Shown here: positions 1-64,000 of the stretch, one piece after another
Layout of the letters: each line of letters opens with the position of its first letter
How positions within the stretch are numbered: the first letter of the stretch is position 1
Virus record (IMG/VR): IMGVR_UViG_3300017714_002585
Coordinates: 1 to 64,000 of that record
DNA: 64,000 nt
Reading direction: 5' to 3' (one strand)
Source of the DNA: a virus
Made by a program: the position numbers and the translations under genes
The notes under the pieces: model-generated
Seen by the model: the letters and a program-made list of their open reading frames with translations, nothing else
Database searches by the model: none
What the model was told of the DNA's origin: nothing

Positions 1-1310
1 AAGAACATATGAGTTCCAGTTCCACTACCTTGAACCGAAACACTACTGATAGTTCCATAATCATCAGTACAATTCGTACCTGTACATTCCCATTTCCAGC
101 CACCTGCGTTTATTTCTGCTTGGTTATAATATAATATCCAATAAAGTGTTGGGTCATTTGCTTTAGTTACTTCAACAAAGTCACTGCCTGCTCCTGCAAC
201 GTTTGTACCATTGCTTGTTAATTCTGTAATTGCACTACTATAACCTGTACATGAACTATCGTAGTGTGCATCTAAGCCACATTGTTGTGCTAAGTAGGCC
301 GCGGCATAACCCGTACACCCACTATCATAAAGAGGATTAGCAGTACATTGTTGAGTATAGATTGCTTCTGCATATCCCGGACAAGCCGCATCGTGTGTTG
401 CATCTAAACTACATTGTTGATTAAAATAAGCAGTAGCATAACCAGGACAACCTGAATCGTATAAAGCATCAGCGGCACAATTTTGGTCATATTGTTGGGC
501 CGCATATGCAGTAGCATATCCTGGACAACTTGGATCATATAGTGCAGTATCATTACAAGGATTTGCTCTATAAGTAAACCAAGTTTTTATATCTTTTACG
601 ATAGGTCCGTAGTACCCGTCCCAATTACCTTTATCGTAACCATTAATTCTAAAACGAACATCACCTACTGAATTTGGTGTACGTATTGTTCCTACTTTAT
701 CTATGTGATTGTAAATTTCTATATTGTCTTCGTGTATCTGCCAGACAGTTGTACCTTCTGCGACTTCATTAGTACTGTGGCTATTACTTGAATTCCATTG
801 ATACCATGTATCCATTGTCCAAGTTTTTGTTTCAACTACATTACCACTAGAATCTGTGACTTCTACAACTACAACTAATTCGTCCCAATATGTATCATCG
901 GTGACTTCACCTGTTGTAGTGTTTGCTCTATTGCTGATATTGGCACTACAAAAGTTACCAGGTGTATTGAAACAGTGAATATACTTCCATTGATAGTGAA
1001 CTTTATCTATGCTTACGCCTGTGCCTTGTAGTGCTTGATTGATTGCATAAGAAATAGCAAATGTATTTTGGCACTCTCCCCACCTTATAGTACTTCCAGA
1101 TCCATAAACATATGCGGCAGAAGTGCCTGCAGGACAATTACCAAATGGTTGGCCTATTGTACCATCATCTAAATCTAAGGTATTTGGACTAGTAGTTGTT
1201 GGGTTAGTTGGTGCAGTGGTATCTGATGCGAATACTGTGCTACAGAACGAAAGCCAGAACAGCAAGAATACCGCCGATAGTAAGCCCTTCGACCATTCCT
1301 TCTTTAGCAA
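1..1310 (-). CDS. Secreted Cys-repeat protein, C-terminus cut by window edge
   Basis: The frame is open from 1310 to the left edge of the window, so the C-terminus is missing. A TTG at 1310 gives an ideal signal peptide: MLKK, a basic start, a hydrophobic core and cleavage after STVFA (residue 28). No ATG fits in this frame, and the start overlaps the end of the upstream minus-strand gene by 71 bases. Residues about 50-250 look like a beta-rich extracellular domain with many Trp and paired Cys. About five Cys-rich repeats of roughly 22 residues follow (consensus YDxxCxGYxxAYxxQQC). Secretion and the repeats suggest a cell-surface or virion adhesion protein. The family is not recognised. The reading frame is certain, the TTG start likely, the function inferred. 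Confidence 0.6.
   Translation of the reverse strand, partial: MLKKEWSKGLLSAVFLLFWLSFCSTVFASDTTAPTNPTTTSPNTLDLDDGTIGQPFGNCPAGTSAAYVYGSGSTIRWGECQNTFAISYAINQALQGTGVSIDKVHYQWKYIHCFNTPGNFCSANISNRANTTTGEVTDDTYWDELVVVVEVTDSSGNVVETKTWTMDTWYQWNSSNSHSTNEVAEGTTVWQIHEDNIEIYNHIDKVGTIRTPNSVGDVRFRINGYDKGNWDGYYGPIVKDIKTWFTYRANPCNDTALYDPSCPGYATAYAAQQYDQNCAADALYDSGCPGYATAYFNQQCSLDATHDAACPGYAEAIYTQQCTANPLYDSGCTGYAAAYLAQQCGLDAHYDSSCTGYSSAITELTSNGTNVAGAGSDFVEVTKANDPTLYWILYYNQAEINAGGWKWECTGTNCTDDYGTISSVSVQGSGTGTHMF
220..557 (-). repeat. 22-codon tandem repeat array inside the Cys-repeat protein
   Basis: Five tandem units of about 66 bases encode C-x9-C-[PT]-G-Y-x2-A-[YI]-x2-QQ. The units differ at many third positions, so the array is old and kept at protein level. 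The first unit is longer and has QQYDQN before the next Cys. Paired Cys in a secreted protein suggests disulphide-stapled repeats. Confidence 0.7.
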
Positions 1311-1830
1311 GTTTTTTCTCATTATCTACATCAACCTTTTTAGGCATCTTTTGTGGATTCTTTTTCCACAATTCGTATGCTTCTTCGCCAATTTTACCAT
1401 TGTACGGGCAGGGTGTCCCTGCCATAGCCATAGCATCAAAAACTCTTCGGTCTTGACACATTACTGATACCGCCGCAACCTTCATGCCCATATCGTATAG
1501 TGTTTTGGAAAGTTTAAGTCTTTCACAATTGGCATCCCTGTAGGTTTGACCTGTAGATACTCCTAAAATCTGCGTTTGTACTGCGCCACTAACACCAACA
1601 GTACATAAATCAGAATTACTTCCACTAATAGAAGGCGATATAGCACTAGGTGGTGGGCTTTTTACAGTTGTATCAGTATCCGTATCAGACTTGACTGTAC
1701 TATTACTAGTAGAATCTGTAACGATAGGATCTGCCGCAATCGCAGATGTAGTTAACATGATTCCCAAAAGTAACGCAATGAAAAAGGTCAAAGCGGTAGA
1801 GTGGGAAAGATATTTCCTTTTTAGGCTCAT
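1240..1830 (-). CDS. Exported membrane-anchored protein, unknown
   Basis: About 196 residues from the ATG at 1830, which has AGGAGA at a good distance; an in-frame ATG at 1860 lacks this. The N-terminus is a signal peptide (MSLKRK, hydrophobic stretch, cleavage near SAIA-AD). A Ser/Thr/Asp-rich linker follows (residues about 35-65), then a domain with four Cys including a CPYNGKIGEEAYELWKKNP segment, and a C-terminal hydrophobic helix (GLTIGGILAVLAFVL). A late octamer lies upstream at 1935-1942. The gene overlaps the Cys-repeat gene and is probably co-translated with it, so the two may act together in the envelope or virion. I do not recognise the family. Confidence 0.65.
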   Translation of the reverse strand: MSLKRKYLSHSTALTFFIALLLGIMLTTSAIAADPIVTDSTSNSTVKSDTDTDTTVKSPPPSAISPSISGSNSDLCTVGVSGAVQTQILGVSTGQTYRDANCERLKLSKTLYDMGMKVAAVSVMCQDRRVFDAMAMAGTPCPYNGKIGEEAYELWKKNPQKMPKKVDVDNEKKLAKEGMVEGLTIGGILAVLAFVL

Positions 1831-1934
1831 AAGTGTCTCCTCTAAGCCTGACTGCATCATAGAATTTCTTCAAACCTTACAGTCAGTAACAAAACCATAT
1901 ATATAATTTTAAAAATAATTATACTCAATGTTAA

Positions 1935-1942
1935 TATTTATC
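1935..1942 (-). promoter_or_regulatory. T4-like late promoter octamer GATAAATA
   Basis: GATAAATA on the minus strand about 105 bases before the ATG at 1830. The same octamer recurs at many gene starts in this window. It resembles the T4 late promoter TATAAATA, read by gp55-type sigma. Confidence 0.5.
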
Positions 1943-1971
1943 TAAATGGTTCAAAAATTTGACAATAGGTA

Positions 1972-2000
1972 TTGACTTTTTGTCTTAAATCGTTTATATT
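1972..2000 (+). promoter_or_regulatory. sigma70-like promoter for tRNA-Trp
   Basis: TTGACT, 17-base spacer, TATATT, ending 64 bases before the tRNA-Trp gene. Further TTGACA copies at 1959, 2015 and 2039 have no good -10 partner. Confidence 0.6.
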
Positions 2001-2064
2001 TGTATGAAGTAAATTTGACAGTGATTCTATTCAAAAAATTGACACCGTCAAAAAGTTGTTGCGA

Positions 2065-2142
2065 GGGGGTGCCGTGAAGTTGGAGTTTCACACTGGTCTC
2101 CAAAACCAGTATTAGTAGGTTCGAATCCTATCACCTCTGCCA
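2065..2142 (+). tRNA. tRNA-Trp (anticodon CCA)
   Basis: Cloverleaf with acceptor GGGGGTG pairing CACCTCT (two G-U pairs), D stem GTGA/TCAC, anticodon stem CTGGT/ACCAG with loop CTCCAAA (anticodon CCA), T stem GTAGG/CCTAT with loop TTCGAAT, discriminator G and an encoded CCA. The normally invariant U8 reads as C in this fold. Starting at A2064 with a bulged G is an alternative. Confidence 0.85.
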
Positions 2143-2158
2143 ACAAATACCCATTTTG

Positions 2159-2166
2159 TATAAATA
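2159..2166 (+). promoter_or_regulatory. T4-like late promoter TATAAATA
   Basis: Exact T4 late octamer. A start 6 bases downstream would give a short leader with GGGAG ahead of the ATG at 2188. Confidence 0.65.
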
Positions 2167-2187
2167 CGACTATAATGGGAGACTCAA

Positions 2188-2616
2188 ATGAATGACCTTA
2201 ACTCACTAAGCATGGAATTATCTGATTTTCTTTTACCCTGGATTGGTGTCTTAATATCTTTGGTTGTTGCTATTTGGTTTAAAGATTTTGCTACAGGATT
2301 AGCAAAAGGCTTAAAATTCAAAATGGATCCAGCATTTAATGAAGGCGATGAGGTTCTACTTGATGGCGAACTAGCAATGATTGTAAAGATTGGTGCAAGA
2401 CAGACAGTATTTGGTGTATATTCTGAGAGAGGATATACGTGGAGATATGTTCCAAATGAAAGAATTCCAGTACTAAAACTAGAAAAAGTTATCAAAAAAG
2501 ACTTACACGTTGACACTGATGAGGAAAAAGCACAAAAGATGAAGTCACTTATCGATAAAGTACAAGATGATAAGATAGCCGCTAATTCGCAAGAAATACA
2601 AAAATTGAAGAAATAA
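2188..2616 (+). CDS. Small MscS-like membrane protein
   Basis: 142 residues. One hydrophobic helix (residues about 14-30, ending in a Trp-Phe interface) is followed by a basic/beta domain resembling the MscS beta domain: FNEGDEVLLDGELAMIVKIG then a YTWRYVPNERI segment, like the MscS pattern of F..GD.V...G..G.V..I....T.......V.IPN. A charged coiled C-terminus follows. Classical MscS has three transmembrane helices and about 280 residues, so this is a minimal form and may not make a channel alone. Late promoter at 2159, strong SD GGGAG. Membrane location is clear; the mechanosensitive assignment is moderate. Confidence 0.55.
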   Translation: MNDLNSLSMELSDFLLPWIGVLISLVVAIWFKDFATGLAKGLKFKMDPAFNEGDEVLLDGELAMIVKIGARQTVFGVYSERGYTWRYVPNERIPVLKLEKVIKKDLHVDTDEEKAQKMKSLIDKVQDDKIAANSQEIQKLKK

Positions 2617-2619
2617 CAC

Positions 2620-2648
2620 TTGACACCGAGTTTGTTTAATGTTATTAT
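2620..2648 (+). promoter_or_regulatory. sigma70-like promoter
   Basis: TTGACA, 17 bases, TATTAT; starts 4 bases after the preceding stop and leads to the small genes from 2676 onward. Confidence 0.75.
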
Positions 2649-2675
2649 TATCTATATAACTCATAGGAGAAACTT

Positions 2676-2888
2676 ATGGATTTAGGTATAAACCCAGGAT
2701 ACATTGCCGTTTTTTTCGGTTTAGTGTTATTTTATATGGGATATTTAAAAGGTAAAGACGTAGGACGAGAGCAAGGTGCTGGAGGTATGATTGATATGCT
2801 TCATCATAACGGATATCTCAAAGTAAAAGGTCATACGATTGACGAAAAAGGAAAACCACAAATAGAATTTGCAAAAATAGACGAATAG
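2676..2888 (+). CDS. Small single-TM protein, unknown
   Basis: 70 residues; SD AGGAG precedes the ATG. Residues 8-25 form a membrane helix, followed by a soluble tail with a HNGYLKVKG strand motif. First gene after the promoter at 2620, so probably early. Family not recognised. Confidence 0.55.
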   Translation: MDLGINPGYIAVFFGLVLFYMGYLKGKDVGREQGAGGMIDMLHHNGYLKVKGHTIDEKGKPQIEFAKIDE

Positions 2889-2896
2889 GAAACAAC

Positions 2897-3094
2897 ATGT
2901 CTTTTGAAATTATTTACACACCGAGAGTTGAAAATGAAGTAGTAGTTGCTAGATTCGAAACATTAGAAGAGGCAAATGCACATTTAGAAACAATTAGAGA
3001 AACAAGACCTAATGCATATCGACATCACAGAATTGAAGAAGTCAGAGAGCAAGAGTGGTTAGGTCAAGACAGTGGAATAGAAAATTTCGTATGA
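2897..3094 (+). CDS. Small acidic protein, unknown
   Basis: 65 residues starting 8 bases after the previous stop with a GGAAAC leader. A mixed alpha/beta pattern (FEIIYTPRVENEVVVARF, then a charged helix) suggests a small globular protein. Its stop overlaps the next ATG (ATGA), so the pair is translationally coupled. Confidence 0.5.
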   Translation: MSFEIIYTPRVENEVVVARFETLEEANAHLETIRETRPNAYRHHRIEEVREQEWLGQDSGIENFV

Positions 3095-3510
3095 GTGAAA
3101 ACAAAGAGTCTGAGAACTTAGATGCTCTCTTTGAGAGAATGGATAAGTTCTCAAAACAATTCGATTATATCAAACCTTTCGGAAAAGATATCAAAATATA
3201 TTATTTCAAACACAGAGAACGTTTGAAAATGACAGTACGTGTTACTGATAACTTTGCTATGACATATTATTGGGATAAAGCAGAGTTTGATGATATGATT
3301 GAAAACTGGCAAAATGAATGGGTTGGAAAAGCAAAGGGTGTTGAAATGTTCATTGGTCCTAAGAATAGAGAAGGACAAAGATTCGTAAGAATATCAGCCG
3401 CAGGTAGGGCATGTCATGAACATAGAGTTCCATTTCGTGCAATGATTCAACTAAAGAAAGAATATTATCATCAACTTAATAATCCAATGCCATGGGACAA
3501 AGAGGAATAG
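3091..3510 (+). CDS. Conserved-looking soluble protein, unknown
   Basis: 139 residues. I chose the ATG at 3091 because it overlaps the upstream TGA (ATGA), rather than the in-frame ATG at 3055 inside the upstream gene. The N-terminus is acidic and helical; the rest is mixed, with ISAAGRACHEHRVPF near the C-terminus. It sits just ahead of the clamp-loader genes. No family recognised. Confidence 0.55.
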   Translation: MSENKESENLDALFERMDKFSKQFDYIKPFGKDIKIYYFKHRERLKMTVRVTDNFAMTYYWDKAEFDDMIENWQNEWVGKAKGVEMFIGPKNREGQRFVRISAAGRACHEHRVPFRAMIQLKKEYYHQLNNPMPWDKEE

Positions 3511-3699
3511 GTGTTGACAAAGTTTACAAAAGGACTTAAAATAAATGAAGTTTTAAAAGAAGCGAAATTTCAAAAGGATATCGTATGGCAACCGCCTTTG
3601 ACAGAAGATGAAACTTTAAATGGTAAAGCAAAAGATTTTATAAAAGAAAACGGAGTTGAACTTGAAAGAATTATGGGTAGAAAAATACAGACCAAGTAG
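3511..3699 (+). CDS. Possible small protein ahead of gp44
   Basis: 62 residues from GTG 3511, directly after the previous stop and with AGAGG upstream. It overlaps the start of the gp44 gene by 38 bases. A sigma70-like element (3514-3542) lies over its first codons, so the GTG may be wrong or the region may be partly regulatory. Function unknown. Confidence 0.4.
   Translation: MLTKFTKGLKINEVLKEAKFQKDIVWQPPLTEDETLNGKAKDFIKENGVELERIMGRKIQTK
3514..3542 (+). promoter_or_regulatory. Possible sigma70-like promoter before the clamp-loader genes
   Basis: TTGACA, 17 bases, TAAAAT, about 120 bases before gp44. The -10 is less like the others, and it lies in a putative coding region. Confidence 0.4.
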
Positions 3700-4588
3700 T
3701 ATAGGTCAGTATGTTTTTAGGGACGATAAACAGAAACATCAAGTACAAAGTTGGGTAGAAAGTGGTGCTATACCACATCTATTATTTTCGGGTTCAGCAG
3801 GAACAGGTAAAACTACATTAGCAAAAGTTCTTCTAAAAGAATTACAAGTTGATGATGGTGATGTAATGTTCATCAATGCATCAAGTGAAAATAACGTAGA
3901 CACAATGCGTACAAAGATTAATGGATTTGCTAGTTCACTTCCTTTTTCAGGTGATTTTAAATATGTCTTACTAGATGAGGCAGATTATCTATCTCAAAAT
4001 GCACAAGCAATTCTACGTAATATGATGGAGACGTATTCTTCAACATGTAGATTTATTCTAACATGTAATTATCCAAACAAAGTTATTCCAGCAATTCATT
4101 CACGTTGTCAAGGTTATCATATTGAAAAACTAGATACGAATGAGTTCACAGCCCGTGTTGCTGAAATTCTTATTACAGAAAACATTCAACCAGATTTAGA
4201 AATACTTGACGTTTATGTTAGGTCAGCATATCCTGATTTACGTAAATGTATCAATATGGTTCAACAAAATATTGTTGATGGTGCTTTGCAACAACCTGGT
4301 CAAGGTGAAAGTGGTGAGAGTGATTGGATACTTGAATATGTGGCATTGTTTCAGTTAGGTAAAGTAGCAGAGGCACGTAAATTGATTGTATCAAAAGCAC
4401 GTGCAGAAGAATATGAAGGAGTGTATCGTAAACTATATGAGAATTTAGATTGGTTTGGCGATGATGAAATGAAAAGAGGTAAAGCATTGATGTGTATACG
4501 TGATGGTTTAGTAAATCATTCACTAGTTGCTGATCCTGAGATTAATCTAAGTGCGACATTATTAGAGTTACAATACATAGCAAAGTAA
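3662..4588 (+). CDS. 44: Clamp-loader large subunit (T4 gp44-like, RFC/DnaX-type AAA+ ATPase)
   Basis: About 308 residues. It loads the sliding clamp (gp45, at 61149) onto primer-template junctions using ATP. Visible motifs: the N-terminal ELWVEKYRP signature of RFC-type loaders, Walker A GSAGTGKTT, Walker B LLDEADYL, and the SRC motif (HSRCQGY) that acts in trans. The C-terminal part fits the collar domain. I prefer TTG 3662, which has CGGAG six bases upstream; TTG 3656 has no room for an SD. The next gene starts on the last base of its stop, as in T4 where 44 and 62 are coupled. Length matches the family (about 310-320). Confidence 0.93.
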   Translation: MKELWVEKYRPSSIGQYVFRDDKQKHQVQSWVESGAIPHLLFSGSAGTGKTTLAKVLLKELQVDDGDVMFINASSENNVDTMRTKINGFASSLPFSGDFKYVLLDEADYLSQNAQAILRNMMETYSSTCRFILTCNYPNKVIPAIHSRCQGYHIEKLDTNEFTARVAEILITENIQPDLEILDVYVRSAYPDLRKCINMVQQNIVDGALQQPGQGESGESDWILEYVALFQLGKVAEARKLIVSKARAEEYEGVYRKLYENLDWFGDDEMKRGKALMCIRDGLVNHSLVADPEINLSATLLELQYIAK

Positions 4589-4992
4589 TGTACACACCCA
4601 AGGTAATTATTCCGGAAGGAATACAATCTCAATATAAGTTAATGTTATACAGAATAATCATTGCATTATGTGAGGACAAACAGCCGGTTAATCCGTTTAA
4701 GTCTTTATATGATACAGTTGATGGGTTAAGAATAGCATTGAATACAACTAATGATTTGCCCGGTGCTATAAAACATTGGGATACAGAAATATCAGAAGGC
4801 AAATACAATTACATAATCTTAGGAGATCCCAATCCATCAGGTTATAAAGAAAGTGTTTTACAAAAAGTTATGAATGAATGTTCAAATCCAAGCAGTAGCC
4901 TTATCAATGATGAGTGGTTTCTAGCAATGATAAATATTACTAATAAAAATAAGTTAGTAGTTAATAAAGACTTAAAGATTACGATAGAATAA
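4588..4992 (+). CDS. 62: Probable clamp-loader small subunit (T4 gp62 position)
   Basis: 134 residues, starting in the TAATG junction with gp44. In T4-like phages the gene right after 44 is 62, the small loader subunit that completes the 44/62 pentamer. No catalytic motif is expected or seen. T4 gp62 is larger (187 residues) and the marine versions are divergent. The call rests mainly on position, size and coupling; sequence support is weak. It overlaps the next gene by one base. Confidence 0.45.
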   Translation: MYTPKVIIPEGIQSQYKLMLYRIIIALCEDKQPVNPFKSLYDTVDGLRIALNTTNDLPGAIKHWDTEISEGKYNYIILGDPNPSGYKESVLQKVMNECSNPSSSLINDEWFLAMINITNKNKLVVNKDLKITIE

Positions 4993-5330
4993 TGGCAAAG
5001 AAAGCATATATAGTTTTAGCCCACACGTTTAGACCCGCTGATGGAGAGAATACCTCCATGAAAGATTTTGGTAAAAAGGGAAAATGGACAATGATGGAAG
5101 ATTGCTATTTCGTTACAAGATTACGTAAACGTTATTGGGATCATTCCACAACAATTATCAATCTTACAGATGCTAAGATTGAAAAGAACTCCGCTGAAAC
5201 AAAAGACTATAATAAGATAGTTCAACATGTTATGATTAAGTACCCACAACACTTCAATGCGTTTGTAAAAGAGTGCAAAGAGGGTGGATTAATTAATAAG
5301 GGAGCATCAGAGGAACAACCTACAGAGTAA
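4992..5330 (+). CDS. Small basic protein after the clamp-loader genes, unknown
   Basis: 112 residues, start overlapping the previous stop (TAATG). The N-terminus is rich in Lys and aromatics (KKGKWTMMEDCYF, RLRKRYWDHST), which suggests nucleic-acid or protein contact. The tail is polar. T4 has regA at this position, but I see no RegA similarity. Unknown function; transcribed with the loader genes. Confidence 0.5.
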   Translation: MAKKAYIVLAHTFRPADGENTSMKDFGKKGKWTMMEDCYFVTRLRKRYWDHSTTIINLTDAKIEKNSAETKDYNKIVQHVMIKYPQHFNAFVKECKEGGLINKGASEEQPTE

Positions 5331-5333
5331 TAC

Positions 5334-5777
5334 ATGGCTATTATACATATATATGACTATGAAGACGGCATTCAAGACTTCATCGGTAATATGTTACCGT
5401 ACGAATACAAAACATTTGATTGGGACAAAGACGGGTTCTTTCAATTCGACAAATTAAACTCAGGTGATTACAATATAGTTTGCTTAACTAAGCCATATGA
5501 TTGTTTACAGAATGGTACTAACAAAGGTAAGTATAATGCAGAATCTCCTAAGGAAATGAAGATATGGAGCAGGAGAAACTGGAGATATAACACACAAGAT
5601 ATCAATGATGAAATATATAAGTTTTTAACTAAACTAGAAGGCAACTATATTTGTATTCATCCTGATATGATTGAAGAAAAAGTCACAGACCTTTGTGCAT
5701 ATTTAATGACTAACCAAGTAAATTTTAAAAAAAGAGAATACAACAAGTTTTATAAAGAACAGATTAATATAAAATGA
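5334..5777 (+). CDS. Unknown soluble protein
   Basis: 147 residues, four bases after the previous stop. The sequence is rich in Tyr, Asp and Lys, with IYDYEDGIQDFIGNML at the start and a central RRNWRYN basic patch. No signal peptide or membrane helix. It overlaps the next start by four bases (ATGA). I do not recognise it. Confidence 0.5.
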   Translation: MAIIHIYDYEDGIQDFIGNMLPYEYKTFDWDKDGFFQFDKLNSGDYNIVCLTKPYDCLQNGTNKGKYNAESPKEMKIWSRRNWRYNTQDINDEIYKFLTKLEGNYICIHPDMIEEKVTDLCAYLMTNQVNFKKREYNKFYKEQINIK

Positions 5778-6214
5778 GTAAAATAATAAGAGATAAGTTT
5801 AATGCAGAACATAAGATGCCTACAACACAAATTATGGGCACCATATCAGATGCTATTGCTCTCAAAATTAATCAAATGGTTGTTTCAGGTGATACAAGCG
5901 AAGCAAAGACGATTGTAGACCACCTCAACCAAATACTAAAGACCGATATATCTGATATTAATGCAGATACTTTCCCAGAACCTTTTCAAACTGAATCTAA
6001 GATGAATGTAGATTACACAAATCCAACAGGTTTGTTCTTTCTAGTTACATCAGGTTCAGCAGAAATAAGAGTAGAGGGAAAAAGTTTTCAATTAAATCGT
6101 AAAAAGATATTCTTTGTTAACGAAAGATTACCGTATGTTATCTTATCACCAGATAGTAGCAGACTAAATATGATGTCTGCCAAGTTTATGTGGGATAAGA
6201 ATCTTCATGCATAA
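5774..6214 (+). CDS. Cupin-like protein, unknown
   Basis: 146 residues. The N-terminal half is helical. The C-terminal half has a cupin-like beta pattern: GLFFLVTSGSAEIRVEGKSF, then a KKIFFVNERLPYVILSP strand pair. The metal-binding His residues of true cupin enzymes are not visible, so a structural or binding role is more likely. It is embedded in the early operon and overlaps the Smr gene by eight bases. The cupin assignment is tentative. Confidence 0.45.
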   Translation: MSKIIRDKFNAEHKMPTTQIMGTISDAIALKINQMVVSGDTSEAKTIVDHLNQILKTDISDINADTFPEPFQTESKMNVDYTNPTGLFFLVTSGSAEIRVEGKSFQLNRKKIFFVNERLPYVILSPDSSRLNMMSAKFMWDKNLHA

Positions 6215-6443
6215 TAAAGTAGATTTACACGGACTTTTTGTTCATGAAGGTTGGAAACGTTTTCGTAAGTCAACACAAGAGGCATATTTATATGGTCATA
6301 AACAAATCATCGTTATTGTCGGACATGGAGAAATGTCAAAAGAGTTTGAAAAATGGTGTGAAGCGGATCCTTACGTGAGAGAAACTAGAAGATTAGATAG
6401 AAACACAGGTGCATTCAGAGTAATATTAAAGAAGAAAAAGTAA
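6207..6443 (+). CDS. Stand-alone Smr-domain protein
   Basis: 78 residues, a single Smr (MutS2 C-terminal) domain. DLHGLFVHEGW and VIVGHGEMSKEF match the conserved DLHG...A and I.GhG motifs, and the family's late GAFRVILK strand is present. Smr domains are DNA or RNA endonucleases or nucleic-acid binders; in phage they may act on recombination intermediates or on mRNA. The gene ends in a TAATG overlap with the radical SAM gene. The domain call is strong; the substrate is unknown. Confidence 0.75.
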   Translation: MHNKVDLHGLFVHEGWKRFRKSTQEAYLYGHKQIIVIVGHGEMSKEFEKWCEADPYVRETRRLDRNTGAFRVILKKKK

Positions 6444-7795
6444 TGGCAGATTCAACTAAAACTTATTGCAAATATTTCTTCAATCACATTGCACTTTGGA
6501 ATGGTAGACTAGCAACTCCTTGTTGTAGGTATAGTACTAAACCTGGCTCAGAAACAAAAAGTTTTGCTCACCCATATGAATCTGTAAGAACTTTTAAAGA
6601 AACTTTACTTTCAGATAAATGGGAGACATTAAGAAAAAACTCATTAGCTGGTATAAAGGATCCTGGTTGTTGGAAATGTTATGAGGAAGAAGAAAAGGGT
6701 ATATACTCATTACGTAATCAAGCAAATGAAGTAATGCTTGACCAGAAAGTTGAAGCAGGATTAACACATGATAGTCAAGGAGATTGGGCAGATGTATTAA
6801 AATACGTACAATCAACTAAATTAACATATCTTGAAATGAATTTAGGTAACTATTGTAATTTGGCATGTAATATATGTAATTCATCGTTGAGTACGAAATG
6901 GGAAGAAGATGATAGATGGTTAAAACAAGAAAAAGGTTTCGATAGGGGTGTATTTAAATCTGATACAAAATTAGAAATAGAATATGACAAAGCAGATTAT
7001 GAACATGTTAATAGAATAAAGTTTGTTGGTGGTGAACCAATGCTACACCCAAAGTTTTTAAGCATCGTAGACTTTATTATTGAAACAGGCTATTCAAAAA
7101 ATATAGAGTTACAAATTTTTACAAATGCAAGTTGGATACCTAAAGATAAAATCATTAGTAGACTATCACAATTTAAAAGAGTAAGAATTTCATTAAGTAT
7201 TGACGGAACCGAGGAAGTAAATGACTATACGAGACATTTAAGTTCTTGGGAAACTGTAAACGCAACCGCCAGAAGGTGGATGGAACTGTCAATGGAGCAT
7301 GAAGGTATCCAAGTAAAATGGGAACCTACTCTGAGTGTGTATAACGCCAATCACATTCCAGAAATGTTTCAGTGGTGGATTGACTTATGCCTAGAAATAA
7401 GAGGAGAGAATATTCAAAAGGCATTATTAATCGACAAGGGAACTGGTATAAACATTTATCTTAATAATGTATTAGACCCTAGTTATCTTCAACCAAAACT
7501 TTTTCCTCATCATAATAATGGTGAAGGAGATAAAGATTTGTTTAGACGAATTGAGATATGGTTGAATGATATAAAAGATAAGCACTATGAACAAGGTAAT
7601 CATTGGAACATGAGTGCAATACGTATGTTAAAAGAAGTTGTACGTAAAGGTAAATCATTAATAGAGCAAGAGCCAAGCAAAAAAGATATACTTGACTTTC
7701 ATAAGTATTCTGTATTGTTAGACAAACGAAGAGGCAAAGACATTAAGACTGCATTGCCTGAAATGTGGCGCCTTGTAACTAGAGAAAAAGTGTGA
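6443..7795 (+). CDS. Radical SAM enzyme with N-terminal Cys-rich region
   Basis: 450 residues. The [4Fe-4S] cluster motif is CNLACNIC (about residue 138), preceded by YLEMNLGNY, the usual first strand; FVGGEPMLHP is the SAM-binding GGE motif. An N-terminal domain carries more Cys (TPCCRYST and GCWKCYEEE), as in radical SAM proteins whose extra domain holds auxiliary clusters or zinc. Such enzymes modify peptides, tRNA or small molecules; the substrate cannot be read here. A second enzyme of the same design lies at 53170. Fe-S genes in this window (29317-31205, 44306) could supply clusters. The family call is firm. Confidence 0.85.
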   Translation: MADSTKTYCKYFFNHIALWNGRLATPCCRYSTKPGSETKSFAHPYESVRTFKETLLSDKWETLRKNSLAGIKDPGCWKCYEEEEKGIYSLRNQANEVMLDQKVEAGLTHDSQGDWADVLKYVQSTKLTYLEMNLGNYCNLACNICNSSLSTKWEEDDRWLKQEKGFDRGVFKSDTKLEIEYDKADYEHVNRIKFVGGEPMLHPKFLSIVDFIIETGYSKNIELQIFTNASWIPKDKIISRLSQFKRVRISLSIDGTEEVNDYTRHLSSWETVNATARRWMELSMEHEGIQVKWEPTLSVYNANHIPEMFQWWIDLCLEIRGENIQKALLIDKGTGINIYLNNVLDPSYLQPKLFPHHNNGEGDKDLFRRIEIWLNDIKDKHYEQGNHWNMSAIRMLKEVVRKGKSLIEQEPSKKDILDFHKYSVLLDKRRGKDIKTALPEMWRLVTREKV

Positions 7796-7801
7796 TTTTA
7801 C

Positions 7802-7830
7802 TTGACAAATCATATAAGCAGTGCTATACT
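7802..7830 (+). promoter_or_regulatory. sigma70-like promoter
   Basis: TTGACA, 17 bases, TATACT, 33 bases before the HAD nucleotidase ATG at 7863. Confidence 0.75.
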
Positions 7831-7862
7831 GTTTAAGTAATCAGAAAGAAAAGTAATCAAAC

Positions 7863-8438
7863 ATGAATAAAATTATTGTGACAGACTGTGACGGAGTCCT
7901 CCTCGATTGGGAAAACTCTTTCTATGAGTGGATGAAATCAAGAGGATATGATGCACATAATGTAGGTGTTTACGACATGGCAGATGTATTTGCTATGAAA
8001 AAGAAAGAAGTAAAAAAGCTGATTAAAGAATTTAATAATAGTTCATGGATGGCTACTCTGCCTGTTCTACGTGATGCAAGAAGTGGTGTTGCTAAACTTG
8101 TAGAAGCAGGATACGAATTTCATTGTGTAACTTCATTGAGTTTAGATGAAAACACAAAAGCATTAAGACAACAGAATTTAGATAATGTATTTGGAAAAGG
8201 TGCGTTTACTAAACTAGTATGTTTAGATACTGGTGCAGATAAAGACGAAGGACTTGAGCCTTACACTGATACCGGTTATTACTGGATAGAAGATAAAACT
8301 GAGAATGCACTTTGTGGACTAAAATATGGATTACAACCAATTCTTATTAGTCACCAACACAATTCAGAAATGACAAGTGATGGTATGATTCCAGTTGTTG
8401 ATACTTGGGCTGAGATTGTAGATATTATTGTAAAATAA
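7863..8438 (+). CDS. HAD-family 5'-nucleotidase-like phosphatase
   Basis: 191 residues. HAD motif I is TDCDGVLLDW (nucleophile Asp and the +2 Asp), motif II lies around HCVTSLS, and the acidic motif near YWIEDKTENA supplies Mg-binding residues. Size and motifs fit the 5'(3')-deoxyribonucleotidase (NT5C-like) group, which dephosphorylates nucleoside monophosphates; this would adjust dNTP pools. A related HAD domain ends the giant fusion at 49523. Single-gene unit with its own promoter and a perfect hairpin just after its stop. Confidence 0.75.
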   Translation: MNKIIVTDCDGVLLDWENSFYEWMKSRGYDAHNVGVYDMADVFAMKKKEVKKLIKEFNNSSWMATLPVLRDARSGVAKLVEAGYEFHCVTSLSLDENTKALRQQNLDNVFGKGAFTKLVCLDTGADKDEGLEPYTDTGYYWIEDKTENALCGLKYGLQPILISHQHNSEMTSDGMIPVVDTWAEIVDIIVK

Positions 8439-8458
8439 TGAGGGAGCGAACTCCCTCA
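8439..8458 (+). terminator. Perfect hairpin between convergent genes
   Basis: TGAGGGAG, CGAA loop, CTCCCTCA: an 8-bp perfect stem between the convergent nucleotidase and PhoH genes. The T-run after it is short (CTTTT), so it may work as a weak bidirectional terminator. Confidence 0.6.
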
Positions 8459-8464
8459 CCACTT

Positions 8465-9205
8465 TTAATCGTCTTCTCCGTAAATTTTTAGAACTTCTGT
8501 AACTGCAGGATGCCTCTCCACATCCATTAAATCAAATCTACTAATACTAATATGATTTAATTTTGCTTTTTCATAATTGTTCACAAGTTCTACAAAATCT
8601 GAAAGACCGTTTTCTGAAAATCCTCTGTCATGTTGCTTTAGGTCGCCGGTTACTATCATCTTTGTATTAACACCTATTCGGGTTAGTAACATCTTCATTT
8701 GAGATTTCGTTGCGTTTTGCATTTCGTCTGCAATGATCCACGAGTTTTCAAATGTACGACCACGCATATATGCTAATGGGGCTATCTCAATCAAATTTTC
8801 TGTGAGCATCATTTCGATTTGTTGCATCGTAAAATGCTTCTCAAATATATCAAATATAGGCCTAGTCCATGGTGACATCTTTTCGTTTAAATCACCGGGT
8901 AAGAACCCATGTTGCTCGTCAACTGATACTGCAGGACGAGTTATAACTATTTTTTTCACCTCTCTTTCCATGAATGCTTTTATTCCCATTTGCGTACACA
9001 GGAGTGTTTTACCTGTACCAGCAGGACCAATCGCAAATACAATATTATTATCTGGATTAGCTAACTGATATAGATAGTCTTCTTGTGATACGTTTCTGGG
9101 TAAAATAGTTGGAATTGTTTTTTTATGTAGCGGGATTACACCGTAATCGTTGCTACGGCTCTGTGCTTTGTTGTTATGTTTTTCAACACGTTTTTTTCGT
9201 GCCAT
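8465..9205 (-). CDS. phoH: PhoH-like ATPase
   Basis: 246 residues. Walker A is GPAGTGKTLLC, Walker B IIADEMQNAT, and the helicase-like VTGDLKQ motif is present; the core matches the PhoH domain, common in marine phages. The N-terminus is short and basic (MARKKRVEKHNNK). PhoH proteins are ATPases linked to RNA metabolism or phosphate stress, but the phage role is unsettled. SD AAGGAGG precedes the ATG. It is transcribed against its neighbours and is the only minus-strand gene between 2 kb and 35.5 kb, suggesting separate control. Confidence 0.93.
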   Translation of the reverse strand: MARKKRVEKHNNKAQSRSNDYGVIPLHKKTIPTILPRNVSQEDYLYQLANPDNNIVFAIGPAGTGKTLLCTQMGIKAFMEREVKKIVITRPAVSVDEQHGFLPGDLNEKMSPWTRPIFDIFEKHFTMQQIEMMLTENLIEIAPLAYMRGRTFENSWIIADEMQNATKSQMKMLLTRIGVNTKMIVTGDLKQHDRGFSENGLSDFVELVNNYEKAKLNHISISRFDLMDVERHPAVTEVLKIYGEDD

Positions 9206-9332
9206 GTGTTTTCCTCCTTAAAGAGGGATTTTCAGAATGAGCATTACACTCAATATTACTTATCTTTTTTAGGTTGCAAATAACTAGCAATACTGCTAAA
9301 ATAAGAAAATAAATTTTCTTTGTTACAAAAAA

Positions 9333-9340
9333 GATAAATA
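9333..9340 (+). promoter_or_regulatory. T4-like late promoter GATAAATA
   Basis: A start six bases after the octamer falls at about 9346. This leaves a leader of roughly 22 bases before the ATG at 9369, which supports that start over the ATGs at 9348 and 9357. Confidence 0.6.
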
Positions 9341-9368
9341 GATATGTATGAAGATTATGGAGAAAAGC

Positions 9369-9878
9369 ATGTCAGATGTAAACTCAAATGATATTATTGA
9401 CAATATAAGAAATGTCGATAAAAATGGCACATTGTTAGACGTTCTACTTGAATTTGAAAAAGTATTGGACGAAGTTGGCATGTATGCTTATAAGAATTGG
9501 TCTAAAGGTGAAATCGCTATGGGACCAAAGCTATCACGTTATTGGTTACACGTTAAAGTAATGTATCAATATGATGATATGCCTGACCCAAGAGCAGGAT
9601 TAAGATTAACTAAATTAGGCTGTGAAGTCAAATATGAACAAGCAGTACTAAAGACACCAATTACTCCAAAATCGCCAGAAGATTTAGATGGCAATGGTAA
9701 ACCAAAACTGAAATCTGACACAGTTTGGTTAATTGATATTTTAATGCCACGTAAGTTTGTAGATGAGTTTACAGACGAAGAAATGGCAGTTGGTGACATC
9801 AAAGTAGATACAGAAGCATTAGGTAATGCAGAAGTACAAGGACTTGATGATGCTACCAATCAGCAACAGGATATTTAA
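9369..9878 (+). CDS. Conserved-looking late protein, unknown
   Basis: 169 residues from ATG 9369, chosen because GGAG sits six bases upstream; ATG 9348 would lie almost on the late transcript start. The sequence is acidic and soluble, with FEKVLDEVGMYAYKNWSKGE and a RYWLHVKVMYQYDDMPDP core, ending in a disordered Gln/Asp tail. It begins the late operon that goes on to IF-1, spanins and ClpA. The family name is not known to me. Confidence 0.6.
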   Translation: MSDVNSNDIIDNIRNVDKNGTLLDVLLEFEKVLDEVGMYAYKNWSKGEIAMGPKLSRYWLHVKVMYQYDDMPDPRAGLRLTKLGCEVKYEQAVLKTPITPKSPEDLDGNGKPKLKSDTVWLIDILMPRKFVDEFTDEEMAVGDIKVDTEALGNAEVQGLDDATNQQQDI

Positions 9879-9880
9879 TT

Positions 9881-10288
9881 ATGAAGTTTGAGCAAATTAT
9901 AGAAGGCGTAGGACATAACGATTTGAAAGGTCTAGTATCAAATAGAATTTCAATAGCTGAGTTCGAACCTAAAACAGGAAACGAAGAAGATGTTATTGTT
10001 GTAGCATTCTATGTAAAAGATGATAAACCTGCTCAAGACCTAGCAACATTTATGGAAAAAGGTGTTGTTGATATTTTAGATACCGAAGTATCTCCGAATG
10101 CAGACGATGATGGTCACTACTTAGTATTTGTTGAAATGAAGAATGAAAACATAATGAAAACTACTTTAGAACTATTAGATGATGTTGCTCGTATTTGCAG
10201 TTGTGATGATTGGTCACTAGAATTTTATGGTGGCAAAACAGTATCAATAAAAGCAGATGAAATTGAAGGGTATCTAAAAAAGAATTAA
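9881..10288 (+). CDS. Late protein, possible tagged head or morphogenesis protein
   Basis: 135 residues; ends in a TAATG overlap with the IF-1 gene. The start MKFEQIIEGVGH resembles the M-[RK]-x-x-E/Q tag of the proteins at 46884-54753 (and T4 MKTYQEFI), so it could be a cargo or core protein; this is weak inference. The middle, DVIVVAFYVKDDKPAQDLATF, is a well-ordered alpha/beta pattern. No enzyme motif seen. Confidence 0.5.
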   Translation: MKFEQIIEGVGHNDLKGLVSNRISIAEFEPKTGNEEDVIVVAFYVKDDKPAQDLATFMEKGVVDILDTEVSPNADDDGHYLVFVEMKNENIMKTTLELLDDVARICSCDDWSLEFYGGKTVSIKADEIEGYLKKN

Positions 10289-10503
10289 TGGCCAGAGAAC
10301 CCGCTATGGAATTTGAAGGTGATGTAGTAGATATCACTCCCGGATGTTTCAAGGTCAAATTAGATAACGGTCATATAATTGATGGTATGTTATCTGGAAA
10401 AATGAGAAAGAATAACATTAAGGTTATTCTGCATGATAGAGTTAAAATTGAAGTGACTCCTTATGATATAACAAAGGGTCGCATAACTTTTAGGTACAAA
10501 TAA
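10288..10503 (+). CDS. infA: Translation initiation factor IF-1
   Basis: 71 residues, full length (E. coli IF-1 is 72). It binds the ribosomal A site with IF-2 and IF-3 during initiation. The S1/OB fold is clear, with family hallmarks VKLDNGHII, SGKMRKNNI and TPYDITKGRITFRYK in the right order and spacing. The start is ATG in a TAATG overlap with the previous gene. The gene lies in a late-promoter operon between an unknown protein and the spanin genes. A phage copy could favour initiation on phage late mRNAs. The family call is very firm; the role is inference. Confidence 0.95.
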   Translation: MAREPAMEFEGDVVDITPGCFKVKLDNGHIIDGMLSGKMRKNNIKVILHDRVKIEVTPYDITKGRITFRYK

Positions 10504-10504
10504 T

Positions 10505-10981
10505 ATGTTTTTTTATAGAATCAAAAAATATCTAATAATCGCAGGTATTCTAGCCGCGGTTGGATTTGGATTATTTAAGTATTATGAATATACACAGAAT
10601 CAAATAAGAATATATGCCGAAAATGCCGCTAGAGCAGAAATGGCTCAACAAGAGACACAAGCCGCTTTAGAGAAAACAATGAAAGACCTAGAGTTAGTAC
10701 AAGAAAAATTTACTAAGGTTACTGAGCAATTTGCGGCGGCTAATGGTCGTGTAAAAGGCTTAGAAAATAAACTAAAAGAACATGATTTACCTTACTTGGC
10801 TGAACAAAAACCAGGATTAATCGATAAAATAGTTGACAAAGGTACTAAAGATATGTTAAGATGTTTAGAAATAGTAAGTGGTTCACCACTAACCGAGGAA
10901 GAAATAAATGTTACTAAGAAAAGTAAAGCAAATACCACATGTCCTGATATTGCTAACCCTAACTACGTTCCTATTAACTAG
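10505..10981 (+). CDS. Rz-like inner-membrane spanin (i-spanin)
   Basis: 158 residues, type II membrane protein: one N-terminal helix (residues about 9-26), then a long coiled coil rich in Ala, Glu, Gln and Lys (about 27-95), then a periplasmic end containing EIVSGSPLTEEEIN and two Cys. This matches the Rz class that spans the periplasm and fuses inner and outer membranes at lysis. Its 3' end overlaps the following lipoprotein gene by 74 bases in another frame, the typical Rz/Rz1 arrangement. Transcribed from the late operon, as expected for lysis. Confidence 0.75.
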   Translation: MFFYRIKKYLIIAGILAAVGFGLFKYYEYTQNQIRIYAENAARAEMAQQETQAALEKTMKDLELVQEKFTKVTEQFAAANGRVKGLENKLKEHDLPYLAEQKPGLIDKIVDKGTKDMLRCLEIVSGSPLTEEEINVTKKSKANTTCPDIANPNYVPIN

Positions 10982-11366
10982 TTGCGGGTCAGTTCCAAAA
11001 TCAGTAACATATACGCCCAAACCAGTTGAGCGGCCTGAGTTAATTTTGCCTGAAACAAAAACATTGAATATGCGTAACGTTGACTTTATTGTAATGACAA
11101 GAGAAAACGTTGAAGAAGAATTCGCTAAGTTAGAAAAAGACGGTAAAGCCATTGTTATTTTTGGGTTAGATGCAGAAGACTATGAAAAGTTATCATTCAA
11201 CATAGCAGACATTTTAGAATTATTAGACCAACAACAATCAGTCATAGTTGCGTATAGAGAATATTACGAAGAAGCAGATAAGACCCTTGAAGAAATCAAT
11301 TCACAAAGCGAAGTAGAAATTGAAGTCGATAAGGAAGATGGCTTTCTTTCTAATTTTCTCAAATGA
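10908..11366 (+). CDS. Rz1-like outer-membrane lipoprotein spanin (o-spanin)
   Basis: 152 residues. Signal peptide with a lipobox: hydrophobic stretch, then FLLTSC-GS with Cys 26 as the lipid site. The mature part begins with a Pro-rich segment and continues with an acidic helical domain. Rz1 proteins are usually shorter (about 40-80 mature residues), so the extra acidic C-terminus is unusual. The start lies inside the i-spanin gene, and the stop overlaps the J-domain gene by four bases. Expected to complex with the i-spanin. Confidence 0.72.
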   Translation: MLLRKVKQIPHVLILLTLTTFLLTSCGSVPKSVTYTPKPVERPELILPETKTLNMRNVDFIVMTRENVEEEFAKLEKDGKAIVIFGLDAEDYEKLSFNIADILELLDQQQSVIVAYREYYEEADKTLEEINSQSEVEIEVDKEDGFLSNFLK

Positions 11367-11749
11367 CAGACAATCCATACTCAGTTTTAAAAATCGATAA
11401 ATATTCTACAACAGATGATATCAGACAGTCTTACAAAAGGCTTATGAAGAAGCATCATCCTGACACTGGTGACGGTGACAGAGAAACATTTGATAAGGTA
11501 CGACTTGCTTATATACAGTTAAAAGATAAAAAACCCGATAATGGTGTTGTAAGGACACTCAGCATAACAGTCCCTATAACAAAGCAAGACTTATCTTTAA
11601 TCTTAGGCACTAGACAAACATTCATGTGTCAGGATGTTCCTTTCGATGTAATGGTTCCTTATGAGACTAGAATTAATGATACTATTGTTGTTAAAAAAAT
11701 ACTAGGTGACTTGTCACTTAAAATAAAATTCAAGGAAGACAATGAGTAA
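11363..11749 (+). CDS. J-domain (DnaJ-like) co-chaperone, short form
   Basis: 128 residues. An N-terminal J domain (residues 1-53: DNPYSVLKIDKYSTTDDIR, HHPDTG with intact HPD) is followed directly by a beta domain like the DnaJ C-terminal substrate-binding domain (VPITKQDLSLILGTR, VPYETRINDTI). The Gly/Phe linker and zinc domain are absent. It should stimulate the host Hsp70 DnaK. It overlaps the ClpA gene by eight bases, so a chaperone and an unfoldase are co-expressed. Confidence 0.82.
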   Translation: MTDNPYSVLKIDKYSTTDDIRQSYKRLMKKHHPDTGDGDRETFDKVRLAYIQLKDKKPDNGVVRTLSITVPITKQDLSLILGTRQTFMCQDVPFDVMVPYETRINDTIVVKKILGDLSLKIKFKEDNE

Positions 11750-13958
11750 AGCAGATAGAGTAAATGTTTCGATTGAACGTGCCGTACAACATGCAAATTC
11801 TTTAGCACATGAATATGTGACACTAGAACATCTTTTATATTCAATTATAGAAGAACAAGATGTTAGCGACATGCTTACGAAAATGAAATGTGACGTTAGA
11901 TTTATTTTAGAAGAACTAGAAAAGTATCTAAATGAACGTGATGATATTACAAAAGGTGAAGATAATAGTGTACCTAGAAAAACTCTATCATTAGACCGTG
12001 TTTTCAATCGTGCAGTAACACAGGTAATCTTTAGTGGTCGTTCTAAACTTCAAGTAAGAGATATATTTGTTTCTCTATTGAGTGAAAATGGTTCTACTGC
12101 TTATTACATTCTAAAACAATCAGGTGTAACAAGAGATAAAGCAATCGATATTCTAAGAAAAGAATATTACGGTACGCAACAAGGTAGAGACATGGCAGGT
12201 CCTCCGGGTCAAGGAGCACCAGTAAGATTTGAAGAATATTGTTTAGATTTAAATCAACAAGCATTAGACGGAGTAATTGATCCAGTTATTGGACGGGAAG
12301 ATGAGTTAATTGAATTAACAGAGGTACTAGCAAGACGTAAAAAGAATAATGCTATTATTGTAGGTGAACCTGGAGTAGGTAAAACTGCAATAGCAGAAGG
12401 TCTTGCATTGATGATTGGCGAAGGTCATGTACCAGAGATATTAAAAGACAAAACAGTTTATTCACTAGATGTTACATCGCTTGTAGCAGGTACAAAGTAT
12501 CGTGGTGAATTTGAAGAAAGAGCGAAAGCAGTATTTGACCAACTATCAAGTAAAGATAATGTAATATTATTCATTGATGAAATTCATATGATTATGGGTG
12601 CAGGTTCGGCAGGTGGGTCTAACATAGATATTGCAAACTTATTAAAACCACTGTTAGCAAGTGGTAAATTACATTGTATTGGTGCAACAACAAGTGAAGA
12701 ATACAGAGAAAACTTTGAAAAAGATAGAGCATTACAAAGACGTTTTCAAAAACTAGTTATTGAACAACCAAACAAAGAAAATACAAAATTAATTTTGAAA
12801 GGCTTGAAACAATATTACGAAGCATATCACGAAGTTGAATACACAAACGAGTCTATAGACTTAGCAGTTGAATTAGCAGAAAGATATATGCATGGTAAGT
12901 TCAATCCTGATAGAGCGATTGATGTCCTTGATGTAGCAGGTGCAAGAGCAAAGTTACACAAGCACAAGGGCAAAATTAATAAGGCAGAAATAGAACAAGC
13001 TATTTCAAAAATTACAAGAATTCCTTTAGAAATGATAGATGCAAAACAAAATGCAAACTATGAAAAACTAGAAGAAAATATTAAGACAAAACTATTTGGA
13101 CAAGACAAAGCAGTTGGTTCATTAGTTGAATCTATACTCGTATCTAAATCAGGTATGAGAGCAAGAAATAAACCTATTGGTTCATTCTTGTTTGTAGGTC
13201 CAACAGGAACAGGTAAAACTGAATTGTGTAGACAGTTAGCAGAAAATCTTGATGTTAAACTTAGAAAGTACGATATGTCAGAATACATGGAACAACATTC
13301 TGTATCTAAACTTATCGGTGCCCCTCCAGGGTACGTAGGACACGCCGACGGCGGGGCTGGTGCTGGACAACTAATCAGTGATGTAGATGAAACACCTAAT
13401 TGTGTTGTTCTATTAGACGAAGTTGAGAAAGCCCACCCAAGTGTAATGAACCTCTTATTACAAGTTATGGACGATGGTCGTTTGACTAGTTCAACTGGTA
13501 AAACAGCAGACTTTAGCAATGTTATTCTTATAATGACTAGTAACTTAGGAGCGGCACAACAATCTAAGAGTGCTATAGGGTTCACGAATTCAAATGAAGG
13601 TGCTTCATACGAAGCAGTTAAGAAATTCTTTACACCAGAGTTTAGAAATAGACTTGACGCAATGGTTGAATTTGTTTCATTAGAACGTGAACATATAGAC
13701 ATGATTGTTACCAAAACAATCAAAGAAATTAATGAAATGTTATCAGATAAAAATGTAACTATTAAATTATCAGCAAAAGCAAAAACATGGCTGAGAAATA
13801 AAGGATATCAACCTGATATGGGAGCGAGACCTTTACAACGTGTAGTCAACGATTACATTAAAAAGCCGTTATCAAAAGAAATATTATTTGGTAAACTTGT
13901 TGATGGTGGACTGGTAACTATCAAAATTGTAGATGATAGGATTGAGTTTGTATACTGA
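11742..13958 (+). CDS. clpA: ClpA-type AAA+ unfoldase
   Basis: 738 residues, full ClpA length. N-terminal Clp-N repeat domain (residues 1-145), first AAA module with Walker A GEPGVGKTAIA and Walker B VILFIDEIH, second AAA with GPTGTGKTELC and VVLLDEVEKAH, and arginine-finger region FTPEFRNRLD. It lacks the long ClpB middle coiled coil. The segment SAIGFTNSN between Walker B2 and FTPEFRNRLD is in the place of the IGF/IGL loop that docks on ClpP, so it can probably feed host ClpP. No phage ClpP is in this window. It may redirect host proteolysis or help capsid and fibre folding. The identity is firm. Confidence 0.93.
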   Translation: MSKADRVNVSIERAVQHANSLAHEYVTLEHLLYSIIEEQDVSDMLTKMKCDVRFILEELEKYLNERDDITKGEDNSVPRKTLSLDRVFNRAVTQVIFSGRSKLQVRDIFVSLLSENGSTAYYILKQSGVTRDKAIDILRKEYYGTQQGRDMAGPPGQGAPVRFEEYCLDLNQQALDGVIDPVIGREDELIELTEVLARRKKNNAIIVGEPGVGKTAIAEGLALMIGEGHVPEILKDKTVYSLDVTSLVAGTKYRGEFEERAKAVFDQLSSKDNVILFIDEIHMIMGAGSAGGSNIDIANLLKPLLASGKLHCIGATTSEEYRENFEKDRALQRRFQKLVIEQPNKENTKLILKGLKQYYEAYHEVEYTNESIDLAVELAERYMHGKFNPDRAIDVLDVAGARAKLHKHKGKINKAEIEQAISKITRIPLEMIDAKQNANYEKLEENIKTKLFGQDKAVGSLVESILVSKSGMRARNKPIGSFLFVGPTGTGKTELCRQLAENLDVKLRKYDMSEYMEQHSVSKLIGAPPGYVGHADGGAGAGQLISDVDETPNCVVLLDEVEKAHPSVMNLLLQVMDDGRLTSSTGKTADFSNVILIMTSNLGAAQQSKSAIGFTNSNEGASYEAVKKFFTPEFRNRLDAMVEFVSLEREHIDMIVTKTIKEINEMLSDKNVTIKLSAKAKTWLRNKGYQPDMGARPLQRVVNDYIKKPLSKEILFGKLVDGGLVTIKIVDDRIEFVY

Positions 13959-14646
13959 GAAAGTAGCTAAATTATTTTATGGAACACACCCGTACAAAAT
14001 AACATACAAAAGACTCTACGGATTTCCAGACAAAGACAGTTTGTTTTTCAAAAGACATTTTGAAAGCAATCCAAACGCAATCAATGAATGGTGGTTTGAC
14101 ATGCCATCAACAGATGAAGAAAAATCTGTTAGAGTTAATTGTTATAATTTCTTAAGAAAATTTAAAGACATAAAATTCAATAATGGTGCTCATACACATG
14201 CTTATTTTAAGTATAAATCAGACTACGAAGAAGCTAGAAATAGATATGTAGATTTACACAAATCTTACGCTGAACCACTAGTTGAAAATCTCAAAGAAGT
14301 ATTGGATAGTTTTGACCGTAGAGTAGAACTAAAAAATAATCTATGGTTCAAAACATACAAATATAAGATAGTATTCAAACCTAACAGAGATTTCATTGAC
14401 CATACAGGGCATGATTTATATAAAATGTACGCACATAATACAAATTATAGACTCAACTCTAATATGAAACGATATGACCCTGTCTATTTACGAACACATC
14501 AAAAGAAAAGACATATTCATCACCAATATCAGCTATATGCTATATATTGCCTAGATAAAATCGATGCAGACTTGCTAACTTTCGTTGCAAGTGAGTGTAT
14601 TGGTACCATAACAAAAGCCGTGCTATTAAGTGATTTAGATAAATAA
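13933..14646 (+). CDS. Unknown late protein after ClpA
   Basis: About 230-237 residues. The first start (ATG 13933) lies inside clpA. TTG 13942 and TTG 13948 are alternatives; GGA lies six bases before 13948. The protein is basic and aromatic, with many Tyr, His, Lys and Arg (KKRHIHHQYQLYAIYC near the end). Its order YFKYKSDYEEAR then LWFKTYKYKIVF hints at duplicated motifs. No known domain. A late octamer overlaps its last codons. Confidence 0.55.
   Translation: MIGLSLYTEKVAKLFYGTHPYKITYKRLYGFPDKDSLFFKRHFESNPNAINEWWFDMPSTDEEKSVRVNCYNFLRKFKDIKFNNGAHTHAYFKYKSDYEEARNRYVDLHKSYAEPLVENLKEVLDSFDRRVELKNNLWFKTYKYKIVFKPNRDFIDHTGHDLYKMYAHNTNYRLNSNMKRYDPVYLRTHQKKRHIHHQYQLYAIYCLDKIDADLLTFVASECIGTITKAVLLSDLDK
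14638..14645 (+). promoter_or_regulatory. T4-like late promoter GATAAATA
   Basis: Overlaps the stop of the previous gene and faces the virion genes from 14702. Confidence 0.55.
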
Positions 14647-14701
14647 GTATAGTTATTATTGAACAAACTATACAGGTTAATTACGAAGGGTTGAAGAATA
14701 T

Positions 14702-15073
14702 ATGGCACGTAAAACAGTTACACTTTTACCACAAACAGGTAGTCTTGAATTAGATACTACTGGAAATGCAGTCCCTGGTGATAGCTATTACGGTTATACA
14801 GATGGGATACATACAGTAGCTATTTACGGACAAGCATTATCGGGAAGAGTTAAAATACAAGGAACATTGGCAACTAATCCAACAGAAGATGATTGGTTTG
14901 ACATACTTTTTAGCGGATTACCATATAAAGACTACACAAATTTCACAGGAGTTGAAGGCTTCACATTCGTGGCTAACTTAGTTTATTTAAGAGCATCTTT
15001 AGATAGAACTTCATTGGGTATATCAGATTTTACTCAAGCAGGTTATATAGAGAAAATCTTTTTGAATTACTAA
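14702..15073 (+). CDS. Small virion protein before the fibre genes
   Basis: 123 residues starting MARKTVTLLP. The sequence is beta-rich (VAIYGQALSGRVKIQGTLAT, then TFVANLVYLRASLDRT), typical of a small tail or baseplate jelly-roll protein. It stands first in the fibre operon and 12 bases before the 1485-residue fibre. Structural role inferred from fold pattern and neighbours. Confidence 0.55.
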   Translation: MARKTVTLLPQTGSLELDTTGNAVPGDSYYGYTDGIHTVAIYGQALSGRVKIQGTLATNPTEDDWFDILFSGLPYKDYTNFTGVEGFTFVANLVYLRASLDRTSLGISDFTQAGYIEKIFLNY

Positions 15074-15085
15074 AGGAACACAGAT

Positions 15086-18000
15086 ATGAGCATTAACGCA
15101 CAACCATTTAGTCCTACATTTAAACTAGTTGGCAATTTGTCGGATAGCCAAATTTTAGTTTATGATGCTAGTGAAAATGCGTTTGTAAACGCAACTAATA
15201 CGGGTGCAACTGGAGGCGCTGGTTTAACTACTGTACTTAATACAGGTACTGGAGTTGGATTAGGACAGGCTACAGGCACAGCCCTAGAATTAAAAAGTAT
15301 TATAGCCGGCACGAATTTAACTATTACAGACAACGGTACTGCATTAGTACTTGATGTAGCAGGAGCCTCACAATCAGGATTAACAGACGGTACAAACTTA
15401 GGTACTGGTCTAGGACTTATAAAAGGCAACAATACAGCAGGAACTACACTTGAAACAAAGAGTATTACAGTTGGAACTGGCCTTTCTATCTCAGAAGCAA
15501 ATGATACTCTAACTATTGACTTAACAGCAAATGTCAATGGCATGTTAGAGATTGCAAATAATTTATCCGATGTAGCCGACACTACAACAGCAAGAACAAA
15601 CTTAGACGTATATTCAAAAGCAGAAACAGATTCAAAATATATCAGATTAGATGCTCATAGTATTCCTACTGTTGATAATACTTTTGATATAGGTTCTTCA
15701 TTAAAAAGATTTAACGATATTTACGCTGAAACATTCCAAGGTACAGCCTTACTAGCAGACAATCTTACTATTGTAGGTTCTGCACAAGGCGAAGTATTAA
15801 CATGGAATGGTTCAACATGGGTTGCTTCACAACCAACAGGTGGTGGAGGCGGTGGAGGCGCAGGCGTCCCACAAACTCTTTCTTTATTAGGTCAATCACT
15901 TACAATATCAGGTGGTAACACAATTACATTACCATCATATAATGATGATGACCCATTCGTAAGATTAGACCAATCAACTGTTCCGACAGTAACAAATACA
16001 TTTGATATTGGTTCTGCAACATTCAAATTTAACGACATTTACGCTGAAACTTTTCAAGGTACTGCGGTAGCGGCTGATACTCTTACAGTAACAGGTAACG
16101 CAGGACAAGTTTTAACATATAACGGTAGTCAATGGTTAGCGGCTGACCCACAAGGTGCAGGAGGTGGAGGAAGTTCTACACCACAAACACTTGCATTAAA
16201 CGGTACACAGATAGCAATTTCTTCTGGTAACTCAGTTGACATAGGTTCACTTATCAGTACTGATTATAATAATCTATCTAATAAGCCTACAATACCAGCA
16301 GACGTATCAGACTTAACAGATACAAGTAGTTTACTAGCAGGCACACCACAGAGTTTAACATTAGCTGGAACACAACTTACGATATCAAGTGGTAACACAG
16401 TTGATTTCGCAGGTATGTTTACAGACACAGATAATCAAACATTATCTTTTAATACAGGCACAAACATATTAACAATCGCTAATGGTAATACTGTAGATTT
16501 ATCAACTCTAGCAGGCGGTGGCGGTGCATCACAATTAGCTGATTTATCAGATGTAGATGCAGGTGGCGTTGGCGGAATGATGGCTAATGTCCCGCAAAAC
16601 GGTGAAGTATTAACTTGGTCACAAATTAATAGTCAATGGGAACCACAACCTGCTAATTCGGCTGTAACAAGTTCAGATTTAGATATGGGTGGCAATAAAG
16701 TTTTATTTGCTAACGTTTATGCTACATTAGGTGATTTACCAAGTGCAACTACATACCACGGTATGTTTGCTCATGTTCACGCAACCGGCAAAGGATATTT
16801 TGCTCATGCAGGTAACTGGGTACCATTAGCTAATGAAGCCAATATACCGGCAGATGTTTCAGATTTGACAGACACAAATAGTTTACTAGGTGGAGGTTCA
16901 CAAACTCTAGCATTAAGCGGAACGCAGTTAACAATTTCAGGACAAAATACAGTTGATTTTGCTGGTATGTTTACAGATACAGATAATCAAACTTTATCAT
17001 TTAATACTTCAACCAATATATTAACTATAGCAAATGGTAACACTGTAGACTTATCAAATTTAGCTGGTTCATCAAATGTTCAAACTATTGATGATTTAAG
17101 TGACGTTACAGTAACAGGCACAACAGATGGTCAGTTCTTAGTATATAATAATACATCAGGTGATTGGGAAAATCAGACAGTAAATATACCTACATCTAAC
17201 CAAGCACTTTCTACTACAGATAATGTACAGTTTGCAGGTATTCAATCGACAGGAACAGTTCAGGCTCAAGCATTTGAAGGTAACATATACGATACTAACG
17301 GCAATGTTCTACTTGATAATACAAGTGGCTCAGCAGGGTTCGGTGGTAATATCTCATCAAACGGATCTTCATCATTCTCAGGTACAGTAGATTTCAATGG
17401 TGCAACAATTCAAAATTTAGATATATCACTAGGTGATTTATCAAACGTAAGTACAGCTACACCAACTACTGGTCATGTTTTAAAATGGACAGGTACAGAA
17501 TGGTCACCGGCGGCAGACTCAACTGCTACAGGTGGTGCAGGTATATCTCTAACAGATTTAAGTGCAGGCGTTGGTTTACAATACAATAATACTTTAGGTT
17601 TATTCACATTAAATGCGGCGATGACTGACTTACTGGATGTAGACACATCAGGTATTACTAACGGTCAAGTTCTAAAATGGAATTCATCAGCAAGTCAATT
17701 TGAACCAGAAAATGAATTTTCAATATCAACAACAGATGATGTAGCAGAAGGTTCTTCAAATTATTACTATACTACAGCAAGATTTGATTCAAATTTCAAT
17801 TCTAAATCTACAGATGATTTACCGGGTGGTGCAACAAATCTTTATTACACAGATGCATTAGTAGATAATAGAGTAAACGTATTACTACAAGCTGGTCCAG
17901 GTATTAATATTCTACCATCACCGACACCAGGTGCTCCAATTACGATTGAGAACACAAATGTAGGTACTACTTATACAGATGCAGATGCCAGAAACGCAAT

Positions 18001-19543
18001 TTCAGTTTCAACAGGCGCGGCATCAGGTAGTGGTGGATTAGCTTACAATAGTTCTACAGGTGCATTTACATTTGCTCCAGCAGATTTATCAAGCTACAGC
18101 ACATTCAGTGGTGATTACGATGACTTGACTAATAAACCAAGTATTGTAACATTGAATGCATTAAGTGTTTCAAATGGTACAGCAAATGGCGGTGGGTCAT
18201 TAGCTTATAATAGTGCATCAGGACAATTCACATTTACTCCACCGGATCTTTCAACGTATAGTACATTCGATGGCGACTATAATAACTTAACTAATACACC
18301 TTCGTTATTCGATGGAGCATATTCATCTTTAACAGGTGCACCTACTATACCAAGTGCATTAAGTGATTTAACTATGCCTTCAGGTACTACTGGTCAAGTT
18401 CTTACAACTGACGGTTCTGGTAACTTTAGTTTCTCTACTGTATCAGGTGGCGGATCATCATATGGTGACTCAGATGTTGAAACATACATGGGTCAATTTG
18501 ATTTTCATATCTTACCAGATACAAATGCTACATATGATATTGGTAGTGCAAGTAACAAAATTAGACACTTATTCTTAAGTGACAACTCATTATACATTGG
18601 TGACAACACTCTTAATACAACAGGTTCAAACTTGATGTTTAACAGCCAAGATGTAATGGACTACACAAATATTAAGAATAAACCAACTATTCCTACAGAT
18701 GTTGATGACTTAACAGATGCAGGTAACTTACTAGGTGGTACATCTTATACAGCAGGTACAGGTTTACAATTAAACACTAACACATTCTCTTTGAATGCAA
18801 ATATTGGTGATTTACAAAATGTTTCTGCAACAGCACCAAGTTCAGGTCAAGTTCTATCTTGGACAGGATCAGAGTGGGCACCGGCGGCGGCAGGTGGAAC
18901 ACCAAACTTATCAAGTTCTTCTGTTGGAGACTTAAACGATGTTAACATTTCAGGTATCTCAGCAGGTCAATACTTAGAATGGGATGGTACTAAATTTGTA
19001 GCGGCTTCGGCAAGTGCGGCAGATTTAACAAGTGAATCAATTACAGAATTATCAGATGTTTCTACAGATACACCAAACAATGGTGATGTATTAACATGGA
19101 ACAGCGGAAGCTCATCATATGCACCAGCGGCGCCGTCAGGCGGTGGCGGAGGTGGAGGTGGAACTTCTACTGAACGATTTAAGTTAAACTATGCAACTAA
19201 TGGTAGCTTGAGTTCAATCTCAAATGCTTCAACTGGTGTGAGTGCAACAATTTTATCAACTACAGGCGGTGACGTAGAGATTACTTTCTCAGGTCATAGT
19301 TATCCGCCAGCTAATATATTAATATATGGATATGCAAGAGCATCTAACCAATATGTTATCATGCCACTGAACAAAGATATTTCAACTCGTACAGTAGCAG
19401 GTGGTGGGGTAGCTGGTTCTCCGACAGCGTTCGGTTCACTAGGCTCATCAGTAGTAACATTAAAACTTAGAGAAGCAGACACAGGCGCTTCTCGTTCATT
19501 TGGTACTGATACTCATGCATGGATCATGTTTACAATGATGTAA
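15086..19543 (+). CDS. Tail-fibre protein, 1485 residues, modular repeats
   Basis: Built from repeated beta modules. One kind is LSDV...G..L.WNGS.W.P (many copies along the protein). Another is the DVSDLTDT...GNTVDFAGMFTDTDNQT block, present twice. A third (NTFDIGS..KFNDIYAETFQGT) occurs near residues 190 and 300. Poly-Gly segments at about residues 250, 365 and 1350 separate blocks and may be hinges. The C-terminal 130 residues are unique and probably form the receptor-binding tip. The N-terminus (SINAQPFSPTFKLVG) may attach to the baseplate. Long fibre proteins with such repeats are usual in marine T4-like phages. Receptor unknown. Confidence 0.8.
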   Translation: MSINAQPFSPTFKLVGNLSDSQILVYDASENAFVNATNTGATGGAGLTTVLNTGTGVGLGQATGTALELKSIIAGTNLTITDNGTALVLDVAGASQSGLTDGTNLGTGLGLIKGNNTAGTTLETKSITVGTGLSISEANDTLTIDLTANVNGMLEIANNLSDVADTTTARTNLDVYSKAETDSKYIRLDAHSIPTVDNTFDIGSSLKRFNDIYAETFQGTALLADNLTIVGSAQGEVLTWNGSTWVASQPTGGGGGGGAGVPQTLSLLGQSLTISGGNTITLPSYNDDDPFVRLDQSTVPTVTNTFDIGSATFKFNDIYAETFQGTAVAADTLTVTGNAGQVLTYNGSQWLAADPQGAGGGGSSTPQTLALNGTQIAISSGNSVDIGSLISTDYNNLSNKPTIPADVSDLTDTSSLLAGTPQSLTLAGTQLTISSGNTVDFAGMFTDTDNQTLSFNTGTNILTIANGNTVDLSTLAGGGGASQLADLSDVDAGGVGGMMANVPQNGEVLTWSQINSQWEPQPANSAVTSSDLDMGGNKVLFANVYATLGDLPSATTYHGMFAHVHATGKGYFAHAGNWVPLANEANIPADVSDLTDTNSLLGGGSQTLALSGTQLTISGQNTVDFAGMFTDTDNQTLSFNTSTNILTIANGNTVDLSNLAGSSNVQTIDDLSDVTVTGTTDGQFLVYNNTSGDWENQTVNIPTSNQALSTTDNVQFAGIQSTGTVQAQAFEGNIYDTNGNVLLDNTSGSAGFGGNISSNGSSSFSGTVDFNGATIQNLDISLGDLSNVSTATPTTGHVLKWTGTEWSPAADSTATGGAGISLTDLSAGVGLQYNNTLGLFTLNAAMTDLLDVDTSGITNGQVLKWNSSASQFEPENEFSISTTDDVAEGSSNYYYTTARFDSNFNSKSTDDLPGGATNLYYTDALVDNRVNVLLQAGPGINILPSPTPGAPITIENTNVGTTYTDADARNAISVSTGAASGSGGLAYNSSTGAFTFAPADLSSYSTFSGDYDDLTNKPSIVTLNALSVSNGTANGGGSLAYNSASGQFTFTPPDLSTYSTFDGDYNNLTNTPSLFDGAYSSLTGAPTIPSALSDLTMPSGTTGQVLTTDGSGNFSFSTVSGGGSSYGDSDVETYMGQFDFHILPDTNATYDIGSASNKIRHLFLSDNSLYIGDNTLNTTGSNLMFNSQDVMDYTNIKNKPTIPTDVDDLTDAGNLLGGTSYTAGTGLQLNTNTFSLNANIGDLQNVSATAPSSGQVLSWTGSEWAPAAAGGTPNLSSSSVGDLNDVNISGISAGQYLEWDGTKFVAASASAADLTSESITELSDVSTDTPNNGDVLTWNSGSSSYAPAAPSGGGGGGGGTSTERFKLNYATNGSLSSISNASTGVSATILSTTGGDVEITFSGHSYPPANILIYGYARASNQYVIMPLNKDISTRTVAGGGVAGSPTAFGSLGSSVVTLKLREADTGASRSFGTDTHAWIMFTMM
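16292..16504 (+). repeat. 213-base fibre module, copy 1
   Basis: Encodes IPADVSDLTDTSSLL through GNTVDLS. Copy 2 at 16844-17056 has the same length and nearly the same protein, with many synonymous changes. Confidence 0.75.
16844..17056 (+). repeat. 213-base fibre module, copy 2
   Basis: Second copy of the module at 16292-16504; the protein is strongly conserved while third positions differ, indicating an old duplication under selection. Confidence 0.75.
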
Positions 19544-19560
19544 GAATAGGAATACTTTGA

Positions 19561-21606
19561 ATGGCGATTAATTATAAGACTAGTGCAATCGACCTAAACG
19601 TCCCGGCTAAAGTTCTTCCCTGCAACGTCTTAACAGCAACTCCCTTAGCAAATTGGGAGTACGATGATGGTAAAGGCGACCCATGGTGGGGCGGTGGCGG
19701 AAACGCTAAAGCCTATAGATGGGAAATTAATATGACTGTAACAACAATACAGCATGGTTCTCATTTAACTAGAACAGCAAGACAGTTTAACGGTTATGAT
19801 ATCGTAGTAGGTGATTTTATCGCAGGTGCGACTGATGGTCGTGCATTACAAATTGTAAGTATTTCTGAAAAAACAGCATTCACAGTAAAATGTCAAGTAG
19901 AAGATAGACTCAGATACAATACATTCAGAAGTGCATCAGGTACAGGTATATTTAACGTACCAGGTGGTGCAGTAGTATTTCAAATTAATGAAGAAGGTGA
20001 TCCTATGTTGGATCCACTACCAACTGGTATCGTTTCAAGTGACTTCTATGCAAACGTAAATTCACGTTTCAAATATTTAAATCCTCAAATGAATTATGTT
20101 CTTGAACAAACAGCTAATGGCTTTGAAGAAGGTGATGTTATTTGTATGGATGCAACAACAGGTGCATTTGAATTAGCGGCACCAGATAATATTGAAAGAT
20201 TAGTAGGTACAGTAACACACCCAGGTCCGGGACCAAATAGATTTTTATTAAGACCAGCTAATGGTGTTATTGATTTCGTTCCAGGTTTACCAGGAAACAA
20301 AGGTGACTTTGTTTATCCTGCAATCGACGGTTCAGGAGATTTAACTTTAACAGATACGGGTGTTGCTATTTTCTTAAAATTAGTAGATGAAGTTCCTAGT
20401 ACTACACGTGGAACAGTTATTAATGGTCAAGCAACAGCAGGCGACACCATGAATATTAACGGTGAAGATATTGTTTTTATAACAAGTAGTTTAGGTGTTG
20501 TAAGTGTACAAAACGCAGTCACAGATATTAATGCAAAAACAGCCGACCATAAAGTAACAGCATCGGCAAGTCCAGCACCAAATGAAATAACATCAGATAT
20601 TGCAACTTATGGTTCAGCATACGGTCTTATTGGTGGGTTTGCACCGTTCTCAGCTTCAATCAATGGTTCAGTAGTAAACTTTAGTACGACAGCGGCAGGA
20701 CAAGCCGCATATGGTATGGCAGTTGCTATTGCAGACGATATGGCCGCAGATATTAATGCGGCAGGTATTACTGATATTACAGCATCAGTAAATGCAGGTA
20801 ACTTAGTTATAAGTCAAGCACAAGGTAGTGCTATAACTATCGTTAATACATCACCAGATGCAAACAATAATAACTTTGCTGGTATGAATTCATGTGCATC
20901 GTTAGGACTAACTTATGCAGGTAGTTCTAATGTTTTTGTTCTTCAATTAGAAAGAACAGATGGTGGTGAAATTATTCTACAAGATGCAGTTGGTTCAGCA
21001 ACTAATGATTTTGGTATCTTAAGTGGACATACAGGTTCATATGCTGTTGGTCTTAATGTTGAGCAAGGTGTTCGTAAAGCAGGAACTACAGTTGTTTCTA
21101 ATATAGCGGCCCGTGATGCTATTCCAGTTAAATTAGCAGGTGATAGTGTTTATATTCTTGATACTGGACAAGGTGAATGGGCTATGCATGTATGGGATGG
21201 TACACAATGGAATATCGTTGCTACACAAGATAGTGCTTCTACAGATGCAAACTCTTTATCACACACATATACAATGCCAAGTGCATCATTTGGTACTACA
21301 GAAGTTGTAACTCTAGGTCGTATATCAGATAACTCTAGGGTTGTAAGTGTTCTTGTAGAAGTTGTTACACCGTTATCAGGTTATGCGGGTGGTCCTAATA
21401 ATTTAGTACCGTCATTAGAAATAGGTACTGTAGCAGATCCTAGTAGATTTATGACAGAAGACCAAAATGATGTTGAAGGTCAAGGATCATATACAACAAC
21501 TCCAGACTTTCATTATGAAGGTACAACTGAACTAGAGATTAAATGTTCACTAGAACATCTAAATGCAAATGCTGGTGAAGTTAAAGTCACAGTAACATAC
21601 GTATAA
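19561..21606 (+). CDS. Baseplate- or fibre-associated structural protein, 681 residues
   Basis: 681 residues, 17 bases after the first fibre gene. N-terminal domain (about 1-150) has DPWWGGGGN and a beta-rich module; the middle holds Gly/Asn/Thr beta repeats (about 270-480); the C-terminal part contains WDGTQWNIVATQD, a common fibre or chaperone-like module, and ends in a beta sandwich. No protease or chaperone motif seen. Placed between two giant fibres, it is probably a fibre connector or second adhesin. Confidence 0.65.
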   Translation: MAINYKTSAIDLNVPAKVLPCNVLTATPLANWEYDDGKGDPWWGGGGNAKAYRWEINMTVTTIQHGSHLTRTARQFNGYDIVVGDFIAGATDGRALQIVSISEKTAFTVKCQVEDRLRYNTFRSASGTGIFNVPGGAVVFQINEEGDPMLDPLPTGIVSSDFYANVNSRFKYLNPQMNYVLEQTANGFEEGDVICMDATTGAFELAAPDNIERLVGTVTHPGPGPNRFLLRPANGVIDFVPGLPGNKGDFVYPAIDGSGDLTLTDTGVAIFLKLVDEVPSTTRGTVINGQATAGDTMNINGEDIVFITSSLGVVSVQNAVTDINAKTADHKVTASASPAPNEITSDIATYGSAYGLIGGFAPFSASINGSVVNFSTTAAGQAAYGMAVAIADDMAADINAAGITDITASVNAGNLVISQAQGSAITIVNTSPDANNNNFAGMNSCASLGLTYAGSSNVFVLQLERTDGGEIILQDAVGSATNDFGILSGHTGSYAVGLNVEQGVRKAGTTVVSNIAARDAIPVKLAGDSVYILDTGQGEWAMHVWDGTQWNIVATQDSASTDANSLSHTYTMPSASFGTTEVVTLGRISDNSRVVSVLVEVVTPLSGYAGGPNNLVPSLEIGTVADPSRFMTEDQNDVEGQGSYTTTPDFHYEGTTELEIKCSLEHLNANAGEVKVTVTYV

Positions 21607-21821
21607 ACTACGTATAAAACATAATTAATCTAACAGCTAAATACAATCAGTAAGAGTTTTACCGGGCTTCATGCCTGATGTTCTTAATCTCTTATCATTA
21701 CTGATGTTTCTTCCGGTAATTACATTTCAAATAAAATTGAGAAAATATAGATGGGCGTATTGTATATTCAATATTATATGTCTTAACCTTAATAGCTATT
21801 AAATTCTAAGGAGAAACTAAA
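21607..21821 (+). other. Intergenic region before the largest fibre gene
   Basis: 215 bases without an ORF. It holds a long-range inverted repeat, TTACCGG (from 21659) with CCGGTAA (from 21713), enclosing about 50 bases with a CATGCCTGATG segment; this may be an RNA fold or terminator. I see no exact late octamer (only CTAAATA near 21640). A clear SD, AAGGAG, precedes the ATG at 21822. Confidence 0.45.
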
Positions 21822-24800
21822 ATGGCTGACATTAAAAACTTTGGTATCCGTGGTATTGGTGCTGATGTTCAGTTCGGTAAGTCGGGCGGTCGTGTTGTTT
21901 ATGATTCAGGTAATTCCCTGTTCAAAGTAACAACTGACGGTACTACACTTGGCAACATGAACGTAGCAACTCCTACAGCGGACAACCATGCGGCAAACAA
22001 AAGCTATGTTGATTCAGTAGCACAAGGTCTTGATGTAAAAGACTCAGTGCGTGTTGCTTCAACTGGTACTGTCAATATCGGCACTCCAGCATCGTCAATG
22101 GACGGTGTTAACTTGAATGCTGGTGACAGAATCCTTCTAAAGGATCAAACAACTCAAACCGAAAACGGTATCTACGAATATGATTCAGGTGGTCTTACAA
22201 GAGCATCCGACATGGACGCGGCTGGCGAATTCGTCGGTGCATTCTTCTTTGTTGAAGAAGGTACTGTAAACTCAGACCAAGGTTACGTAATGACTACTGA
22301 TGGACCAATTACAGTTGGATCATCAAACATTGTGTTTACTAAATTTACTGGTACAGGTCAAATCACTGCTGGTGACGCCTTATCAAAATCAGGTAATACT
22401 CTAAACGTAAACGTTGATGGTACTTACATTATGGTTGATGGTTCAGACGAACTAACAATCAAAGGTACAACAACAACTGGTCAAGCACTATTATCAGATG
22501 GTTCAGGCGGCGTGGCTTATGGCGCAGTTAACCTAACATCATCAGATGCAGTGTCAGGTGCTCTAGGCTTAGCCAACGGTGGCTTAGGTGTAGATGCATC
22601 ACAAACATCAGGTAAAGGTACTGCAAGAACAAACTTGGGTCTTGGAACAATTTCAACTCAAGATGCTAACGCAGTAGCAATCACTGGTGGTACTGTAGAC
22701 CTATCAGGTGGAACTTTAACTCTAGCAAACGACCAATTATCAGGTGATGTTATCTCTGGTGGTACAATCGACGGTGCTAACCTACAAGGTGGTGCTGGTG
22801 TATCTATCTCTCAGTATGACATAACTGTTGGTGCTGGTAAAACACTAGACGTTGACGGTACACTAGACGTAGACGGTGCGGCTGGTTCTGCAATAGACAA
22901 CGTAATCATCGGTGCAACTACATCGGCGGCAGGTACATTCTCAACAATGACAACTGATGCGGCTGATATTAACGGTGGTAACATTGATGCAACAGTTATT
23001 GGTGCTACAACGGCGGCTAATGCCACTTTTGCAGATGCTAACGTAACTGGTAAATTATATGTTGACGAAATCGAAGCATACACTACTAATGGCGACATTA
23101 CTTTCAACTCACTAATCGTTACAACTCAAGGTATTAACGTTGCTGGTGCAGGCATCTCAGGTGCAGGTTCTACAACAACTGATACTCTAGTAGTTGATAC
23201 AATCAGTGAAAAAACTGTAGGTAACGGCGTAGTAATTGATGGTGTAACGCTAAAAGATGCCGGTGTTGCGGCAACGGGTGTTTCTACATTCGCTGACTTA
23301 ACAGCAACAACAGCCGATATCAATGCTGGTACAGTAGACAACACTGTAATAGGTGCTTCTACATCAGCGGCTGGTACGTTCTCAACTATGACTACAGCAG
23401 GTGCGGCAATTTCAGGCGGCACAATCGCAGGTACGGCAATCGATATGACTGGTCAAACTTTGACTTTTGATAACGATGCTATTTCAGGCGACAAAATCGA
23501 TGGCGGAACAATTTCTGACTTCGCTTCAACAGGTATCGATGATAACGCAACTTCAACACAGATAACAGTTACAGATACTGCCGTAACAATGGCAGGGGAC
23601 GCAATCGTTACAGGTGACTTGACAGTTAACGGTACATTGACATCTATCAACACAACTAATACTGAAATCACTGACAACTCAATCGTTTTAAACAACGGTG
23701 AAACAGCGGCAGGCGTAACAGCCGGTACAGCTGGTCTTGAGATTGACAGAGGTACAGCCGACAATGCGACATTCCAGTGGAATGAAACAGATGATAGATT
23801 TGAACTAAAAGTAGGCACTGCATTAGGTGACTTATTAATTGGTTCACAGGTCATGGACGCTATCTCAGTTGATACAATCAACGAGAAGACAAATGGCGCT
23901 GGCATCACTTTCGCAGACGCAGTATCAGGATCAGATGCAACATTTTCTGGTTCAGTTTCAGTAGACACTATTAGTGAAAACTCCGTAGGTAACGGTGTTG
24001 CAATCGATGGTGCATCTATTAAAGACGGTGTTCTAACTGGTGGCGTAACTCTAGGCGCGGCAGATACAGCAGATTTATCAGCTGGTACTCTAGTTCTAGC
24101 AAACGACCAAATCTCAGGTGACAAAATTGAAGGTGGTACAATTAATGCTATCACAATCAACACAATGACATCTGGTACAGTAGATATCGACGGCGGTGCA
24201 ATCGACGGAACAACAATCGGTGGTGGTACATCAGCGGCTGGTACGTTCTCAACATTAACTTCTGACTCAGTTGACTTAAATGGTGGTGCTATTGACGGCG
24301 CAACAATTGGTGCAAACGCATCAGCGGCGGCAACTTTCACAACTATGGCAACAGACAGTGCAGATATCAACGGTGGCGCTATTGATGGTACAATTATCGG
24401 TGGTACAACTCCAGCGGCAGTAACAGCTTCAACGCTAAATTCTGCTAACGCACAAATCACAGGTGGTGCAATTTCAGGTGCAAACTTGACTTCATCAGTT
24501 GTTGATTTCGATGGTGGTGCTATTGATGGGACAATTATCGGTGCGGCTACTTCGGCGGCTGGTACTTTCTCTACGCTAACATCAAATAACGTAACACTAA
24601 CAGGTGGTACAGCTTCATTGGCTACAGTAACAGCAACAGCCCTAAACTCAGGCAATGCTACAATTACTGGTGGTTCAATCGCAGGTACAGATGTTGACAT
24701 GAGCGGTCAAACTCTAACATTAGATGCTGACTCAATCAATGGTGACAAAGTACATGGCGGTTCAATCTCAGCGGCTAACTTAGCTGGTACAACAGGTAAT

Positions 24801-26603
24801 ACTATCGGTGGTTTTGACATCACAGTTGGCGCAGGCAAAACATTAGACGTATCTTCAGGTACTCTAACTCTTGCGGCAGACCAAATCTCTGGTGACTCAA
24901 TCGACGGTGGAACTATCTCTGACTTTGCTTCAACAGGTATTGATGATAATGCTACAGCAACTAAAATCACATTAGATGATACAGATGCTACATTCGGTGT
25001 TAACATTGATGCAGGTACAAACACTCTTGATGCTGGTGCTTCAACTCTAGCTTCATTGACAGTTTCAGGCAATGCAGTTGTAAACGGTGACTTAACAGTT
25101 TCAGGTTCAGTAACTACTACTCTATCAGAAACAGTAAACATCGAAGACAACACTATTGTTCTAAACTCAAATGAAACTGGTGCTCCATCACAAGACGGTG
25201 GTATCGAAGTAAATCGTGGTACTTCTGACAACGCAACTGTTCTTTGGAACGAAACAACAGATGCTTTCGAAATGAAAGTAGGAACTGCGGCGGCTGATTT
25301 AACAGTCAACGACTTAACAGTTTCAGAAATCACACTAACTAACGAACTTCCATTAGATATGGGTGGTACGCATACTGATACATCAGGTTATGCGGCAGAC
25401 TCATTAATGGTTATGAGTGGTTCAGCAGGTGTATCTGAAATGGCTAAAGGCTCTAACTCAACAGTACTTAAAGTAAATGGTTCTGGTGCGTTAGGTTATG
25501 CTCAAGTTGATTTAACAGCAGACGTAACAGGAACTATGCCAATCGCTAACGGTGGTACAGGCTTAACTTCTGCAAGTTCAGACAACATGGTTATGACTTC
25601 TGACGGTTCTGCTTTTGCAATGGAATATGTGCAACAAGTAAGAAACTCATCAGGTGTTAAAGTTGTTGATGCGGCTAACGCCTCATCTGGAACTGCTGAA
25701 TTCCTAGACTTAACTAACGCGGCAGGCAAGTTAACACTTACAGCCAAAAACGCATCAGGTTCAGGCTCAGTAGATATGTATCTACAAGGTCAGAACGGTG
25801 GTGACGTTTACATCGTAGGTCAATCAGGTGAAGCCCTAATTCAGGGTGAGGCTGATGCTGACTTAACTGTATCAGGTGGTGATTCATCAGCTGGTGCGGC
25901 AGGTGACTTGGTACTTAAAGGTGGTAACGGTTCTGCTTCTGGTGATTCAGGCGCAGTTGTTATCAAAGGCGGTAACGGCGGCTCTGCTGACGGTAACGTT
26001 CAAATTACAAGTGCAGATGACGAGGCTATCGCTACATTTACTGCTACAGCAAGTGCAGTTGATAACTTTGAATTCCACAATGGTACTGGCGGTGTAGAAC
26101 TTCATTCAGAAGGTACTACAGCGGACATTAACATTACACTAGCACCAAAAGGTGACGGTCTTGTATTAGCTCCAAGTTCATACGACATGTCAGGTGGCGG
26201 AAACAAAGCATTCGCAACCAAAGACTATGTTGATGGTGCGGCGGCTGGTTCCGTTGACTTTGGTGTACGTAGAGTGGCATTCGCGGCGAACGGTTCTTCA
26301 TCGTTTGCTATCGGTACTGTAGCTAACGTTTCAGGCAAAGCATACTACGTTTCTAGAATCACTGCTAAAGTGACTACAGCATTCGTAGGCGCAGATGAGT
26401 TAACTGTCTCAGACGGTACAAACTCACTAGTAGGTGTTAATGATGTGGATCTATCAGAAGGTGGTATCTACGTTATAGACCTAGGGTATGAAACAGCAAC
26501 GGCAGGTGGTGCAACACTGACAGCTTCTATCGGTAACGGTGGATCTGCGGCGTCTCCATCAACTGGTAATGTTGTGGTAACAGCGGAGTACAAACAAATC
26601 TAA
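21822..26603 (+). CDS. Giant tail-fibre protein, 1593 residues, Gly/Asp/Ala repeats
   Basis: The longest gene here. The N-terminus (ADIKNFGIRGIGADVQFGKSG) looks like a fibre attachment domain. Residues about 290-1090 are dominated by repeats of DINGGAIDGTxIG..TSAAGTFST, roughly 17-20 residues each, alternating with GxTLTLANDQISGDKIxGGTI, a beta-helix-like architecture. Then come two copies of LTVNGTLTSINT..NTEITDNSIVLN (about 610 and 1090). The C-terminal 150 residues are less repetitive and end in a strand-rich domain, the likely tip. Ends at a strong terminator. Long open frames on the other strand are repeat artefacts. Confidence 0.8.
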   Translation: MADIKNFGIRGIGADVQFGKSGGRVVYDSGNSLFKVTTDGTTLGNMNVATPTADNHAANKSYVDSVAQGLDVKDSVRVASTGTVNIGTPASSMDGVNLNAGDRILLKDQTTQTENGIYEYDSGGLTRASDMDAAGEFVGAFFFVEEGTVNSDQGYVMTTDGPITVGSSNIVFTKFTGTGQITAGDALSKSGNTLNVNVDGTYIMVDGSDELTIKGTTTTGQALLSDGSGGVAYGAVNLTSSDAVSGALGLANGGLGVDASQTSGKGTARTNLGLGTISTQDANAVAITGGTVDLSGGTLTLANDQLSGDVISGGTIDGANLQGGAGVSISQYDITVGAGKTLDVDGTLDVDGAAGSAIDNVIIGATTSAAGTFSTMTTDAADINGGNIDATVIGATTAANATFADANVTGKLYVDEIEAYTTNGDITFNSLIVTTQGINVAGAGISGAGSTTTDTLVVDTISEKTVGNGVVIDGVTLKDAGVAATGVSTFADLTATTADINAGTVDNTVIGASTSAAGTFSTMTTAGAAISGGTIAGTAIDMTGQTLTFDNDAISGDKIDGGTISDFASTGIDDNATSTQITVTDTAVTMAGDAIVTGDLTVNGTLTSINTTNTEITDNSIVLNNGETAAGVTAGTAGLEIDRGTADNATFQWNETDDRFELKVGTALGDLLIGSQVMDAISVDTINEKTNGAGITFADAVSGSDATFSGSVSVDTISENSVGNGVAIDGASIKDGVLTGGVTLGAADTADLSAGTLVLANDQISGDKIEGGTINAITINTMTSGTVDIDGGAIDGTTIGGGTSAAGTFSTLTSDSVDLNGGAIDGATIGANASAAATFTTMATDSADINGGAIDGTIIGGTTPAAVTASTLNSANAQITGGAISGANLTSSVVDFDGGAIDGTIIGAATSAAGTFSTLTSNNVTLTGGTASLATVTATALNSGNATITGGSIAGTDVDMSGQTLTLDADSINGDKVHGGSISAANLAGTTGNTIGGFDITVGAGKTLDVSSGTLTLAADQISGDSIDGGTISDFASTGIDDNATATKITLDDTDATFGVNIDAGTNTLDAGASTLASLTVSGNAVVNGDLTVSGSVTTTLSETVNIEDNTIVLNSNETGAPSQDGGIEVNRGTSDNATVLWNETTDAFEMKVGTAAADLTVNDLTVSEITLTNELPLDMGGTHTDTSGYAADSLMVMSGSAGVSEMAKGSNSTVLKVNGSGALGYAQVDLTADVTGTMPIANGGTGLTSASSDNMVMTSDGSAFAMEYVQQVRNSSGVKVVDAANASSGTAEFLDLTNAAGKLTLTAKNASGSGSVDMYLQGQNGGDVYIVGQSGEALIQGEADADLTVSGGDSSAGAAGDLVLKGGNGSASGDSGAVVIKGGNGGSADGNVQITSADDEAIATFTATASAVDNFEFHNGTGGVELHSEGTTADINITLAPKGDGLVLAPSSYDMSGGGNKAFATKDYVDGAAAGSVDFGVRRVAFAANGSSSFAIGTVANVSGKAYYVSRITAKVTTAFVGADELTVSDGTNSLVGVNDVDLSEGGIYVIDLGYETATAGGATLTASIGNGGSAASPSTGNVVVTAEYKQI

Positions 26604-26630
26604 TTTGTTTAATACTTAATACACTTATAG

Positions 26631-26660
26631 AGGGAGCCGAGAAATCGGCTCTCTTTTTTT
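26631..26660 (+). terminator. Rho-independent terminator
   Basis: 10-bp stem AGGGAGCCGA / TCGGCTCTCT with a GAAA loop, followed by a seven-T run, 28 bases after the giant fibre stop. Confidence 0.9.
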
Positions 26661-26688
26661 ACCTCTACAGCATATTTTGATAAATAGA

Positions 26689-26696
26689 TAAGTAAC
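26689..26696 (+). promoter_or_regulatory. T4-like late promoter GATAAATA
   Basis: Just after the terminator and 60 bases before the next structural gene; starts a new late unit. Confidence 0.65.
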
Positions 26697-26755
26697 AATA
26701 TAACTTAACGACAGTGAGAAATCGCTGACTTTAAAAACAGAACGTTGAGGGAAAA

Positions 26756-27553
26756 ATGGCAGTAGTATTAAACGCAAAAGGTACCAGTGTACCTTACTTT
26801 AAGATAGGTAAAACAGGCATCACGCTCTTTCAGGGCGGTAACGATCCTCACGCTACTTTAGGATATCCAGTCGCAGAACATGATATCTGGATAGACACTA
26901 ACGATAAAACAGTAAAATTCAGAACAGGATCAGCTACCTGGGATCCAATAGCAGACAATTTAGACGATTTAACAGACGTAGATTTAACAGGTCTAGCTGA
27001 TGGTAATTTTCTAAGATATAATTCATCAACATCAAATTGGGAAGTACACGAAGTAGCTGGCGGTCTTGCTAGTGATTGGGGAAGTATTGCACAAAATCCA
27101 ATAACATTTGATGGATATACTGGTGATATTTGGACAGTTAATACAACATCTAATACAGCGGCCTTCAATGGTAACGTTTCTATGACTGGTGATTTATCAG
27201 TAACAGGTGATGCAACTATATCTGGTAATCTTACATTCGGTAATGCAGATACAGATACAGTGGCACTATCGGCAGAAATTATTTCAAACATTATTCCCGA
27301 TGCTGATGCAACTTATGATTTAGGTTCAAGTACTAAAACTTGGAATGATGTTTATGCATCAGGTACAGTTGGTTCGTCGGCTACAGGCGCTTTGCAATTT
27401 CCAGTAGGAACAACCGCAGAAAGGCCTGGATCAGCAACATCAGGTATGGTTAGATTTAATTCAACTACTAGTAGATTTGAAGGCTATAACGGTAGTAATT
27501 GGATTAATATTGATATACCAGATGATTGGGGCTCAGTAGCGGATACTCCGTAA
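26756..27553 (+). CDS. Virion structural protein, fibre-type
   Basis: 265 residues. It shares modules with the fibres: DADATYDLGSSTKTWNDVYA matches the NTFDIGS..KFNDIYAE module of the 15086 gene, and TAERPGSATSGMVRFNSTTS is a known fibre-tip-type module. The N-terminus (KGTSVPYFKIGKTGITLFQGG) differs, so it likely attaches elsewhere. Probably a short fibre or adhesin. It ends in a TAATG overlap with the next gene. Confidence 0.65.
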   Translation: MAVVLNAKGTSVPYFKIGKTGITLFQGGNDPHATLGYPVAEHDIWIDTNDKTVKFRTGSATWDPIADNLDDLTDVDLTGLADGNFLRYNSSTSNWEVHEVAGGLASDWGSIAQNPITFDGYTGDIWTVNTTSNTAAFNGNVSMTGDLSVTGDATISGNLTFGNADTDTVALSAEIISNIIPDADATYDLGSSTKTWNDVYASGTVGSSATGALQFPVGTTAERPGSATSGMVRFNSTTSRFEGYNGSNWINIDIPDDWGSVADTP

Positions 27554-28149
27554 TGATTTATCCAGTAGTCTTTTGGCCTGGTTCTTATGGGAGTGTAGTT
27601 TGTCACTTTATAAATCTACACAAAAATTTCTATCAATTACCTCACGCCTTTACACCAACAGAATTCGGAATTGCAAGACAATTAGATGGTCCTTTTCATA
27701 TAGGTAAAGACGGTAGTTTTTTAATTAATAAGAAAAGTAGAAGACCTTTAAATTCATATGTTAAAAGCATTATTGATACTTACGATATTGCAGTTAAAAC
27801 TACCACTCCCCATGAAGTACTTGAACTAGATGATTTTTCAAATGTTAAACCTATAGTTGTTATTCCAAATTTAGCAAATCTGCAATGGCGTATAGAAGAT
27901 AAAAACGAACATCTTCATGCACCACTATCTATGCCGACAAGACATGAATATAAACAATGGTTAAAAGATATAGAAAGTTATGAACACTTTAAATTAAATA
28001 TCGATGATTTTTGGTCTTGGGCGGAGATGCGAGATGCTAAAAATTTAGATAAATCTTACTTAAAACTATGTGAATATATAGATAGCGAACCCAGACCCAC
28101 AGTAGGTCTTGATATCTCAAGAATAGAGTGGTTCGTTGTCGGTGAATAG
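27553..28149 (+). CDS. P-loop-like (possibly sulfotransferase-related) protein
   Basis: 198 residues from the ATG in the TAATG junction (27553); the longer reading from 27526 lies inside the previous gene. The start MIYPVVFWPGSYGSVVC has a strand-Gly-rich-loop-helix pattern like the P-loop of the sulfotransferase-like proteins at 37698-40930, but without the Lys. A later VKPIVVIPNLANLQWR strand could be the second nucleotide-site strand. The function is not established; the relationship to those proteins is inference. Confidence 0.45.
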   Translation: MIYPVVFWPGSYGSVVCHFINLHKNFYQLPHAFTPTEFGIARQLDGPFHIGKDGSFLINKKSRRPLNSYVKSIIDTYDIAVKTTTPHEVLELDDFSNVKPIVVIPNLANLQWRIEDKNEHLHAPLSMPTRHEYKQWLKDIESYEHFKLNIDDFWSWAEMRDAKNLDKSYLKLCEYIDSEPRPTVGLDISRIEWFVVGE

Positions 28150-28399
28150 TAAAGATATATTTGAAATACTACAAGAGTGGTATAAAGAACGTAAACGTCA
28201 TAAAGACAAATCCTTTAAACAATGGCTTAAACATGTAGGCGGTCTATGGGTGTCCAAAGAAGAATGGGCTAAATTAGGTCGTTGGGAAACATGGAAACAA
28301 CCAGCAAAAGATACCGGAAAAGGCATCGGAAAGATGTTTTTAACTAAATTACTCACAGTAATAATCATTATAATTATCGCTACACTGTTCAATCTCTAA
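28136..28399 (+). CDS. Small basic protein with C-terminal TM helix
   Basis: About 85-87 residues. TTG 28136 or GTG 28142 could be the start; neither has a strong SD. A basic, Trp-rich soluble part (EWYKERKRHKDKSFKQWLKH) is followed by a C-terminal helix of mostly Ile (LLTVIIIIIIATLF), a tail-anchored design. It lies before the holin candidate, so a lysis or membrane role is possible. Confidence 0.45.
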   Translation: MSVNSKDIFEILQEWYKERKRHKDKSFKQWLKHVGGLWVSKEEWAKLGRWETWKQPAKDTGKGIGKMFLTKLLTVIIIIIIATLFNL

Positions 28400-28418
28400 C
28401 ATTTCGCCTTCCTCAAAT

Positions 28419-28426
28419 GATAAATA
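28419..28426 (+). promoter_or_regulatory. T4-like late promoter GATAAATA
   Basis: A start at about 28432 would exclude the upstream in-frame ATG at 28417 and support ATG 28468. Confidence 0.6.
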
Positions 28427-28467
28427 CATATGATGAGAGCATTAACAACAAGGCGAGGAACATTATA

Positions 28468-28794
28468 ATGAATATAGAAAGAGTAATATGGCATGCGCCA
28501 GAGTATTTTAGCAGATGGAGATTGTTTCCTAGAGCATTTATTTCAATGTACATTTATCTTTTGTACGATGTTACGCAATGGTTTATGGCACTACCAGACC
28601 CAAATACTCAACAAGCAGGTCTTGTATCTGTAATCGTAGGTGCTGGAGCGGCATGGTTCGGTTTATACGTTAATTCAAGTTCAAGTAAATTTGAACAAGT
28701 TGAAGTACGTAGTGGATCAACGACAGTAAAAGCATCAGATAGCAGAGATACAGTAAAAGAAAAAGCAGAGGCAAAAGGCCCTAAGGAATACTAG
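28468..28794 (+). CDS. Two-helix membrane protein, candidate holin
   Basis: 108 residues from ATG 28468, with GAGG upstream and a late promoter at 28419. Two hydrophobic helices (residues about 22-42 and 50-68) with a short turn (LPDPNTQQA) between them, then a polar tail rich in Ser, Lys and Glu. Size, topology, late expression and a charged tail fit class II holins. I recall similar small proteins annotated as holins in marine phages but cannot confirm this. No endolysin is visible in the window, so the lysis role is inferred. Confidence 0.5.
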   Translation: MNIERVIWHAPEYFSRWRLFPRAFISMYIYLLYDVTQWFMALPDPNTQQAGLVSVIVGAGAAWFGLYVNSSSSKFEQVEVRSGSTTVKASDSRDTVKEKAEAKGPKEY

Positions 28795-28803
28795 GAAAAG
28801 ATA

Positions 28804-29259
28804 ATGGCAAACTTTAAACATCACATAAGATTAATGATGAAAGAAGAATGGAACAAACACGATATTAAAGGTGTTATTACTGTTCTTAAGAAAGCTATTG
28901 CCAATATATTTGAGCCAAGAGAAGATGGTACCGCAGTAGTCTATCATATGATGGACGATTTTCATGTATACGATTTTCGTATGAATAGAGCGGTAACAGA
29001 AGCCGAAGCAGAAGTGGTGCTAAAATTATTACAAAACTGGACTGATAAAGATTTTACTATGGAAATTACTACTAGTGAAAAATTTGACATTCCAGAGGGT
29101 GAGACCGAAATAGATTTATCTTCAATACGACACAATAGATGGGTTTCTAGTCGTGTTGCTGAAGGATGGAGATATGGTCTACGATTTGACGAAGAGGAAA
29201 AAACCGATCCCAGATTACGACCGTATCATGAATTAACGGAAAAGCTGAAAAGTCTATGA
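28804..29259 (+). CDS. Protein with C-terminal RyR domain
   Basis: 151 residues. The last 45 residues match the RyR domain: HNRWVSSRVAEGWRYGLRFD followed by DPRLRPYHELTEKLKSL, where the family has W...R..EGW.YG...D...K.HP.L.PY.EL. The first 100 residues are an alpha/beta domain I do not recognise. RyR domains are found in ryanodine receptors and in prokaryotic and phage proteins, where they are thought to bind nucleotides or related ligands. The domain call is good; the function is open. Confidence 0.7.
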   Translation: MANFKHHIRLMMKEEWNKHDIKGVITVLKKAIANIFEPREDGTAVVYHMMDDFHVYDFRMNRAVTEAEAEVVLKLLQNWTDKDFTMEITTSEKFDIPEGETEIDLSSIRHNRWVSSRVAEGWRYGLRFDEEEKTDPRLRPYHELTEKLKSL

Positions 29260-29268
29260 TTTTTCGAC

Positions 29269-29297
29269 TTGACTTTAGTTGAAAAATGATATATTAT
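29269..29297 (+). promoter_or_regulatory. sigma70-like promoter for the Fe-S/ACP/channel operon
   Basis: TTGACT, 17 bases, TATTAT, 20 bases before the HscB-like ATG. Genes from 29317 to 33294 follow with short gaps or overlaps and no visible terminator. Confidence 0.75.
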
Positions 29298-29316
29298 TAG
29301 AGTATAGGTATATAAA

Positions 29317-29856
29317 ATGTCTGGAATAAAACGAATATATGGTCTTGAAGAAAAGAACTACTACAAGTTCTTTGGTATTGATGAAAAGCAAGGGATAAGT
29401 GTACGTAGTCTTACGACACATTATAAGAAGATTCTAACAATCCTTAAGAAGGATACATCATTTACAGGACAAGACAGATTAGCATTTGCCAACAGGGCTT
29501 TCGAAACCTTGGCAGATCCTATTGCCCGTGCAAGATATTTACTTGAATTAAAAGGTCATGAAAATGATTTCAGAGACGGTGTTAGACCTGATGATATGGT
29601 TTTCATTAATCAACTAAAACATCAACTTGAGGAACAAACTACAAGCGAAGATGTTATCTCTTTTATTGAAGAATTAAAAGACCAAACTCAGTTTATTAAA
29701 GACCAAATAGAACAAAGCATTGATACATATCAGAATTACAAAACTGCTAGTGGATTATTGAATAGATTTTACGAAATATCAGAAATTCACCAAGAAGCAA
29801 AATCGAAACAAGAAAAGATTGAGGAGGGGATAACCTATGTTGTATTTAACAGATAA
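29317..29856 (+). CDS. hscB: HscB-like Fe-S co-chaperone with altered HPD
   Basis: 179 residues. It resembles HscB along its length: a J-like domain (NYYKFFGIDEKQG, then FANRAFETLADPIARARYLL, the HscB signature) and the C-terminal three-helix IscU-binding domain. Bacterial HscB delivers IscU to HscA. The HPD tripeptide that triggers HscA ATPase is replaced: the family's YHPDKF region reads LKKDTS. It may therefore bind IscU without stimulating host HscA, or act as a competitor. First gene of the operon; overlaps the A-type carrier gene. A phage IscU is at 44306. Confidence 0.72.
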   Translation: MSGIKRIYGLEEKNYYKFFGIDEKQGISVRSLTTHYKKILTILKKDTSFTGQDRLAFANRAFETLADPIARARYLLELKGHENDFRDGVRPDDMVFINQLKHQLEEQTTSEDVISFIEELKDQTQFIKDQIEQSIDTYQNYKTASGLLNRFYEISEIHQEAKSKQEKIEEGITYVVFNR

Positions 29857-30166
29857 TTCCACAACAAGAATTAAAAAATGGTTATCTCAGAACCCAGGTA
29901 AAAAAGCAAGATTAAGTATAAAAACAGCCGGGTGTACTGGTTTCATGTATGAAGTTCTACTTGACGAAAAATTCAATATAGAAGATGACTTTGCTATTAA
30001 ATACGATGACTTTGACATTCTCGTAGAACATAAATATTTTCACACTATTGACGGAGCAACATTGGATTATGTTACTGATACTAAGAGTATGAGTTCGCAT
30101 TTTGAACTTGTAAGTAATCCAAATGAAAAAGCACGTTGTGGATGTGGAGAGAGTTTTACGGTATGA
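29837..30166 (+). CDS. iscA: A-type Fe-S carrier (IscA/ErpA family), copy 1
   Basis: 109 residues. The three cluster-binding Cys are present: AGCTGFMYEV and the C-terminal RCGCGESF. These proteins carry or transfer [2Fe-2S]/[4Fe-4S] clusters. The start ATG at 29837 has GAGGAGGGG upstream and lies inside the hscB-like gene. Its stop overlaps the nitroreductase start (ATGA). A second copy at 30882 is only distantly similar. The family call is firm; IscA versus ErpA cannot be separated. Confidence 0.85.
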   Translation: MLYLTDNSTTRIKKWLSQNPGKKARLSIKTAGCTGFMYEVLLDEKFNIEDDFAIKYDDFDILVEHKYFHTIDGATLDYVTDTKSMSSHFELVSNPNEKARCGCGESFTV

Positions 30167-30885
30167 ATGAGAGATTAAACATAGAAAAACACGCAATAAA
30201 TCAAGCACGTAGATGCCAAAGGAACTGGGACCTTTCTAAAGAAGTAGATGAAGAACACATAAATCATTGGATTTATCTAGCAACTACGGCACCATCAAAA
30301 CAAGATGAAAGTTTTTTTGATTTATATGTAGTTACTGATAGAACAAAATTAGATTATCTCTACAAGGAACATTCATGGGGATTTACAATGTTGCCTGGTA
30401 TGAAAGATTGGGTCGGAAGAAACCCACAAATGGGAGCAAACTGTTTGTTTGTTTTCAATAGAAAGATGAATGAAGAAGAAATTCGTAATAACGAAAAAGA
30501 TGGAAGTGTAAGAGATCCAAATGCTTCAAGTAGATGGGACAATGCATTTACATCGATTGGTATAGCAAGTGGCATAGTAGCCTTTAGTGCAAGTATGATG
30601 GGTTATGTTACTGGTTATGGTAAGAATTTTGGTTACATTGAAGAACCAAAACACAGTCAAGATGTATGGGGTGAAGTTCTCGGCATTAAGAAAGAAGATA
30701 ACAACTTGACATATAGTTTGGGAATTGGTTACCCAGATGAAAGCCTTCAATGGTATCAAAGTAAAGATAATAACGAATATCTAACAGGAGGGCCTGTTAA
30801 CTATTCAATCCAGTCTACTGATACTGATTTAAAATATTCAACATATTCTAAATTAGCCAGAGACATAAAGGTGTGGCGAGTATGA
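30163..30885 (+). CDS. Nitroreductase-family flavoprotein
   Basis: 240 residues from ATG 30163, which overlaps the previous TGA; the longer frame from 30136 is inside the carrier gene. Features of the FMN nitroreductase fold: an N-terminal ATTAPSKQDESFFDLYVV (A.tAPS..N...w.f..v pattern) and a central AFTSIGIASGIVAFSASMMG helix. Members reduce nitro compounds, quinones or flavins with NAD(P)H. Being between two Fe-S carriers suggests a redox link. Substrate unknown. It overlaps the next gene by four bases. Confidence 0.7.
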   Translation: MNERLNIEKHAINQARRCQRNWDLSKEVDEEHINHWIYLATTAPSKQDESFFDLYVVTDRTKLDYLYKEHSWGFTMLPGMKDWVGRNPQMGANCLFVFNRKMNEEEIRNNEKDGSVRDPNASSRWDNAFTSIGIASGIVAFSASMMGYVTGYGKNFGYIEEPKHSQDVWGEVLGIKKEDNNLTYSLGIGYPDESLQWYQSKDNNEYLTGGPVNYSIQSTDTDLKYSTYSKLARDIKVWRV

Positions 30886-31205
30886 TTTTTACAGAAAAAG
30901 CGGCTACGAGAGTAGAAGAAATTATAAAAGAACAGGGTGAATCTTCTGGTACGGCATTAAGAGTGTTCGTAGAAGGAGGAGGTTGCCATGGGTTCAGTTA
31001 CGGTTTTGGTTTTGAAAAAGACCTTAAAGATGATGATAGTATCTATGAAACTAATGGCGTGAAGTTAGTAGTAGATAGTATGTCAATCATGTATCTAGCA
31101 GATGCAAAAGTAGATTATATCTCTAGCCTACAAGGCGACAGATTTGTAATCGATAACCCAGGAGCACAAACTACATGTGGATGTGGTTCTAGCTTCTCAG
31201 TATAA
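30882..31205 (+). CDS. A-type Fe-S carrier (ErpA/IscA family), copy 2
   Basis: 107 residues from ATG 30882 (ATGA overlap). The start MIFTEKAATRVEEIIKEQ is the typical family beginning, and the Cys ligands are in GGGCHGFSYGF and TTCGCGSSF. It is closer to the bacterial ErpA/IscA consensus than copy 1. Two A-type carriers in one phage operon suggest different targets, for example the two phage radical SAM enzymes. The family call is firm. Confidence 0.88.
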   Translation: MIFTEKAATRVEEIIKEQGESSGTALRVFVEGGGCHGFSYGFGFEKDLKDDDSIYETNGVKLVVDSMSIMYLADAKVDYISSLQGDRFVIDNPGAQTTCGCGSSFSV

Positions 31206-31231
31206 TCAACCAGAGGACGAAAGAAAAAATA

Positions 31232-31471
31232 ATGGAAGTAAAAGATAAAGTGTATGAAATAACTGCACGAAAAATGAAACGGCAGGTCTCTGACTTGAAT
31301 GATGATACCAATCTAAAGAAAGATTTGGGTGCTGATAGTATCGATACAGTTGAAATTGTATTTGAAGTAGAAGAATTCTATAAAATTGCTATTCCAGATG
31401 AATACGCAGAAACTATCAATACTATTGGTGATGCAGTCAAGTGTGTAGAGGATATGCTAAAAAATCAATAG
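31232..31471 (+). CDS. acpP: Acyl carrier protein
   Basis: 79 residues, full length. The DLGADSIDTVEIVFEVEEF helix contains the DS motif whose Ser (about residue 37) receives 4'-phosphopantetheine; the acidic helix II is intact. Acyl carrier protein donates acyl chains in fatty acid, lipid A and other pathways. It lies between Fe-S genes and the ion-channel pair. The phage also has a lidless AMP-forming ligase (40917) that could load it. No phosphopantetheinyl transferase is seen, so the host enzyme would be needed. Confidence 0.92.
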   Translation: MEVKDKVYEITARKMKRQVSDLNDDTNLKKDLGADSIDTVEIVFEVEEFYKIAIPDEYAETINTIGDAVKCVEDMLKNQ

Positions 31472-31480
31472 GATGATATT

Positions 31481-31933
31481 ATGTCGAAAACTCTAAGGTG
31501 GTGGTTGTTCTTTTGTATATCACTAACAATCATGGGAATATCTCATTATTTCGGATTGTTTTATGAATTATATGAAAAGGACGTAACTAAGATTAGCTTT
31601 GGTATCATAGGCTTGTATATATTTACAAGTTTGTATATCGGTAAGTTAACGATGGATTATAAAGAAGGTGAAAACATCGATTCCGGATTAGGTGTCGGTT
31701 GGTTCATATCAGAAAGTATGTTGGCGTTAGGTATGATAGGTACCGTAGCAGGATTTATTCTGATGTTAGGTTCAAGTTTTGAAGGATTAGATGTAGATGA
31801 TACTGCAAGTCTAAAAGAAACTCTAACAGATATGGCTATGGGTATGAGTACTGCATTGTATACGACACTTACGGGTCTTATATTCAGTCAGTTTACTAAG
31901 ATACAGTTAGTCAACCTTGAGAGTCGTGACTGA
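31481..31933 (+). CDS. MotA/TolQ/ExbB-like proton-channel subunit
   Basis: 150 residues. Three hydrophobic helices: about 7-27, 45-60, and a long pair region 80-135. The second half, LALGMIGTVAGFILMLGSSF followed by MAMGMSTALYTTLTGLIFSQ, is the hallmark of TolQ/ExbB/MotA subunits (LGLLGTV.G...F then I...L..T..GL..A). The large cytoplasmic loop of MotA/TolQ is almost absent, so this is a minimal channel subunit. It overlaps the next gene (ExbD-like) by one base, as expected for a stator pair. Confidence 0.78.
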   Translation: MSKTLRWWLFFCISLTIMGISHYFGLFYELYEKDVTKISFGIIGLYIFTSLYIGKLTMDYKEGENIDSGLGVGWFISESMLALGMIGTVAGFILMLGSSFEGLDVDDTASLKETLTDMAMGMSTALYTTLTGLIFSQFTKIQLVNLESRD

Positions 31934-32568
31934 TGAACAAAAACAAATACAAAAGCACAGTAGGATTTACAGACTTACTATTCAATCTATTAGTAGGTTT
32001 CGTATTTTTATTCATAATCGCTTTTATATTAATCAATCCAATAACTAAAAAAGCAGATGTACCTAAAAAAGCAGAGTACATGATTGTAATTGAATGGCCT
32101 ACAGTAGTAACGGATGATATTGACTTATGGGTTAAAGATCCTGCAGGCAATACAGTTTCTTTTATAAAGAAAGAAAATGGTTTTATGAATCTTGAAAAAG
32201 ATGATTTGGGACATTCAAATGATACGACTGTAGATGAATACGGTAATAGAAAAGTAATTTATATCAATAGAGAAGTAATCACATTACGTGGTATTATAAA
32301 AGGAAGATATCAAGTAGCCGCTCACGTATATGCAATGAGACCTTGGGAAGTAAAAAAGAATATTGAAAAGAAAGATTTGATAATTAAAGTAAAAGTTATT
32401 AAAATAAATCCTTATAGAGAAGTATACATTGGTGAGAAAAACTACGAATTTAAAGGTCAACAAATACCATTAGTTAACTTTTGGCTAGACAAAGATGGGA
32501 AATTTGTTAAATACAATACGTTAGATAATAATATCATAACGAGAAAGGCAAGTAGCGGCGGACTTTAA
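31933..32568 (+). CDS. ExbD/MotB-like partner with extracytoplasmic beta domain
   Basis: 211 residues. One N-terminal helix: VGFTDLLFNLLVGFVFLF, with an Asp at the start as in ExbD/TolR/MotB where Asp carries protons. Beyond the helix is not a peptidoglycan-binding OmpA domain but a beta-sandwich: DDIDLWVKDPAGNTVSF and LEKDDLGHSNDTTVDEYG, which resembles DUF2135-type Ca-binding modules. This combination with a small ExbB-like protein is unusual and may drive a different periplasmic task. The helix assignment is good; the domain assignment moderate. Confidence 0.7.
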   Translation: MNKNKYKSTVGFTDLLFNLLVGFVFLFIIAFILINPITKKADVPKKAEYMIVIEWPTVVTDDIDLWVKDPAGNTVSFIKKENGFMNLEKDDLGHSNDTTVDEYGNRKVIYINREVITLRGIIKGRYQVAAHVYAMRPWEVKKNIEKKDLIIKVKVIKINPYREVYIGEKNYEFKGQQIPLVNFWLDKDGKFVKYNTLDNNIITRKASSGGL

Positions 32569-32592
32569 TCCGCTCATACATGGAGACGTTAA

Positions 32593-33294
32593 ATGTTATA
32601 TTCAGTAGAGTTAGCACCATTATTCATTTCGATGTTCTTTTTGGCATGTGTTATTCTTTGGTTTGCAATAAAAAATCACAGAAACGCATTACTACTAGGA
32701 CTGGTTATACCTTTAACACTGGCAACTGTAGTTATTAGCTACATGTCGGTAGATAGAATACTAGGTTATCCTATCAATGCAAATATAAAGCCAGACTCAG
32801 TTTATCTTTCTCACTTAGAATCACCTGACAGTAAAAGTATATATGTATGGATAGTTGAACCAGGAAGTGACAAACCACGTGCAGTAACTATACCAAATAC
32901 CAAAAATAATAAAAAACAAATGCAAGATGCTAAAAATAAAACAGAAGAAGGCATCAAGCAACAAATGGCACCAGTATCTGAAATTTTAAATGAAGCTGAA
33001 ATGAAAGGTAGAGGTATGACAAAAGGTGGTGAGTTTGCTACATATGATTTTAGAATAGGTGGTGGAAGTTTAAAAGGTATTAATCCTAGATTAGGTCTCC
33101 CTCCAGAAGAAGATCCTGATGAAGAACAAAAACAAAACCCTCCTCCAAATGTAAGTGCATTAGATTTTGAAACTGATGAATCAGTTGCAATGGCCCAGCC
33201 AGTAGTTCCTTATTCAGACTTACCAGAAATGCCTGTCGATACAGATGATGCGACAAATATTGACCACTCAGTAGATGAACATACTGATTTTTAG
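32593..33294 (+). CDS. Membrane protein linked to the channel pair, unknown
   Basis: 233 residues with three N-terminal helices (about 5-25, 32-52 and a weaker one), then a soluble domain with a YVWIVEPGSDKPRAVTIP strand segment, a Lys/Gln-rich coiled stretch, and an acidic, Pro-rich disordered tail. SD GGAGAC precedes the ATG. It follows the ExbB/ExbD-like pair by 24 bases and is probably the third subunit of the same complex. Family not recognised. Confidence 0.55.
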   Translation: MLYSVELAPLFISMFFLACVILWFAIKNHRNALLLGLVIPLTLATVVISYMSVDRILGYPINANIKPDSVYLSHLESPDSKSIYVWIVEPGSDKPRAVTIPNTKNNKKQMQDAKNKTEEGIKQQMAPVSEILNEAEMKGRGMTKGGEFATYDFRIGGGSLKGINPRLGLPPEEDPDEEQKQNPPPNVSALDFETDESVAMAQPVVPYSDLPEMPVDTDDATNIDHSVDEHTDF

Positions 33295-33296
33295 CA

Positions 33297-33325
33297 TTGA
33301 CACTGCAACGAATCTGTGTTATTAT
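33297..33325 (+). promoter_or_regulatory. sigma70-like promoter
   Basis: TTGACA, 17 bases, TATTAT. The spacer contains CGAATCTGTG, similar to the CGAATCGTG core in the promoters at 45268 and 45990. Confidence 0.75.
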
Positions 33326-33363
33326 TATTAACAATGAGAAAACATTTTACGAGGCGTTCAGGT

Positions 33364-33519
33364 ATGTATCAACTAAACTTAAAAGAACTTTCAGTAAAAG
33401 AATTACTAAAAGAATTTTACAGAATACGACATAAAGGTTCACCTTCACACGAAGATTTAATGAAGTGGCTGGAAGTCTATTCCGAACTATCTTATCGGAA
33501 AATTAAAATAGAAGAATAA
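33364..33519 (+). CDS. Small protein, unknown
   Basis: 51 residues from ATG 33364, with GAGG nine bases upstream. The upstream ATG at 33334 is nearly on the expected transcript start. Charged and helical (LNLKELSVKELLKEFYRI). Unknown function. Confidence 0.45.
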   Translation: MYQLNLKELSVKELLKEFYRIRHKGSPSHEDLMKWLEVYSELSYRKIKIEE

Positions 33520-33527
33520 ATATATGT

Positions 33528-33797
33528 ATGTTATACGTCATACTATTCTTTTGTGGAGTTTTAGTTGCTATGGTTATTAGTGCAGTTTGGATGCATGAAA
33601 AATCATATAGTATACCTAAAATTGCACCTGATCCAATGGAACAAAGAGTAGCAGATATCAAAAATAGAATCGAAGCAGTACAAGAGAAATTCAAATCACC
33701 TACTTTAAAAGAAATAGAAAAACAATCTACGCAACAACATCGAAATGCAGAAATGGATGAAATGCGAAGAAAGTTAATGCCAAAAAGTGTTTCTTGA
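33528..33797 (+). CDS. Single-TM coiled-coil protein, unknown
   Basis: 89 residues. An N-terminal membrane helix (residues 3-21), then a helix-rich charged segment with heptad pattern (about 40-75). Might be an accessory of the channel complex upstream, but it is under its own promoter. Family not recognised. Confidence 0.5.
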   Translation: MLYVILFFCGVLVAMVISAVWMHEKSYSIPKIAPDPMEQRVADIKNRIEAVQEKFKSPTLKEIEKQSTQQHRNAEMDEMRRKLMPKSVS

Positions 33798-33855
33798 AAT
33801 CTACGTTCAGTAATGAACATATAAGACAAGAGCGGGTTGTTACGAAATAAACACG

Positions 33856-33879
33856 TAAGGGGTCACGGTTAGCCCCTTA
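33856..33879 (+). terminator. Hairpin, possible terminator
   Basis: TAAGGGG / CCCCTTA stem with a 10-base loop; no U run. It directly precedes the late octamer at 33881. Confidence 0.45.
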
Positions 33880-33880
33880 A

Positions 33881-33888
33881 GATAAATA
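33881..33888 (+). promoter_or_regulatory. T4-like late promoter GATAAATA
   Basis: 20 bases before tRNA-Thr; also serves the genes after it. Confidence 0.6.
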
Positions 33889-33907
33889 TACACGTAGTTA
33901 ATAATGT

Positions 33908-33982
33908 GCTGATGTGGCTCAACGGTAGAGCAACTGATTTGTAATCAGTAGGTTGGAGGTTCGATTCCTTTCATCAGCACCA
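33908..33982 (+). tRNA. tRNA-Thr (anticodon TGT)
   Basis: Acceptor GCTGATG/CATCAGC, anticodon stem ACTGA/TCAGT with loop TTTGTAA, T loop TTCGATT, discriminator A, encoded CCA. Reads ACA, common in this AT-rich coding sequence. Confidence 0.95.
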
Positions 33983-34000
33983 CAACAAGAAAGGTAAATA

Positions 34001-34219
34001 ATGAAGCCAGGCGAAGCAATAATCCTAGCCGCACGTAAACAAGCGGAAGGTGAAATAGCGGTTCATCTAGCAAACATACAAGTCTATCAAACTATGCCAG
34101 CAGGTATTGGTGAACATTCAGATGTTACCGAGGCAGTGATTGAAGAACTTAATAAACTAGCGGCCGCTTATGACAGATTAGAAATGATTGAAAAATATTT
34201 CACAACTAAATCTGAATAA
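34001..34219 (+). CDS. Small helical protein, unknown
   Basis: 72 residues between two tRNA genes, with AAAGG upstream. Two helices are likely (GEAIILAARKQAEGEIAVHL and EAVIEELNKLAAAYDRLEM). No recognised family. Confidence 0.5.
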   Translation: MKPGEAIILAARKQAEGEIAVHLANIQVYQTMPAGIGEHSDVTEAVIEELNKLAAAYDRLEMIEKYFTTKSE

Positions 34220-34228
34220 CAAAATTTA

Positions 34229-34312
34229 GCCCATGTGGTGAAATTGGTAGACACGCAGGTTTTAGGTACCTGTTCTTACGGAGTGGGGGTTCAAGTCCCT
34301 CCATGGGCACCA
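34229..34312 (+). tRNA. tRNA-Leu (anticodon TAG)
   Basis: Class II tRNA with a long variable arm (TTCTTACGGA). Acceptor GCCCATG/CATGGGC, anticodon stem CAGGT/ACCTG with loop TTTAGGT, T loop TTCAAGT, discriminator A, encoded CCA. Reads CTA/CTN. Confidence 0.95.
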
Positions 34313-34346
34313 TCTTTAGACTTAACTTAATATAAGGAAAAACTAA

Positions 34347-34811
34347 ATGAAACTTAATACACTTACCACCGGATTAATATATCCTGCATTATATTTTGCT
34401 ATGTTTATAGCATTGTTTGTAGTGCCTGCATTCGCAGATGATATGACTATCGAAATGTTGAACAAACGTGACGATGGTGCTAAGATGGTTTACAGTGAGG
34501 ATATCGCAAACATTGACGTAGGCGATACAATTACTTGGGTACCAACATCAAAAGGTCATAATGTACAATTCATTGCTGGACCAGATGGTTGGGATATTCC
34601 AAAGAAATCAAAAAACAACAAAGAAGTTGCAATCACTTTTGACGTACCAGGCGTATATCTATATCAGTGTACACCACATGCAACAATGGGTATGATTGCT
34701 ATTGTAATGGTAGCAGAAGGTGGCGAAGTCCCACTAAATGATATCAGCAAAGCAAAGGTCAGAGGCAAGAGCAAAAAGAAACTAAAAGAATTGCTTGATG
34801 AACTATCTTAA
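34347..34811 (+). CDS. Pseudoazurin-like blue copper protein
   Basis: 154 residues with a signal peptide (hydrophobic stretch to about residue 30, cleavage at AFA-DD). The mature cupredoxin carries type 1 copper ligands: His in SKGHNVQ, then Cys, His and Met in YQCTPHATMGM. The fold markers VDVGDTITWVP and GVYLYQC fit pseudoazurin. These periplasmic proteins shuttle electrons to terminal or denitrification enzymes. Cyanophages carry plastocyanin; this would be the counterpart for a non-photosynthetic host. A basic C-terminal tail (KKKLKELLDELS) is extra. It overlaps the DoxX-like gene. Confidence 0.85.
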   Translation: MKLNTLTTGLIYPALYFAMFIALFVVPAFADDMTIEMLNKRDDGAKMVYSEDIANIDVGDTITWVPTSKGHNVQFIAGPDGWDIPKKSKNNKEVAITFDVPGVYLYQCTPHATMGMIAIVMVAEGGEVPLNDISKAKVRGKSKKKLKELLDELS

Positions 34812-35211
34812 ACGCATAAGTGAAAAACTACCGGAGTTCTGTTTGTCTCATTGGCTATACAGAATTCCCTTAGCCATTGTGTTTATTCAACAAGGTCTAA
34901 GTAAGTTTCCAGTAACATTGGAAGGGGCTGAGTCTTTTGACTTGCCCTACATTGTTTGGTGGGTTGTTGCTTATGGGGAACTAGGCGCAGGTCTAGGTCT
35001 ACTCGTAGGCGGAGCATTCAACACAGATTATATACGTTGGATAGGAGACCTAATTACACGTTTCTCAGGTATTACAATCTGTTGTATAATGACAGGTGTT
35101 ATCTGGGTAGGCGAACCTGAAAGTCTACTAGACGTAATTCTATATGATAACTTTCACGTATTTCTATGGGTAGGTGGGTTATTCTTTGCACTAAGAGGTA
35201 ATAGAGGCTAA
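34798..35211 (+). CDS. DoxX-like membrane protein
   Basis: 137 residues from ATG 34798 (a TTG three bases upstream also fits). Four hydrophobic helices; the first, PLAIVFIQQGLSKF, matches the DoxX signature (R...g..f...G..K), and the second, VVAYGELGAGLGLLVGG, matches the G..E...g..L..G motif. DoxX proteins are associated with respiratory quinone/thiosulfate systems or redox stress. Overlap with pseudoazurin suggests a joint electron-transfer role. Confidence 0.65.
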   Translation: MNYLKRISEKLPEFCLSHWLYRIPLAIVFIQQGLSKFPVTLEGAESFDLPYIVWWVVAYGELGAGLGLLVGGAFNTDYIRWIGDLITRFSGITICCIMTGVIWVGEPESLLDVILYDNFHVFLWVGGLFFALRGNRG

Positions 35212-35220
35212 ATAGAATGT

Positions 35221-35511
35221 ATGGCGAGAATTGGACGTAAACGGGTCCTGCAATGGATCAAAGAAGACTACAACACTAACCCGATAAGATTTACTACAGA
35301 GGTTAGTGGGATGACCTTAAACTTAATGGCCGCAATAATATTAATGTGGTACAGCCCAAATCCTCCAATGTTTTGGGCTTACATTTTCTTCATACTAGCT
35401 AGTGGATTATTAATGGTGGCGGCTTTTAGTCGTAAATCATTTGGATTTACTTTTATGTATATCGTTTATTTGATGATAGATGGTATAGGTTTTCTAAAAA
35501 CTCTAATTTGA
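35221..35511 (+). CDS. Three-helix membrane protein, unknown
   Basis: 96 residues; a basic N-terminus (ARIGRKRVLQWIKEDY) then three hydrophobic helices. It follows the DoxX-like gene by nine bases, ending right before the convergent minus-strand block. Likely co-functional with pseudoazurin and DoxX-like, but the family is not recognised. Confidence 0.55.
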   Translation: MARIGRKRVLQWIKEDYNTNPIRFTTEVSGMTLNLMAAIILMWYSPNPPMFWAYIFFILASGLLMVAAFSRKSFGFTFMYIVYLMIDGIGFLKTLI

Positions 35512-35682
35512 TTATTTTTTCTTAGCGACTGAACCCTTGTTCCGTCCTTTTTTTATAACGTAGTCTTGTGTGCCATTTGCACCGGTCTCTACTTCTTTTC
35601 TTAAAAATCTTGCAAGTAATTTTTCTTTTGTATCACGTAATACTTTAGCAGTGTATCCTGTAAGTGATTTAGTATCTCTCAT
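35512..35682 (-). CDS. Very small basic protein, unknown
   Basis: 56 residues, starting MRDTKSLTGYTAKVLRD, very rich in Lys and Arg and ending KKK. The stop immediately abuts the convergent plus-strand gene. The frame has sensible composition and an AGGAA-type sequence upstream, so it is probably real; possibly RNA-binding. Confidence 0.45.
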   Translation of the reverse strand: MRDTKSLTGYTAKVLRDTKEKLLARFLRKEVETGANGTQDYVIKKGRNKGSVAKKK

Positions 35683-35694
35683 AAATTCCTTGTA

Positions 35695-35964
35695 TTAATC
35701 TTCATCGTATGTGGTAACACCTGAACGATTAGCACCACTAGTATCTCTTTCATTAATATCAGACATTTCTTGTCTAAACGCAACACAGTCTGCCTCTGTT
35801 GCAAAAGAGATTTTAGTGTACTCTCCGCCTAGACTTGATAAAATATCTCTTTCTAGTATTTTACCTTCATCTACATAACGGTCATAAATTACCTGTGCTT
35901 CATCTGAGCATTGGTTACCGTTCTCGTTAGTACCTTCATTTTTAAATCTTAGTATATGTGGCAT
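35695..35964 (-). CDS. Small acidic protein, unknown
   Basis: 89 residues. GGGAG precedes the ATG, and a late octamer lies upstream (35987-35994). Begins MPHILRFKNEGTNENGNQCS; rich in Asp/Glu. Family not recognised. It may be expressed later than the rest of the minus-strand block. Confidence 0.5.
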   Translation of the reverse strand: MPHILRFKNEGTNENGNQCSDEAQVIYDRYVDEGKILERDILSSLGGEYTKISFATEADCVAFRQEMSDINERDTSGANRSGVTTYDED

Positions 35965-35986
35965 CTTTATCTCCCTAATATACTAC

Positions 35987-35994
35987 TATTTATC
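35987..35994 (-). promoter_or_regulatory. T4-like late promoter GATAAATA
   Basis: Minus-strand octamer 23 bases before the ATG at 35964, just beyond the 3' end of the upstream oxygenase gene; adds late expression of the last two genes. Confidence 0.55.
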
Positions 35995-35998
35995 TATT

Positions 35999-36418
35999 TT
36001 ATGCTACAGTGATAGCAAAACGCCAATCTGTAATATTTCTTACTGTATGATGTGTGTTTACTGACAGTTTATACCATTCTTCTTTAGGTAAAATGACAGT
36101 ATCTATTGGATTTTGTGAAGTTTTTTCTTCAAACCAGCATGTCTCAACATTATCTCCTCCTGGAGATATGATATAGTTTATTGCAAAATCTCTGCCTCTA
36201 TCGATATGCACTGGTATATCTTCTGTTAATGTTTGATATCTAAACTTAGTACAATCGGGGAATAAGGGTTGTAGATATTCTCTTAACTCAGATTGACATT
36301 CATGTATTGTATAATTCTTACTTTTACCACCAAATATATTTTCAAGTTTTAATACTTCATACATTGGTAATATTAAATTATCTGGTACCTTTGGTAAGTC
36401 TAATTTGGTGTAGTTCAT
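35999..36418 (-). CDS. Probable 2-oxoglutarate/Fe(II) oxygenase-like protein, small
   Basis: 139 residues. A single double-stranded beta-helix pattern with Fe-ligand-like residues: IPVHIDRGRDFAINYI (H-x-D) and NTHHTVRNITDWRFAI (distal His plus Arg). This resembles aspartyl/asparaginyl hydroxylase-like enzymes. It overlaps the other oxygenase by four bases. Hydroxylation of a small molecule or protein is inferred; the substrate is unknown. Confidence 0.55.
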   Translation of the reverse strand: MNYTKLDLPKVPDNLILPMYEVLKLENIFGGKSKNYTIHECQSELREYLQPLFPDCTKFRYQTLTEDIPVHIDRGRDFAINYIISPGGDNVETCWFEEKTSQNPIDTVILPKEEWYKLSVNTHHTVRNITDWRFAITVA

Positions 36419-37095
36419 AATAGTAACTCTTTCAACGTTGGTATACTATCAGTGCTTAATGAAATAAAAAATTGATATACGTTATCACCGATAGAACTTG
36501 CATCATGTATTACATGTGTATCTGTTATATATAATCTACCTGCTTCTATATCTTTTTCTCTTACTAAATCATATGATAGATTACCCTCTGCCACTTCTCT
36601 TGGACTGGCTGTTTTTCTATCTTTATCAAATTGAAATATCATATTATCTGGATCATTGGTTCCCCATAGTCTAATAATATCACTAGGTATTTTAGTATCT
36701 GTATGTGGTTTAAAATGTCCAGTAGTATGCCACTTTAATATAGCACTTCTATACATAAAAGGTTTAATTGGTTCAAGAGGATCAAAGCATGATTCTGATA
36801 ACATTGGAGTAGGTGAAGTACATTTCGGGTCACGTACTTTATCTTCTTCTTTCTTTCCTTCGTTCCATTGATTTAATGGATAACATATAGGTTCTGGATT
36901 GTTGAACATATCTCCGTTTAAATTAACGAGAGGAGCTCCATATCTTGGATATTCAGTGTGTTTAGTACCCCAACGTCTAAATGCATATCTGTATTCATGC
37001 ATTTGTTCTTCAAACAAATTTACATCAATTTTCATATCAAGAGGTTGTAATACAGTTGGATGAAACTTATTATATTCTTCTAGTCCTAATGACAT
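36415..37095 (-). CDS. Probable aspartyl/asparaginyl hydroxylase-like 2-oxoglutarate oxygenase
   Basis: 226 residues. Metal motif candidates: FKPHTDTKIPSDIIRLW (H-x-D) and YITDTHVIHDASSIGD (distal His), with a beta-rich core in the Asp/Asn beta-hydroxylase pattern. Catalyses O2- and 2-oxoglutarate-dependent hydroxylation in known members. Next to a second small oxygenase with coupled start and stop codons. The substrate is unknown; nearby sulfotransferase-like genes suggest a common product. Confidence 0.6.
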   Translation of the reverse strand: MSLGLEEYNKFHPTVLQPLDMKIDVNLFEEQMHEYRYAFRRWGTKHTEYPRYGAPLVNLNGDMFNNPEPICYPLNQWNEGKKEEDKVRDPKCTSPTPMLSESCFDPLEPIKPFMYRSAILKWHTTGHFKPHTDTKIPSDIIRLWGTNDPDNMIFQFDKDRKTASPREVAEGNLSYDLVREKDIEAGRLYITDTHVIHDASSIGDNVYQFFISLSTDSIPTLKELLL

Positions 37096-37110
37096 TTCGT
37101 GTCCTTTACA

Positions 37111-37698
37111 TTAATAGTAACCGAAAGCCCAATACTTCTCTTTACACCACCAACATTCTTTACATGGTCTAGGCAGACTTTCACTTTCACAACTGATAGT
37201 TAAGTTTGCTAGGTCTTGTAAATTATGTTCGTTATATAATTCTGCTACCGTTTGTTTAGTACTATTTATAAACGGACGATAATGATATACCCCATGTGAT
37301 GAGATTACTCTAATTTCTCGCTTTTTGTCTCTACTTTCATCACGTCCTTCTGTCATTAATTCAGAGGGATTAAGTGTCATACCAGTTAAGATACCTGATG
37401 CTTGATGTTTATTAATAAGTCTATCTCTAGTTTTGGTTCTGTTGTTTCGTGCTTCATTTCTGTCTTTATAGTATCCAATATAATGTTCTTCAATTCTGTT
37501 TGGAAATCTTGCATGTAACCAATTCGTAATTGCTATTACATTAAATAGATTATAGTAATTTAAAGATTGATGACATACACTACTTAAGACCAGCTTTGTA
37601 TTTGGTAACTCTTTTAGAACTAGATAAGAGAGCAACGCACTATCAAGTCCGCCACTCAACATCATTACATATGTTCCAGAGTTAGGTATGTCTTTCAT
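37111..37698 (-). CDS. QueC-like PP-loop enzyme
   Basis: 195 residues. The PP-loop is MLSGGLDSALLSYLV (ATP pyrophosphate site). The C-terminus has four Cys in ISCESESLPRPCKECWWCKE, like the zinc site of QueC (7-cyano-7-deazaguanine synthase), which makes preQ0. The size is slightly smaller than QueC (about 225). It could work with the DpdA/TGT-like gene at 61908 in 7-deazaguanine DNA modification. But other PP-loop amidotransferases or asparagine-synthase-like enzymes are possible, and queD, queE and folE are not in the window. Overlaps the upstream gene by one base. Confidence 0.6.
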   Translation of the reverse strand: MKDIPNSGTYVMMLSGGLDSALLSYLVLKELPNTKLVLSSVCHQSLNYYNLFNVIAITNWLHARFPNRIEEHYIGYYKDRNEARNNRTKTRDRLINKHQASGILTGMTLNPSELMTEGRDESRDKKREIRVISSHGVYHYRPFINSTKQTVAELYNEHNLQDLANLTISCESESLPRPCKECWWCKEKYWAFGYY

Positions 37699-38399
37699 TA
37701 TTTTATACCAGTAAAACTACGATGTACTGTGTTATCCAGAACTTTTTTATAATCTTTGTTCTTAGTTAAATCTTTCAATTTAGAATCTTGTGAAATTAAT
37801 TCTTCTTCACTTCTAAATTCAGATGGTAGACCAAGTTTTTCAAACACTTCATATATTGATAGTTGTTGTAAATCAAAGAAGTTTTCTATATTTGTATTTT
37901 CTATATTAATTTGTTTAATCATACGTGCATCATTTTCGTACCAATCATAATGTGGATACGATATATCCCAACCACCTACTTTGTTTCTCCACCAATCAAA
38001 ACAAAAATCAGATGGCATATACACAGCCATAATCTTTGATTTTGGAAATAAGTCTTGTAGTAAAGGAAGATGATATGCAAACCAATGACTTTTTATTATC
38101 TTAACACCATAGTTAAAATCTTTATATGGCTTTTTGAATTCTTTTATAATTTCATCTTTTGTCATATCTTGTAGATTATCAAATCTTTGACCTTGATTAT
38201 GATATGGACCCCAATAAGCACCTCGATGCCAACCATACTGTTTTGTTTTACCATTAGGTGTAACATAGTCTCTGGCGTATTCTAGTTCGCTTCTTTCATC
38301 ACTAATATTAATATTTGGATTAGTACTAATAGCACGTAAGGTGCCACTCCATCTACTTCCAGGAGCACCCGTTGCCAATATTAAATCTTGTCCGTCCAT
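37698..38399 (-). CDS. Sulfotransferase-like P-loop protein 1
   Basis: 233 residues. The N-terminal nucleotide loop is LATGAPGSRWSGTLRAI, like the 5'-PSB loop of PAPS-dependent sulfotransferases; KIIKSHWFA could be the strand carrying the catalytic His, and KIMAVYMPSDFCFDWW the 3'-PB region. It shares DITYPHY...W with the 39472 paralogue. Transfers a sulfuryl group in known families; acceptor unknown. Start-stop overlap with its neighbours. Confidence 0.6.
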   Translation of the reverse strand: MDGQDLILATGAPGSRWSGTLRAISTNPNINISDERSELEYARDYVTPNGKTKQYGWHRGAYWGPYHNQGQRFDNLQDMTKDEIIKEFKKPYKDFNYGVKIIKSHWFAYHLPLLQDLFPKSKIMAVYMPSDFCFDWWRNKVGGWDISYPHYDWYENDARMIKQINIENTNIENFFDLQQLSIYEVFEKLGLPSEFRSEEELISQDSKLKDLTKNKDYKKVLDNTVHRSFTGIK

Positions 38400-39472
38400 A
38401 ATTTTTCTCTGCTATTGTGTGATAGAACTTTTTTAAGTGCTAGTTTAGAACTTATACCATCGAATTGTAAATTGCAGTGGTCGTTCCCATAGCATATTGT
38501 ATCTTCTGGTAATCTCCATAAGAAGTCTATTGCATTTTGATAACTCTGTTTACTTGTCTTTAGTAAGTTACTTGGTATTCTTTTTAATGCTCCGTCCCAC
38601 CATATTATTCCTTGTCCATTAGTATCAATAGAACTAATATCTTTTATATTCATTCTATGCCACTTATGATTTAAACTTTTGTATTTGTTCCAGTGTTCTT
38701 GCCATTTGTCTCCAAAATGATTCTGTACATCTTCCCATACGACTTTCCATTTTCTATCTTCACTAGTAAATTTCTTTCTATTCCAAAGTGACATACTAGG
38801 AAATTTATTGTTAAGATGTTCTATCCATGATTCAAAATCATTTCCATCCCAATTTTCAATAGTATACTTGTGAACATGAAGACTTATCTTTGAGATATCG
38901 ACATGATGTATTACAGACTTCTCATTAAACCCATGATGGTCTAATATACAGTTAATGAAAAATCCACTACTTACTGTTATTGCCCAATCAACTGGCTTAG
39001 TTACATTTCCGTAATTTGGTATTTCATTGTGCATTAGATATGTAATATTACTATCATCAATTAAACTTGTTAAAATGATATCATGGCTATTATAAAATTC
39101 TTCTGCACTATCTGTGTTTAACTTGTGAATAAACTTTGCTTTTACATGGGTTGTACCTTCGCCCAATGGTTTATGAAACCAAACATCATCACTAAAATGT
39201 ATATACTCATGCTTTGATGCTTCTATCATTTCTTTATAATGATGTTCATATGCACCCCACAAGAATATAGTTCCAGCATTAACAACCATAACAATATCAT
39301 AGTCATGTAAGTAAGTGTAACTGTCCATTACATAATAATCAACTTGATTTTCTGTTGGTAATCTATTACATTCTTGATAATCTAAACTTAATTGTGTGTA
39401 ATTTAGAGCAATCTTATCGTGGTGTTCATTTCCATTTTTAAGTACAACGATTGCATATTTTAGTTTTGTCAT
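38381..39472 (-). CDS. Unknown protein in the tailoring operon
   Basis: 363 residues. Starts KLKYAIVVLKNGNEHHD with a strand typical of a nucleotide-binding or glycosyltransferase-like fold; YDIVMVVNAGTIFLWGAYEHH could be its second strand with a DxD-like site absent. Very rich in His, Asn and Trp. A transferase role is plausible from the neighbours only. It lies between two sulfotransferase-like genes with overlaps on both sides. Confidence 0.5.
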   Translation of the reverse strand: MTKLKYAIVVLKNGNEHHDKIALNYTQLSLDYQECNRLPTENQVDYYVMDSYTYLHDYDIVMVVNAGTIFLWGAYEHHYKEMIEASKHEYIHFSDDVWFHKPLGEGTTHVKAKFIHKLNTDSAEEFYNSHDIILTSLIDDSNITYLMHNEIPNYGNVTKPVDWAITVSSGFFINCILDHHGFNEKSVIHHVDISKISLHVHKYTIENWDGNDFESWIEHLNNKFPSMSLWNRKKFTSEDRKWKVVWEDVQNHFGDKWQEHWNKYKSLNHKWHRMNIKDISSIDTNGQGIIWWDGALKRIPSNLLKTSKQSYQNAIDFLWRLPEDTICYGNDHCNLQFDGISSKLALKKVLSHNSREKLWTDKI

Positions 39473-40185
39473 TATAATCTTTCATCTATCCTATCAAAGT
39501 TATAATAAGCAATATGAGTGTCTAACGTAACGTCCCTACTAGGATCATTCTTTTCGAAGAAATAACCTTCTATACTTTTTATAAATCTATTCTCACTATC
39601 AGTTATATCCCAATAGTCTTTCCAATGTTTACTTGTTGCAGTATGTACTGTTAAGTTTCTGTTAAATATCCATTGTCTAGCATCTTTAGTTTCTTCTTTA
39701 ATATATTCACGTGCAGTTTCTTCATCTTTGTAATGATTATGATACTTTGGATAAGTTATATCGAAGCCCCCTGCTCCGAACCAACCTCTGTAACAACTTT
39801 CAATTGGTCTGAATACAATCATTATTTTACTTTTAGGAAAAGTCTCTGCAATGAAATCTAAATTGTTAGATATCATATGTGATTTTACAATTCTATATTC
39901 AGTTGGCTTTTCTTCTTTCCAGGCTTTGTCTATTTCATTTAAGATTTCTTGTTTTGTAAACTTATTAATCTCATGCCAGCCTTCACCTAGTTCCATACCT
40001 GTACCGAAATAACTTCCTAAGTGTTGTGCCTTATTAAACTTAGTTGGGTGAGTATATTCTCTATCTGCATTTCTATCAGTAGTATTGATGTTAATCTTTT
40101 TTGTCATAGACAATACATTACTGACTGCACTCCATTTACTTCCAGGAGCACCTGTGAAAAATATCAATTTACTTTCATCTACCAT
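39472..40185 (-). CDS. Sulfotransferase-like P-loop protein 2
   Basis: 237 residues. FFTGAPGSKWSAVSNVL is the 5'-PSB-like loop; YRIVKSHMIS and KIMIVFRPIESCYRGWFG continue the sulfotransferase pattern (His after KS, R..E..). A clear paralogue of the 37698 gene: the two share the loop GAPGS[RK]WS, the IVKSH segment and GFDITYPKY. Overlaps its neighbours. Sulfation of a polysaccharide, lipid or metabolite is possible; no acceptor can be read. Confidence 0.65.
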   Translation of the reverse strand: MVDESKLIFFTGAPGSKWSAVSNVLSMTKKININTTDRNADREYTHPTKFNKAQHLGSYFGTGMELGEGWHEINKFTKQEILNEIDKAWKEEKPTEYRIVKSHMISNNLDFIAETFPKSKIMIVFRPIESCYRGWFGAGGFDITYPKYHNHYKDEETAREYIKEETKDARQWIFNRNLTVHTATSKHWKDYWDITDSENRFIKSIEGYFFEKNDPSRDVTLDTHIAYYNFDRIDERL

Positions 40186-40930
40186 CTAAAAATCTCTTTA
40201 TTCTTCGCCATTTACTATATCTATTTGGCGAAATAGTTAATACGTTATCATGGCTATAAGATTCTCTATCCCAACTTCTTTCTGCAATAGGAGAGTATAC
40301 ATGTTCCCAATATTCATCATCGTATTTGTCCATGTACTTTGTTTTATATTTATCCCACGCCCATATATCTCTTACAGTAAAATCAGAACCTAACTCTTTT
40401 GATATAGTTTGCAGTTTTTTACCGTATACAGTATTCTCTCCTCCTACCCATTTCATTTTAACATGACCTGGGAATAGTGCAGTAGTTTCTGTATATCTTG
40501 AGGCGATAGTATAATCATCACCTATTAGATTTATTATCTTTGCTTTAGGAAATCTTTTATTTAATTTAATCGGGTGTTCATGTGTACAGAAAACTAATCT
40601 ATTCTTCTTCATTAATTCTCGACCACCCATCTTTTCAAAACGTGGATAGAAGAATCTATTGTAATAATATTCTTCATCAGGTATAAAATCTTTTACGTAA
40701 TCATGTAGTGGAGGTAAAGCACCTTTTGGTACTAATCTATCATAGTGATATTTACTTGCATATCTTTGTCTGATATCTGTATGTTTGAAATGAATGTTCC
40801 AAGGATTAATTCCATTATCTTTATGACTATACCAATGTATATCAGGTAGACAAGATATTACACGACCTACTCTGTGTCCTTTGTTTCCTTGTTCAAATGA
40901 TATGAATATTAATCTACTACCGTCTAACAC
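40175..40930 (-). CDS. Sulfotransferase-like P-loop protein 3 (divergent)
   Basis: 251 residues from GTG 40930, inside the ligase gene's last codons; the longer frame from 40972 adds residues within the ligase. Starts MLDGSRLIFISFEQGNKGHR, a loop in the same position as in the other two but with a changed Gly pattern. RLVFCTHEHPIKLNKRF resembles the sulfotransferase His strand. Contains many Tyr, Trp and Arg. Assignment is weaker than for the other two. Confidence 0.5.
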   Translation of the reverse strand: MLDGSRLIFISFEQGNKGHRVGRVISCLPDIHWYSHKDNGINPWNIHFKHTDIRQRYASKYHYDRLVPKGALPPLHDYVKDFIPDEEYYYNRFFYPRFEKMGGRELMKKNRLVFCTHEHPIKLNKRFPKAKIINLIGDDYTIASRYTETTALFPGHVKMKWVGGENTVYGKKLQTISKELGSDFTVRDIWAWDKYKTKYMDKYDDEYWEHVYSPIAERSWDRESYSHDNVLTISPNRYSKWRRIKRFLDGR

Positions 40931-41627
40931 TCTTTCTTCCCATATAATAATAGTGACCATCTTCTTTTGCAACTATGTCGCCTGTAGCAAACCAATCGTC
41001 ATAAACACATATGTCACCTTTTACATATAGTTCACCATCGACAATCTTTGTATCACAATGAGTTTCACTACCCATTATTGTTTCTGTTGTCTGTACTTTT
41101 ATACCAGGCACAAATGTTCTATTGATTGCAACTGGACCAACTTCTGTCATACCCCAATTAACAATAAAGATTGCACCTCTATCAATAAAGTTTTGTATAA
41201 TGCCACTTTGTACTCTGTCACTGCCACACATAATGATTTTATCTTCTAAGTTTAGACTATCGAAACTCTTTGTCTTCATTATCGCTCTTGCCATATCAGG
41301 TGTTAAGTGACTGTGCGTAAAATCTTTTATCTTTCTTACCCAAGAAAATGCATTAAACTTTTCTACTTCAATTTCTGCATTGACTTCATAACCTGGTAAT
41401 GTTTGTGCCAGTAATCCACCTGCATGTTTTAATGTACATACGGTTAATATCTTACTGTCCTTATCTATGCCTTGCACTTCTCTAGCAATAGCATTCGCAT
41501 ATCTTAACTTTTCTGGTGGCTGAAAGATATTCTTAGGAGTACCTGTTGAACCACTACTTTGTAGTATACAGCCCTCCATAATCATATCATCAAATTCGTT
41601 TTTAGTTATACTGTCTTCTAATTTCAT
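40917..41627 (-). CDS. Lidless AMP-forming acyl/aryl ligase (ANL family)
   Basis: 236 residues. Core motifs of the ANL family are present: LQSSGSTGTPKNIFQ (A3), NWGMTEVGP (A5), DDWFATGDIV (A7) and YYYMGRKS (A8 start). It stops right after A8, so the C-terminal lid domain (with the A10 Lys) is missing, and the N-terminal 150 residues of normal family members are absent too. It may form an acyl-AMP for the phage ACP (31232) or for another transferase in this operon. The family call is firm; the reaction is inferred. Overlaps the acetyltransferase-like gene. Confidence 0.78.
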   Translation of the reverse strand: MKLEDSITKNEFDDMIMEGCILQSSGSTGTPKNIFQPPEKLRYANAIAREVQGIDKDSKILTVCTLKHAGGLLAQTLPGYEVNAEIEVEKFNAFSWVRKIKDFTHSHLTPDMARAIMKTKSFDSLNLEDKIIMCGSDRVQSGIIQNFIDRGAIFIVNWGMTEVGPVAINRTFVPGIKVQTTETIMGSETHCDTKIVDGELYVKGDICVYDDWFATGDIVAKEDGHYYYMGRKSVRR

Positions 41628-42141
41628 TATATTTTTCTACGTTTAATATCCATGTGTTTTGATTAACACTAAAAATTTCACTTACACCTAAGTTCTTAAC
41701 TAGGTCTATCTTTTCTAAATGATAAAATGTTTTATCAATTCTATTCATCTTTCCACTTGCATCATGTTCAGTATTTGTAGTGATATAAATGAATAGGTTA
41801 TCTAAATCTGTTTCTTTACTTGATGCATAATCTATTTGATATGGTAGCTGACTATGAAAGCAATAACTTTGCATGTGATGTCTATTCAACCCTATCTTTT
41901 TACTTTCAGTCTGTACACCTCTAAACAATGCTCTCCACCCATTAGCCCATGGATGTATTCCGCTGACACTAACCATACGTTCATCAACGTAGGTTGCATG
42001 CCACATACCACCTTGTTCTAAACACCAATCAAACTTCATATCTTCCAATGTGCTATTATTGTTGAAGCCTTTTGCTTCACATGTTTTTAGAAAGTTTTCA
42101 AGTTCGGGTGTTACTATATGTAGTTCCTTAGTAATAATCAT
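41602..42141 (-). CDS. GNAT-like acyltransferase
   Basis: 179 residues from ATG 42141; a TTG at 42150 extends it by three residues. The pattern MWHATYVDERMVSVSGIHPW (strands 3-4) and the later GKMNRIDKTFYHLEK helix followed by a VNQNTWILNV strand suggests a GNAT fold, but the acetyl-CoA pyrophosphate loop (Q/R-x2-G-x-G/A) is not obvious. First gene of the minus-strand operon, next to overlapping promoters. Moderate confidence. Confidence 0.5.
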   Translation of the reverse strand: MIITKELHIVTPELENFLKTCEAKGFNNNSTLEDMKFDWCLEQGGMWHATYVDERMVSVSGIHPWANGWRALFRGVQTESKKIGLNRHHMQSYCFHSQLPYQIDYASSKETDLDNLFIYITTNTEHDASGKMNRIDKTFYHLEKIDLVKNLGVSEIFSVNQNTWILNVEKYNEIRRQYN

Positions 42142-42143
42142 GC

Positions 42144-42172
42144 TTGACAATATATTTATATACTGATATTAT
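42144..42172 (+). promoter_or_regulatory. sigma70-like promoter (plus) in divergent knot
   Basis: TTGACA, 17 bases, TATTAT, reading to tRNA-Gly and tRNA-Ala. Shares its -10 with the minus promoter. Confidence 0.75.
42153..42160 (-). promoter_or_regulatory. T4-like late promoter TATAAATA (minus)
   Basis: Exact TATAAATA on the minus strand. A start six bases on falls at about 42147, six bases from the ATG at 42141. Confidence 0.5.
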
Positions 42173-42196
42173 ACATGATAAATAATACGAAGTCAA
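42168..42196 (-). promoter_or_regulatory. sigma70-like promoter (minus) in divergent knot
   Basis: TTGACT, 17 bases, TATAAT, reading into the minus-strand tailoring operon. Confidence 0.75.
42177..42184 (+). promoter_or_regulatory. T4-like late promoter GATAAATA (plus)
   Basis: 20 bases before tRNA-Gly, lying between the -10 and -35 of the minus-strand sigma70 promoter. Confidence 0.55.
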
Positions 42197-42203
42197 TAGA
42201 AAA

Positions 42204-42278
42204 GCGGGCGTAACTCAGTGGTAGAGTCCCTCGTTGCCAACGAGGTTGTCGTGAGTTCGAATCTCATCGCCCGCTCCA
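42204..42278 (+). tRNA. tRNA-Gly (anticodon GCC)
   Basis: Acceptor GCGGGCG/CGCCCGC, anticodon stem CCTCG/CGAGG with loop TTGCCAA, T loop TTCGAAT, discriminator T, encoded CCA. Confidence 0.96.
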
Positions 42279-42285
42279 TTTCTAA

Positions 42286-42361
42286 GGGGCATTAGCTCAG
42301 TTGGGAGAGCGCCTGATTTGCATTCAGGAGGTCGTGGGTTCGACTCCCTCATGCTCCACCA
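42286..42361 (+). tRNA. tRNA-Ala (anticodon TGC)
   Basis: Acceptor GGGGCAT/ATGCTCC (one G-U), anticodon stem CCTGA/TCAGG with loop TTTGCAT, T loop TTCGACT, discriminator A, encoded CCA. Seven bases after tRNA-Gly. Confidence 0.96.
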
Positions 42362-42381
42362 TAACATAAAAGGAGAGGAAT

Positions 42382-42576
42382 ATGGTATGGATACTCATAT
42401 GGTTACAATTAGCAGGAAATCAAAACATGGACTATTATCACATAGACACGTTTGATACATTAGATGCCTGTGTAGAAGAATTATCAACGGCCTCAGTCTT
42501 AGTTACTCACAAAAATGCAACAATAGACTGTATTCCCGTAAAAACAACAAGAGAAGTAGAAATTCAAGTCAAATAA
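42382..42576 (+). CDS. Small protein with hydrophobic N-terminus, unknown
   Basis: 64 residues with AGGAGAGG upstream. A short hydrophobic start (VWILIWLQLAG) could be a weak signal or anchor; two Cys follow (ACVEEL and TIDCIPVK). Between tRNA genes. Unknown. Confidence 0.5.
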   Translation: MVWILIWLQLAGNQNMDYYHIDTFDTLDACVEELSTASVLVTHKNATIDCIPVKTTREVEIQVK

Positions 42577-42579
42577 GTA

Positions 42580-42609
42580 TTGACTTTTACTACTAAAGTA
42601 TGATATAAT
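42580..42609 (+). promoter_or_regulatory. sigma70-like promoter
   Basis: TTGACT, 18 bases, TATAAT, 26 bases before tRNA-Asp; also able to drive the symporter gene. Confidence 0.7.
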
Positions 42610-42635
42610 TTACTCTTAATAATCATTAGATTATT

Positions 42636-42712
42636 GGGGGTGTAGTTCAGTTGGTTAGAACGCTTGCCTGTCACGCAAGAGGCCGAGGGTTCGAGTCCCT
42701 TCACTCCCGCCA
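42636..42712 (+). tRNA. tRNA-Asp (anticodon GTC)
   Basis: Acceptor GGGGGTG/CACTCCC, anticodon stem CTTGC/GCAAG with loop CTGTCAC, T loop TTCGAGT, discriminator G, encoded CCA. Confidence 0.96.
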
Positions 42713-42745
42713 AAAAATATAAGAAATGTCTAAGGAGGACAATTT

Positions 42746-44233
42746 ATGAACATAACATTAATGCTACTATTCATTGTAGCCGTAGGATTTGTAGCCTACA
42801 AGTCTAAAGGGGATAATTACTTTCTGACAACATCAGATAGCAATATGAACCTTGGGCTTTCTTATGGAGCAACGTTAATTTCAACGTCTGCTATCATAGG
42901 CTTTGGAGGTCTAGCTGGTTGGATTGGATTTTCTATTCCACTCACAATGATTATTCCATTTGTTGGTCTTATATATCTTGCGACTGTTTATATAGGTCCA
43001 AAGGTATACAAAGCTAACAAGAAAATTAAAGCCAAAACGTATATTGAAATGATTGGTAAACATTATAACACACCAATGATTTCAAAATTACTAGCACTCA
43101 TTACTGTGGGATTAATTCCATTCTATTGTGTTGCAGTTCTTATAGGTGTCGGTAAATTTATTACTGCATTTACAGGAATTGACTTTACTTTAGCAGTAGT
43201 TGGTTTTAGTATTCTAGTTTTTGGAACTATCGCATACGGTGGAATGAGTTCTGTACTTAAAAATGATATGGTACAAGGTGTCATTGTCATTGCAGGGTCA
43301 CTTGTCGTATTAGCAATCACAGTATTCGTGCATATGCAGGCTCCCGGTTTTTGGGATAACTTATCAGATGCATGGTTACTAGTACCAGAAGATGATGGAT
43401 TGCGTAAACTTAGTTTTACAGGATTTACTAGCTGGCCAGAGTTTTGGTCTAGAGGCTGGTTAATGATTACTACATTATTAGTATTCACTATTCCAGTAGG
43501 ACTTATCACTTTGCCTCAACTACAAACACGTTGGATGATGGCTAAAGATGAAAAGAGTTTTAAAACTATTGCAAATTGGGGTGTTATTATCCCAGGTCTA
43601 GCAATCATAACGTTTATGTTAGCGGCAATCTCTGCCAACTCATATACGTTTGCTACAGAAGGTATGACAGTTGCACAAGCGGCTGGAGGAACTGCTAGTA
43701 TTGTTCCTTATTGGATTAAGACAGGGTTCCCAGCATGGGTTTCTAGTGCTTTATTCTTAACTATTTTGGCGGCGGCGTTTACAACTCTTAATAGTTTGAT
43801 GCATTTGTTATCAACAACAATAGCCAATGATATTATATCTACAAAGACACCAAGTCTTAAAGTAGCATATGGTTCGATGGTTGCAGTTATTTTACTAGCA
43901 CTTTGGATGACAATTCAATTCAATGGGCAAATGGCAATTATTGCACGTGCTACTGCATTATACTTTGGTATTATTGGTGCAAGTATGTTACCACTAGTCA
44001 TTGGAATGGCAAGAGGACTATCTAATGGTCGTCATGCACTTGCAAGTTTTATTGGTGGTGCAGTAACAAGTATCGGTTGGGTACTATTCGTACACTTCAA
44101 AGAATCAAAGTTGTTCACTGGTATCACATATGATATTGGTGTGTATAACTTTGTTGAACCAATCGTTCCTGGTTTAATTGTATCTGGTGTAATCTTTATT
44201 GCACTAACATATATTAGACCAACAATCAAATAA
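42746..44233 (+). CDS. Sodium:solute symporter family (SSS) transporter
   Basis: 495 residues, complete. About 12-13 hydrophobic helices. Family markers: ISTSAIIGFGGLAGWIGFS near the N-terminus, VIGPK-type loop (VYIGPKVYK), AYGGMSSVLKNDMVQGVIV (the G...a...D..Q signature of SSS helix 5-6), and AAFTTLNSLMHLLSTTIAND near helix 8, which holds the Na2-site Ser/Thr. Substrate (sugar, proline, nucleoside or other) cannot be told. SD AAGGAGG. It lies between tRNA-Asp and iscU. An intact secondary transporter is rare in phages. Confidence 0.9.
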   Translation: MNITLMLLFIVAVGFVAYKSKGDNYFLTTSDSNMNLGLSYGATLISTSAIIGFGGLAGWIGFSIPLTMIIPFVGLIYLATVYIGPKVYKANKKIKAKTYIEMIGKHYNTPMISKLLALITVGLIPFYCVAVLIGVGKFITAFTGIDFTLAVVGFSILVFGTIAYGGMSSVLKNDMVQGVIVIAGSLVVLAITVFVHMQAPGFWDNLSDAWLLVPEDDGLRKLSFTGFTSWPEFWSRGWLMITTLLVFTIPVGLITLPQLQTRWMMAKDEKSFKTIANWGVIIPGLAIITFMLAAISANSYTFATEGMTVAQAAGGTASIVPYWIKTGFPAWVSSALFLTILAAAFTTLNSLMHLLSTTIANDIISTKTPSLKVAYGSMVAVILLALWMTIQFNGQMAIIARATALYFGIIGASMLPLVIGMARGLSNGRHALASFIGGAVTSIGWVLFVHFKESKLFTGITYDIGVYNFVEPIVPGLIVSGVIFIALTYIRPTIK

Positions 44234-44240
44234 AGAAATG

Positions 44241-44266
44241 ATGCTCTCCTAGAAATAGGGGAGCAT
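44241..44266 (+). terminator. Hairpin after the symporter
   Basis: 10-bp stem ATGCTCTCCT / AGGGGAGCAT (one G-U), 6-base loop; only TT follows. A weak terminator or an mRNA 3' end stabiliser, directly before the next late octamer. Confidence 0.6.
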
Positions 44267-44271
44267 TTCCA

Positions 44272-44279
44272 TATAAATA
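44272..44279 (+). promoter_or_regulatory. T4-like late promoter TATAAATA
   Basis: Exact octamer 26 bases before the IscU ATG. Confidence 0.65.
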
Positions 44280-44305
44280 CTATATTATCACTACACATAA
44301 AAGAT

Positions 44306-44686
44306 ATGGCATACAGTAAAAAAGTAATGGACCATTATAACAATCCACGTAATGTAGGTCGTTTCGATCCCAGTGTAGATAAAGTTGGAACTGGGATGGT
44401 AGGAGCGCCGGCATGTGGTGACGTAATGCGTTTACAGATACAAGTTGAAGACGGAGTTATAAAAGATGCTAAATTTAAAACTTATGGTTGCGGAAGTGCA
44501 ATAGCAAGTTCAAGTTTAGTAACTGAAATGGTTAAGGGTAAGACATTGAAAGAGGCTCAAGAAATTAAAAACATGGACATAGTAGATGAGTTATCTTTAC
44601 CTCCAGTAAAAATACATTGCAGTGTTTTAGCCGAAGATGCGATTAAATCCGCAATAGAAGATTTTAAAAGAAAGTACCACAGATAA
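44306..44686 (+). CDS. iscU: Fe-S cluster scaffold IscU
   Basis: 126 residues, close to full length. All three cluster Cys are present: GAPACGDVMRL (with the CGD Asp), KTYGCGSAIASSS and LPPVKIHCSVLAEDAI, the last containing the LPPVK HscA-recognition sequence. It is therefore probably functional as a scaffold, using host IscS for sulfur. It has a late promoter, while HscB-like and A-type carriers are under a sigma70 promoter at 29269. Overlaps the next gene by one base. Confidence 0.95.
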   Translation: MAYSKKVMDHYNNPRNVGRFDPSVDKVGTGMVGAPACGDVMRLQIQVEDGVIKDAKFKTYGCGSAIASSSLVTEMVKGKTLKEAQEIKNMDIVDELSLPPVKIHCSVLAEDAIKSAIEDFKRKYHR

Positions 44687-45252
44687 TGTATATAAAGTAT
44701 TATGAGAACCCGTTCCCCCATGCAATTATAGATAACTTTTTACCTCAAGAGTTATACGATAGAATTAAGACAAACATGGAAACTTACCCAGGTGGTTTAT
44801 CTGGGCTACCAGAAACAGATGAAATAAGAAAACATTTTGGTAATGAGTTAGAAAAGATACGTAATACTTTACTTGAACAAGTACCAAATGCATCAGCAAA
44901 AGAAATGACACCTAATGATTATATCATATGGGCAAATAGACAGTATCCACATGCTGAATATAAGAATCATAATGATTCTCCTTGGAAACGATTATCAACA
45001 GTATTATATGTTGGTAAGTTCAATCAAGGTACAGTATTCCACGAAAGTAGTGATCCAAAAGCAAGAATTGTTGGAAACGTAGAATGGAAAGAAAATAGAG
45101 CAATGTCATTTGTTCCATCTACATCTAGTCACCATTCATATGCAAATAAACGCAAACATTTCAGAGATACAGTACTAATAAACATGGGTTCTGTAAAAGA
45201 CATAAAAAGAGAGAAAAATAGCAAGCCTTTTAGCACTATTTTGAACAAATAA
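44686..45252 (+). CDS. 2-oxoglutarate/Fe(II) oxygenase-like protein
   Basis: 188 residues. Start FPHAIIDNFLPQELYDRIK is the usual beginning of prolyl-4-hydroxylase-like oxygenases. Fe-site candidates: YKNHNDSPWKRLSTVLYVG (H-x-D) and PSTSSHHSYAN (distal His), with a later RDTVLINMG strand for 2-oxoglutarate Arg. Translationally coupled to IscU. Substrate unknown. Confidence 0.6.
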   Translation: MYIKYYENPFPHAIIDNFLPQELYDRIKTNMETYPGGLSGLPETDEIRKHFGNELEKIRNTLLEQVPNASAKEMTPNDYIIWANRQYPHAEYKNHNDSPWKRLSTVLYVGKFNQGTVFHESSDPKARIVGNVEWKENRAMSFVPSTSSHHSYANKRKHFRDTVLINMGSVKDIKREKNSKPFSTILNK

Positions 45253-45267
45253 ATCATACCTAAAAAC

Positions 45268-45295
45268 TTGACATATCTCCGAATCGTGTTATATT
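45268..45295 (+). promoter_or_regulatory. sigma70-like promoter with conserved spacer
   Basis: TTGACA, 16 bases, TATATT. The block is almost identical to the promoter at 45990, including CGAATCGTG in the spacer. Confidence 0.75.
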
Positions 45296-45319
45296 ATATA
45301 CATGATGAAGGAGAAAGTT

Positions 45320-45790
45320 ATGAACAAATATGTTATCGAAACTGCTATCCGTGAAAACTATGCCGCTCATAATTCAGATTGGGACGGTGAGAGTTCTTAT
45401 TGGAAGAACAAAGGTGGTAGCACCTATGTTGTCGAAGCCAGCAGTTATGATGAGGCTTCATCTGTTATAGATTTAGTTACATCTTCAAACAATGCATACG
45501 AAGAAAACTTCTTTGATTGTTATCAAGTTGATGGTAACTTTGAGTCAGAATTTGTAAAATCACAAAAAGAGTACGACCCAAAAGGTTGGGAAACATTATA
45601 CCTTGATAATGTTATTCGTAAGAATAGCAAAGGCGATTGGTATATGAAACGTGGTTATATCGTTGGTGGATTCCAGGAAGGAACAGAATATGAACATCTT
45701 ATTGGTAAGTTTGTTGGTAATGTTGATAACCTTAGTACAGGCGAATGCGTCCTTAAAATTGAAGGCGATACCCGTACAAGTCTAGTTTAA
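45320..45790 (+). CDS. Unknown soluble protein
   Basis: 156 residues from ATG 45320, with AAGGAG six bases upstream; the ATG at 45302 precedes that SD. Acidic, with YVIETAIRENYAAHNSDWDG and a two-part alpha/beta layout. Own promoter at 45268. Family unknown. Confidence 0.55.
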   Translation: MNKYVIETAIRENYAAHNSDWDGESSYWKNKGGSTYVVEASSYDEASSVIDLVTSSNNAYEENFFDCYQVDGNFESEFVKSQKEYDPKGWETLYLDNVIRKNSKGDWYMKRGYIVGGFQEGTEYEHLIGKFVGNVDNLSTGECVLKIEGDTRTSLV

Positions 45791-45803
45791 TATAGGAGAT
45801 ATA

Positions 45804-45986
45804 ATGATTACATTTACGTTTAAAGCATATGGTAAGACTTTCAAAGCAAAAGCAGAGAAAGGTCTTGATGTTATGGAGAAAGCAAATAAAGAATTGCTTT
45901 GGTCTAATCCTGTTTCAAAAGACGGTGCTTGGTTCGAAGAAGGCACGACAGGATATAAGTGGGTAGAAGGTAATTTTTTCGACTAA
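45804..45986 (+). CDS. Small protein, unknown
   Basis: 60 residues, SD AGGAGA. Begins MITFTFKAYGKTFKAKAEKG, a beta-hairpin-like start. Same operon as the previous gene. Confidence 0.5.
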   Translation: MITFTFKAYGKTFKAKAEKGLDVMEKANKELLWSNPVSKDGAWFEEGTTGYKWVEGNFFD

Positions 45987-45989
45987 AAC

Positions 45990-46017
45990 TTGACAATATC
46001 ACGAATCGTGCTATATT
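45990..46017 (+). promoter_or_regulatory. sigma70-like promoter with palindromic spacer
   Basis: TTGACA, 16 bases, TATATT. The spacer has CACGAATCGTG, an 11-base inverted repeat (CACGA-A-TCGTG), which could be an operator. Confidence 0.75.
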
Positions 46018-46049
46018 AGTTAAGTAATCAAGAGAAGGAGAGAATCATT

Positions 46050-46445
46050 ATGACACAGTTTGACAAAGAAAAATTTCATTATCACGGTGGATACTTAATG
46101 TATCACGGTACATATGAAGGTCAGCCTTCATATGAAGAAGTTTATGGCAAAGATAAAATTCATCCTTCACGTATTGGAATGCCAGTAGAACTATTCATTG
46201 CTCGTTTCAAGTACGTATTTTTTCAAGGTGCTTTTAAGAACTTCCTAGTTAAAAACTTCACAGTTGAAGAATTTGCTGAAGGTTACAAAGCTGGTAAGTC
46301 ACCATTAGACATGCTAGAGGCAAAAGGTTTTATGACTCCTCAAGCAAAGAAATTGTGTAAGCAAAACGGTATGAAGCCTACACAAGAGAACTATAAAATT
46401 TGCATTCGTGCTATGTCAGAAAAATATATAAACGAGGCCGCATAA
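46050..46445 (+). CDS. Unknown soluble protein
   Basis: 131 residues, SD AAGGAG. Aromatic and His-rich N-terminus (FHYHGGYLMYHGTYEGQP), then helical. Overlaps the following gene by one base (TAATG). Confidence 0.5.
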   Translation: MTQFDKEKFHYHGGYLMYHGTYEGQPSYEEVYGKDKIHPSRIGMPVELFIARFKYVFFQGAFKNFLVKNFTVEEFAEGYKAGKSPLDMLEAKGFMTPQAKKLCKQNGMKPTQENYKICIRAMSEKYINEAA

Positions 46446-46642
46446 TGATTAGAATTTTTAATAGTGCTTATTATAGCGATACTGGTGAAGAACGTCTAAT
46501 ACCAATGGACGAGGCTAGTATCATAGAACAGAAAATAGATGCAAAGGGTCGTCCTTTTATATTCTTTGAGCATAAAGATTATCCGTTAGGTGGTCTACGT
46601 GCTTGGTTTGACGGCACTTATTGGCAGTGTGATTTAGACTAG
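46445..46642 (+). CDS. Small protein, unknown
   Basis: 65 residues from ATG 46445 in the TAATG junction; the longer frame from 46400 lies in the upstream gene. Starts MIRIFNSAYYSDTGEERL and ends with a beta-like LRAWFDGTYWQCDLD. Unknown. Confidence 0.5.
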   Translation: MIRIFNSAYYSDTGEERLIPMDEASIIEQKIDAKGRPFIFFEHKDYPLGGLRAWFDGTYWQCDLD

Positions 46643-46650
46643 GAGGCGAT

Positions 46651-46779
46651 ATGCAACATCCAAATAACATAAAATTTACTAAAAGTACTATCTTTGGCCT
46701 ATTACTTACAGGTCTTATGATTTCAGCGAATATATACTATTTCTTTAATCCAACTCTGAAAGTTACTGAATTCTTTTAA
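46651..46779 (+). CDS. 42-residue membrane protein
   Basis: A strong SD (AGGAGG) precedes ATG 46651. One helix, FGLLLTGLMISANIYYFF, in the middle of 42 residues; last gene before a terminator. Small size, but the SD and composition support it. Confidence 0.5.
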   Translation: MQHPNNIKFTKSTIFGLLLTGLMISANIYYFFNPTLKVTEFF

Positions 46780-46811
46780 TAGCTTGTTTTGATTCCTTTC
46801 AAGCACAACTT

Positions 46812-46838
46812 GGCCCACTCCGTGTGGGTCTTTTTTTT
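46812..46838 (+). terminator. Rho-independent terminator
   Basis: Stem GGCCCAC / GTGGGTC with a 5-base loop and an eight-T run; ends the small-gene operon. Confidence 0.88.
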
Positions 46839-46846
46839 AATTTAAA

Positions 46847-46854
46847 GATAAATA
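46847..46854 (+). promoter_or_regulatory. T4-like late promoter GATAAATA for the cargo operon
   Basis: 30 bases before the first tagged gene (46884). Confidence 0.65.
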
Positions 46855-46883
46855 CACATAGCAGTTAATTATAGGAACAAAAC

Positions 46884-48002
46884 ATGAGACTATACGACTT
46901 ATTTGAGAACGAAAATACTAATCTTGTTGTGATTTATCCAGGAAGATTTCACCCATTTCACATTGGGCACGGGAAAGTATTCAAGTATCTAAAGCAAAAA
47001 TACAAAGGCGCACAGGTGTTTATAGCATCTTCTGATAAAACAGATAATCATAAGTCACCTTTTACATTCCAAGAGAAGAAAAAGATGATGCAATTAGCTG
47101 GAGTAGACCCTAATTCTATCGTTCAGTGTAAAGTTCCTTATGTTGCTACAGAGATTACAGATAGATTTGACCCAGATAAAACAGTAATAGTTTATGCAGT
47201 ATCAGAGAAAGATATGGCAGAAGACCCTAGATTTAACTTTCCAGACGTTGGTATGGCTCTATTAACTAGAGGTGCTAAGAAAGGTCAACCTGCTCACATG
47301 CAGAAATGGCCAGGTATGAAGAATGCAAAACCATTACGTGACCATTCATATATTACTACAGTTCCTACATTTAAGTTTACACTTAGAGGAAAAGCAATCA
47401 ATAGTGCTACACAAATTCGTGACATGATTGCTAAAGCAGACGAGTCACAATTAGAACAGATTTTACAAGATTTATATGGCAATCCTAATATTCCAAAAGA
47501 CGTAATGCAGTTGTTTCAAAACAAATTACAAAGCGGTATTACAAGTGAAAATTGGGAAGAGCCATCATTATACGAAGCGATAATGGAAGCCCAACTTACA
47601 CACGATGTTGAAGAAAAGATTACTAAGAGAACACCAATGGGTGATGTAGTAAAAGATTTCTACAAAAGTGATGCTCCCCAATTTAAGGGTAAGAGCAAAG
47701 CAAAACGTAGACAGATGGCTATAGCGGCCAAACTATCTAAAATGGATGAAAAGGAAGATGATGCAGATTTACTAAAAGGGTTCGACCCAAAAACTGCAAG
47801 AGCATTGGTTCATTTAAAAACTAAATATCCACAAGCAGACAATGTGTTATCAGCCTTACTAGCAGATGTAGAAAAGAACGAAAGAGACGGTGATAAGACC
47901 GACTTCAAACACGAACAAGAATTATCAAAACTAACAAAAGCGATAGAAGTATTGCAAAAAGAAATAAAAGTTTTGAAAAACACACAAGGAAAAATAAAAT
48001 GA
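46884..48002 (+). CDS. Tagged nucleotidylyltransferase-like protein
   Basis: 372 residues. After an N-terminal tag (MRLYDLFENE), residues 13-190 form a nucleotidylyltransferase domain: YPGRFHPFHIGHGKVF contains the HxGH motif, and INSATQIRDMI is like the ISxTxxR motif. Such enzymes make NAD, CDP- or similar cofactors. The C-terminal third (from about 215) is charged and helical, with a coiled coil in the last 40 residues. It lies first in the late operon, so it may be a virion cargo protein rather than a biosynthesis enzyme. SLYEAIMEA at about 230 resembles a T4 prohead-protease site (L-x-E). Domain call firm; cargo role inferred. Confidence 0.78.
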   Translation: MRLYDLFENENTNLVVIYPGRFHPFHIGHGKVFKYLKQKYKGAQVFIASSDKTDNHKSPFTFQEKKKMMQLAGVDPNSIVQCKVPYVATEITDRFDPDKTVIVYAVSEKDMAEDPRFNFPDVGMALLTRGAKKGQPAHMQKWPGMKNAKPLRDHSYITTVPTFKFTLRGKAINSATQIRDMIAKADESQLEQILQDLYGNPNIPKDVMQLFQNKLQSGITSENWEEPSLYEAIMEAQLTHDVEEKITKRTPMGDVVKDFYKSDAPQFKGKSKAKRRQMAIAAKLSKMDEKEDDADLLKGFDPKTARALVHLKTKYPQADNVLSALLADVEKNERDGDKTDFKHEQELSKLTKAIEVLQKEIKVLKNTQGKIK

Positions 48003-49507
48003 GATTAGATGAAGTAGAACAACCGATAACTAATGCTCAGTTAAATGCTTTAGAGAAAGCACTAGACAAATTATTCGCTAGTCTTAATATCGATGTAGAA
48101 TTTACTAGGCATTTTATTGATAGAGCAAATGATGACCGTAATGGTAATCCAATTACAATGTCAGAATTAGTAAACATGTTTAGAAAAGAATACAGACGTT
48201 GGGGCAAACCTATTGCACAAATGGGCCCTGATGCTGAGGCAGTAATGAAAGACTTAGAAAGCGATATCAATATTCCTTTTGTATTGAAGTGGGACAGAGA
48301 CAACGAAGAATTAGACTTAGTTGCTAAAACTGTTATGCGTAAAAAGAATTTTAAAACATCTAATAAAGAATTTCCTGTAGAGTCTAAAACATATAATACT
48401 ATGTCAAATGTAGGCAAAGCAAAGTATGTTGTAAACTTTCATGATGGAGAGAAAACACATAAAGATGGTTCTCGTTTCTATGACATGAGTACTTTTAAGA
48501 ATGCAAAAGACTTAGAAAGTTTTGAGAAACAATTAAAATCAAAAGGGTATGTAAAAGAAACAAAAGTAGAAGAAATGCCAATACCAAAATCTACAATGTA
48601 CGGACTTGTTATTGATGGTGAGTATGTTGCTAAAGGCTCAAAAGAAAAAATGAGAAGTATGCAAAAACAAAAAGGTGGAACAGTTTATAATGCTCCTGGT
48701 AAAAAAGTGGGAGATAAAGAAGGTACTGTTAAAGAAGATGAAACACCTAAACCAATGAGAAGAATTTCTGATGAAGAAAAACTTGCAGTGTTCAATGAAC
48801 TAAAAGCAGGTGATACTGTACATCTTTGGTATGACTCAGCATTTAAACGTGGTGAGAAGTATAAGCCATTTAAAATGGGTAGACGTACTAAGTCAGAGAA
48901 ATATAATCTATCAAAATTTTCAATGCAACAAATCAGTGCAGAAGGTATTCCAGCAGGCGTTAAATTTTTCTTATACAAAAGAGGCGACAAAGTATCTCTA
49001 GCAATGGGTGATATGGCCGCTACTCTAGTTGATATGCAGACAGACTTAGGTGAATACAAAATCAGTAGCAATAAACCTCTATCTAGTTTAGGTGGTTATG
49101 GTAATAAGAAACTTGCTAAGAAACAACCAGCAGTAGGTGATGGTATGTCAGAAGATGAAGTTTCAGAAGATGATTTTTATTTAATCGTAGAATATGAAAA
49201 AGGTAAGCCTGTTAAACAATCTGATCCTTTAAGAGTATTAGATAACTTAGCCGCACGTAATGACAATATGCCTTTCCCAATTAAGTTTAAAGATGGTGGA
49301 GACATTAAAGTTACACCTGAACTTGCAAAAAGATTTACAATGGCGTATCATGATATAGCAAGACCAGAACAAAAAGAAATGATTAAACAATATCTAAGAA
49401 CTAAAGAAGGTTTCATGAAAATTGTAAAACAAATGCAATTAAAAAAGCCTGACTTTGGCAAAAATGCAGGCGCAAATATGGCCAGCTTAGATAGAAATGT
49501 TGCATAA
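47999..49507 (+). CDS. Tagged late protein with shared C-terminal domain, unknown
   Basis: 502 residues. The N-terminus MRLDEVEQP carries the shared tag. Residues 35-130 contain VEFTRHFIDRANDDRNG, a conserved-looking motif of unknown function. Then come a YGLVIDGEYVAKGSKEKMRS module (about 200-250) and, near the C-terminus, a domain (NMPFPIKFKDGGDIKV ... IKQYLRTKEGFMKIV) homologous to part of the 54753 gene product. ATGA overlap with the preceding gene. Head-internal or cargo role inferred from tag, operon and domain sharing. Confidence 0.6.
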   Translation: MRLDEVEQPITNAQLNALEKALDKLFASLNIDVEFTRHFIDRANDDRNGNPITMSELVNMFRKEYRRWGKPIAQMGPDAEAVMKDLESDINIPFVLKWDRDNEELDLVAKTVMRKKNFKTSNKEFPVESKTYNTMSNVGKAKYVVNFHDGEKTHKDGSRFYDMSTFKNAKDLESFEKQLKSKGYVKETKVEEMPIPKSTMYGLVIDGEYVAKGSKEKMRSMQKQKGGTVYNAPGKKVGDKEGTVKEDETPKPMRRISDEEKLAVFNELKAGDTVHLWYDSAFKRGEKYKPFKMGRRTKSEKYNLSKFSMQQISAEGIPAGVKFFLYKRGDKVSLAMGDMAATLVDMQTDLGEYKISSNKPLSSLGGYGNKKLAKKQPAVGDGMSEDEVSEDDFYLIVEYEKGKPVKQSDPLRVLDNLAARNDNMPFPIKFKDGGDIKVTPELAKRFTMAYHDIARPEQKEMIKQYLRTKEGFMKIVKQMQLKKPDFGKNAGANMASLDRNVA

Positions 49508-49522
49508 TTAGGATTGTTTTAA

Positions 49523-52500
49523 ATGCGATTGCACGAATTTAAAATAGAAAAGCCCAAACCAGAAGATACTATGGGTATCACTAGAGACAAAATGCCTCAA
49601 GTGAAATCTACAGATTATGATGCATATAAATCTTATCTTAAAAAGAATGGTGTCACATTAAGACCACAAGTAGTACATGCAAAAGATTTAAAACCAGTAC
49701 AATCAGAATTTTCAGACCAAGGCGTTGAAAGACAATTAAACAAGAATAGAGAAAATGATGGACAGAACCCAAAACCTCTACTAGCAAGTAGTGACGATTG
49801 GATTATAGATGGTCATCATAGATGGTTAGCCGCTTTAAACTCAAATAGAAACGTAAGTATTTTACGTGCAAATGTTGATGTGCATGAACTTTTATCCTTG
49901 ACTTTAAAATTTCCTAGTGTATACTTCAAAGATATCTACACAGAAGAGGAAGAGTCAATGGACGTGATTCAAAAAGCAGAGAAGTTTGCACAAGAGGCAC
50001 ACAAAGACCATCAGAGAAAGTACACTGGTGATCCTTATTATGTCCATTTAGATGAAGTTAGAAACATAGTAAAACAAGCAGGCGGTACTGTAGAACAACA
50101 AGCGGCCGCTTTATTACATGATACAGTTGAAGATACAAGTGTTACACCAGTAGATGTAACAAGAGAATTTGGTCCTAAGATTGCTAAACTAGTTGTTGAA
50201 CTTACTGATGTAAGTAAACCAGAAGACGGTAATAGAAAAACACGTAAAGCAATCGATAGAGATAAACTAGCAGGTGTTAGTGCAGAAGCACAAACAGTTA
50301 AGTATGCAGACTTGATAAGCAATGGCAGAGACATAGGTAAAAATGACCCTAAGTTTGCTAAAGTGTATCATGCTGAAAAGGCAGATTTGCTAAGAGTTAT
50401 GACAAAGGGTAATCAGAATTTAAGAAAACAAGCTATCGCATTATTACCTGATGAATTAAAATCAGTAGTAGGTGAGGCGTTTGGCAGAGCAAACTTTAAC
50501 AAGCAATTAAAAAGAAAAGGCATCGATGTAGATAAGATGCATTCAGATAATGTTAAAGATGCTGAGGCATCTAAGAAAAGAAGTAAAGATGCAGAAGATG
50601 ATTTAAAAGCATTTAGAAAAAAGCATGGCATAAAAGAAGAAACACCTTTCGGTTTACTTTCTCGTAAGATGAGTCATGTAATTAATAAAAAAGCATATAT
50701 GAATATGGCACAGATGATGCATAAGATACTTACAAGAAAGTATAAAGAAACTAATGGTAAGTTAAGACATTCACTTGCCTATTATGCACAAATGTTAGCA
50801 ATGCAAACAAACAACAAAATAAACTATCGTGAACTTGAAAAAGAATACCTTGATATGTTTGGTAACGCAATGTTTGAAAACTCAGTTAAAGAGTCTTTAA
50901 ACGAAGAAGCACTAAATGTTAAATCTATTATTACTCCTGCTATTCGTAAACTAGATAAAGTATTTAAAAAGAATAAACACGAAGTAAGAATTGTTGGTGG
51001 TGCAGTAAGAGATATCGCATTAGGTAAAGAGCCAAAAGATATTGACTTTGCCACAGATGCTACACCAGATGAAATGATTGCTATGCTTGATAAAGAAGGC
51101 ATAAGACATATTCCTACAGGTATAGAACATGGTACAATAACTGCGGTTATTGATGGAGAAGATTTTGAAATAACAACTTTACGTGCAGATACAAATACAG
51201 ATGGTAGACATGCTGATGTAGAATTTGTACGTTCATGGGAAGAAGATGCTAAACGTAGAGATTTAACATATAACGCAATGTCAATGGACATGGACGGTAC
51301 AGTACATGATTACAATGGTGGTATGGACGATTTACAAGATAAAGTAAGTAGGTTCGTAGGGGATCCAGAAGAAAGAATTAAAGAAGATTATTTGCGTATC
51401 TTAAGATACTTTAGATTTCAATCTAAGTTAGATAGTCCAAAGTGGGACGATACTACATTAAATGCAATCAAAGATAATGCAGACGGTATGACAGGTTTAT
51501 CTGTTGAAAGAATTTGGCAAGAAATGGGCAAATTGTTAATGGGTTCAAGTGCCAAAGAAGCACTTGAGTGGATGAACAAGACAGGCGTATCAAGTAAGAT
51601 TGGACTTGAAGGTATCAATCCAGCTAAACTAGGTGAGCCTACAGGACCTATTATTGCACTTGCAAGAATGCTAGACAGTAGTGGTATTGCAAGAGATTGG
51701 AAGATGAGCAATTACGATAGAGAAATGTTTGACTTCTTAATCAAGCACAAAGGTGAAAACATAAATTCAAAACAAGCACAAGATATGATTATCAATGGTG
51801 CATCACAAGACCATTTACTTGCATGGGCAAACATGCATGGTAAGAATGATGTATATGATGCAGTACACGGATTTGAACAACCAGACTTCCCAATCAATGG
51901 TAAAGACTTACTAGCAAGAGGTTATGTAGCTGGTCCTAATCTTGGTAAGATGATTGCTGATTTAAAAGATGAGTGGATGAAATCTAACTATAAACTAAGC
52001 AAAGAACAACTACTAAGCAAAGTTCCAGTTAGAGAAAATGCACTATTCGAAGCGGTTGCTAGATTTATGACAGGACATGGTATTACTTACAAAGGTAAGA
52101 AGTATGATGAAATGAATGTAGAAGTAGTAGGTGTTGATAATGAAAAGAGACAATATCAAGTAATGATATTTGATCCAGAAGAATTACGTGGTGTAAATGT
52201 TATGATGAGTGCAAGATTTATGCACAGAGGCCCATGGGTTAAGACAAAGATACCTGATTACATGGGAGCAATAGAAAAAGGTTTAGATAAAGATAAGACA
52301 GATGAATGGATAGTTCCTGTTGGACAAGCAATAGCACATGGCGCCAGAATGGCGGCACCTCATGTAGCGAAGTTTCTGAGAAATGACCCTGCACCTAAGA
52401 TAGCAGGTGGAGTTACATCAACAGGTGCGGCATATAATTGGGCAAAAAATAAGTACGATAGTTTTAAGAATAAGAAAAGTACAAAGCCAACAACGACAAC

Positions 52501-53173
52501 AGAAGCAGAGACATCTACACCAGATGTATATGTTGATATGGACGGTGTGTTAGTTGATTTCTTCAATGAATGGGCTAGACTAGTTGGCGTTAAGTCATAC
52601 AGAGATATACCAAAGAAAGATATAGGCAAAGCATTAAAGAAGATTGTTAGTACTCCAAACTTCTGGGAAGACTTGCCAACATTAGCAGGTTACAAAGATT
52701 TGCTACAAACAATTAAGGCTGTAAAAGGCAAATACAAAATATTGAGTTCCCCTCTAGCAAATGATCCTAACGTAGATCCTGGCAAAAGAGAGTGGGTGAG
52801 AAAACATTTAAACTTCTTTAAACCAGAGCAAGTTATCATTGACCATAATAAATCAAAATATGCAAAGAAACAAGACGGTAGTCCGAACTTGTTAATTGAT
52901 GATTTTGGTAAGAATGTCGATGCATGGCAATCAGCTGGTGGTATCGCAATTAAACATCACACAACAACTACTGCAAATACAGTACAAGCAATTAAGAAAG
53001 TATTCAGTATAAAAGATGTTAAAGAAGCGGCTGGCGTAGGTAGAGTTATACCTGGCATAAATACCACAGTTGACGTAGGTCCCAACGAAATTACTAAACA
53101 AGCTAAAAAGTTTGGTAATGATGTAGATAAAGATGGGAAACCTAAGAAGCTACTGCGTACAAAGAAAAAATGA
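49523..53173 (+). CDS. Giant fusion: ParB-like + SpoT/Mesh1-like HD + CCA-adding enzyme + HAD nucleotidase
   Basis: 1216 residues. Tag MRLHEFKIE; ParB-like domain at about 20-140 (IIDGHHRWLAAL). A RelA/SpoT-type HD hydrolase follows at about 150-320, with PYYVHL, ALLHDTVEDT and VKYADLISN keeping the metal/His sites; Mesh1/SpoT members cleave ppGpp. A class II CCA-adding/poly(A) polymerase domain spans about 475-850 (VRIVGGAVRD, DIDFATDA, RRDLTYNAMS). A link of about 150 residues is followed by a HAD domain (about 1005-1180, VYVDMDGVLVDFF). Linkers contain VGEAF, SLNEEA and ALFEAV, which resemble prohead-protease L/V-x-E sites. A late promoter and the tag suggest injected cargo. I know of no such four-way fusion. 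Confidence 0.8.
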   Translation: MRLHEFKIEKPKPEDTMGITRDKMPQVKSTDYDAYKSYLKKNGVTLRPQVVHAKDLKPVQSEFSDQGVERQLNKNRENDGQNPKPLLASSDDWIIDGHHRWLAALNSNRNVSILRANVDVHELLSLTLKFPSVYFKDIYTEEEESMDVIQKAEKFAQEAHKDHQRKYTGDPYYVHLDEVRNIVKQAGGTVEQQAAALLHDTVEDTSVTPVDVTREFGPKIAKLVVELTDVSKPEDGNRKTRKAIDRDKLAGVSAEAQTVKYADLISNGRDIGKNDPKFAKVYHAEKADLLRVMTKGNQNLRKQAIALLPDELKSVVGEAFGRANFNKQLKRKGIDVDKMHSDNVKDAEASKKRSKDAEDDLKAFRKKHGIKEETPFGLLSRKMSHVINKKAYMNMAQMMHKILTRKYKETNGKLRHSLAYYAQMLAMQTNNKINYRELEKEYLDMFGNAMFENSVKESLNEEALNVKSIITPAIRKLDKVFKKNKHEVRIVGGAVRDIALGKEPKDIDFATDATPDEMIAMLDKEGIRHIPTGIEHGTITAVIDGEDFEITTLRADTNTDGRHADVEFVRSWEEDAKRRDLTYNAMSMDMDGTVHDYNGGMDDLQDKVSRFVGDPEERIKEDYLRILRYFRFQSKLDSPKWDDTTLNAIKDNADGMTGLSVERIWQEMGKLLMGSSAKEALEWMNKTGVSSKIGLEGINPAKLGEPTGPIIALARMLDSSGIARDWKMSNYDREMFDFLIKHKGENINSKQAQDMIINGASQDHLLAWANMHGKNDVYDAVHGFEQPDFPINGKDLLARGYVAGPNLGKMIADLKDEWMKSNYKLSKEQLLSKVPVRENALFEAVARFMTGHGITYKGKKYDEMNVEVVGVDNEKRQYQVMIFDPEELRGVNVMMSARFMHRGPWVKTKIPDYMGAIEKGLDKDKTDEWIVPVGQAIAHGARMAAPHVAKFLRNDPAPKIAGGVTSTGAAYNWAKNKYDSFKNKKSTKPTTTTEAETSTPDVYVDMDGVLVDFFNEWARLVGVKSYRDIPKKDIGKALKKIVSTPNFWEDLPTLAGYKDLLQTIKAVKGKYKILSSPLANDPNVDPGKREWVRKHLNFFKPEQVIIDHNKSKYAKKQDGSPNLLIDDFGKNVDAWQSAGGIAIKHHTTTTANTVQAIKKVFSIKDVKEAAGVGRVIPGINTTVDVGPNEITKQAKKFGNDVDKDGKPKKLLRTKKK

Positions 53174-54492
53174 ATGAAATAAATCCAAATCTTCATAATT
53201 TATATAATACGATGTGTTTCAAAAACTGGAACGACATTATTATATCCTTACCTCAAAGAACTGTTAAGTGGTGTTGTAAAACTCAATACACTAACAAACA
53301 AATGGAAGAACTTACGTTTGATTACAATACACTTACAGAAGATTTCTTATTCAATCACCCTATACTTCAAAAAAGAAAGTACGACTTAAGTGGAGGTACA
53401 CGTAGTCCTGATTGCGTAGGTTGTTGGCGAACAGAAGATGCTGGTGGCAGTAGTGTAAGAACTGAATATAATAAGAATTTTGATTATCGTTTAAAAAGAC
53501 AATATCAAAAAGCAGGTAATCACCCTAATTTAGCAAAACAGTTCCATAGAGATATGATGGAACATGATAACTTTAAATTCATTGAAATAGAACTAACAAA
53601 CAAATGTAATATGGCATGTGTTTATTGTTGGGGAGGTTCTAGTACTCGTTGGCAGAAAGAATTAGGTCAAAGATTTCCAGATACAGATGATGCAATGTTT
53701 GATAAGACACTAGAGATATTAAACGGATATTGGGATAAGAAACTTGTAGGTCAAGGTCATGTTAATTTTAGTTTGCTAGGTGGTGAGCCATTCTTTACTG
53801 ACCATATGTTTAGATTTATTGAAAACTTTATGATGAATATTAACGACACACATAGGGAAGGACAGATAGTAGTAATTACAGTTACAACTAATTTAAACTT
53901 TCCTAAAAAGAAATTTGATAAATTTATTGAACTAGTAAATCGAACACCAAATATACGTTATGAAATGCAACTATCGGGTGAAGCATTACATAGACAGAGT
54001 GAGTTAATTAGGTGGGGATTAGACTTTGCTAAATGGGACGAGAATTTAGATTTATTCTTTGAGAAATCAAAAGAAATAGATAATTTAGTATTGGGATTTG
54101 GTTGTGCCCATAACAGTTTAAGTCTTCCTTATTTTAAAGACTTCTTAGTATATCTTAATGACAAGATAAACAAATATGATTATGATAAGACAATATTAAT
54201 GCATCAAAATTGGGTAGATAATCCAGAGCATTTAGCGATAGATTCATTAGAGCCTCATCATGCAGATACAGTACAAGAACAAATAGAGTATTTTAAGAAT
54301 ATGTCTGGTAATTTTTATAAGAAACAAAGATATATTGGATTAATGAATACAATGAAAGACTTAGTAGCGAGTGAAGTACCAGAAAAGACTAAGTTACTTG
54401 CTCAAAAACAGTTTAAAATGCTAGAGGATAGAAGAAAAATCTCATATTCAGAGCATTTCCCTCACTTCAATGAACTAGTAAATTTAAAATAA
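53170..54492 (+). CDS. Radical SAM enzyme 2
   Basis: 440 residues, ATGA overlap with the fusion gene. Cluster motif CNMACVYC (about residue 148) in IEIELTNKCNMACVYCWGG; SAM-binding GGE is in LLGGEPFFTD. The N-terminal domain has extra Cys (VKWCCKTQY and CVGCWRTED), the same layout as the 6443 enzyme, to which it is a distant paralogue. It lacks the N-terminal tag of its neighbours, so it may modify them rather than be packaged. Substrate unknown. Confidence 0.85.
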   Translation: MNEINPNLHNLYNTMCFKNWNDIIISLPQRTVKWCCKTQYTNKQMEELTFDYNTLTEDFLFNHPILQKRKYDLSGGTRSPDCVGCWRTEDAGGSSVRTEYNKNFDYRLKRQYQKAGNHPNLAKQFHRDMMEHDNFKFIEIELTNKCNMACVYCWGGSSTRWQKELGQRFPDTDDAMFDKTLEILNGYWDKKLVGQGHVNFSLLGGEPFFTDHMFRFIENFMMNINDTHREGQIVVITVTTNLNFPKKKFDKFIELVNRTPNIRYEMQLSGEALHRQSELIRWGLDFAKWDENLDLFFEKSKEIDNLVLGFGCAHNSLSLPYFKDFLVYLNDKINKYDYDKTILMHQNWVDNPEHLAIDSLEPHHADTVQEQIEYFKNMSGNFYKKQRYIGLMNTMKDLVASEVPEKTKLLAQKQFKMLEDRRKISYSEHFPHFNELVNLK

Positions 54493-54503
54493 TTAATTAA
54501 TTT

Positions 54504-54511
54504 GATAAATA
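54504..54511 (+). promoter_or_regulatory. T4-like late promoter GATAAATA next to ATG
   Basis: The octamer ends at 54511; a start six bases on is the A of ATG 54517, so the mRNA may be leaderless. Confidence 0.6.
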
Positions 54512-54516
54512 GTATT

Positions 54517-54753
54517 ATGAAAATAAACGAATTATTAGGTGAAAATTTTAGTGGTAGTTTCGCTAGTGTGGCATTTCCAATGACACCGGGAACGAAGGCT
54601 AAAGATGCCAGAAAGGCAGTAGATCCTTTTGGGTATCTAACACCTAAGAATAAAAAGAAACAAGAGAACTATAAGATGGGTTTTTCTGCCGATGTAGGTA
54701 ACTTAGTTTATAATAAGCCTGTCAAGAGTCCAATGATTAAGAGAGCAAAATAA
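54517..54753 (+). CDS. Tagged small late protein
   Basis: 78 residues from ATG 54517; a TTG at 54502 is excluded because it overlaps the promoter. N-terminus MKINELLGEN (tag), then a Ser/Gly segment and a basic tail. No SD is visible between the late promoter and the ATG, consistent with a leaderless or fully read-through mRNA. Its stop overlaps the next ATG (TAATG). Probably a head or cargo protein; family unknown. Confidence 0.55.
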   Translation: MKINELLGENFSGSFASVAFPMTPGTKAKDARKAVDPFGYLTPKNKKKQENYKMGFSADVGNLVYNKPVKSPMIKRAK

Positions 54754-56633
54754 TGAAACTTACACAATTAACCGAGAGTTTTGTAATCAATAACGATGAG
54801 TTTGAAGATTACTTAAACCGTGGTACGGAACAACTCAAAACAGAATTAGAAGGTGGCAAGAATGCCCGTGATGCAATACATGATATTGCACAGACATTTT
54901 CAAGCCAACATAATAAATCATACGAAGCATATGAACGTATGTCAGATAGTCTAGCGGCTAGAATGCACACACTAGATTTAGGTGGTGGTGAAAGTCTTCC
55001 TGCAATGGCTCCTGAAGTTCCAGCAATGGATCCTGAAGCACCAAGTGATATGGACATGTCTCCAGAACAACCAGATATGGATGTGGCTCCAGAACAACCA
55101 GGTATGGATATGGAAACACCAGATGCAGAAGAAATGCCAAACGATGAAGAAATGGCAGACTATGATGCGGTAATGGCGAATAAGCCTGATGATACAGAAG
55201 AAAGTATCGAAGAATCTTCAACTGCTCTTAAAAATAAAGAAGATTATATGGCTAAACGTAAAGCATTACAAGATATTCAGATGGACCCTGACACAAGTAA
55301 AAACGAAGAACTTAAAAAAGAATTAATGCGTAGAAAAGCAGAACTTGAAGACCAAGCAAAAGCAATGGGTATTAAAGAAGGCACTATGATTGGTGGCTTA
55401 ATGAAATATGATGGTCAACCAGAAGAAGAATATTCTGAGGCTGTTGCAAAATATAATGAGTTTATGTCTAAACCTCGTCCAGCGAGTGAAGAAACAAGTG
55501 ACATGATTATGGGATTTGTTTTTGATGATGAACTATTAGATGATATGTACGTTGCACAAGACGAAGGTAACAAAGATGTTAGACCTATGGTTGCTAAGAG
55601 AATGGAAGAACTTGGTCATGCAAATGAATCAGTTTCAGAAGCAGATGAAAAACCATACATTTGTGTACATGCTGATAAAGGCAAACACGAATGTCATGCG
55701 ACTTCTTCATACGGAGCGGCTAAAAAGGCGGCTGAACATTGGGGAATGAAATCAACTGCTGGTATCGATGCAAATTTGGCAGTAGAAGAATCAGCAATGA
55801 TTGAAGAAGGTGCAATGGATACTCTAAAGAAAATTGTAGCAGACAAACAAAACATGCCTGTTAAATTTGATGATGGTCAGATGAAAGTAGATTTATTTAC
55901 TGCATCGGCTGTTACACAAGTTTATGATAAAGTAAACGATGCTAACAGAGAAAAAATTGACAACATGCTAAAAACTAAAGCTGGTATGCTTAAGATTGCA
56001 GACTTTGCCTTAGGTTCTATGAAAGAAGGCAAACTAGATACTGCTATGAACGTAGCAAAGAAAGTAGGTCAAGTAGCTGGTAAAGTTAAACAAGGCGCTG
56101 ACATGGCTAAGAAAGGTATTGATACTGCAAAAGCTATAGGTAAATCTGGTCCTGCTCAAGCGGCTGGTGGAATTATCGGTAAAGTAGCAAAAGCCGTTGG
56201 TGCTGGTATACAAAATAAGGCATCAGATTTAACTGGTGGACAAATCAAAAAGTCTAAAGTAAAAGTATTCAATGCAGACGATGTAGCAGACAGAATTGTT
56301 AACAATTCGGCTAGAATTGCAATGTCAGAGTACAATGAATTCTACAAAGAACTAGATAAAGCGGCTAAGCAAGGTAAGAAAGCTGGTGACTCTATCTCAG
56401 TTGGTGGTAAGAACATCAAACTAAAATCTAATCCAAAGAAAATGTCAGACCTAACTGACTCAGACTTTGTAAAGATTGATGCACTTGCACAGAAAGTAAA
56501 TGAATTGGCTCCATTAGCCCCATTAGCGGGTGCGGCGGCAAGAGCCATTGGTGGAAAAGTTATCAAAAAAGCGATTAAGGCAAGTCCAGGTGCAAAGTTT
56601 GTCAGTGCAATGACAGGCGGAAATAAAGAATAA
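54753..56633 (+). CDS. Tagged late protein with acidic Pro/Met repeats, head-internal candidate
   Basis: 626 residues. N-terminal tag MKLTQLTESF; an acidic, Pro/Met-rich repeat (about residues 85-130: units of PEQPDMDVAPEQPGMDME type) that is likely disordered; a region with ICVHADKGKHECHATSSYG at about 302; then a domain (NMPVKFDDGQMKVDLF ... MLKTKAGMLKIA) shared with the 47999 gene; and Ala/Lys/Gly-rich helices typical of membrane-active or DNA-packing segments (about 440-510). Last gene of the late operon. Acidic repeats and an LxE-rich sequence resemble prohead core proteins; this is inferred. Confidence 0.6.
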   Translation: MKLTQLTESFVINNDEFEDYLNRGTEQLKTELEGGKNARDAIHDIAQTFSSQHNKSYEAYERMSDSLAARMHTLDLGGGESLPAMAPEVPAMDPEAPSDMDMSPEQPDMDVAPEQPGMDMETPDAEEMPNDEEMADYDAVMANKPDDTEESIEESSTALKNKEDYMAKRKALQDIQMDPDTSKNEELKKELMRRKAELEDQAKAMGIKEGTMIGGLMKYDGQPEEEYSEAVAKYNEFMSKPRPASEETSDMIMGFVFDDELLDDMYVAQDEGNKDVRPMVAKRMEELGHANESVSEADEKPYICVHADKGKHECHATSSYGAAKKAAEHWGMKSTAGIDANLAVEESAMIEEGAMDTLKKIVADKQNMPVKFDDGQMKVDLFTASAVTQVYDKVNDANREKIDNMLKTKAGMLKIADFALGSMKEGKLDTAMNVAKKVGQVAGKVKQGADMAKKGIDTAKAIGKSGPAQAAGGIIGKVAKAVGAGIQNKASDLTGGQIKKSKVKVFNADDVADRIVNNSARIAMSEYNEFYKELDKAAKQGKKAGDSISVGGKNIKLKSNPKKMSDLTDSDFVKIDALAQKVNELAPLAPLAGAAARAIGGKVIKKAIKASPGAKFVSAMTGGNKE

Positions 56634-56647
56634 TTTCAAAATAACTA

Positions 56648-56676
56648 TTGACTTTCGTAGTCACTTAATGTATTAT
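56648..56676 (+). promoter_or_regulatory. sigma70-like promoter for the replication operon
   Basis: TTGACT, 17 bases, TATTAT; start expected at about 56683, inside the hairpin that follows. Confidence 0.72.
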
Positions 56677-56680
56677 TAAA

Positions 56681-56710
56681 GAGTGTTTCAGAAATGGGAC
56701 ACTCTTTTTT
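56681..56710 (+). terminator. Rho-independent hairpin at the start of the dsbA/43 transcript
   Basis: Stem GAGTGT(TTC) / (GGG)ACACTC with an AGAAAT loop and a six-T run. It ends the late operon, but also sits at the 5' end of the transcript from the 56648 promoter. Confidence 0.8.
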
Positions 56711-56729
56711 AACCTAAGGAGGTGACTAT

Positions 56730-56990
56730 ATGTCAATAGATACATTAAGTACAGAAGACAAAGCTAAGTTAAAGCAATTAGTAGATGAGGGATGCTCAGT
56801 ACTACAAGAAGTTGACGACCTAAAAGGTGGTCTACGTGATACAGTTAAAGCAATCGCTGATGAGTTTGATATCAAACCAGGTGTTCTAAATAAAGCGATT
56901 AGCCTAGCACATAAGGCAAAACTAACAGAAGCAAAACAAGACTTTGCTGATGTTGAGGAAGTGTTAGAGACTGTAGGACGTACCCTATAA
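56730..56990 (+). CDS. dsbA: DsbA-like small dsDNA-binding protein
   Basis: 86 residues, SD AAGGAGGTGA. Strongly helical, with VLQEVDDLKGGLRDTVKAIA and DIKPGVLNKAISLAHKAKL, the pattern of the T4 DsbA (late-transcription DNA-binding) family, which is about 89 residues. In T4 DsbA binds late promoter regions. It lies one base before the polymerase gene. The name is likely but not certain; not to be confused with the thiol oxidase DsbA. Confidence 0.6.
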   Translation: MSIDTLSTEDKAKLKQLVDEGCSVLQEVDDLKGGLRDTVKAIADEFDIKPGVLNKAISLAHKAKLTEAKQDFADVEEVLETVGRTL

Positions 56991-59780
56991 ATGAGTTATG
57001 TAGACGCCTATTACAACAGAGATAAAGACATTGTTCAAGTCATAGAACGTGTCAATGGAAAACGTGTCTATAACGACTTCCCTGCATGGCGTACATTTTA
57101 TGTCAAAGATCCTAGAGGACAACACACTAGTATTCATGGTGACAAAGTACGTGAGATTAAATGCAAACGATTAAAAGATTTACACAAAGAGCGAAGAATA
57201 AACTCAGGTAAATCACTATACGAAAGCGATATCAAACCAGAAGTAAGATGTTTAAGTGAGAACTACAACGGTGTAGATTCTCCAAAGCTACATGTTGCGT
57301 TTTTTGATATCGAGGTAGACTTTGATGCAGATAAGGGATTTGCTCCTCCAGAGGATCCCTTTATGCCTATCACTGCAATTACTGTTTATCTACAGTGGTT
57401 AGATAAACTAGTTACGTTTGCTATCCCTCCTAAGCATATGCAAGAAGGAGAAGGTCTAGAGGAAGCAGAACGAATCTGTAAACAATTCGATGATACATTT
57501 TTATATCTTGACGAAGTAGATATGTTAAATGACTTCATTGCATTAATTGATGATGCAGATGTTGTATCTGGTTGGAACTCAGAAGGTTTTGATATCCCAT
57601 ATACAGTTAGACGTATTACTCGTATGATGAGTAAATCACATACACGTAAACTTTGTTTGTGGGATTTACTTCCACACGAAAGACGGGTAGTTAAGTATGG
57701 TAGAGAACAAATCACATATGACTTGTCAGGTCGTATTCACTTAGACTATCTTGAACTTTATCGTAAGTATACATATCATGAAATGCATTCATATTCACTT
57801 GATGCTATTGGTGAGTATGAACTTGGTGAAAACAAAGTTCCATATGATGGAACTCTTGACCAATTATACAACAGAGATTTTTACAAGTACATTGAATATA
57901 ACAGACAAGACGTTGCACTACTAGGCAACTTAGATAAAAAATTACAATTCATTGACTTAGCAAATGAGATTGCACATGACAACACAGTTAATATCAAAAC
58001 AACTATGGGTGCAGTTGCAGTTACAGAACAAGCGATTATTAATGAGGCACATCGTAGAGATATGGTCGTGCCTGATAGAAAAGCTAAAGATTGGGGAGAA
58101 GATGATATCGAACCAACTGATGCAGAACTAGAAGAAGCAGAGAAACAAAAAGCCGCAGGTGCTTTTGTGGCAAATCCAAAGACAGGTATTCAACGATGGG
58201 TATCAGGTATTGATATCAATTCACTTTATCCTTCAATCATTCGTGCATTGAATATGTCTCCAGAAACTATTGTTGCACAACTTGAGCCAACTCTAACAGA
58301 GAAGATGATTGGTGATAGAATTGCACATGGTAGACGAAATGGTAGTAAAGGTTTCGGTGCGGCTCAGGCTTGGGAAGATACGTTTAGTGCAGAAGAATTC
58401 AGACTAGTCAATGAAAAAGATAAGACAGAAAAGATTAATCTTAAATTAGAGTCAGGCGAAGTAGCAGACATGACTGGTGCAGAGATACATAACTTAGTAT
58501 TTCATAGCGACTTGCAATGGGCTATTACTGCCAATGGCACTGTTCTTAAACAAGACGTACAAGGTATCATTCCTAGTTTATTAGAACGTTGGTATGCTGA
58601 ACGTAAGATACTACAAACGAACAAGAAGAAAGCTATTGAAGAAGGTGATAAAGAAAAGATTGCGTTCTGGGATAAACGACAACTAGTTAAAAAGATTAAC
58701 TTGAATAGTTTGTATGGTGCGATTCTAAATCCAGGGTGTCGTTTCTATGATAAACGTATTGGTCAGAGTACAACTCTATCTGGTCGTTGTATCACAAGAC
58801 ATATGGGTGCTAAAACTAATGAAGTAATTGCTGGTACTTATGACTACAAAGGCGAGTCCATCATCTATGGCGATACAGATAGTATCTATTATTCTATGTA
58901 TCCTGTTTACAAGGAAGACATTGATGAAGGTAAGATTGAATGGACTAGAGAAAAAGTTATTGAACTGTATGATGAGATTGCAAATCAAGTCAATGCAAGT
59001 TTCCCTGACTTTATGAAAGACTTCTTTAATTCTCCACGTAAGCAAGGTGAAATTATTGCGGCAGGTCGAGAGAACTGTGCAAGTATGGGTATCTTTATTA
59101 AGAAGAAACGTTATGCAATGCTTATTTTTGATGATGAGGGTGTAAGAAAAGACGTAGATGGTAAACCTGGTAAAGTAAAAGCTATGGGTCTCGACTTGAA
59201 ACGTAGTGATACTCCTGATTATATGCAGAACTTTTTGAGTGATGTTCTTGTTAAAATTTTAACAGACGGAACGGAACAAGACGTAATCGAAATGGTTAAA
59301 GAGTTTAAAAAAGAATTCAGAGCAAAGCCTGGTTGGGAAAAGGGTACTCCTAAACGTGTTAACAATCTTACTATGTATAGAAATAAAGTAAAAAAGATTG
59401 CAAAGCAACAAGGCAAAGATTTCAAACTAGAAGGCGAAGATAATAAGAAAGATAAAATTCATTTGCCAGGTCATGTCAGTGCGGCTTTGAATTGGAATAC
59501 ATTACGTGAACTTCATGCAGACAAATACTCTATTGAGATTGTTGATGGTATGAAAACTATTGTATGTAAACTAAAACCTAATGCGTTAAAAATGACAAGT
59601 GTTGCATATCCAATCGATGAAAAACGTATCCCTGAATGGTTTCAAGAACTTCCTTTTGATGATGAGTTAATGGAAGCAACAATCATTGATAAGAAACTAG
59701 ATAATCTTATTGGTGTTCTTAAGTGGGACCTAAGTGATGCTGATGCATCTGAACAATTTACAAATCTATTTGAGTTTTAA
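56991..59780 (+). CDS. 43: Family B DNA polymerase (T4 gp43-like)
   Basis: 929 residues, T4-like size (898). Exonuclease motifs: FFDIEVDFD (Exo I), SGWNSEGFDIPYT (Exo II), YNRQDVALL (Exo III). Polymerase motifs: GIDINSLYPSIIRAL (A), KKINLNSLYGAIL (B) and IYGDTDSIYYS (C, two catalytic Asp). All catalytic residues are intact, so it should replicate and proofread. It works with gp45 (61149) and the clamp loader (3662-4992). A single start; previous stop ends at the preceding base. Not split, unlike some relatives. Confidence 0.98.
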   Translation: MSYVDAYYNRDKDIVQVIERVNGKRVYNDFPAWRTFYVKDPRGQHTSIHGDKVREIKCKRLKDLHKERRINSGKSLYESDIKPEVRCLSENYNGVDSPKLHVAFFDIEVDFDADKGFAPPEDPFMPITAITVYLQWLDKLVTFAIPPKHMQEGEGLEEAERICKQFDDTFLYLDEVDMLNDFIALIDDADVVSGWNSEGFDIPYTVRRITRMMSKSHTRKLCLWDLLPHERRVVKYGREQITYDLSGRIHLDYLELYRKYTYHEMHSYSLDAIGEYELGENKVPYDGTLDQLYNRDFYKYIEYNRQDVALLGNLDKKLQFIDLANEIAHDNTVNIKTTMGAVAVTEQAIINEAHRRDMVVPDRKAKDWGEDDIEPTDAELEEAEKQKAAGAFVANPKTGIQRWVSGIDINSLYPSIIRALNMSPETIVAQLEPTLTEKMIGDRIAHGRRNGSKGFGAAQAWEDTFSAEEFRLVNEKDKTEKINLKLESGEVADMTGAEIHNLVFHSDLQWAITANGTVLKQDVQGIIPSLLERWYAERKILQTNKKKAIEEGDKEKIAFWDKRQLVKKINLNSLYGAILNPGCRFYDKRIGQSTTLSGRCITRHMGAKTNEVIAGTYDYKGESIIYGDTDSIYYSMYPVYKEDIDEGKIEWTREKVIELYDEIANQVNASFPDFMKDFFNSPRKQGEIIAAGRENCASMGIFIKKKRYAMLIFDDEGVRKDVDGKPGKVKAMGLDLKRSDTPDYMQNFLSDVLVKILTDGTEQDVIEMVKEFKKEFRAKPGWEKGTPKRVNNLTMYRNKVKKIAKQQGKDFKLEGEDNKKDKIHLPGHVSAALNWNTLRELHADKYSIEIVDGMKTIVCKLKPNALKMTSVAYPIDEKRIPEWFQELPFDDELMEATIIDKKLDNLIGVLKWDLSDADASEQFTNLFEF

Positions 59781-60563
59781 ATGTGTAAAGTAGGAATAGT
59801 CGGGTCTAGTTATAGTGTAGGCAGACATCATAATTATGAAACTAAAGAAAACAATTTAGCATTGCCTTTCGAAGAATGGCTAAATCAATACACAACTAAT
59901 ATAAAGTTTTTTAATTCTGCTTGTTCAAGCAAAGGTACAGAACTTTACCTAAATAAGATTGTGTACTTAAAAGAAAAACATGACATTGATATTTTATTAA
60001 TGGAGTTAGTAAACAATAGGTCACAGTTGAACTTTAAATGTCTTAGTCAACCTTATAAAAGAATAGAAGAAGTAAGTGATATGTCTGTTATCGAAGATGA
60101 TGTGTATAGAGATTCAGCATCTATGTATGAATTTATGAGAGCATTAACGCAAGATATGGAAGAAGACTGGTTTGCAAAAACTAAGAAGGCTTTTATGTAT
60201 TGGAAAGAAACACAAGAACAAATGGCTGTAAGCAATATGTCATTAGAATTTTGGGGTATGTTAGATGTATATCAAGCAATCAAACTATGTAAACTATTGA
60301 ATATAAAAGTTGTAACATGGCATAAGTCTTGGGACTTTTTTGTTCATCCAGGCTTTAAATCAATGTTGGGTGATTCACTGTATGTAGATTTTAATGGTAA
60401 GAATGCACACGATTATTACGCAGAAAAGTATGGTGAAGAAAAAATACTTTGTGATGAAACACACTTTAATGACTTTGCCAATGAAGAAATGGTAAGAGAC
60501 TTTATTGCACCTGTATTAGAAAGAGCAAAAAAGATTGTTAATGTTAACAGGATGTCAAGGTAA
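59781..60563 (+). CDS. SGNH-hydrolase-like protein
   Basis: 260 residues, starting right after gp43. GIVGSSYSVGR has the Gly-x-Ser of SGNH block I, and the C-terminal CDETHFNDFANEEM has a D-x-x-H of block V. The middle is divergent (no clear N of block III). Such enzymes hydrolyse esters on lipids, sugars or carbohydrates. Moderately confident; function in a replication operon is unclear. TAATG overlap with the next gene. Confidence 0.55.
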   Translation: MCKVGIVGSSYSVGRHHNYETKENNLALPFEEWLNQYTTNIKFFNSACSSKGTELYLNKIVYLKEKHDIDILLMELVNNRSQLNFKCLSQPYKRIEEVSDMSVIEDDVYRDSASMYEFMRALTQDMEEDWFAKTKKAFMYWKETQEQMAVSNMSLEFWGMLDVYQAIKLCKLLNIKVVTWHKSWDFFVHPGFKSMLGDSLYVDFNGKNAHDYYAEKYGEEKILCDETHFNDFANEEMVRDFIAPVLERAKKIVNVNRMSR

Positions 60564-61108
60564 TGTCATACACTGAACTAATAAATCGTAGAGCAACTAA
60601 TGAGTCTTCTGATGAATGTTACACTCCAGAAGACCAAGTTATGCCTTTACTCAAATACTTGGATAAGGAGAAAACTTATTATGAAGCGACTAGTGAAAGA
60701 AGTGGTAGCATTGTGTCGGGATTTCGAAAATTCGGTTATTCTATTGTGCCTTCTGGCTCTAGGGATTTCTTTGATTGTACACGGAGTGATGTCTTTGATG
60801 GCATTATAACAAATCCACCGTATAGTAAGAAAGACCAGTTTTTAGAACACTGCTATTCTTTAGAAAAACCCTTTGCATTATTACTTCCTGTTACAAGTTT
60901 TCAGGGTGCGAAGCGAGGGAAGATGTTTATGGACAAGGGAATGTCTGCACTTGTGTATAACTATAGGATAGATTTTACTGGAAAAGGATCACCTACTTTT
61001 GGGAATGCTTGGTTTATATGGGGTTTTATGCCTCCTAATCAAATACATTGGGTAGATAATCCAGTAGCAGGAAAAGTTAAAAAGAGTATTGACATTGGTA
61101 TTGATTAG
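60563..61108 (+). CDS. N6-adenine methyltransferase-like protein
   Basis: 181 residues. The catalytic motif NPPY (GIITNPPYSKKDQFLEHC) is intact. The SAM-binding motif is degenerate: YYEATSERSGSIVSGF replaces the usual FxGxG. It is short compared with Dam (about 270) and may lack a target domain. It may methylate DNA or RNA, or bind only. It overlaps the preceding gene and is followed by the promoter for gp45. Confidence 0.65.
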   Translation: MSYTELINRRATNESSDECYTPEDQVMPLLKYLDKEKTYYEATSERSGSIVSGFRKFGYSIVPSGSRDFFDCTRSDVFDGIITNPPYSKKDQFLEHCYSLEKPFALLLPVTSFQGAKRGKMFMDKGMSALVYNYRIDFTGKGSPTFGNAWFIWGFMPPNQIHWVDNPVAGKVKKSIDIGID

Positions 61109-61117
61109 TGTTAATAT
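61089..61117 (+). promoter_or_regulatory. sigma70-like promoter for gp45
   Basis: TTGACA, 17 bases, TAATAT, starting inside the last codons of the previous gene. Confidence 0.75.
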
Positions 61118-61148
61118 AGTATATTAAACCATAAGGAGAACTAATAAC

Positions 61149-61904
61149 ATGCAAGATATATTAAAAGATATCGTTAAACATACGCATTCGTTAGGTATTA
61201 TTCAAGCGGCTAAGGTCACTACAGATGATACTGGTACAACGATTGATGCTATGGATGATGATAGAACAGTGGTGTTAAGGGGTAAACTACATACACCAGT
61301 AGCAGAGTTTAAAGGTAAGTTTGGTCTTGGTAGACTAGGCGTACTAAGTGGTTATCTTAATTACGAGGGAGAAGATAATCAAGGTAAAACAGTGAAAGCT
61401 GGTGTCGAAGTAGGACATGAAGAACGTAATGGTGAAATGGTTCCTACTCAACTATCGTTTTCAATTCCAGGTGCAATGGAATCAACTTATCGTGTAATCG
61501 TAAGTGAACTGGTAGATGCACAAATCAAAACTGCAAACTTCAAAGGTGCTAAATGGGACGTTGAAGTTATGCCAACACAAAAAGCAATCAAGGACTTACA
61601 ATACTTTTCAGGTATTCTAGGAGCCTATGATCCACTATTTACTGTTAAGACAGTAGACGGTGTACTGAAATTCTTTATCGGTGACCGTTCAACTGACAGA
61701 GTAGAACTTCCATTCGCACAGAATGTAAACGGTGAACTAAACACTGGTTGGAGTTTCCCTCTATCAACTGTATTAACAATCTTGAAACTTGGTGATACTA
61801 GCACGATGAGTGTTAAAATTTCAGACCAAGGTGCAATGATGATACAAGTAGACAGTGGCATTGGACTCTACGAATACATCTTACCAGCTAAATCAGGTAA
61901 CTAG
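61149..61904 (+). CDS. 45: Sliding clamp (T4 gp45-like)
   Basis: 251 residues (T4 gp45 is 228). A trimeric clamp that tethers gp43 and, in T4, also activates late transcription with gp33 and gp55. Beta-alpha-beta repeats fit: start MQDILKDIVKHTHSLGIIQAA, middle SFSIPGAMESTYRVI. SD AAGGAG and a good sigma70 promoter. It is followed by the TGT-like gene after three bases, unlike T4, where 44-62-regA-43 follow. Confidence 0.8.
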   Translation: MQDILKDIVKHTHSLGIIQAAKVTTDDTGTTIDAMDDDRTVVLRGKLHTPVAEFKGKFGLGRLGVLSGYLNYEGEDNQGKTVKAGVEVGHEERNGEMVPTQLSFSIPGAMESTYRVIVSELVDAQIKTANFKGAKWDVEVMPTQKAIKDLQYFSGILGAYDPLFTVKTVDGVLKFFIGDRSTDRVELPFAQNVNGELNTGWSFPLSTVLTILKLGDTSTMSVKISDQGAMMIQVDSGIGLYEYILPAKSGN

Positions 61905-61907
61905 AAA

Positions 61908-63449
61908 GTGATTGACTTAGGTAGAAATAATCTAAGTTCCGGTTATGCAATCTTCTTGCCGGCTATTTCGAATTTCTATGTTCGTAAAATCTCTCAACAT
62001 TATGCGGACAAAACAGATATGTTCCCACCAGAACGTATTCCAAAAGGTTTCGAACACGGCTTAGACGGATTAAATATACTGGACAAAGATAAAGGCTATG
62101 TGCATTATTCTCATGGTCTTTATTCGGCAGGTCATGCCAATCTTGATTTAGAAGGTTCTAAAATCGATGATGGAATGGTTGTCAATCGTAACAGAGAAAA
62201 CACAGTACTAGTAGGAGATTCAGGAGGCTATCAGATTGGTAGTGGTGCTTGGAAACTTGACTGGTCTCAGTTTGAAAATGGTGCAGATTGGCAAAAGACA
62301 AGATGTGGTATTATGACATGGTTAGAAGAATACTGTGATTATAGTATGACACTTGATATTCCTATGTGGGGTTATCTTCCACAGTATCGTGATAAAACAG
62401 GTTTAAAATCTGCTGATGAATGTTTAGAGAAAACAATATTCAATCACAAATTTTTTATTGATAACCGTATCCCGGGTAAAACTAAGTTTCTCAATACACT
62501 ACATGGTGCTAATTGGGATACTAGTGAGAAATGGTATCAGGCAGTCAAACAATTCAATGATCCTAAAGTCTATGGCGATAGAGCATTTGAAGGTTGGGCT
62601 ATGGCTGGTGACCATGCCGGTGATGCAGAACTTCTGCTAAGGCGATTAATCACAATGCGTGATGATGGCATGTTAGCAGGTGACGATGTTTGGATACACG
62701 TTCTAGGCATTAGCGTTCTCCCATGGGGTTGTTTCTTAACAGCCATTCAAAGACAACTAAGAGAGCATGTTAATCCAAATATCACAATATCTTTTGATGC
62801 GGCCTCTCCCTATATAACTGCATCTAAAGGTTTGGCATACGATTATCCTGACTTGAGCGGAGGTGCTTGGTCTTATAAAACTAAAAAGTTGAACTGGAGA
62901 CAAGATATTTCTAATCCGGATCAACCTTGGATGTATGAAGGTGCTATTGGTTCACGACTTAATATGCGTGATATCAACTACATGCAACCAGGTATGTTGA
63001 ATAGGAACAAGAAGGAAGCAAAATCAAGTTGGGATAGTCTATCCTATATATTAATTCAAGCACATAATACGGAGTATCATATTCGAGGTATGCAAGATGC
63101 ATTACGTAGATTCGACCACGAATATGAAATGTTACGTGACAAGATTGATATTCACAACATGAATTTAGGTAAAACTAATGTGTTAAGTGATGTTGTACCT
63201 GATACAGTATTGTACTTTGCAAAGTTTGTTGAAGAACTTTTTGTATCAGATAAACCAATGGACATGTTAAGTGATTTTAAAGCATTTTTACGTAAGTGTG
63301 AAGGATCACGTGTTCAAAACATTTCGACAACTCCAGACTTTATGGAGTTTGAGGAAGCAAACGTTAAGACAGATGAATTTGTAGAAGCCGTAAAAGGTAA
63401 ACGTAAAGAATACGAAACACCTGATACAGTATCAGACTTATTTGGTTAA
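61908..63449 (+). CDS. DpdA/TGT-like transglycosylase
   Basis: 513 residues from GTG 61908. VLVGDSGGYQIGSG matches the DSGG(F/Y)Q motif holding the acid/base Asp of tRNA-guanine transglycosylases. TISFDAASPYI matches the nucleophile Asp region, and GWAMAGDHAGD the G-rich loop. The C-terminal zinc Cys of tRNA-acting enzymes are missing, which suits DNA-acting DpdA-type phage enzymes that insert 7-deazaguanines. No preQ0 synthesis genes are adjacent, but a QueC-like gene is at 37111. It is followed by a purine permease. Superfamily likely; DNA substrate inferred. Confidence 0.6.
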   Translation: MIDLGRNNLSSGYAIFLPAISNFYVRKISQHYADKTDMFPPERIPKGFEHGLDGLNILDKDKGYVHYSHGLYSAGHANLDLEGSKIDDGMVVNRNRENTVLVGDSGGYQIGSGAWKLDWSQFENGADWQKTRCGIMTWLEEYCDYSMTLDIPMWGYLPQYRDKTGLKSADECLEKTIFNHKFFIDNRIPGKTKFLNTLHGANWDTSEKWYQAVKQFNDPKVYGDRAFEGWAMAGDHAGDAELLLRRLITMRDDGMLAGDDVWIHVLGISVLPWGCFLTAIQRQLREHVNPNITISFDAASPYITASKGLAYDYPDLSGGAWSYKTKKLNWRQDISNPDQPWMYEGAIGSRLNMRDINYMQPGMLNRNKKEAKSSWDSLSYILIQAHNTEYHIRGMQDALRRFDHEYEMLRDKIDIHNMNLGKTNVLSDVVPDTVLYFAKFVEELFVSDKPMDMLSDFKAFLRKCEGSRVQNISTTPDFMEFEEANVKTDEFVEAVKGKRKEYETPDTVSDLFG

Positions 63450-63470
63450 CGATAAAAGGAGGAACTAACT

Positions 63471-64000
63471 ATGTTAGAAAAACTTTTTGGATTATCTAAA
63501 AAGAATACGACCGTCAGAACGGAAGTTATGGCCGGTCTTGCGACATTCCTTACTATGGCATATATCACAGTCGTAAACCCTGCGATTTTGTCAACCGAAG
63601 GTACTGGAATGGATTTTGGTGCAGTATTCACCGCTACAATTATTGCGGCGGTAGTGGGTACCTTAATCATGGGACTATGGGCTAATTGGCCTGTAGCACT
63701 TGCTCCAGGAATGGGACTGAATGCCTTCTTTGCATTCGGTGTTATTTTTGGTATGGGTTACACATATCAACAAGCATTAGCGGCTGTGTTTATCGCAGGT
63801 GTTGTGTTTCTTGGTTTGAGTATGACACCAGCACGAAGGTATATTATTAATAGTATCCCGAAAGGCATGAAGCTAGGTATAGGAGCAGGTATTGGTCTGT
63901 TCTTAGCTATTATCGGTCTTAAGAATGCAGGTGTCGTTGTTGATAATCCAGCAACACTAGTTGGACTAGGAGACATTTCTAGTTGGCCAGTATTACTTGC
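63471..64000 (+). CDS. NCS2/AzgA-like purine permease, truncated by window edge
   Basis: At least 176 residues, open to the right edge. Start MLEKLFGLSKKNTTVRTEVMAGLATFLTMAYI is typical of AzgA-type (guanine/hypoxanthine) permeases; PAILSTEGTGMDFGAVFTAT and ALAPGMGLNAFF carry the family's conserved loop. SD AAGGAGG. Complete members have about 430 residues and 12-14 helices. Found after the transglycosylase, it may supply guanine precursors. The family call is strong; substrate specificity is inferred. Confidence 0.85.
   Translation, partial: MLEKLFGLSKKNTTVRTEVMAGLATFLTMAYITVVNPAILSTEGTGMDFGAVFTATIIAAVVGTLIMGLWANWPVALAPGMGLNAFFAFGVIFGMGYTYQQALAAVFIAGVVFLGLSMTPARRYIINSIPKGMKLGIGAGIGLFLAIIGLKNAGVVVDNPATLVGLGDISSWPVLL

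Follow-up and report, generated by a model that had tools for sequence, protein, structure and literature searches.

A single open reading frame of 1216 amino acids in the DNA of a T4-like phage joins, in this order, a ParB-like module, an HD domain of Mesh1/small alarmone hydrolase (SAH) type, a CCA-adding enzyme of class II and a HAD domain of NT5C type; further parts of the chain are a helical module termed "mid", another termed "link", and a peptide module at the C-terminus. The reading that we prefer, with a probability of a little under one half (about 0.47), is that the frame encodes a head-cargo polyprotein that would be made late, packaged, cut by gp21, injected, and employed in the repair of tRNA 3′ ends. 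From the features that were computed (the domains, their intact motifs, the shuffled modules, the site rule, the tags of relatives, a protease gene and a late-promoter-like element) we infer the packaging, the cutting, the injection and the tRNA-repair role. The layout of the frame within the window, that is, the whole 64,000-nucleotide stretch analysed, is as follows (a slash marks the candidate point of cleavage):

49523-53173, +: fusion or candidate polyprotein, single ORF, 1216 aa
49523-49549, +: N-terminal MRLHEFKIE, tag-like, ambiguous
49568-49936, +: ParB-like module (residues 16-138), GHHR motif at 97-100
49970-50428, +: HD hydrolase of Mesh1/small alarmone hydrolase type (residues 150-302)
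50468-50476, +: candidate cleavage site VGE318/A
50630-50638, +: candidate cleavage site IKE372/E, upstream of the "mid" module
50648-50878, +: helical "mid" module (residues 376-452)
50885-50905, +: candidate cleavage sites VKE457/S and LNE461/E, upstream of the CCA module
50948-52048, +: class II CCA-adding enzyme (residues 476-842)
52043-52051, +: candidate cleavage site LFE843/A
52052-52402, +: "link" region (residues 844-960), a conserved FMTGH module up to about residue 910, followed by sequence of low confidence
52523-52972, +: HAD 5′-deoxyribonucleotidase of NT5C type (residues 1001-1150)
53018-53026, +: candidate cleavage site VKE1168/A
53033-53170, +: C-terminal peptide module, GVGR..GINTTVDVGPNE

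The frame starts with ATG and contains zero internal stops. Pfam matches above the curated cut-offs cover HD_4 (residues 153-237), PolyA_pol (489-608), PolyA_pol_RNAbd (642-689) and NT5C (1002-1145). The presence of four domains in one 1216-residue frame, as claimed in the initial annotation, is thus borne out, the ParB-like part by PHROG and tblastn searches and the others by Pfam. Searching viral sequences for the same domain order, a check proposed in that annotation, recovered it in one frame at 9 of the 60 loci of the first scan and in contig 3300037991; these ten viral contigs represent six different lengths. Recurrence of the order in ten contigs rules out an assembly or frameshift artefact. 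Comparison of the loci also revealed shuffling of modules between relatives of the fusion. Viral scans with single sequences recovered mostly close relatives, and the scan of genome_contigs gave no relatives at all. The chain unites at least two unrelated effector domains; Pfam and PHROG searches found no peptidase family in it.

The ParB-like module was detected through PHROG and through tblastn matches to phage proteins, some annotated DarB-like, PLxRFG or internal virion polymerase. Its sole Pfam match, ParBc_2, lies below cut-off and occurs in four of five members; the GHHR motif is kept in five of five, and the AlphaFold model gives a weak fold match (5k5d, E 4.6e-3). As this part may have no catalytic role, the label "four-enzyme" used in the initial annotation holds for the number of domains and is too strong as to enzymes. 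The first residues of the fusion, MRLHEFKIEKP, are homologous to a stretch inside the ParB module of a relative (L151), and thus may not be a tag.

The HD domain was said to have its motifs intact, and it does: nine tracked positions (including R165, H175, H199, D200, E203, D204, D263 and N267), which we take to be the metal and catalytic residues, are identical in all 16 HD-containing rows of a 20-row alignment. Structure prediction agrees, the AlphaFold model resembling human MESH1 (3nr1; TM (target) 0.82) as well as bacterial SAHs. The domain is 44.0% identical over 156 residues to a protein of Salmonella phage SSU5, presumably the SSU5 hydrolase that removes the toxSAS mark from tRNA 3′-CCA ends. 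Since this phage relative presumably clears toxSAS marks from tRNA 3′-CCA, the HD domain and the CCA-adding enzyme would share one substrate and would form, judging by sequence, a pre-made set for tRNA 3′-end repair. One may consider instead that the packaged enzymes serve chiefly to undo the stringent response by hydrolysing (p)ppGpp, and that the addition of CCA contributes tRNA repair of a general kind. The complete motifs and the match to MESH1 and bacterial SAHs suit such a role, yet it leaves the pairing with a CCA enzyme unexplained, and an SSU5 phage hydrolase has documented activity at tRNA 3′ ends; we consider it doubtful as the chief function, while the two activities are not mutually exclusive. 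Reversal of the stringent response, put forward in the initial annotation, is therefore possible and not the best-supported role.

The CCA module aligns over its full length with human TRNT1 (E 4e-77 over 367 aa). The nucleotidyltransferase motifs are all present, as had been claimed: GGAVRD at 492, DID at 506, RRD at 578 and EDYLR at 621, corresponding to GGxVRD, DxD, RRD and EDxxR, presumably the functional motifs of class II CCA-adding enzymes. The HAD module shows the DxDG nucleophile (DMDGV from residue 1005) and the DD motif (IDD at 1125); its top fold match is human deoxyribonucleotidase 2i7d. It is the one exception to the low confidence of the AlphaFold model of residues 843-1216 (mean pLDDT 59.3). 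The "mid" module had zero matches in the phages collection, and the C-terminal peptide module has relatives at the N-terminus of a 1270-aa protein (L112) and at the C-terminus of a 397-aa protein (L148/L149).

Linker sites resembling those of a prohead protease had also been claimed, and on the sequence evidence the idea of a cut polyprotein gains support. With module starts set by BLAST to the window cores, and a site set (L/I/V/M) wider than L/I, 36 of the 44 unique internal starts, taken from relatives that are not independent, have the motif [LIVM]xE in the 20 aa upstream (unmerged, 42 of 51). The expected number is 8.4 at random places and 22.2 when the residues of the 20-aa stretches are shuffled, the latter figure being high because the linkers are Glu-rich. 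Counts made with hand-chosen patterns (34/37 against 13.3 expected; 42/45 in another version) flatter the rule, as these patterns missed several ParB-HD, CCA and "mid" junctions; the sequences had been viewed beforehand in both the hand-pattern and the BLAST versions. The motif occurs 57 times in 8163 domain-core residues versus 77 times in 3616 linker residues. E318, E372, E461 and E1168 fall within or at the edge of stretches with pLDDT below 50, and the value for E843 is uninformative since this residue is the first of the 843-1216 model. The rule has exceptions. The ParB-HD junction has the motif in one of six unique contexts and lacks it in five, so that HD would stay attached to ParB. 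None is found within 20 aa at the link-HAD junction of the fusion, which has two junctions without the motif at this distance. It is absent within the same distance from two of six CCA junctions (L050 and L112), the L112 site lying slightly further upstream.

The same sites could be relics of module exchange, or of formerly separate tagged genes, in a polyvalent protein that is packaged and injected uncut and whose modules act as one chain. PMC5512222 describes polyvalent proteins that contain DdrB-like ParB domains, proposes that they are packaged and injected, and states that the N4 virion RNA polymerase is packaged unprocessed. In addition, the pre-CCA sites of the fusion occupy the same position as LHE/E in separate MRINEVILHEE-CCA genes, as expected of a fusion relic. 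Against this, the residue excess before module starts is restricted to Glu (Ala comes next, with 16 against 11.5), the P1 residue reported for gp21 in PMC9026906, and among relatives the linkers vary in length and content around the kept site. We thus regard an uncut chain as unlikely.

The head-cargo polyprotein reading draws further on genes that begin with one of the modules. All 39 CCA-first ORFs in the loci of the first scan open with a short tag (38 of the MRINEVI type, MRINEII in L018), and so do all eight HAD-first ORFs (MLI[RE]EII). The tag class resembles the T4 capsid-targeting sequence (ipII/ipIII MKTYQEFIAEA). An RNA-level cause of the shared gene starts was ruled out by eye, as codons differ between tags. 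With a pattern picked after the cluster had been seen, and drawing also on L151 and L153, tags are enriched at gene starts in G001, a record of the same phage (8/383 versus 1.1 expected, P 2e-5), and in G005 (6/266, P 4.5e-5), and not significantly so in G003 (1/75); conditioned on M[KR] starts, the P values are 9e-4, 0.01 and 0.38, respectively. Four tagged proteins of cyanophage S-CREM2 (SAM hydrolase, kinase, cytidylyltransferase and ORF13) were detected in virions, as was the tagged NMNAT of S-SCSM1. Overall, five of eight tagged S-CREM2 genes are among the 52 of 219 detected in virions (P 0.02), a count that includes ORF17, whose match may be due to chance. The S-SCSM1 stretch shows no association (P 0.30), one of eight virion proteins being tagged and two tagged proteins not being marked as virion. 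Among stand-alone HD genes with a readable start, 0 of 11 are tagged, and the untagged ones include the HD gene that stands apart in the L050 phage; HD therefore need not be cargo everywhere.

The fusion belongs to an operon, and the features around it are the following:

46812-46838, +: terminator-like hairpin and T-run upstream of the cargo operon, read by eye and unscored
46847-46854, +: GATAAATA, late-promoter-like element, 29 nt upstream of where the first operon gene starts
46884-48002, +: tagged (MRLYDLFE) cytidylyltransferase-like protein with a DUF6321-like module (CTP_transf_like, E 1.2e-9), operon gene
47999-49507, +: tagged (MRLDEVE) 502-aa protein with N-terminal module p47N, operon gene
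54517-54753, +: small tagged protein (MKINELLGE), preceded by a GATAAATA of its own (54504-54511)
54753-56633, +: tagged (MKLTQLTES) 626-aa protein

The p47N module recurs in phiM12 and in Melnitz phages, the latter having a HAD-like gene that starts MKSIVEVTSINEE and is separate from the p47N-module gene. GATAAATA is the commonest 8-mer upstream of G001 genes (35/383 versus 0/303 in-gene windows); the signal is weaker in G005 (9/266 versus 0/210), and the element also precedes the CCA-HAD gene of G003. ATAAATA as such shows no over-representation in the window overall (21 found versus 35.4 expected), the enrichment lying in upstream regions. The position of GATAAATA before the operon disfavours early expression, and late expression is favoured on this sequence evidence. 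The source is a T4-like, marine, large virus of bacteria; the window contains six tRNA genes. An S77 prohead protease is encoded in G001 (192821-193255; 92 bits, above cut-off), the gp21 homologue there spanning 192761-193390, next to a capsid-like gene product that bears a matching LNE/S. The protease was found in two of eight records searched, the remaining ones being possibly fragments. That the fusion is an ordinary cytoplasmic multi-enzyme, never packaged, that repairs phage and host tRNAs and manages nucleotides during infection is quite unlikely: CCA-adding enzymes and HD hydrolases are indeed encoded by single genes in numerous phage records (see also PMC7824862), stand-alone HD genes are untagged and tRNA genes lie in the window, but a late-promoter-like element precedes the operon, CCA-first and HAD-first genes are tagged, and the junction rule would be superfluous for a cytoplasmic enzyme.

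According to the head-cargo polyprotein reading, the fusion would be expressed late and carried into the prohead, where a gp21-type protease would cleave after (L/I/V)-x-E in the inter-module linkers. About five products would result (ParB-HD, mid, CCA enzyme, link-HAD and the C-terminal peptide) and enter the next host along with the DNA. There, the HD hydrolase would clear pyrophosphate from tRNA 3′-CCA ends and/or act on alarmones, the CCA-adding enzyme would rebuild CCA ends that have been damaged, and nucleotides or DNA would be acted on by the nucleotidase and the ParB-like module. Arriving ready-made, the enzymes would work after a tRNA-targeting host defence has halted translation. CapRel responds to capsid protein that has just been synthesised, so that a counter brought in by injection does not obviously match it.

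A wider proposal, possible rather than probable, is that these cassettes are plug-in head cargo of T4-like marine phages: most would open with an (L/I/V)-x-E site and, as polyproteins or single tagged genes, deliver a tRNA de-pyrophosphorylase and a CCA enzyme active despite halted translation. If true, the head-maturation protease would also process a multi-enzyme weapon, much as RNA-virus polyproteins are processed, and the site rule would allow head cargo of uncultured phages to be read directly from sequence. A shared action on the tRNA 3′ end, the target of toxSAS defences, would explain why an alarmone-type hydrolase is paired with a CCA enzyme, and enzymes delivered pre-made would get round a block of translation, as newly made counter-defence proteins cannot.

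Each component has known counterparts. The HD domain shares catalytic residues and fold with phage small alarmone hydrolases (SSU5) and MESH1, and differs from them by its fusion to a CCA enzyme and by possibly being carried in virions. Likewise, the CCA module has the full-length alignment and motifs of class II CCA-adding enzymes (TRNT1; phage tRNA nucleotidyltransferases), whereas the versions found here carry an N-terminal tag or a cleavage-like site. The protein encoded at 46884 is a nucleotidyltransferase of the same kind as the tagged, virion-detected cytidylyltransferase/NMNAT of S-CREM2 and S-SCSM1, with distant sequence similarity (E 5e-5 and 0.015, single comparisons). With the polyvalent proteins found in phages and in conjugative elements, as Iyer et al. 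2017 (PMC5512222) present them, the fusion has in common several unrelated effector domains per frame, a ParB-like module, shuffled architectures and predicted delivery with DNA; LPD23 occurs in a gene of relative L153. RelA/SpoT synthetase domains are described among these proteins, and the terms "CCA" and "HD phosphohydrolase" are absent from the text of that paper. An embedded peptidase, common and not obligatory in polyvalent proteins, is replaced in the fusion by sites of the prohead-protease type. Compared with T4 internal head proteins (IPI-III and Alt; PMC9026906), the predicted cargo comprises several domains with sites in between, and the N-terminal tag of the fusion itself is ambiguous; the two systems share a short N-terminal tag, seen more clearly on CCA-first and HAD-first genes than on the fusion, L/I-x-E sites, an S77 protease in the genome and enzymes as cargo, the last being predicted here.

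The frame at 49523-53173 (+ strand) encodes 1216 residues. HD_4, PolyA_pol together with its RNA-binding region, and NT5C all score above the Pfam cut-off in the product, and a PHROG search places phrog_2859, a multi-module family of function not known, at residues 12-204. In two relatives (L006 and L050), ParB-like PHROGs match the equivalent position. The four domains that the initial annotation had read in one frame are recovered, three through Pfam and the ParB-like one by PHROG and tblastn. Phage records matching the ParB part number 448, and the best 40 of them include DarB-like, PLxRFG and internal virion polymerase annotations; Pfam ParBc_2 stays under cut-off in 4 of 5 members. The HD segment aligns with Lmo0812, MESH1 and Rel proteins, and nine tracked positions are invariant across the 16 alignment rows having this domain, in agreement with the claim that its motifs are intact. 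The proposed fold also finds support in a model of residues 1-480 (mean pLDDT 75.8, about 90 across HD), which matches MESH1 (TM 0.82). Against human TRNT1, the CCA segment gives a full-length alignment (E 4e-77), and the HAD segment matches human deoxyribonucleotidases in fold, its sequence match in the PDB search being weak.

The virus record holding the window spans 75,738 bases. A 342,607-base contig (L001, here G001) carries the fusion at 100% identity and encodes a prohead protease of family S77, its score exceeding the family threshold, adjoined by what we take, from T4 gene order and sequence, to be portal-, scaffold- and capsid-like genes. This gene content marks the phage, as judged from sequence, as T4-like. 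Several window genes look host-like by eye:
11742-13958, ClpB-like
29837-31205, iron-sulfur assembly-like
42746-44233, symporter-like
44306-44686, IscU-like
63471-64000, purine-permease-like

A first viral scan gave 60 loci encoding relatives. The same domain order, ParB-HD-CCA-HAD in a single frame, was found in 9 of them and in a further, 1425-residue version on contig 3300037991. Elsewhere CCA is fused to HAD (L047, L153), or ParB-CCA-HAD is accompanied by a separate HD gene (L050). HAD stands alone in other phages, as does CCA in some, adjoining a sheath-like gene. One 1270-aa chain (L112) unites a C-terminal-type peptide, HD, p47N (the N-terminal module of the neighbouring gene 47999-49507), CCA, mid and DUF6321-like modules. 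By these comparisons, modules are shuffled between relatives.

Many modules start shortly downstream of [LIVM]xE, a candidate prohead-protease site. With module starts placed by BLAST, the site was sought in the 20 residues upstream; it is present at 36 of 44 unique internal contexts (42/51 unmerged), where shuffling of these residues gives 22.2 and randomly chosen positions of the proteins concerned give 8.4.

Sites before modules (slash, candidate cut) and internal contexts with a site
CCA: LNE/EAL, LRE/EAL, INE/EAL, MGE/DVE; 4/6
HAD: LFE/DNT, LKE/DLD, MTE/AEE, VFE/GPE; 8/9
mid: IKE/ETP, VNE/ETP, INE/EGP; 4/4
C-terminal peptide: VKE/AAG, VSE/AGG, VNE/TGG; 6/6
link: 7/7
DUF6321: 5/5
p47N: 1/1
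HD: 1/6

Earlier counts by hand-made patterns were 42/45 and 34/37, with HD junctions under-sampled. With another residue in place of the Glu, the next-largest excess is that of Ala (16 vs 11.5). The strict form [LI]xE[ASGDEN] occurs 24 times in linkers (12.7 shuffled) and 17 times in cores (26.4 shuffled). The motif preceding the cut is L/I-x-E for T4 gp21, S/A-x-E for the protease of phiKZ (PMC9026906, excerpt) and A-x-E for that of SPN3US (PMC10052503, excerpt). In the window protein, E318, E372, E461 and E1168 lie inside linkers modelled with low confidence or on their borders, and the site is absent at the ParB-HD and link-HAD junctions. The protease-like linker sites first noted in this protein recur across relatives. 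Because it lacks one at these two junctions, cleavage of the window protein is predicted to yield ParB-HD, mid, CCA, link-HAD and the C-terminal peptide.

A short N-terminal tag recurs as well. Among the first scan's loci, all 39 CCA-first ORFs with a readable start carry an MRINEVILHEE-like stretch, and all 8 HAD-first ORFs an MLIREIISE-like one, at or near the start; some of them have their listed start codon at a more upstream position. Window neighbours of the fusion begin MRLYDLFE, MRLDEVE, MKINELLGE and MKLTQLTES, and similar starts occur in L151 and L153 on unrelated proteins, including peptidoglycan-binding and LPD23 proteins. At gene starts M[KR][LIVF]x[ENDQ][LIVF] was counted 8 times in 383 in G001 (1.1 expected), 6 in 266 in contig G005 (0.6 expected) and once in 75 in contig G003, which is not significant. 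T4 ipII and ipIII start with MKTYQEFIAEA; ten residues are enough for IPIII targeting (PMC9026906, excerpt). The fusion's own start, MRLHEFKIEKP, is ambiguous as a tag since L151 has homologous sequence inside its ParB module.

Further observations on single genes:
L151 2056-2823, tagged peptidoglycan-binding protein, in the apparent cargo operon that also holds the gene at 9722-14215
L151 9722-14215, tagged 1497-aa protein, function not known
L153 6607-14877, four tagged genes in 8.3 kb, coding for CCA-HAD, two proline-rich proteins (457 aa, also lysine-rich, and 1085 aa) and an LPD23 protein resembling, by eye, a metallopeptidase
L101 3526-6546 (Prochlorococcus phage P-TIM68), 1007-aa protein with a DUF6321-like module, adjoining a tagged (MKSFTSFFTEA) cytidyltransferase; it looks like another multi-module cargo protein
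G001 193405-194523, scaffold-like protein ending in LKKLAGLN
L047 17832-18860, sister-phage protein with the similar RLMKLAGL; the stretch is possibly a core-binding signal

Virion proteomes of related cyanophages bear on the tag. All 219 CDS of S-CREM2 were translated; 8 have M[KR]...[LIVMF]xE close to their beginning. The 52 virion proteins given in PMC10665884 include five of the 8, namely SAM hydrolase, kinase, cytidylyltransferase, ORF13 and ORF17 (P 0.02). The Cas9-like ORF12 (L154 7704-10313), virion-detected in the same source, has tag-like RFASFMAEA from residue 18, which suggests that the true start is further downstream or that the tag is longer. The S-SCSM1 virion NMNAT starts MKSFLQFLKEA; in a 72-CDS stretch of that phage, however, the tag occurs in only one of the 8 annotated virion proteins and in 2 proteins lacking that annotation (P 0.30; PMC9602691). 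According to both papers, infected cells may have contributed such proteins by carry-over.

Among the 8-mers in the 60 nt that precede G001 genes, GATAAATA is the commonest (35/383, vs 0/303 in-gene windows). It is joint first in G003 (12/75 vs 0/66), where one copy lies 5 nt upstream of the CCA-HAD gene, and weaker in G005 (9/266 vs 0/210). It resembles the T4 late promoter, TATAAATA. Copies in the window include:
46847-46854, GATAAATA, preceding the operon's first gene, downstream of a terminator-like hairpin
54504-54511, GATAAATA, another copy
Gene overlap and spacing suggest that 46884-53173 would form a single transcript. An untagged radical-SAM gene (53170-54492) overlaps the fusion gene's end within the cargo operon. 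This late-promoter-like signal is usable for timing genes in these phages, as seen upstream of the genes of G001 (L063-L080).

As to function, the HD domain shares 44.0% identity over 156 residues with an SSU5 phage protein, presumably the product of the SSU5 hydrolase gene of PMC11559606. That hydrolase counteracts FaRel2 by stripping the modification from tRNA, and toxSAS enzymes add pyrophosphate to the 3'-CCA end of tRNA (PMC11559606, excerpt); it was co-expressed when making CapRel, since it neutralises toxSAS toxins (PMC9712102, excerpt). The toxSAS target together with an SSU5-like HD leads us to infer that HD and the CCA enzyme may have a common substrate, the tRNA 3'-CCA end. Hydrolysis of ppGpp by HD is possible. 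Jumbo-phage CCA enzymes have been noted as tRNA repair (PMC7824862, excerpt).

In the open-access literature surveyed on polyproteins with prohead protease, capsid targeting with internal proteins, polyvalent proteins, CCA enzymes in virions, Mesh1-type hydrolases of phages, small alarmone hydrolases with toxSAS, and cyanophage virion enzymes, neither this combination nor the site rule was found. Polyvalent proteins, T4 internal proteins, phage alarmone hydrolases and phage CCA enzymes are each already known.
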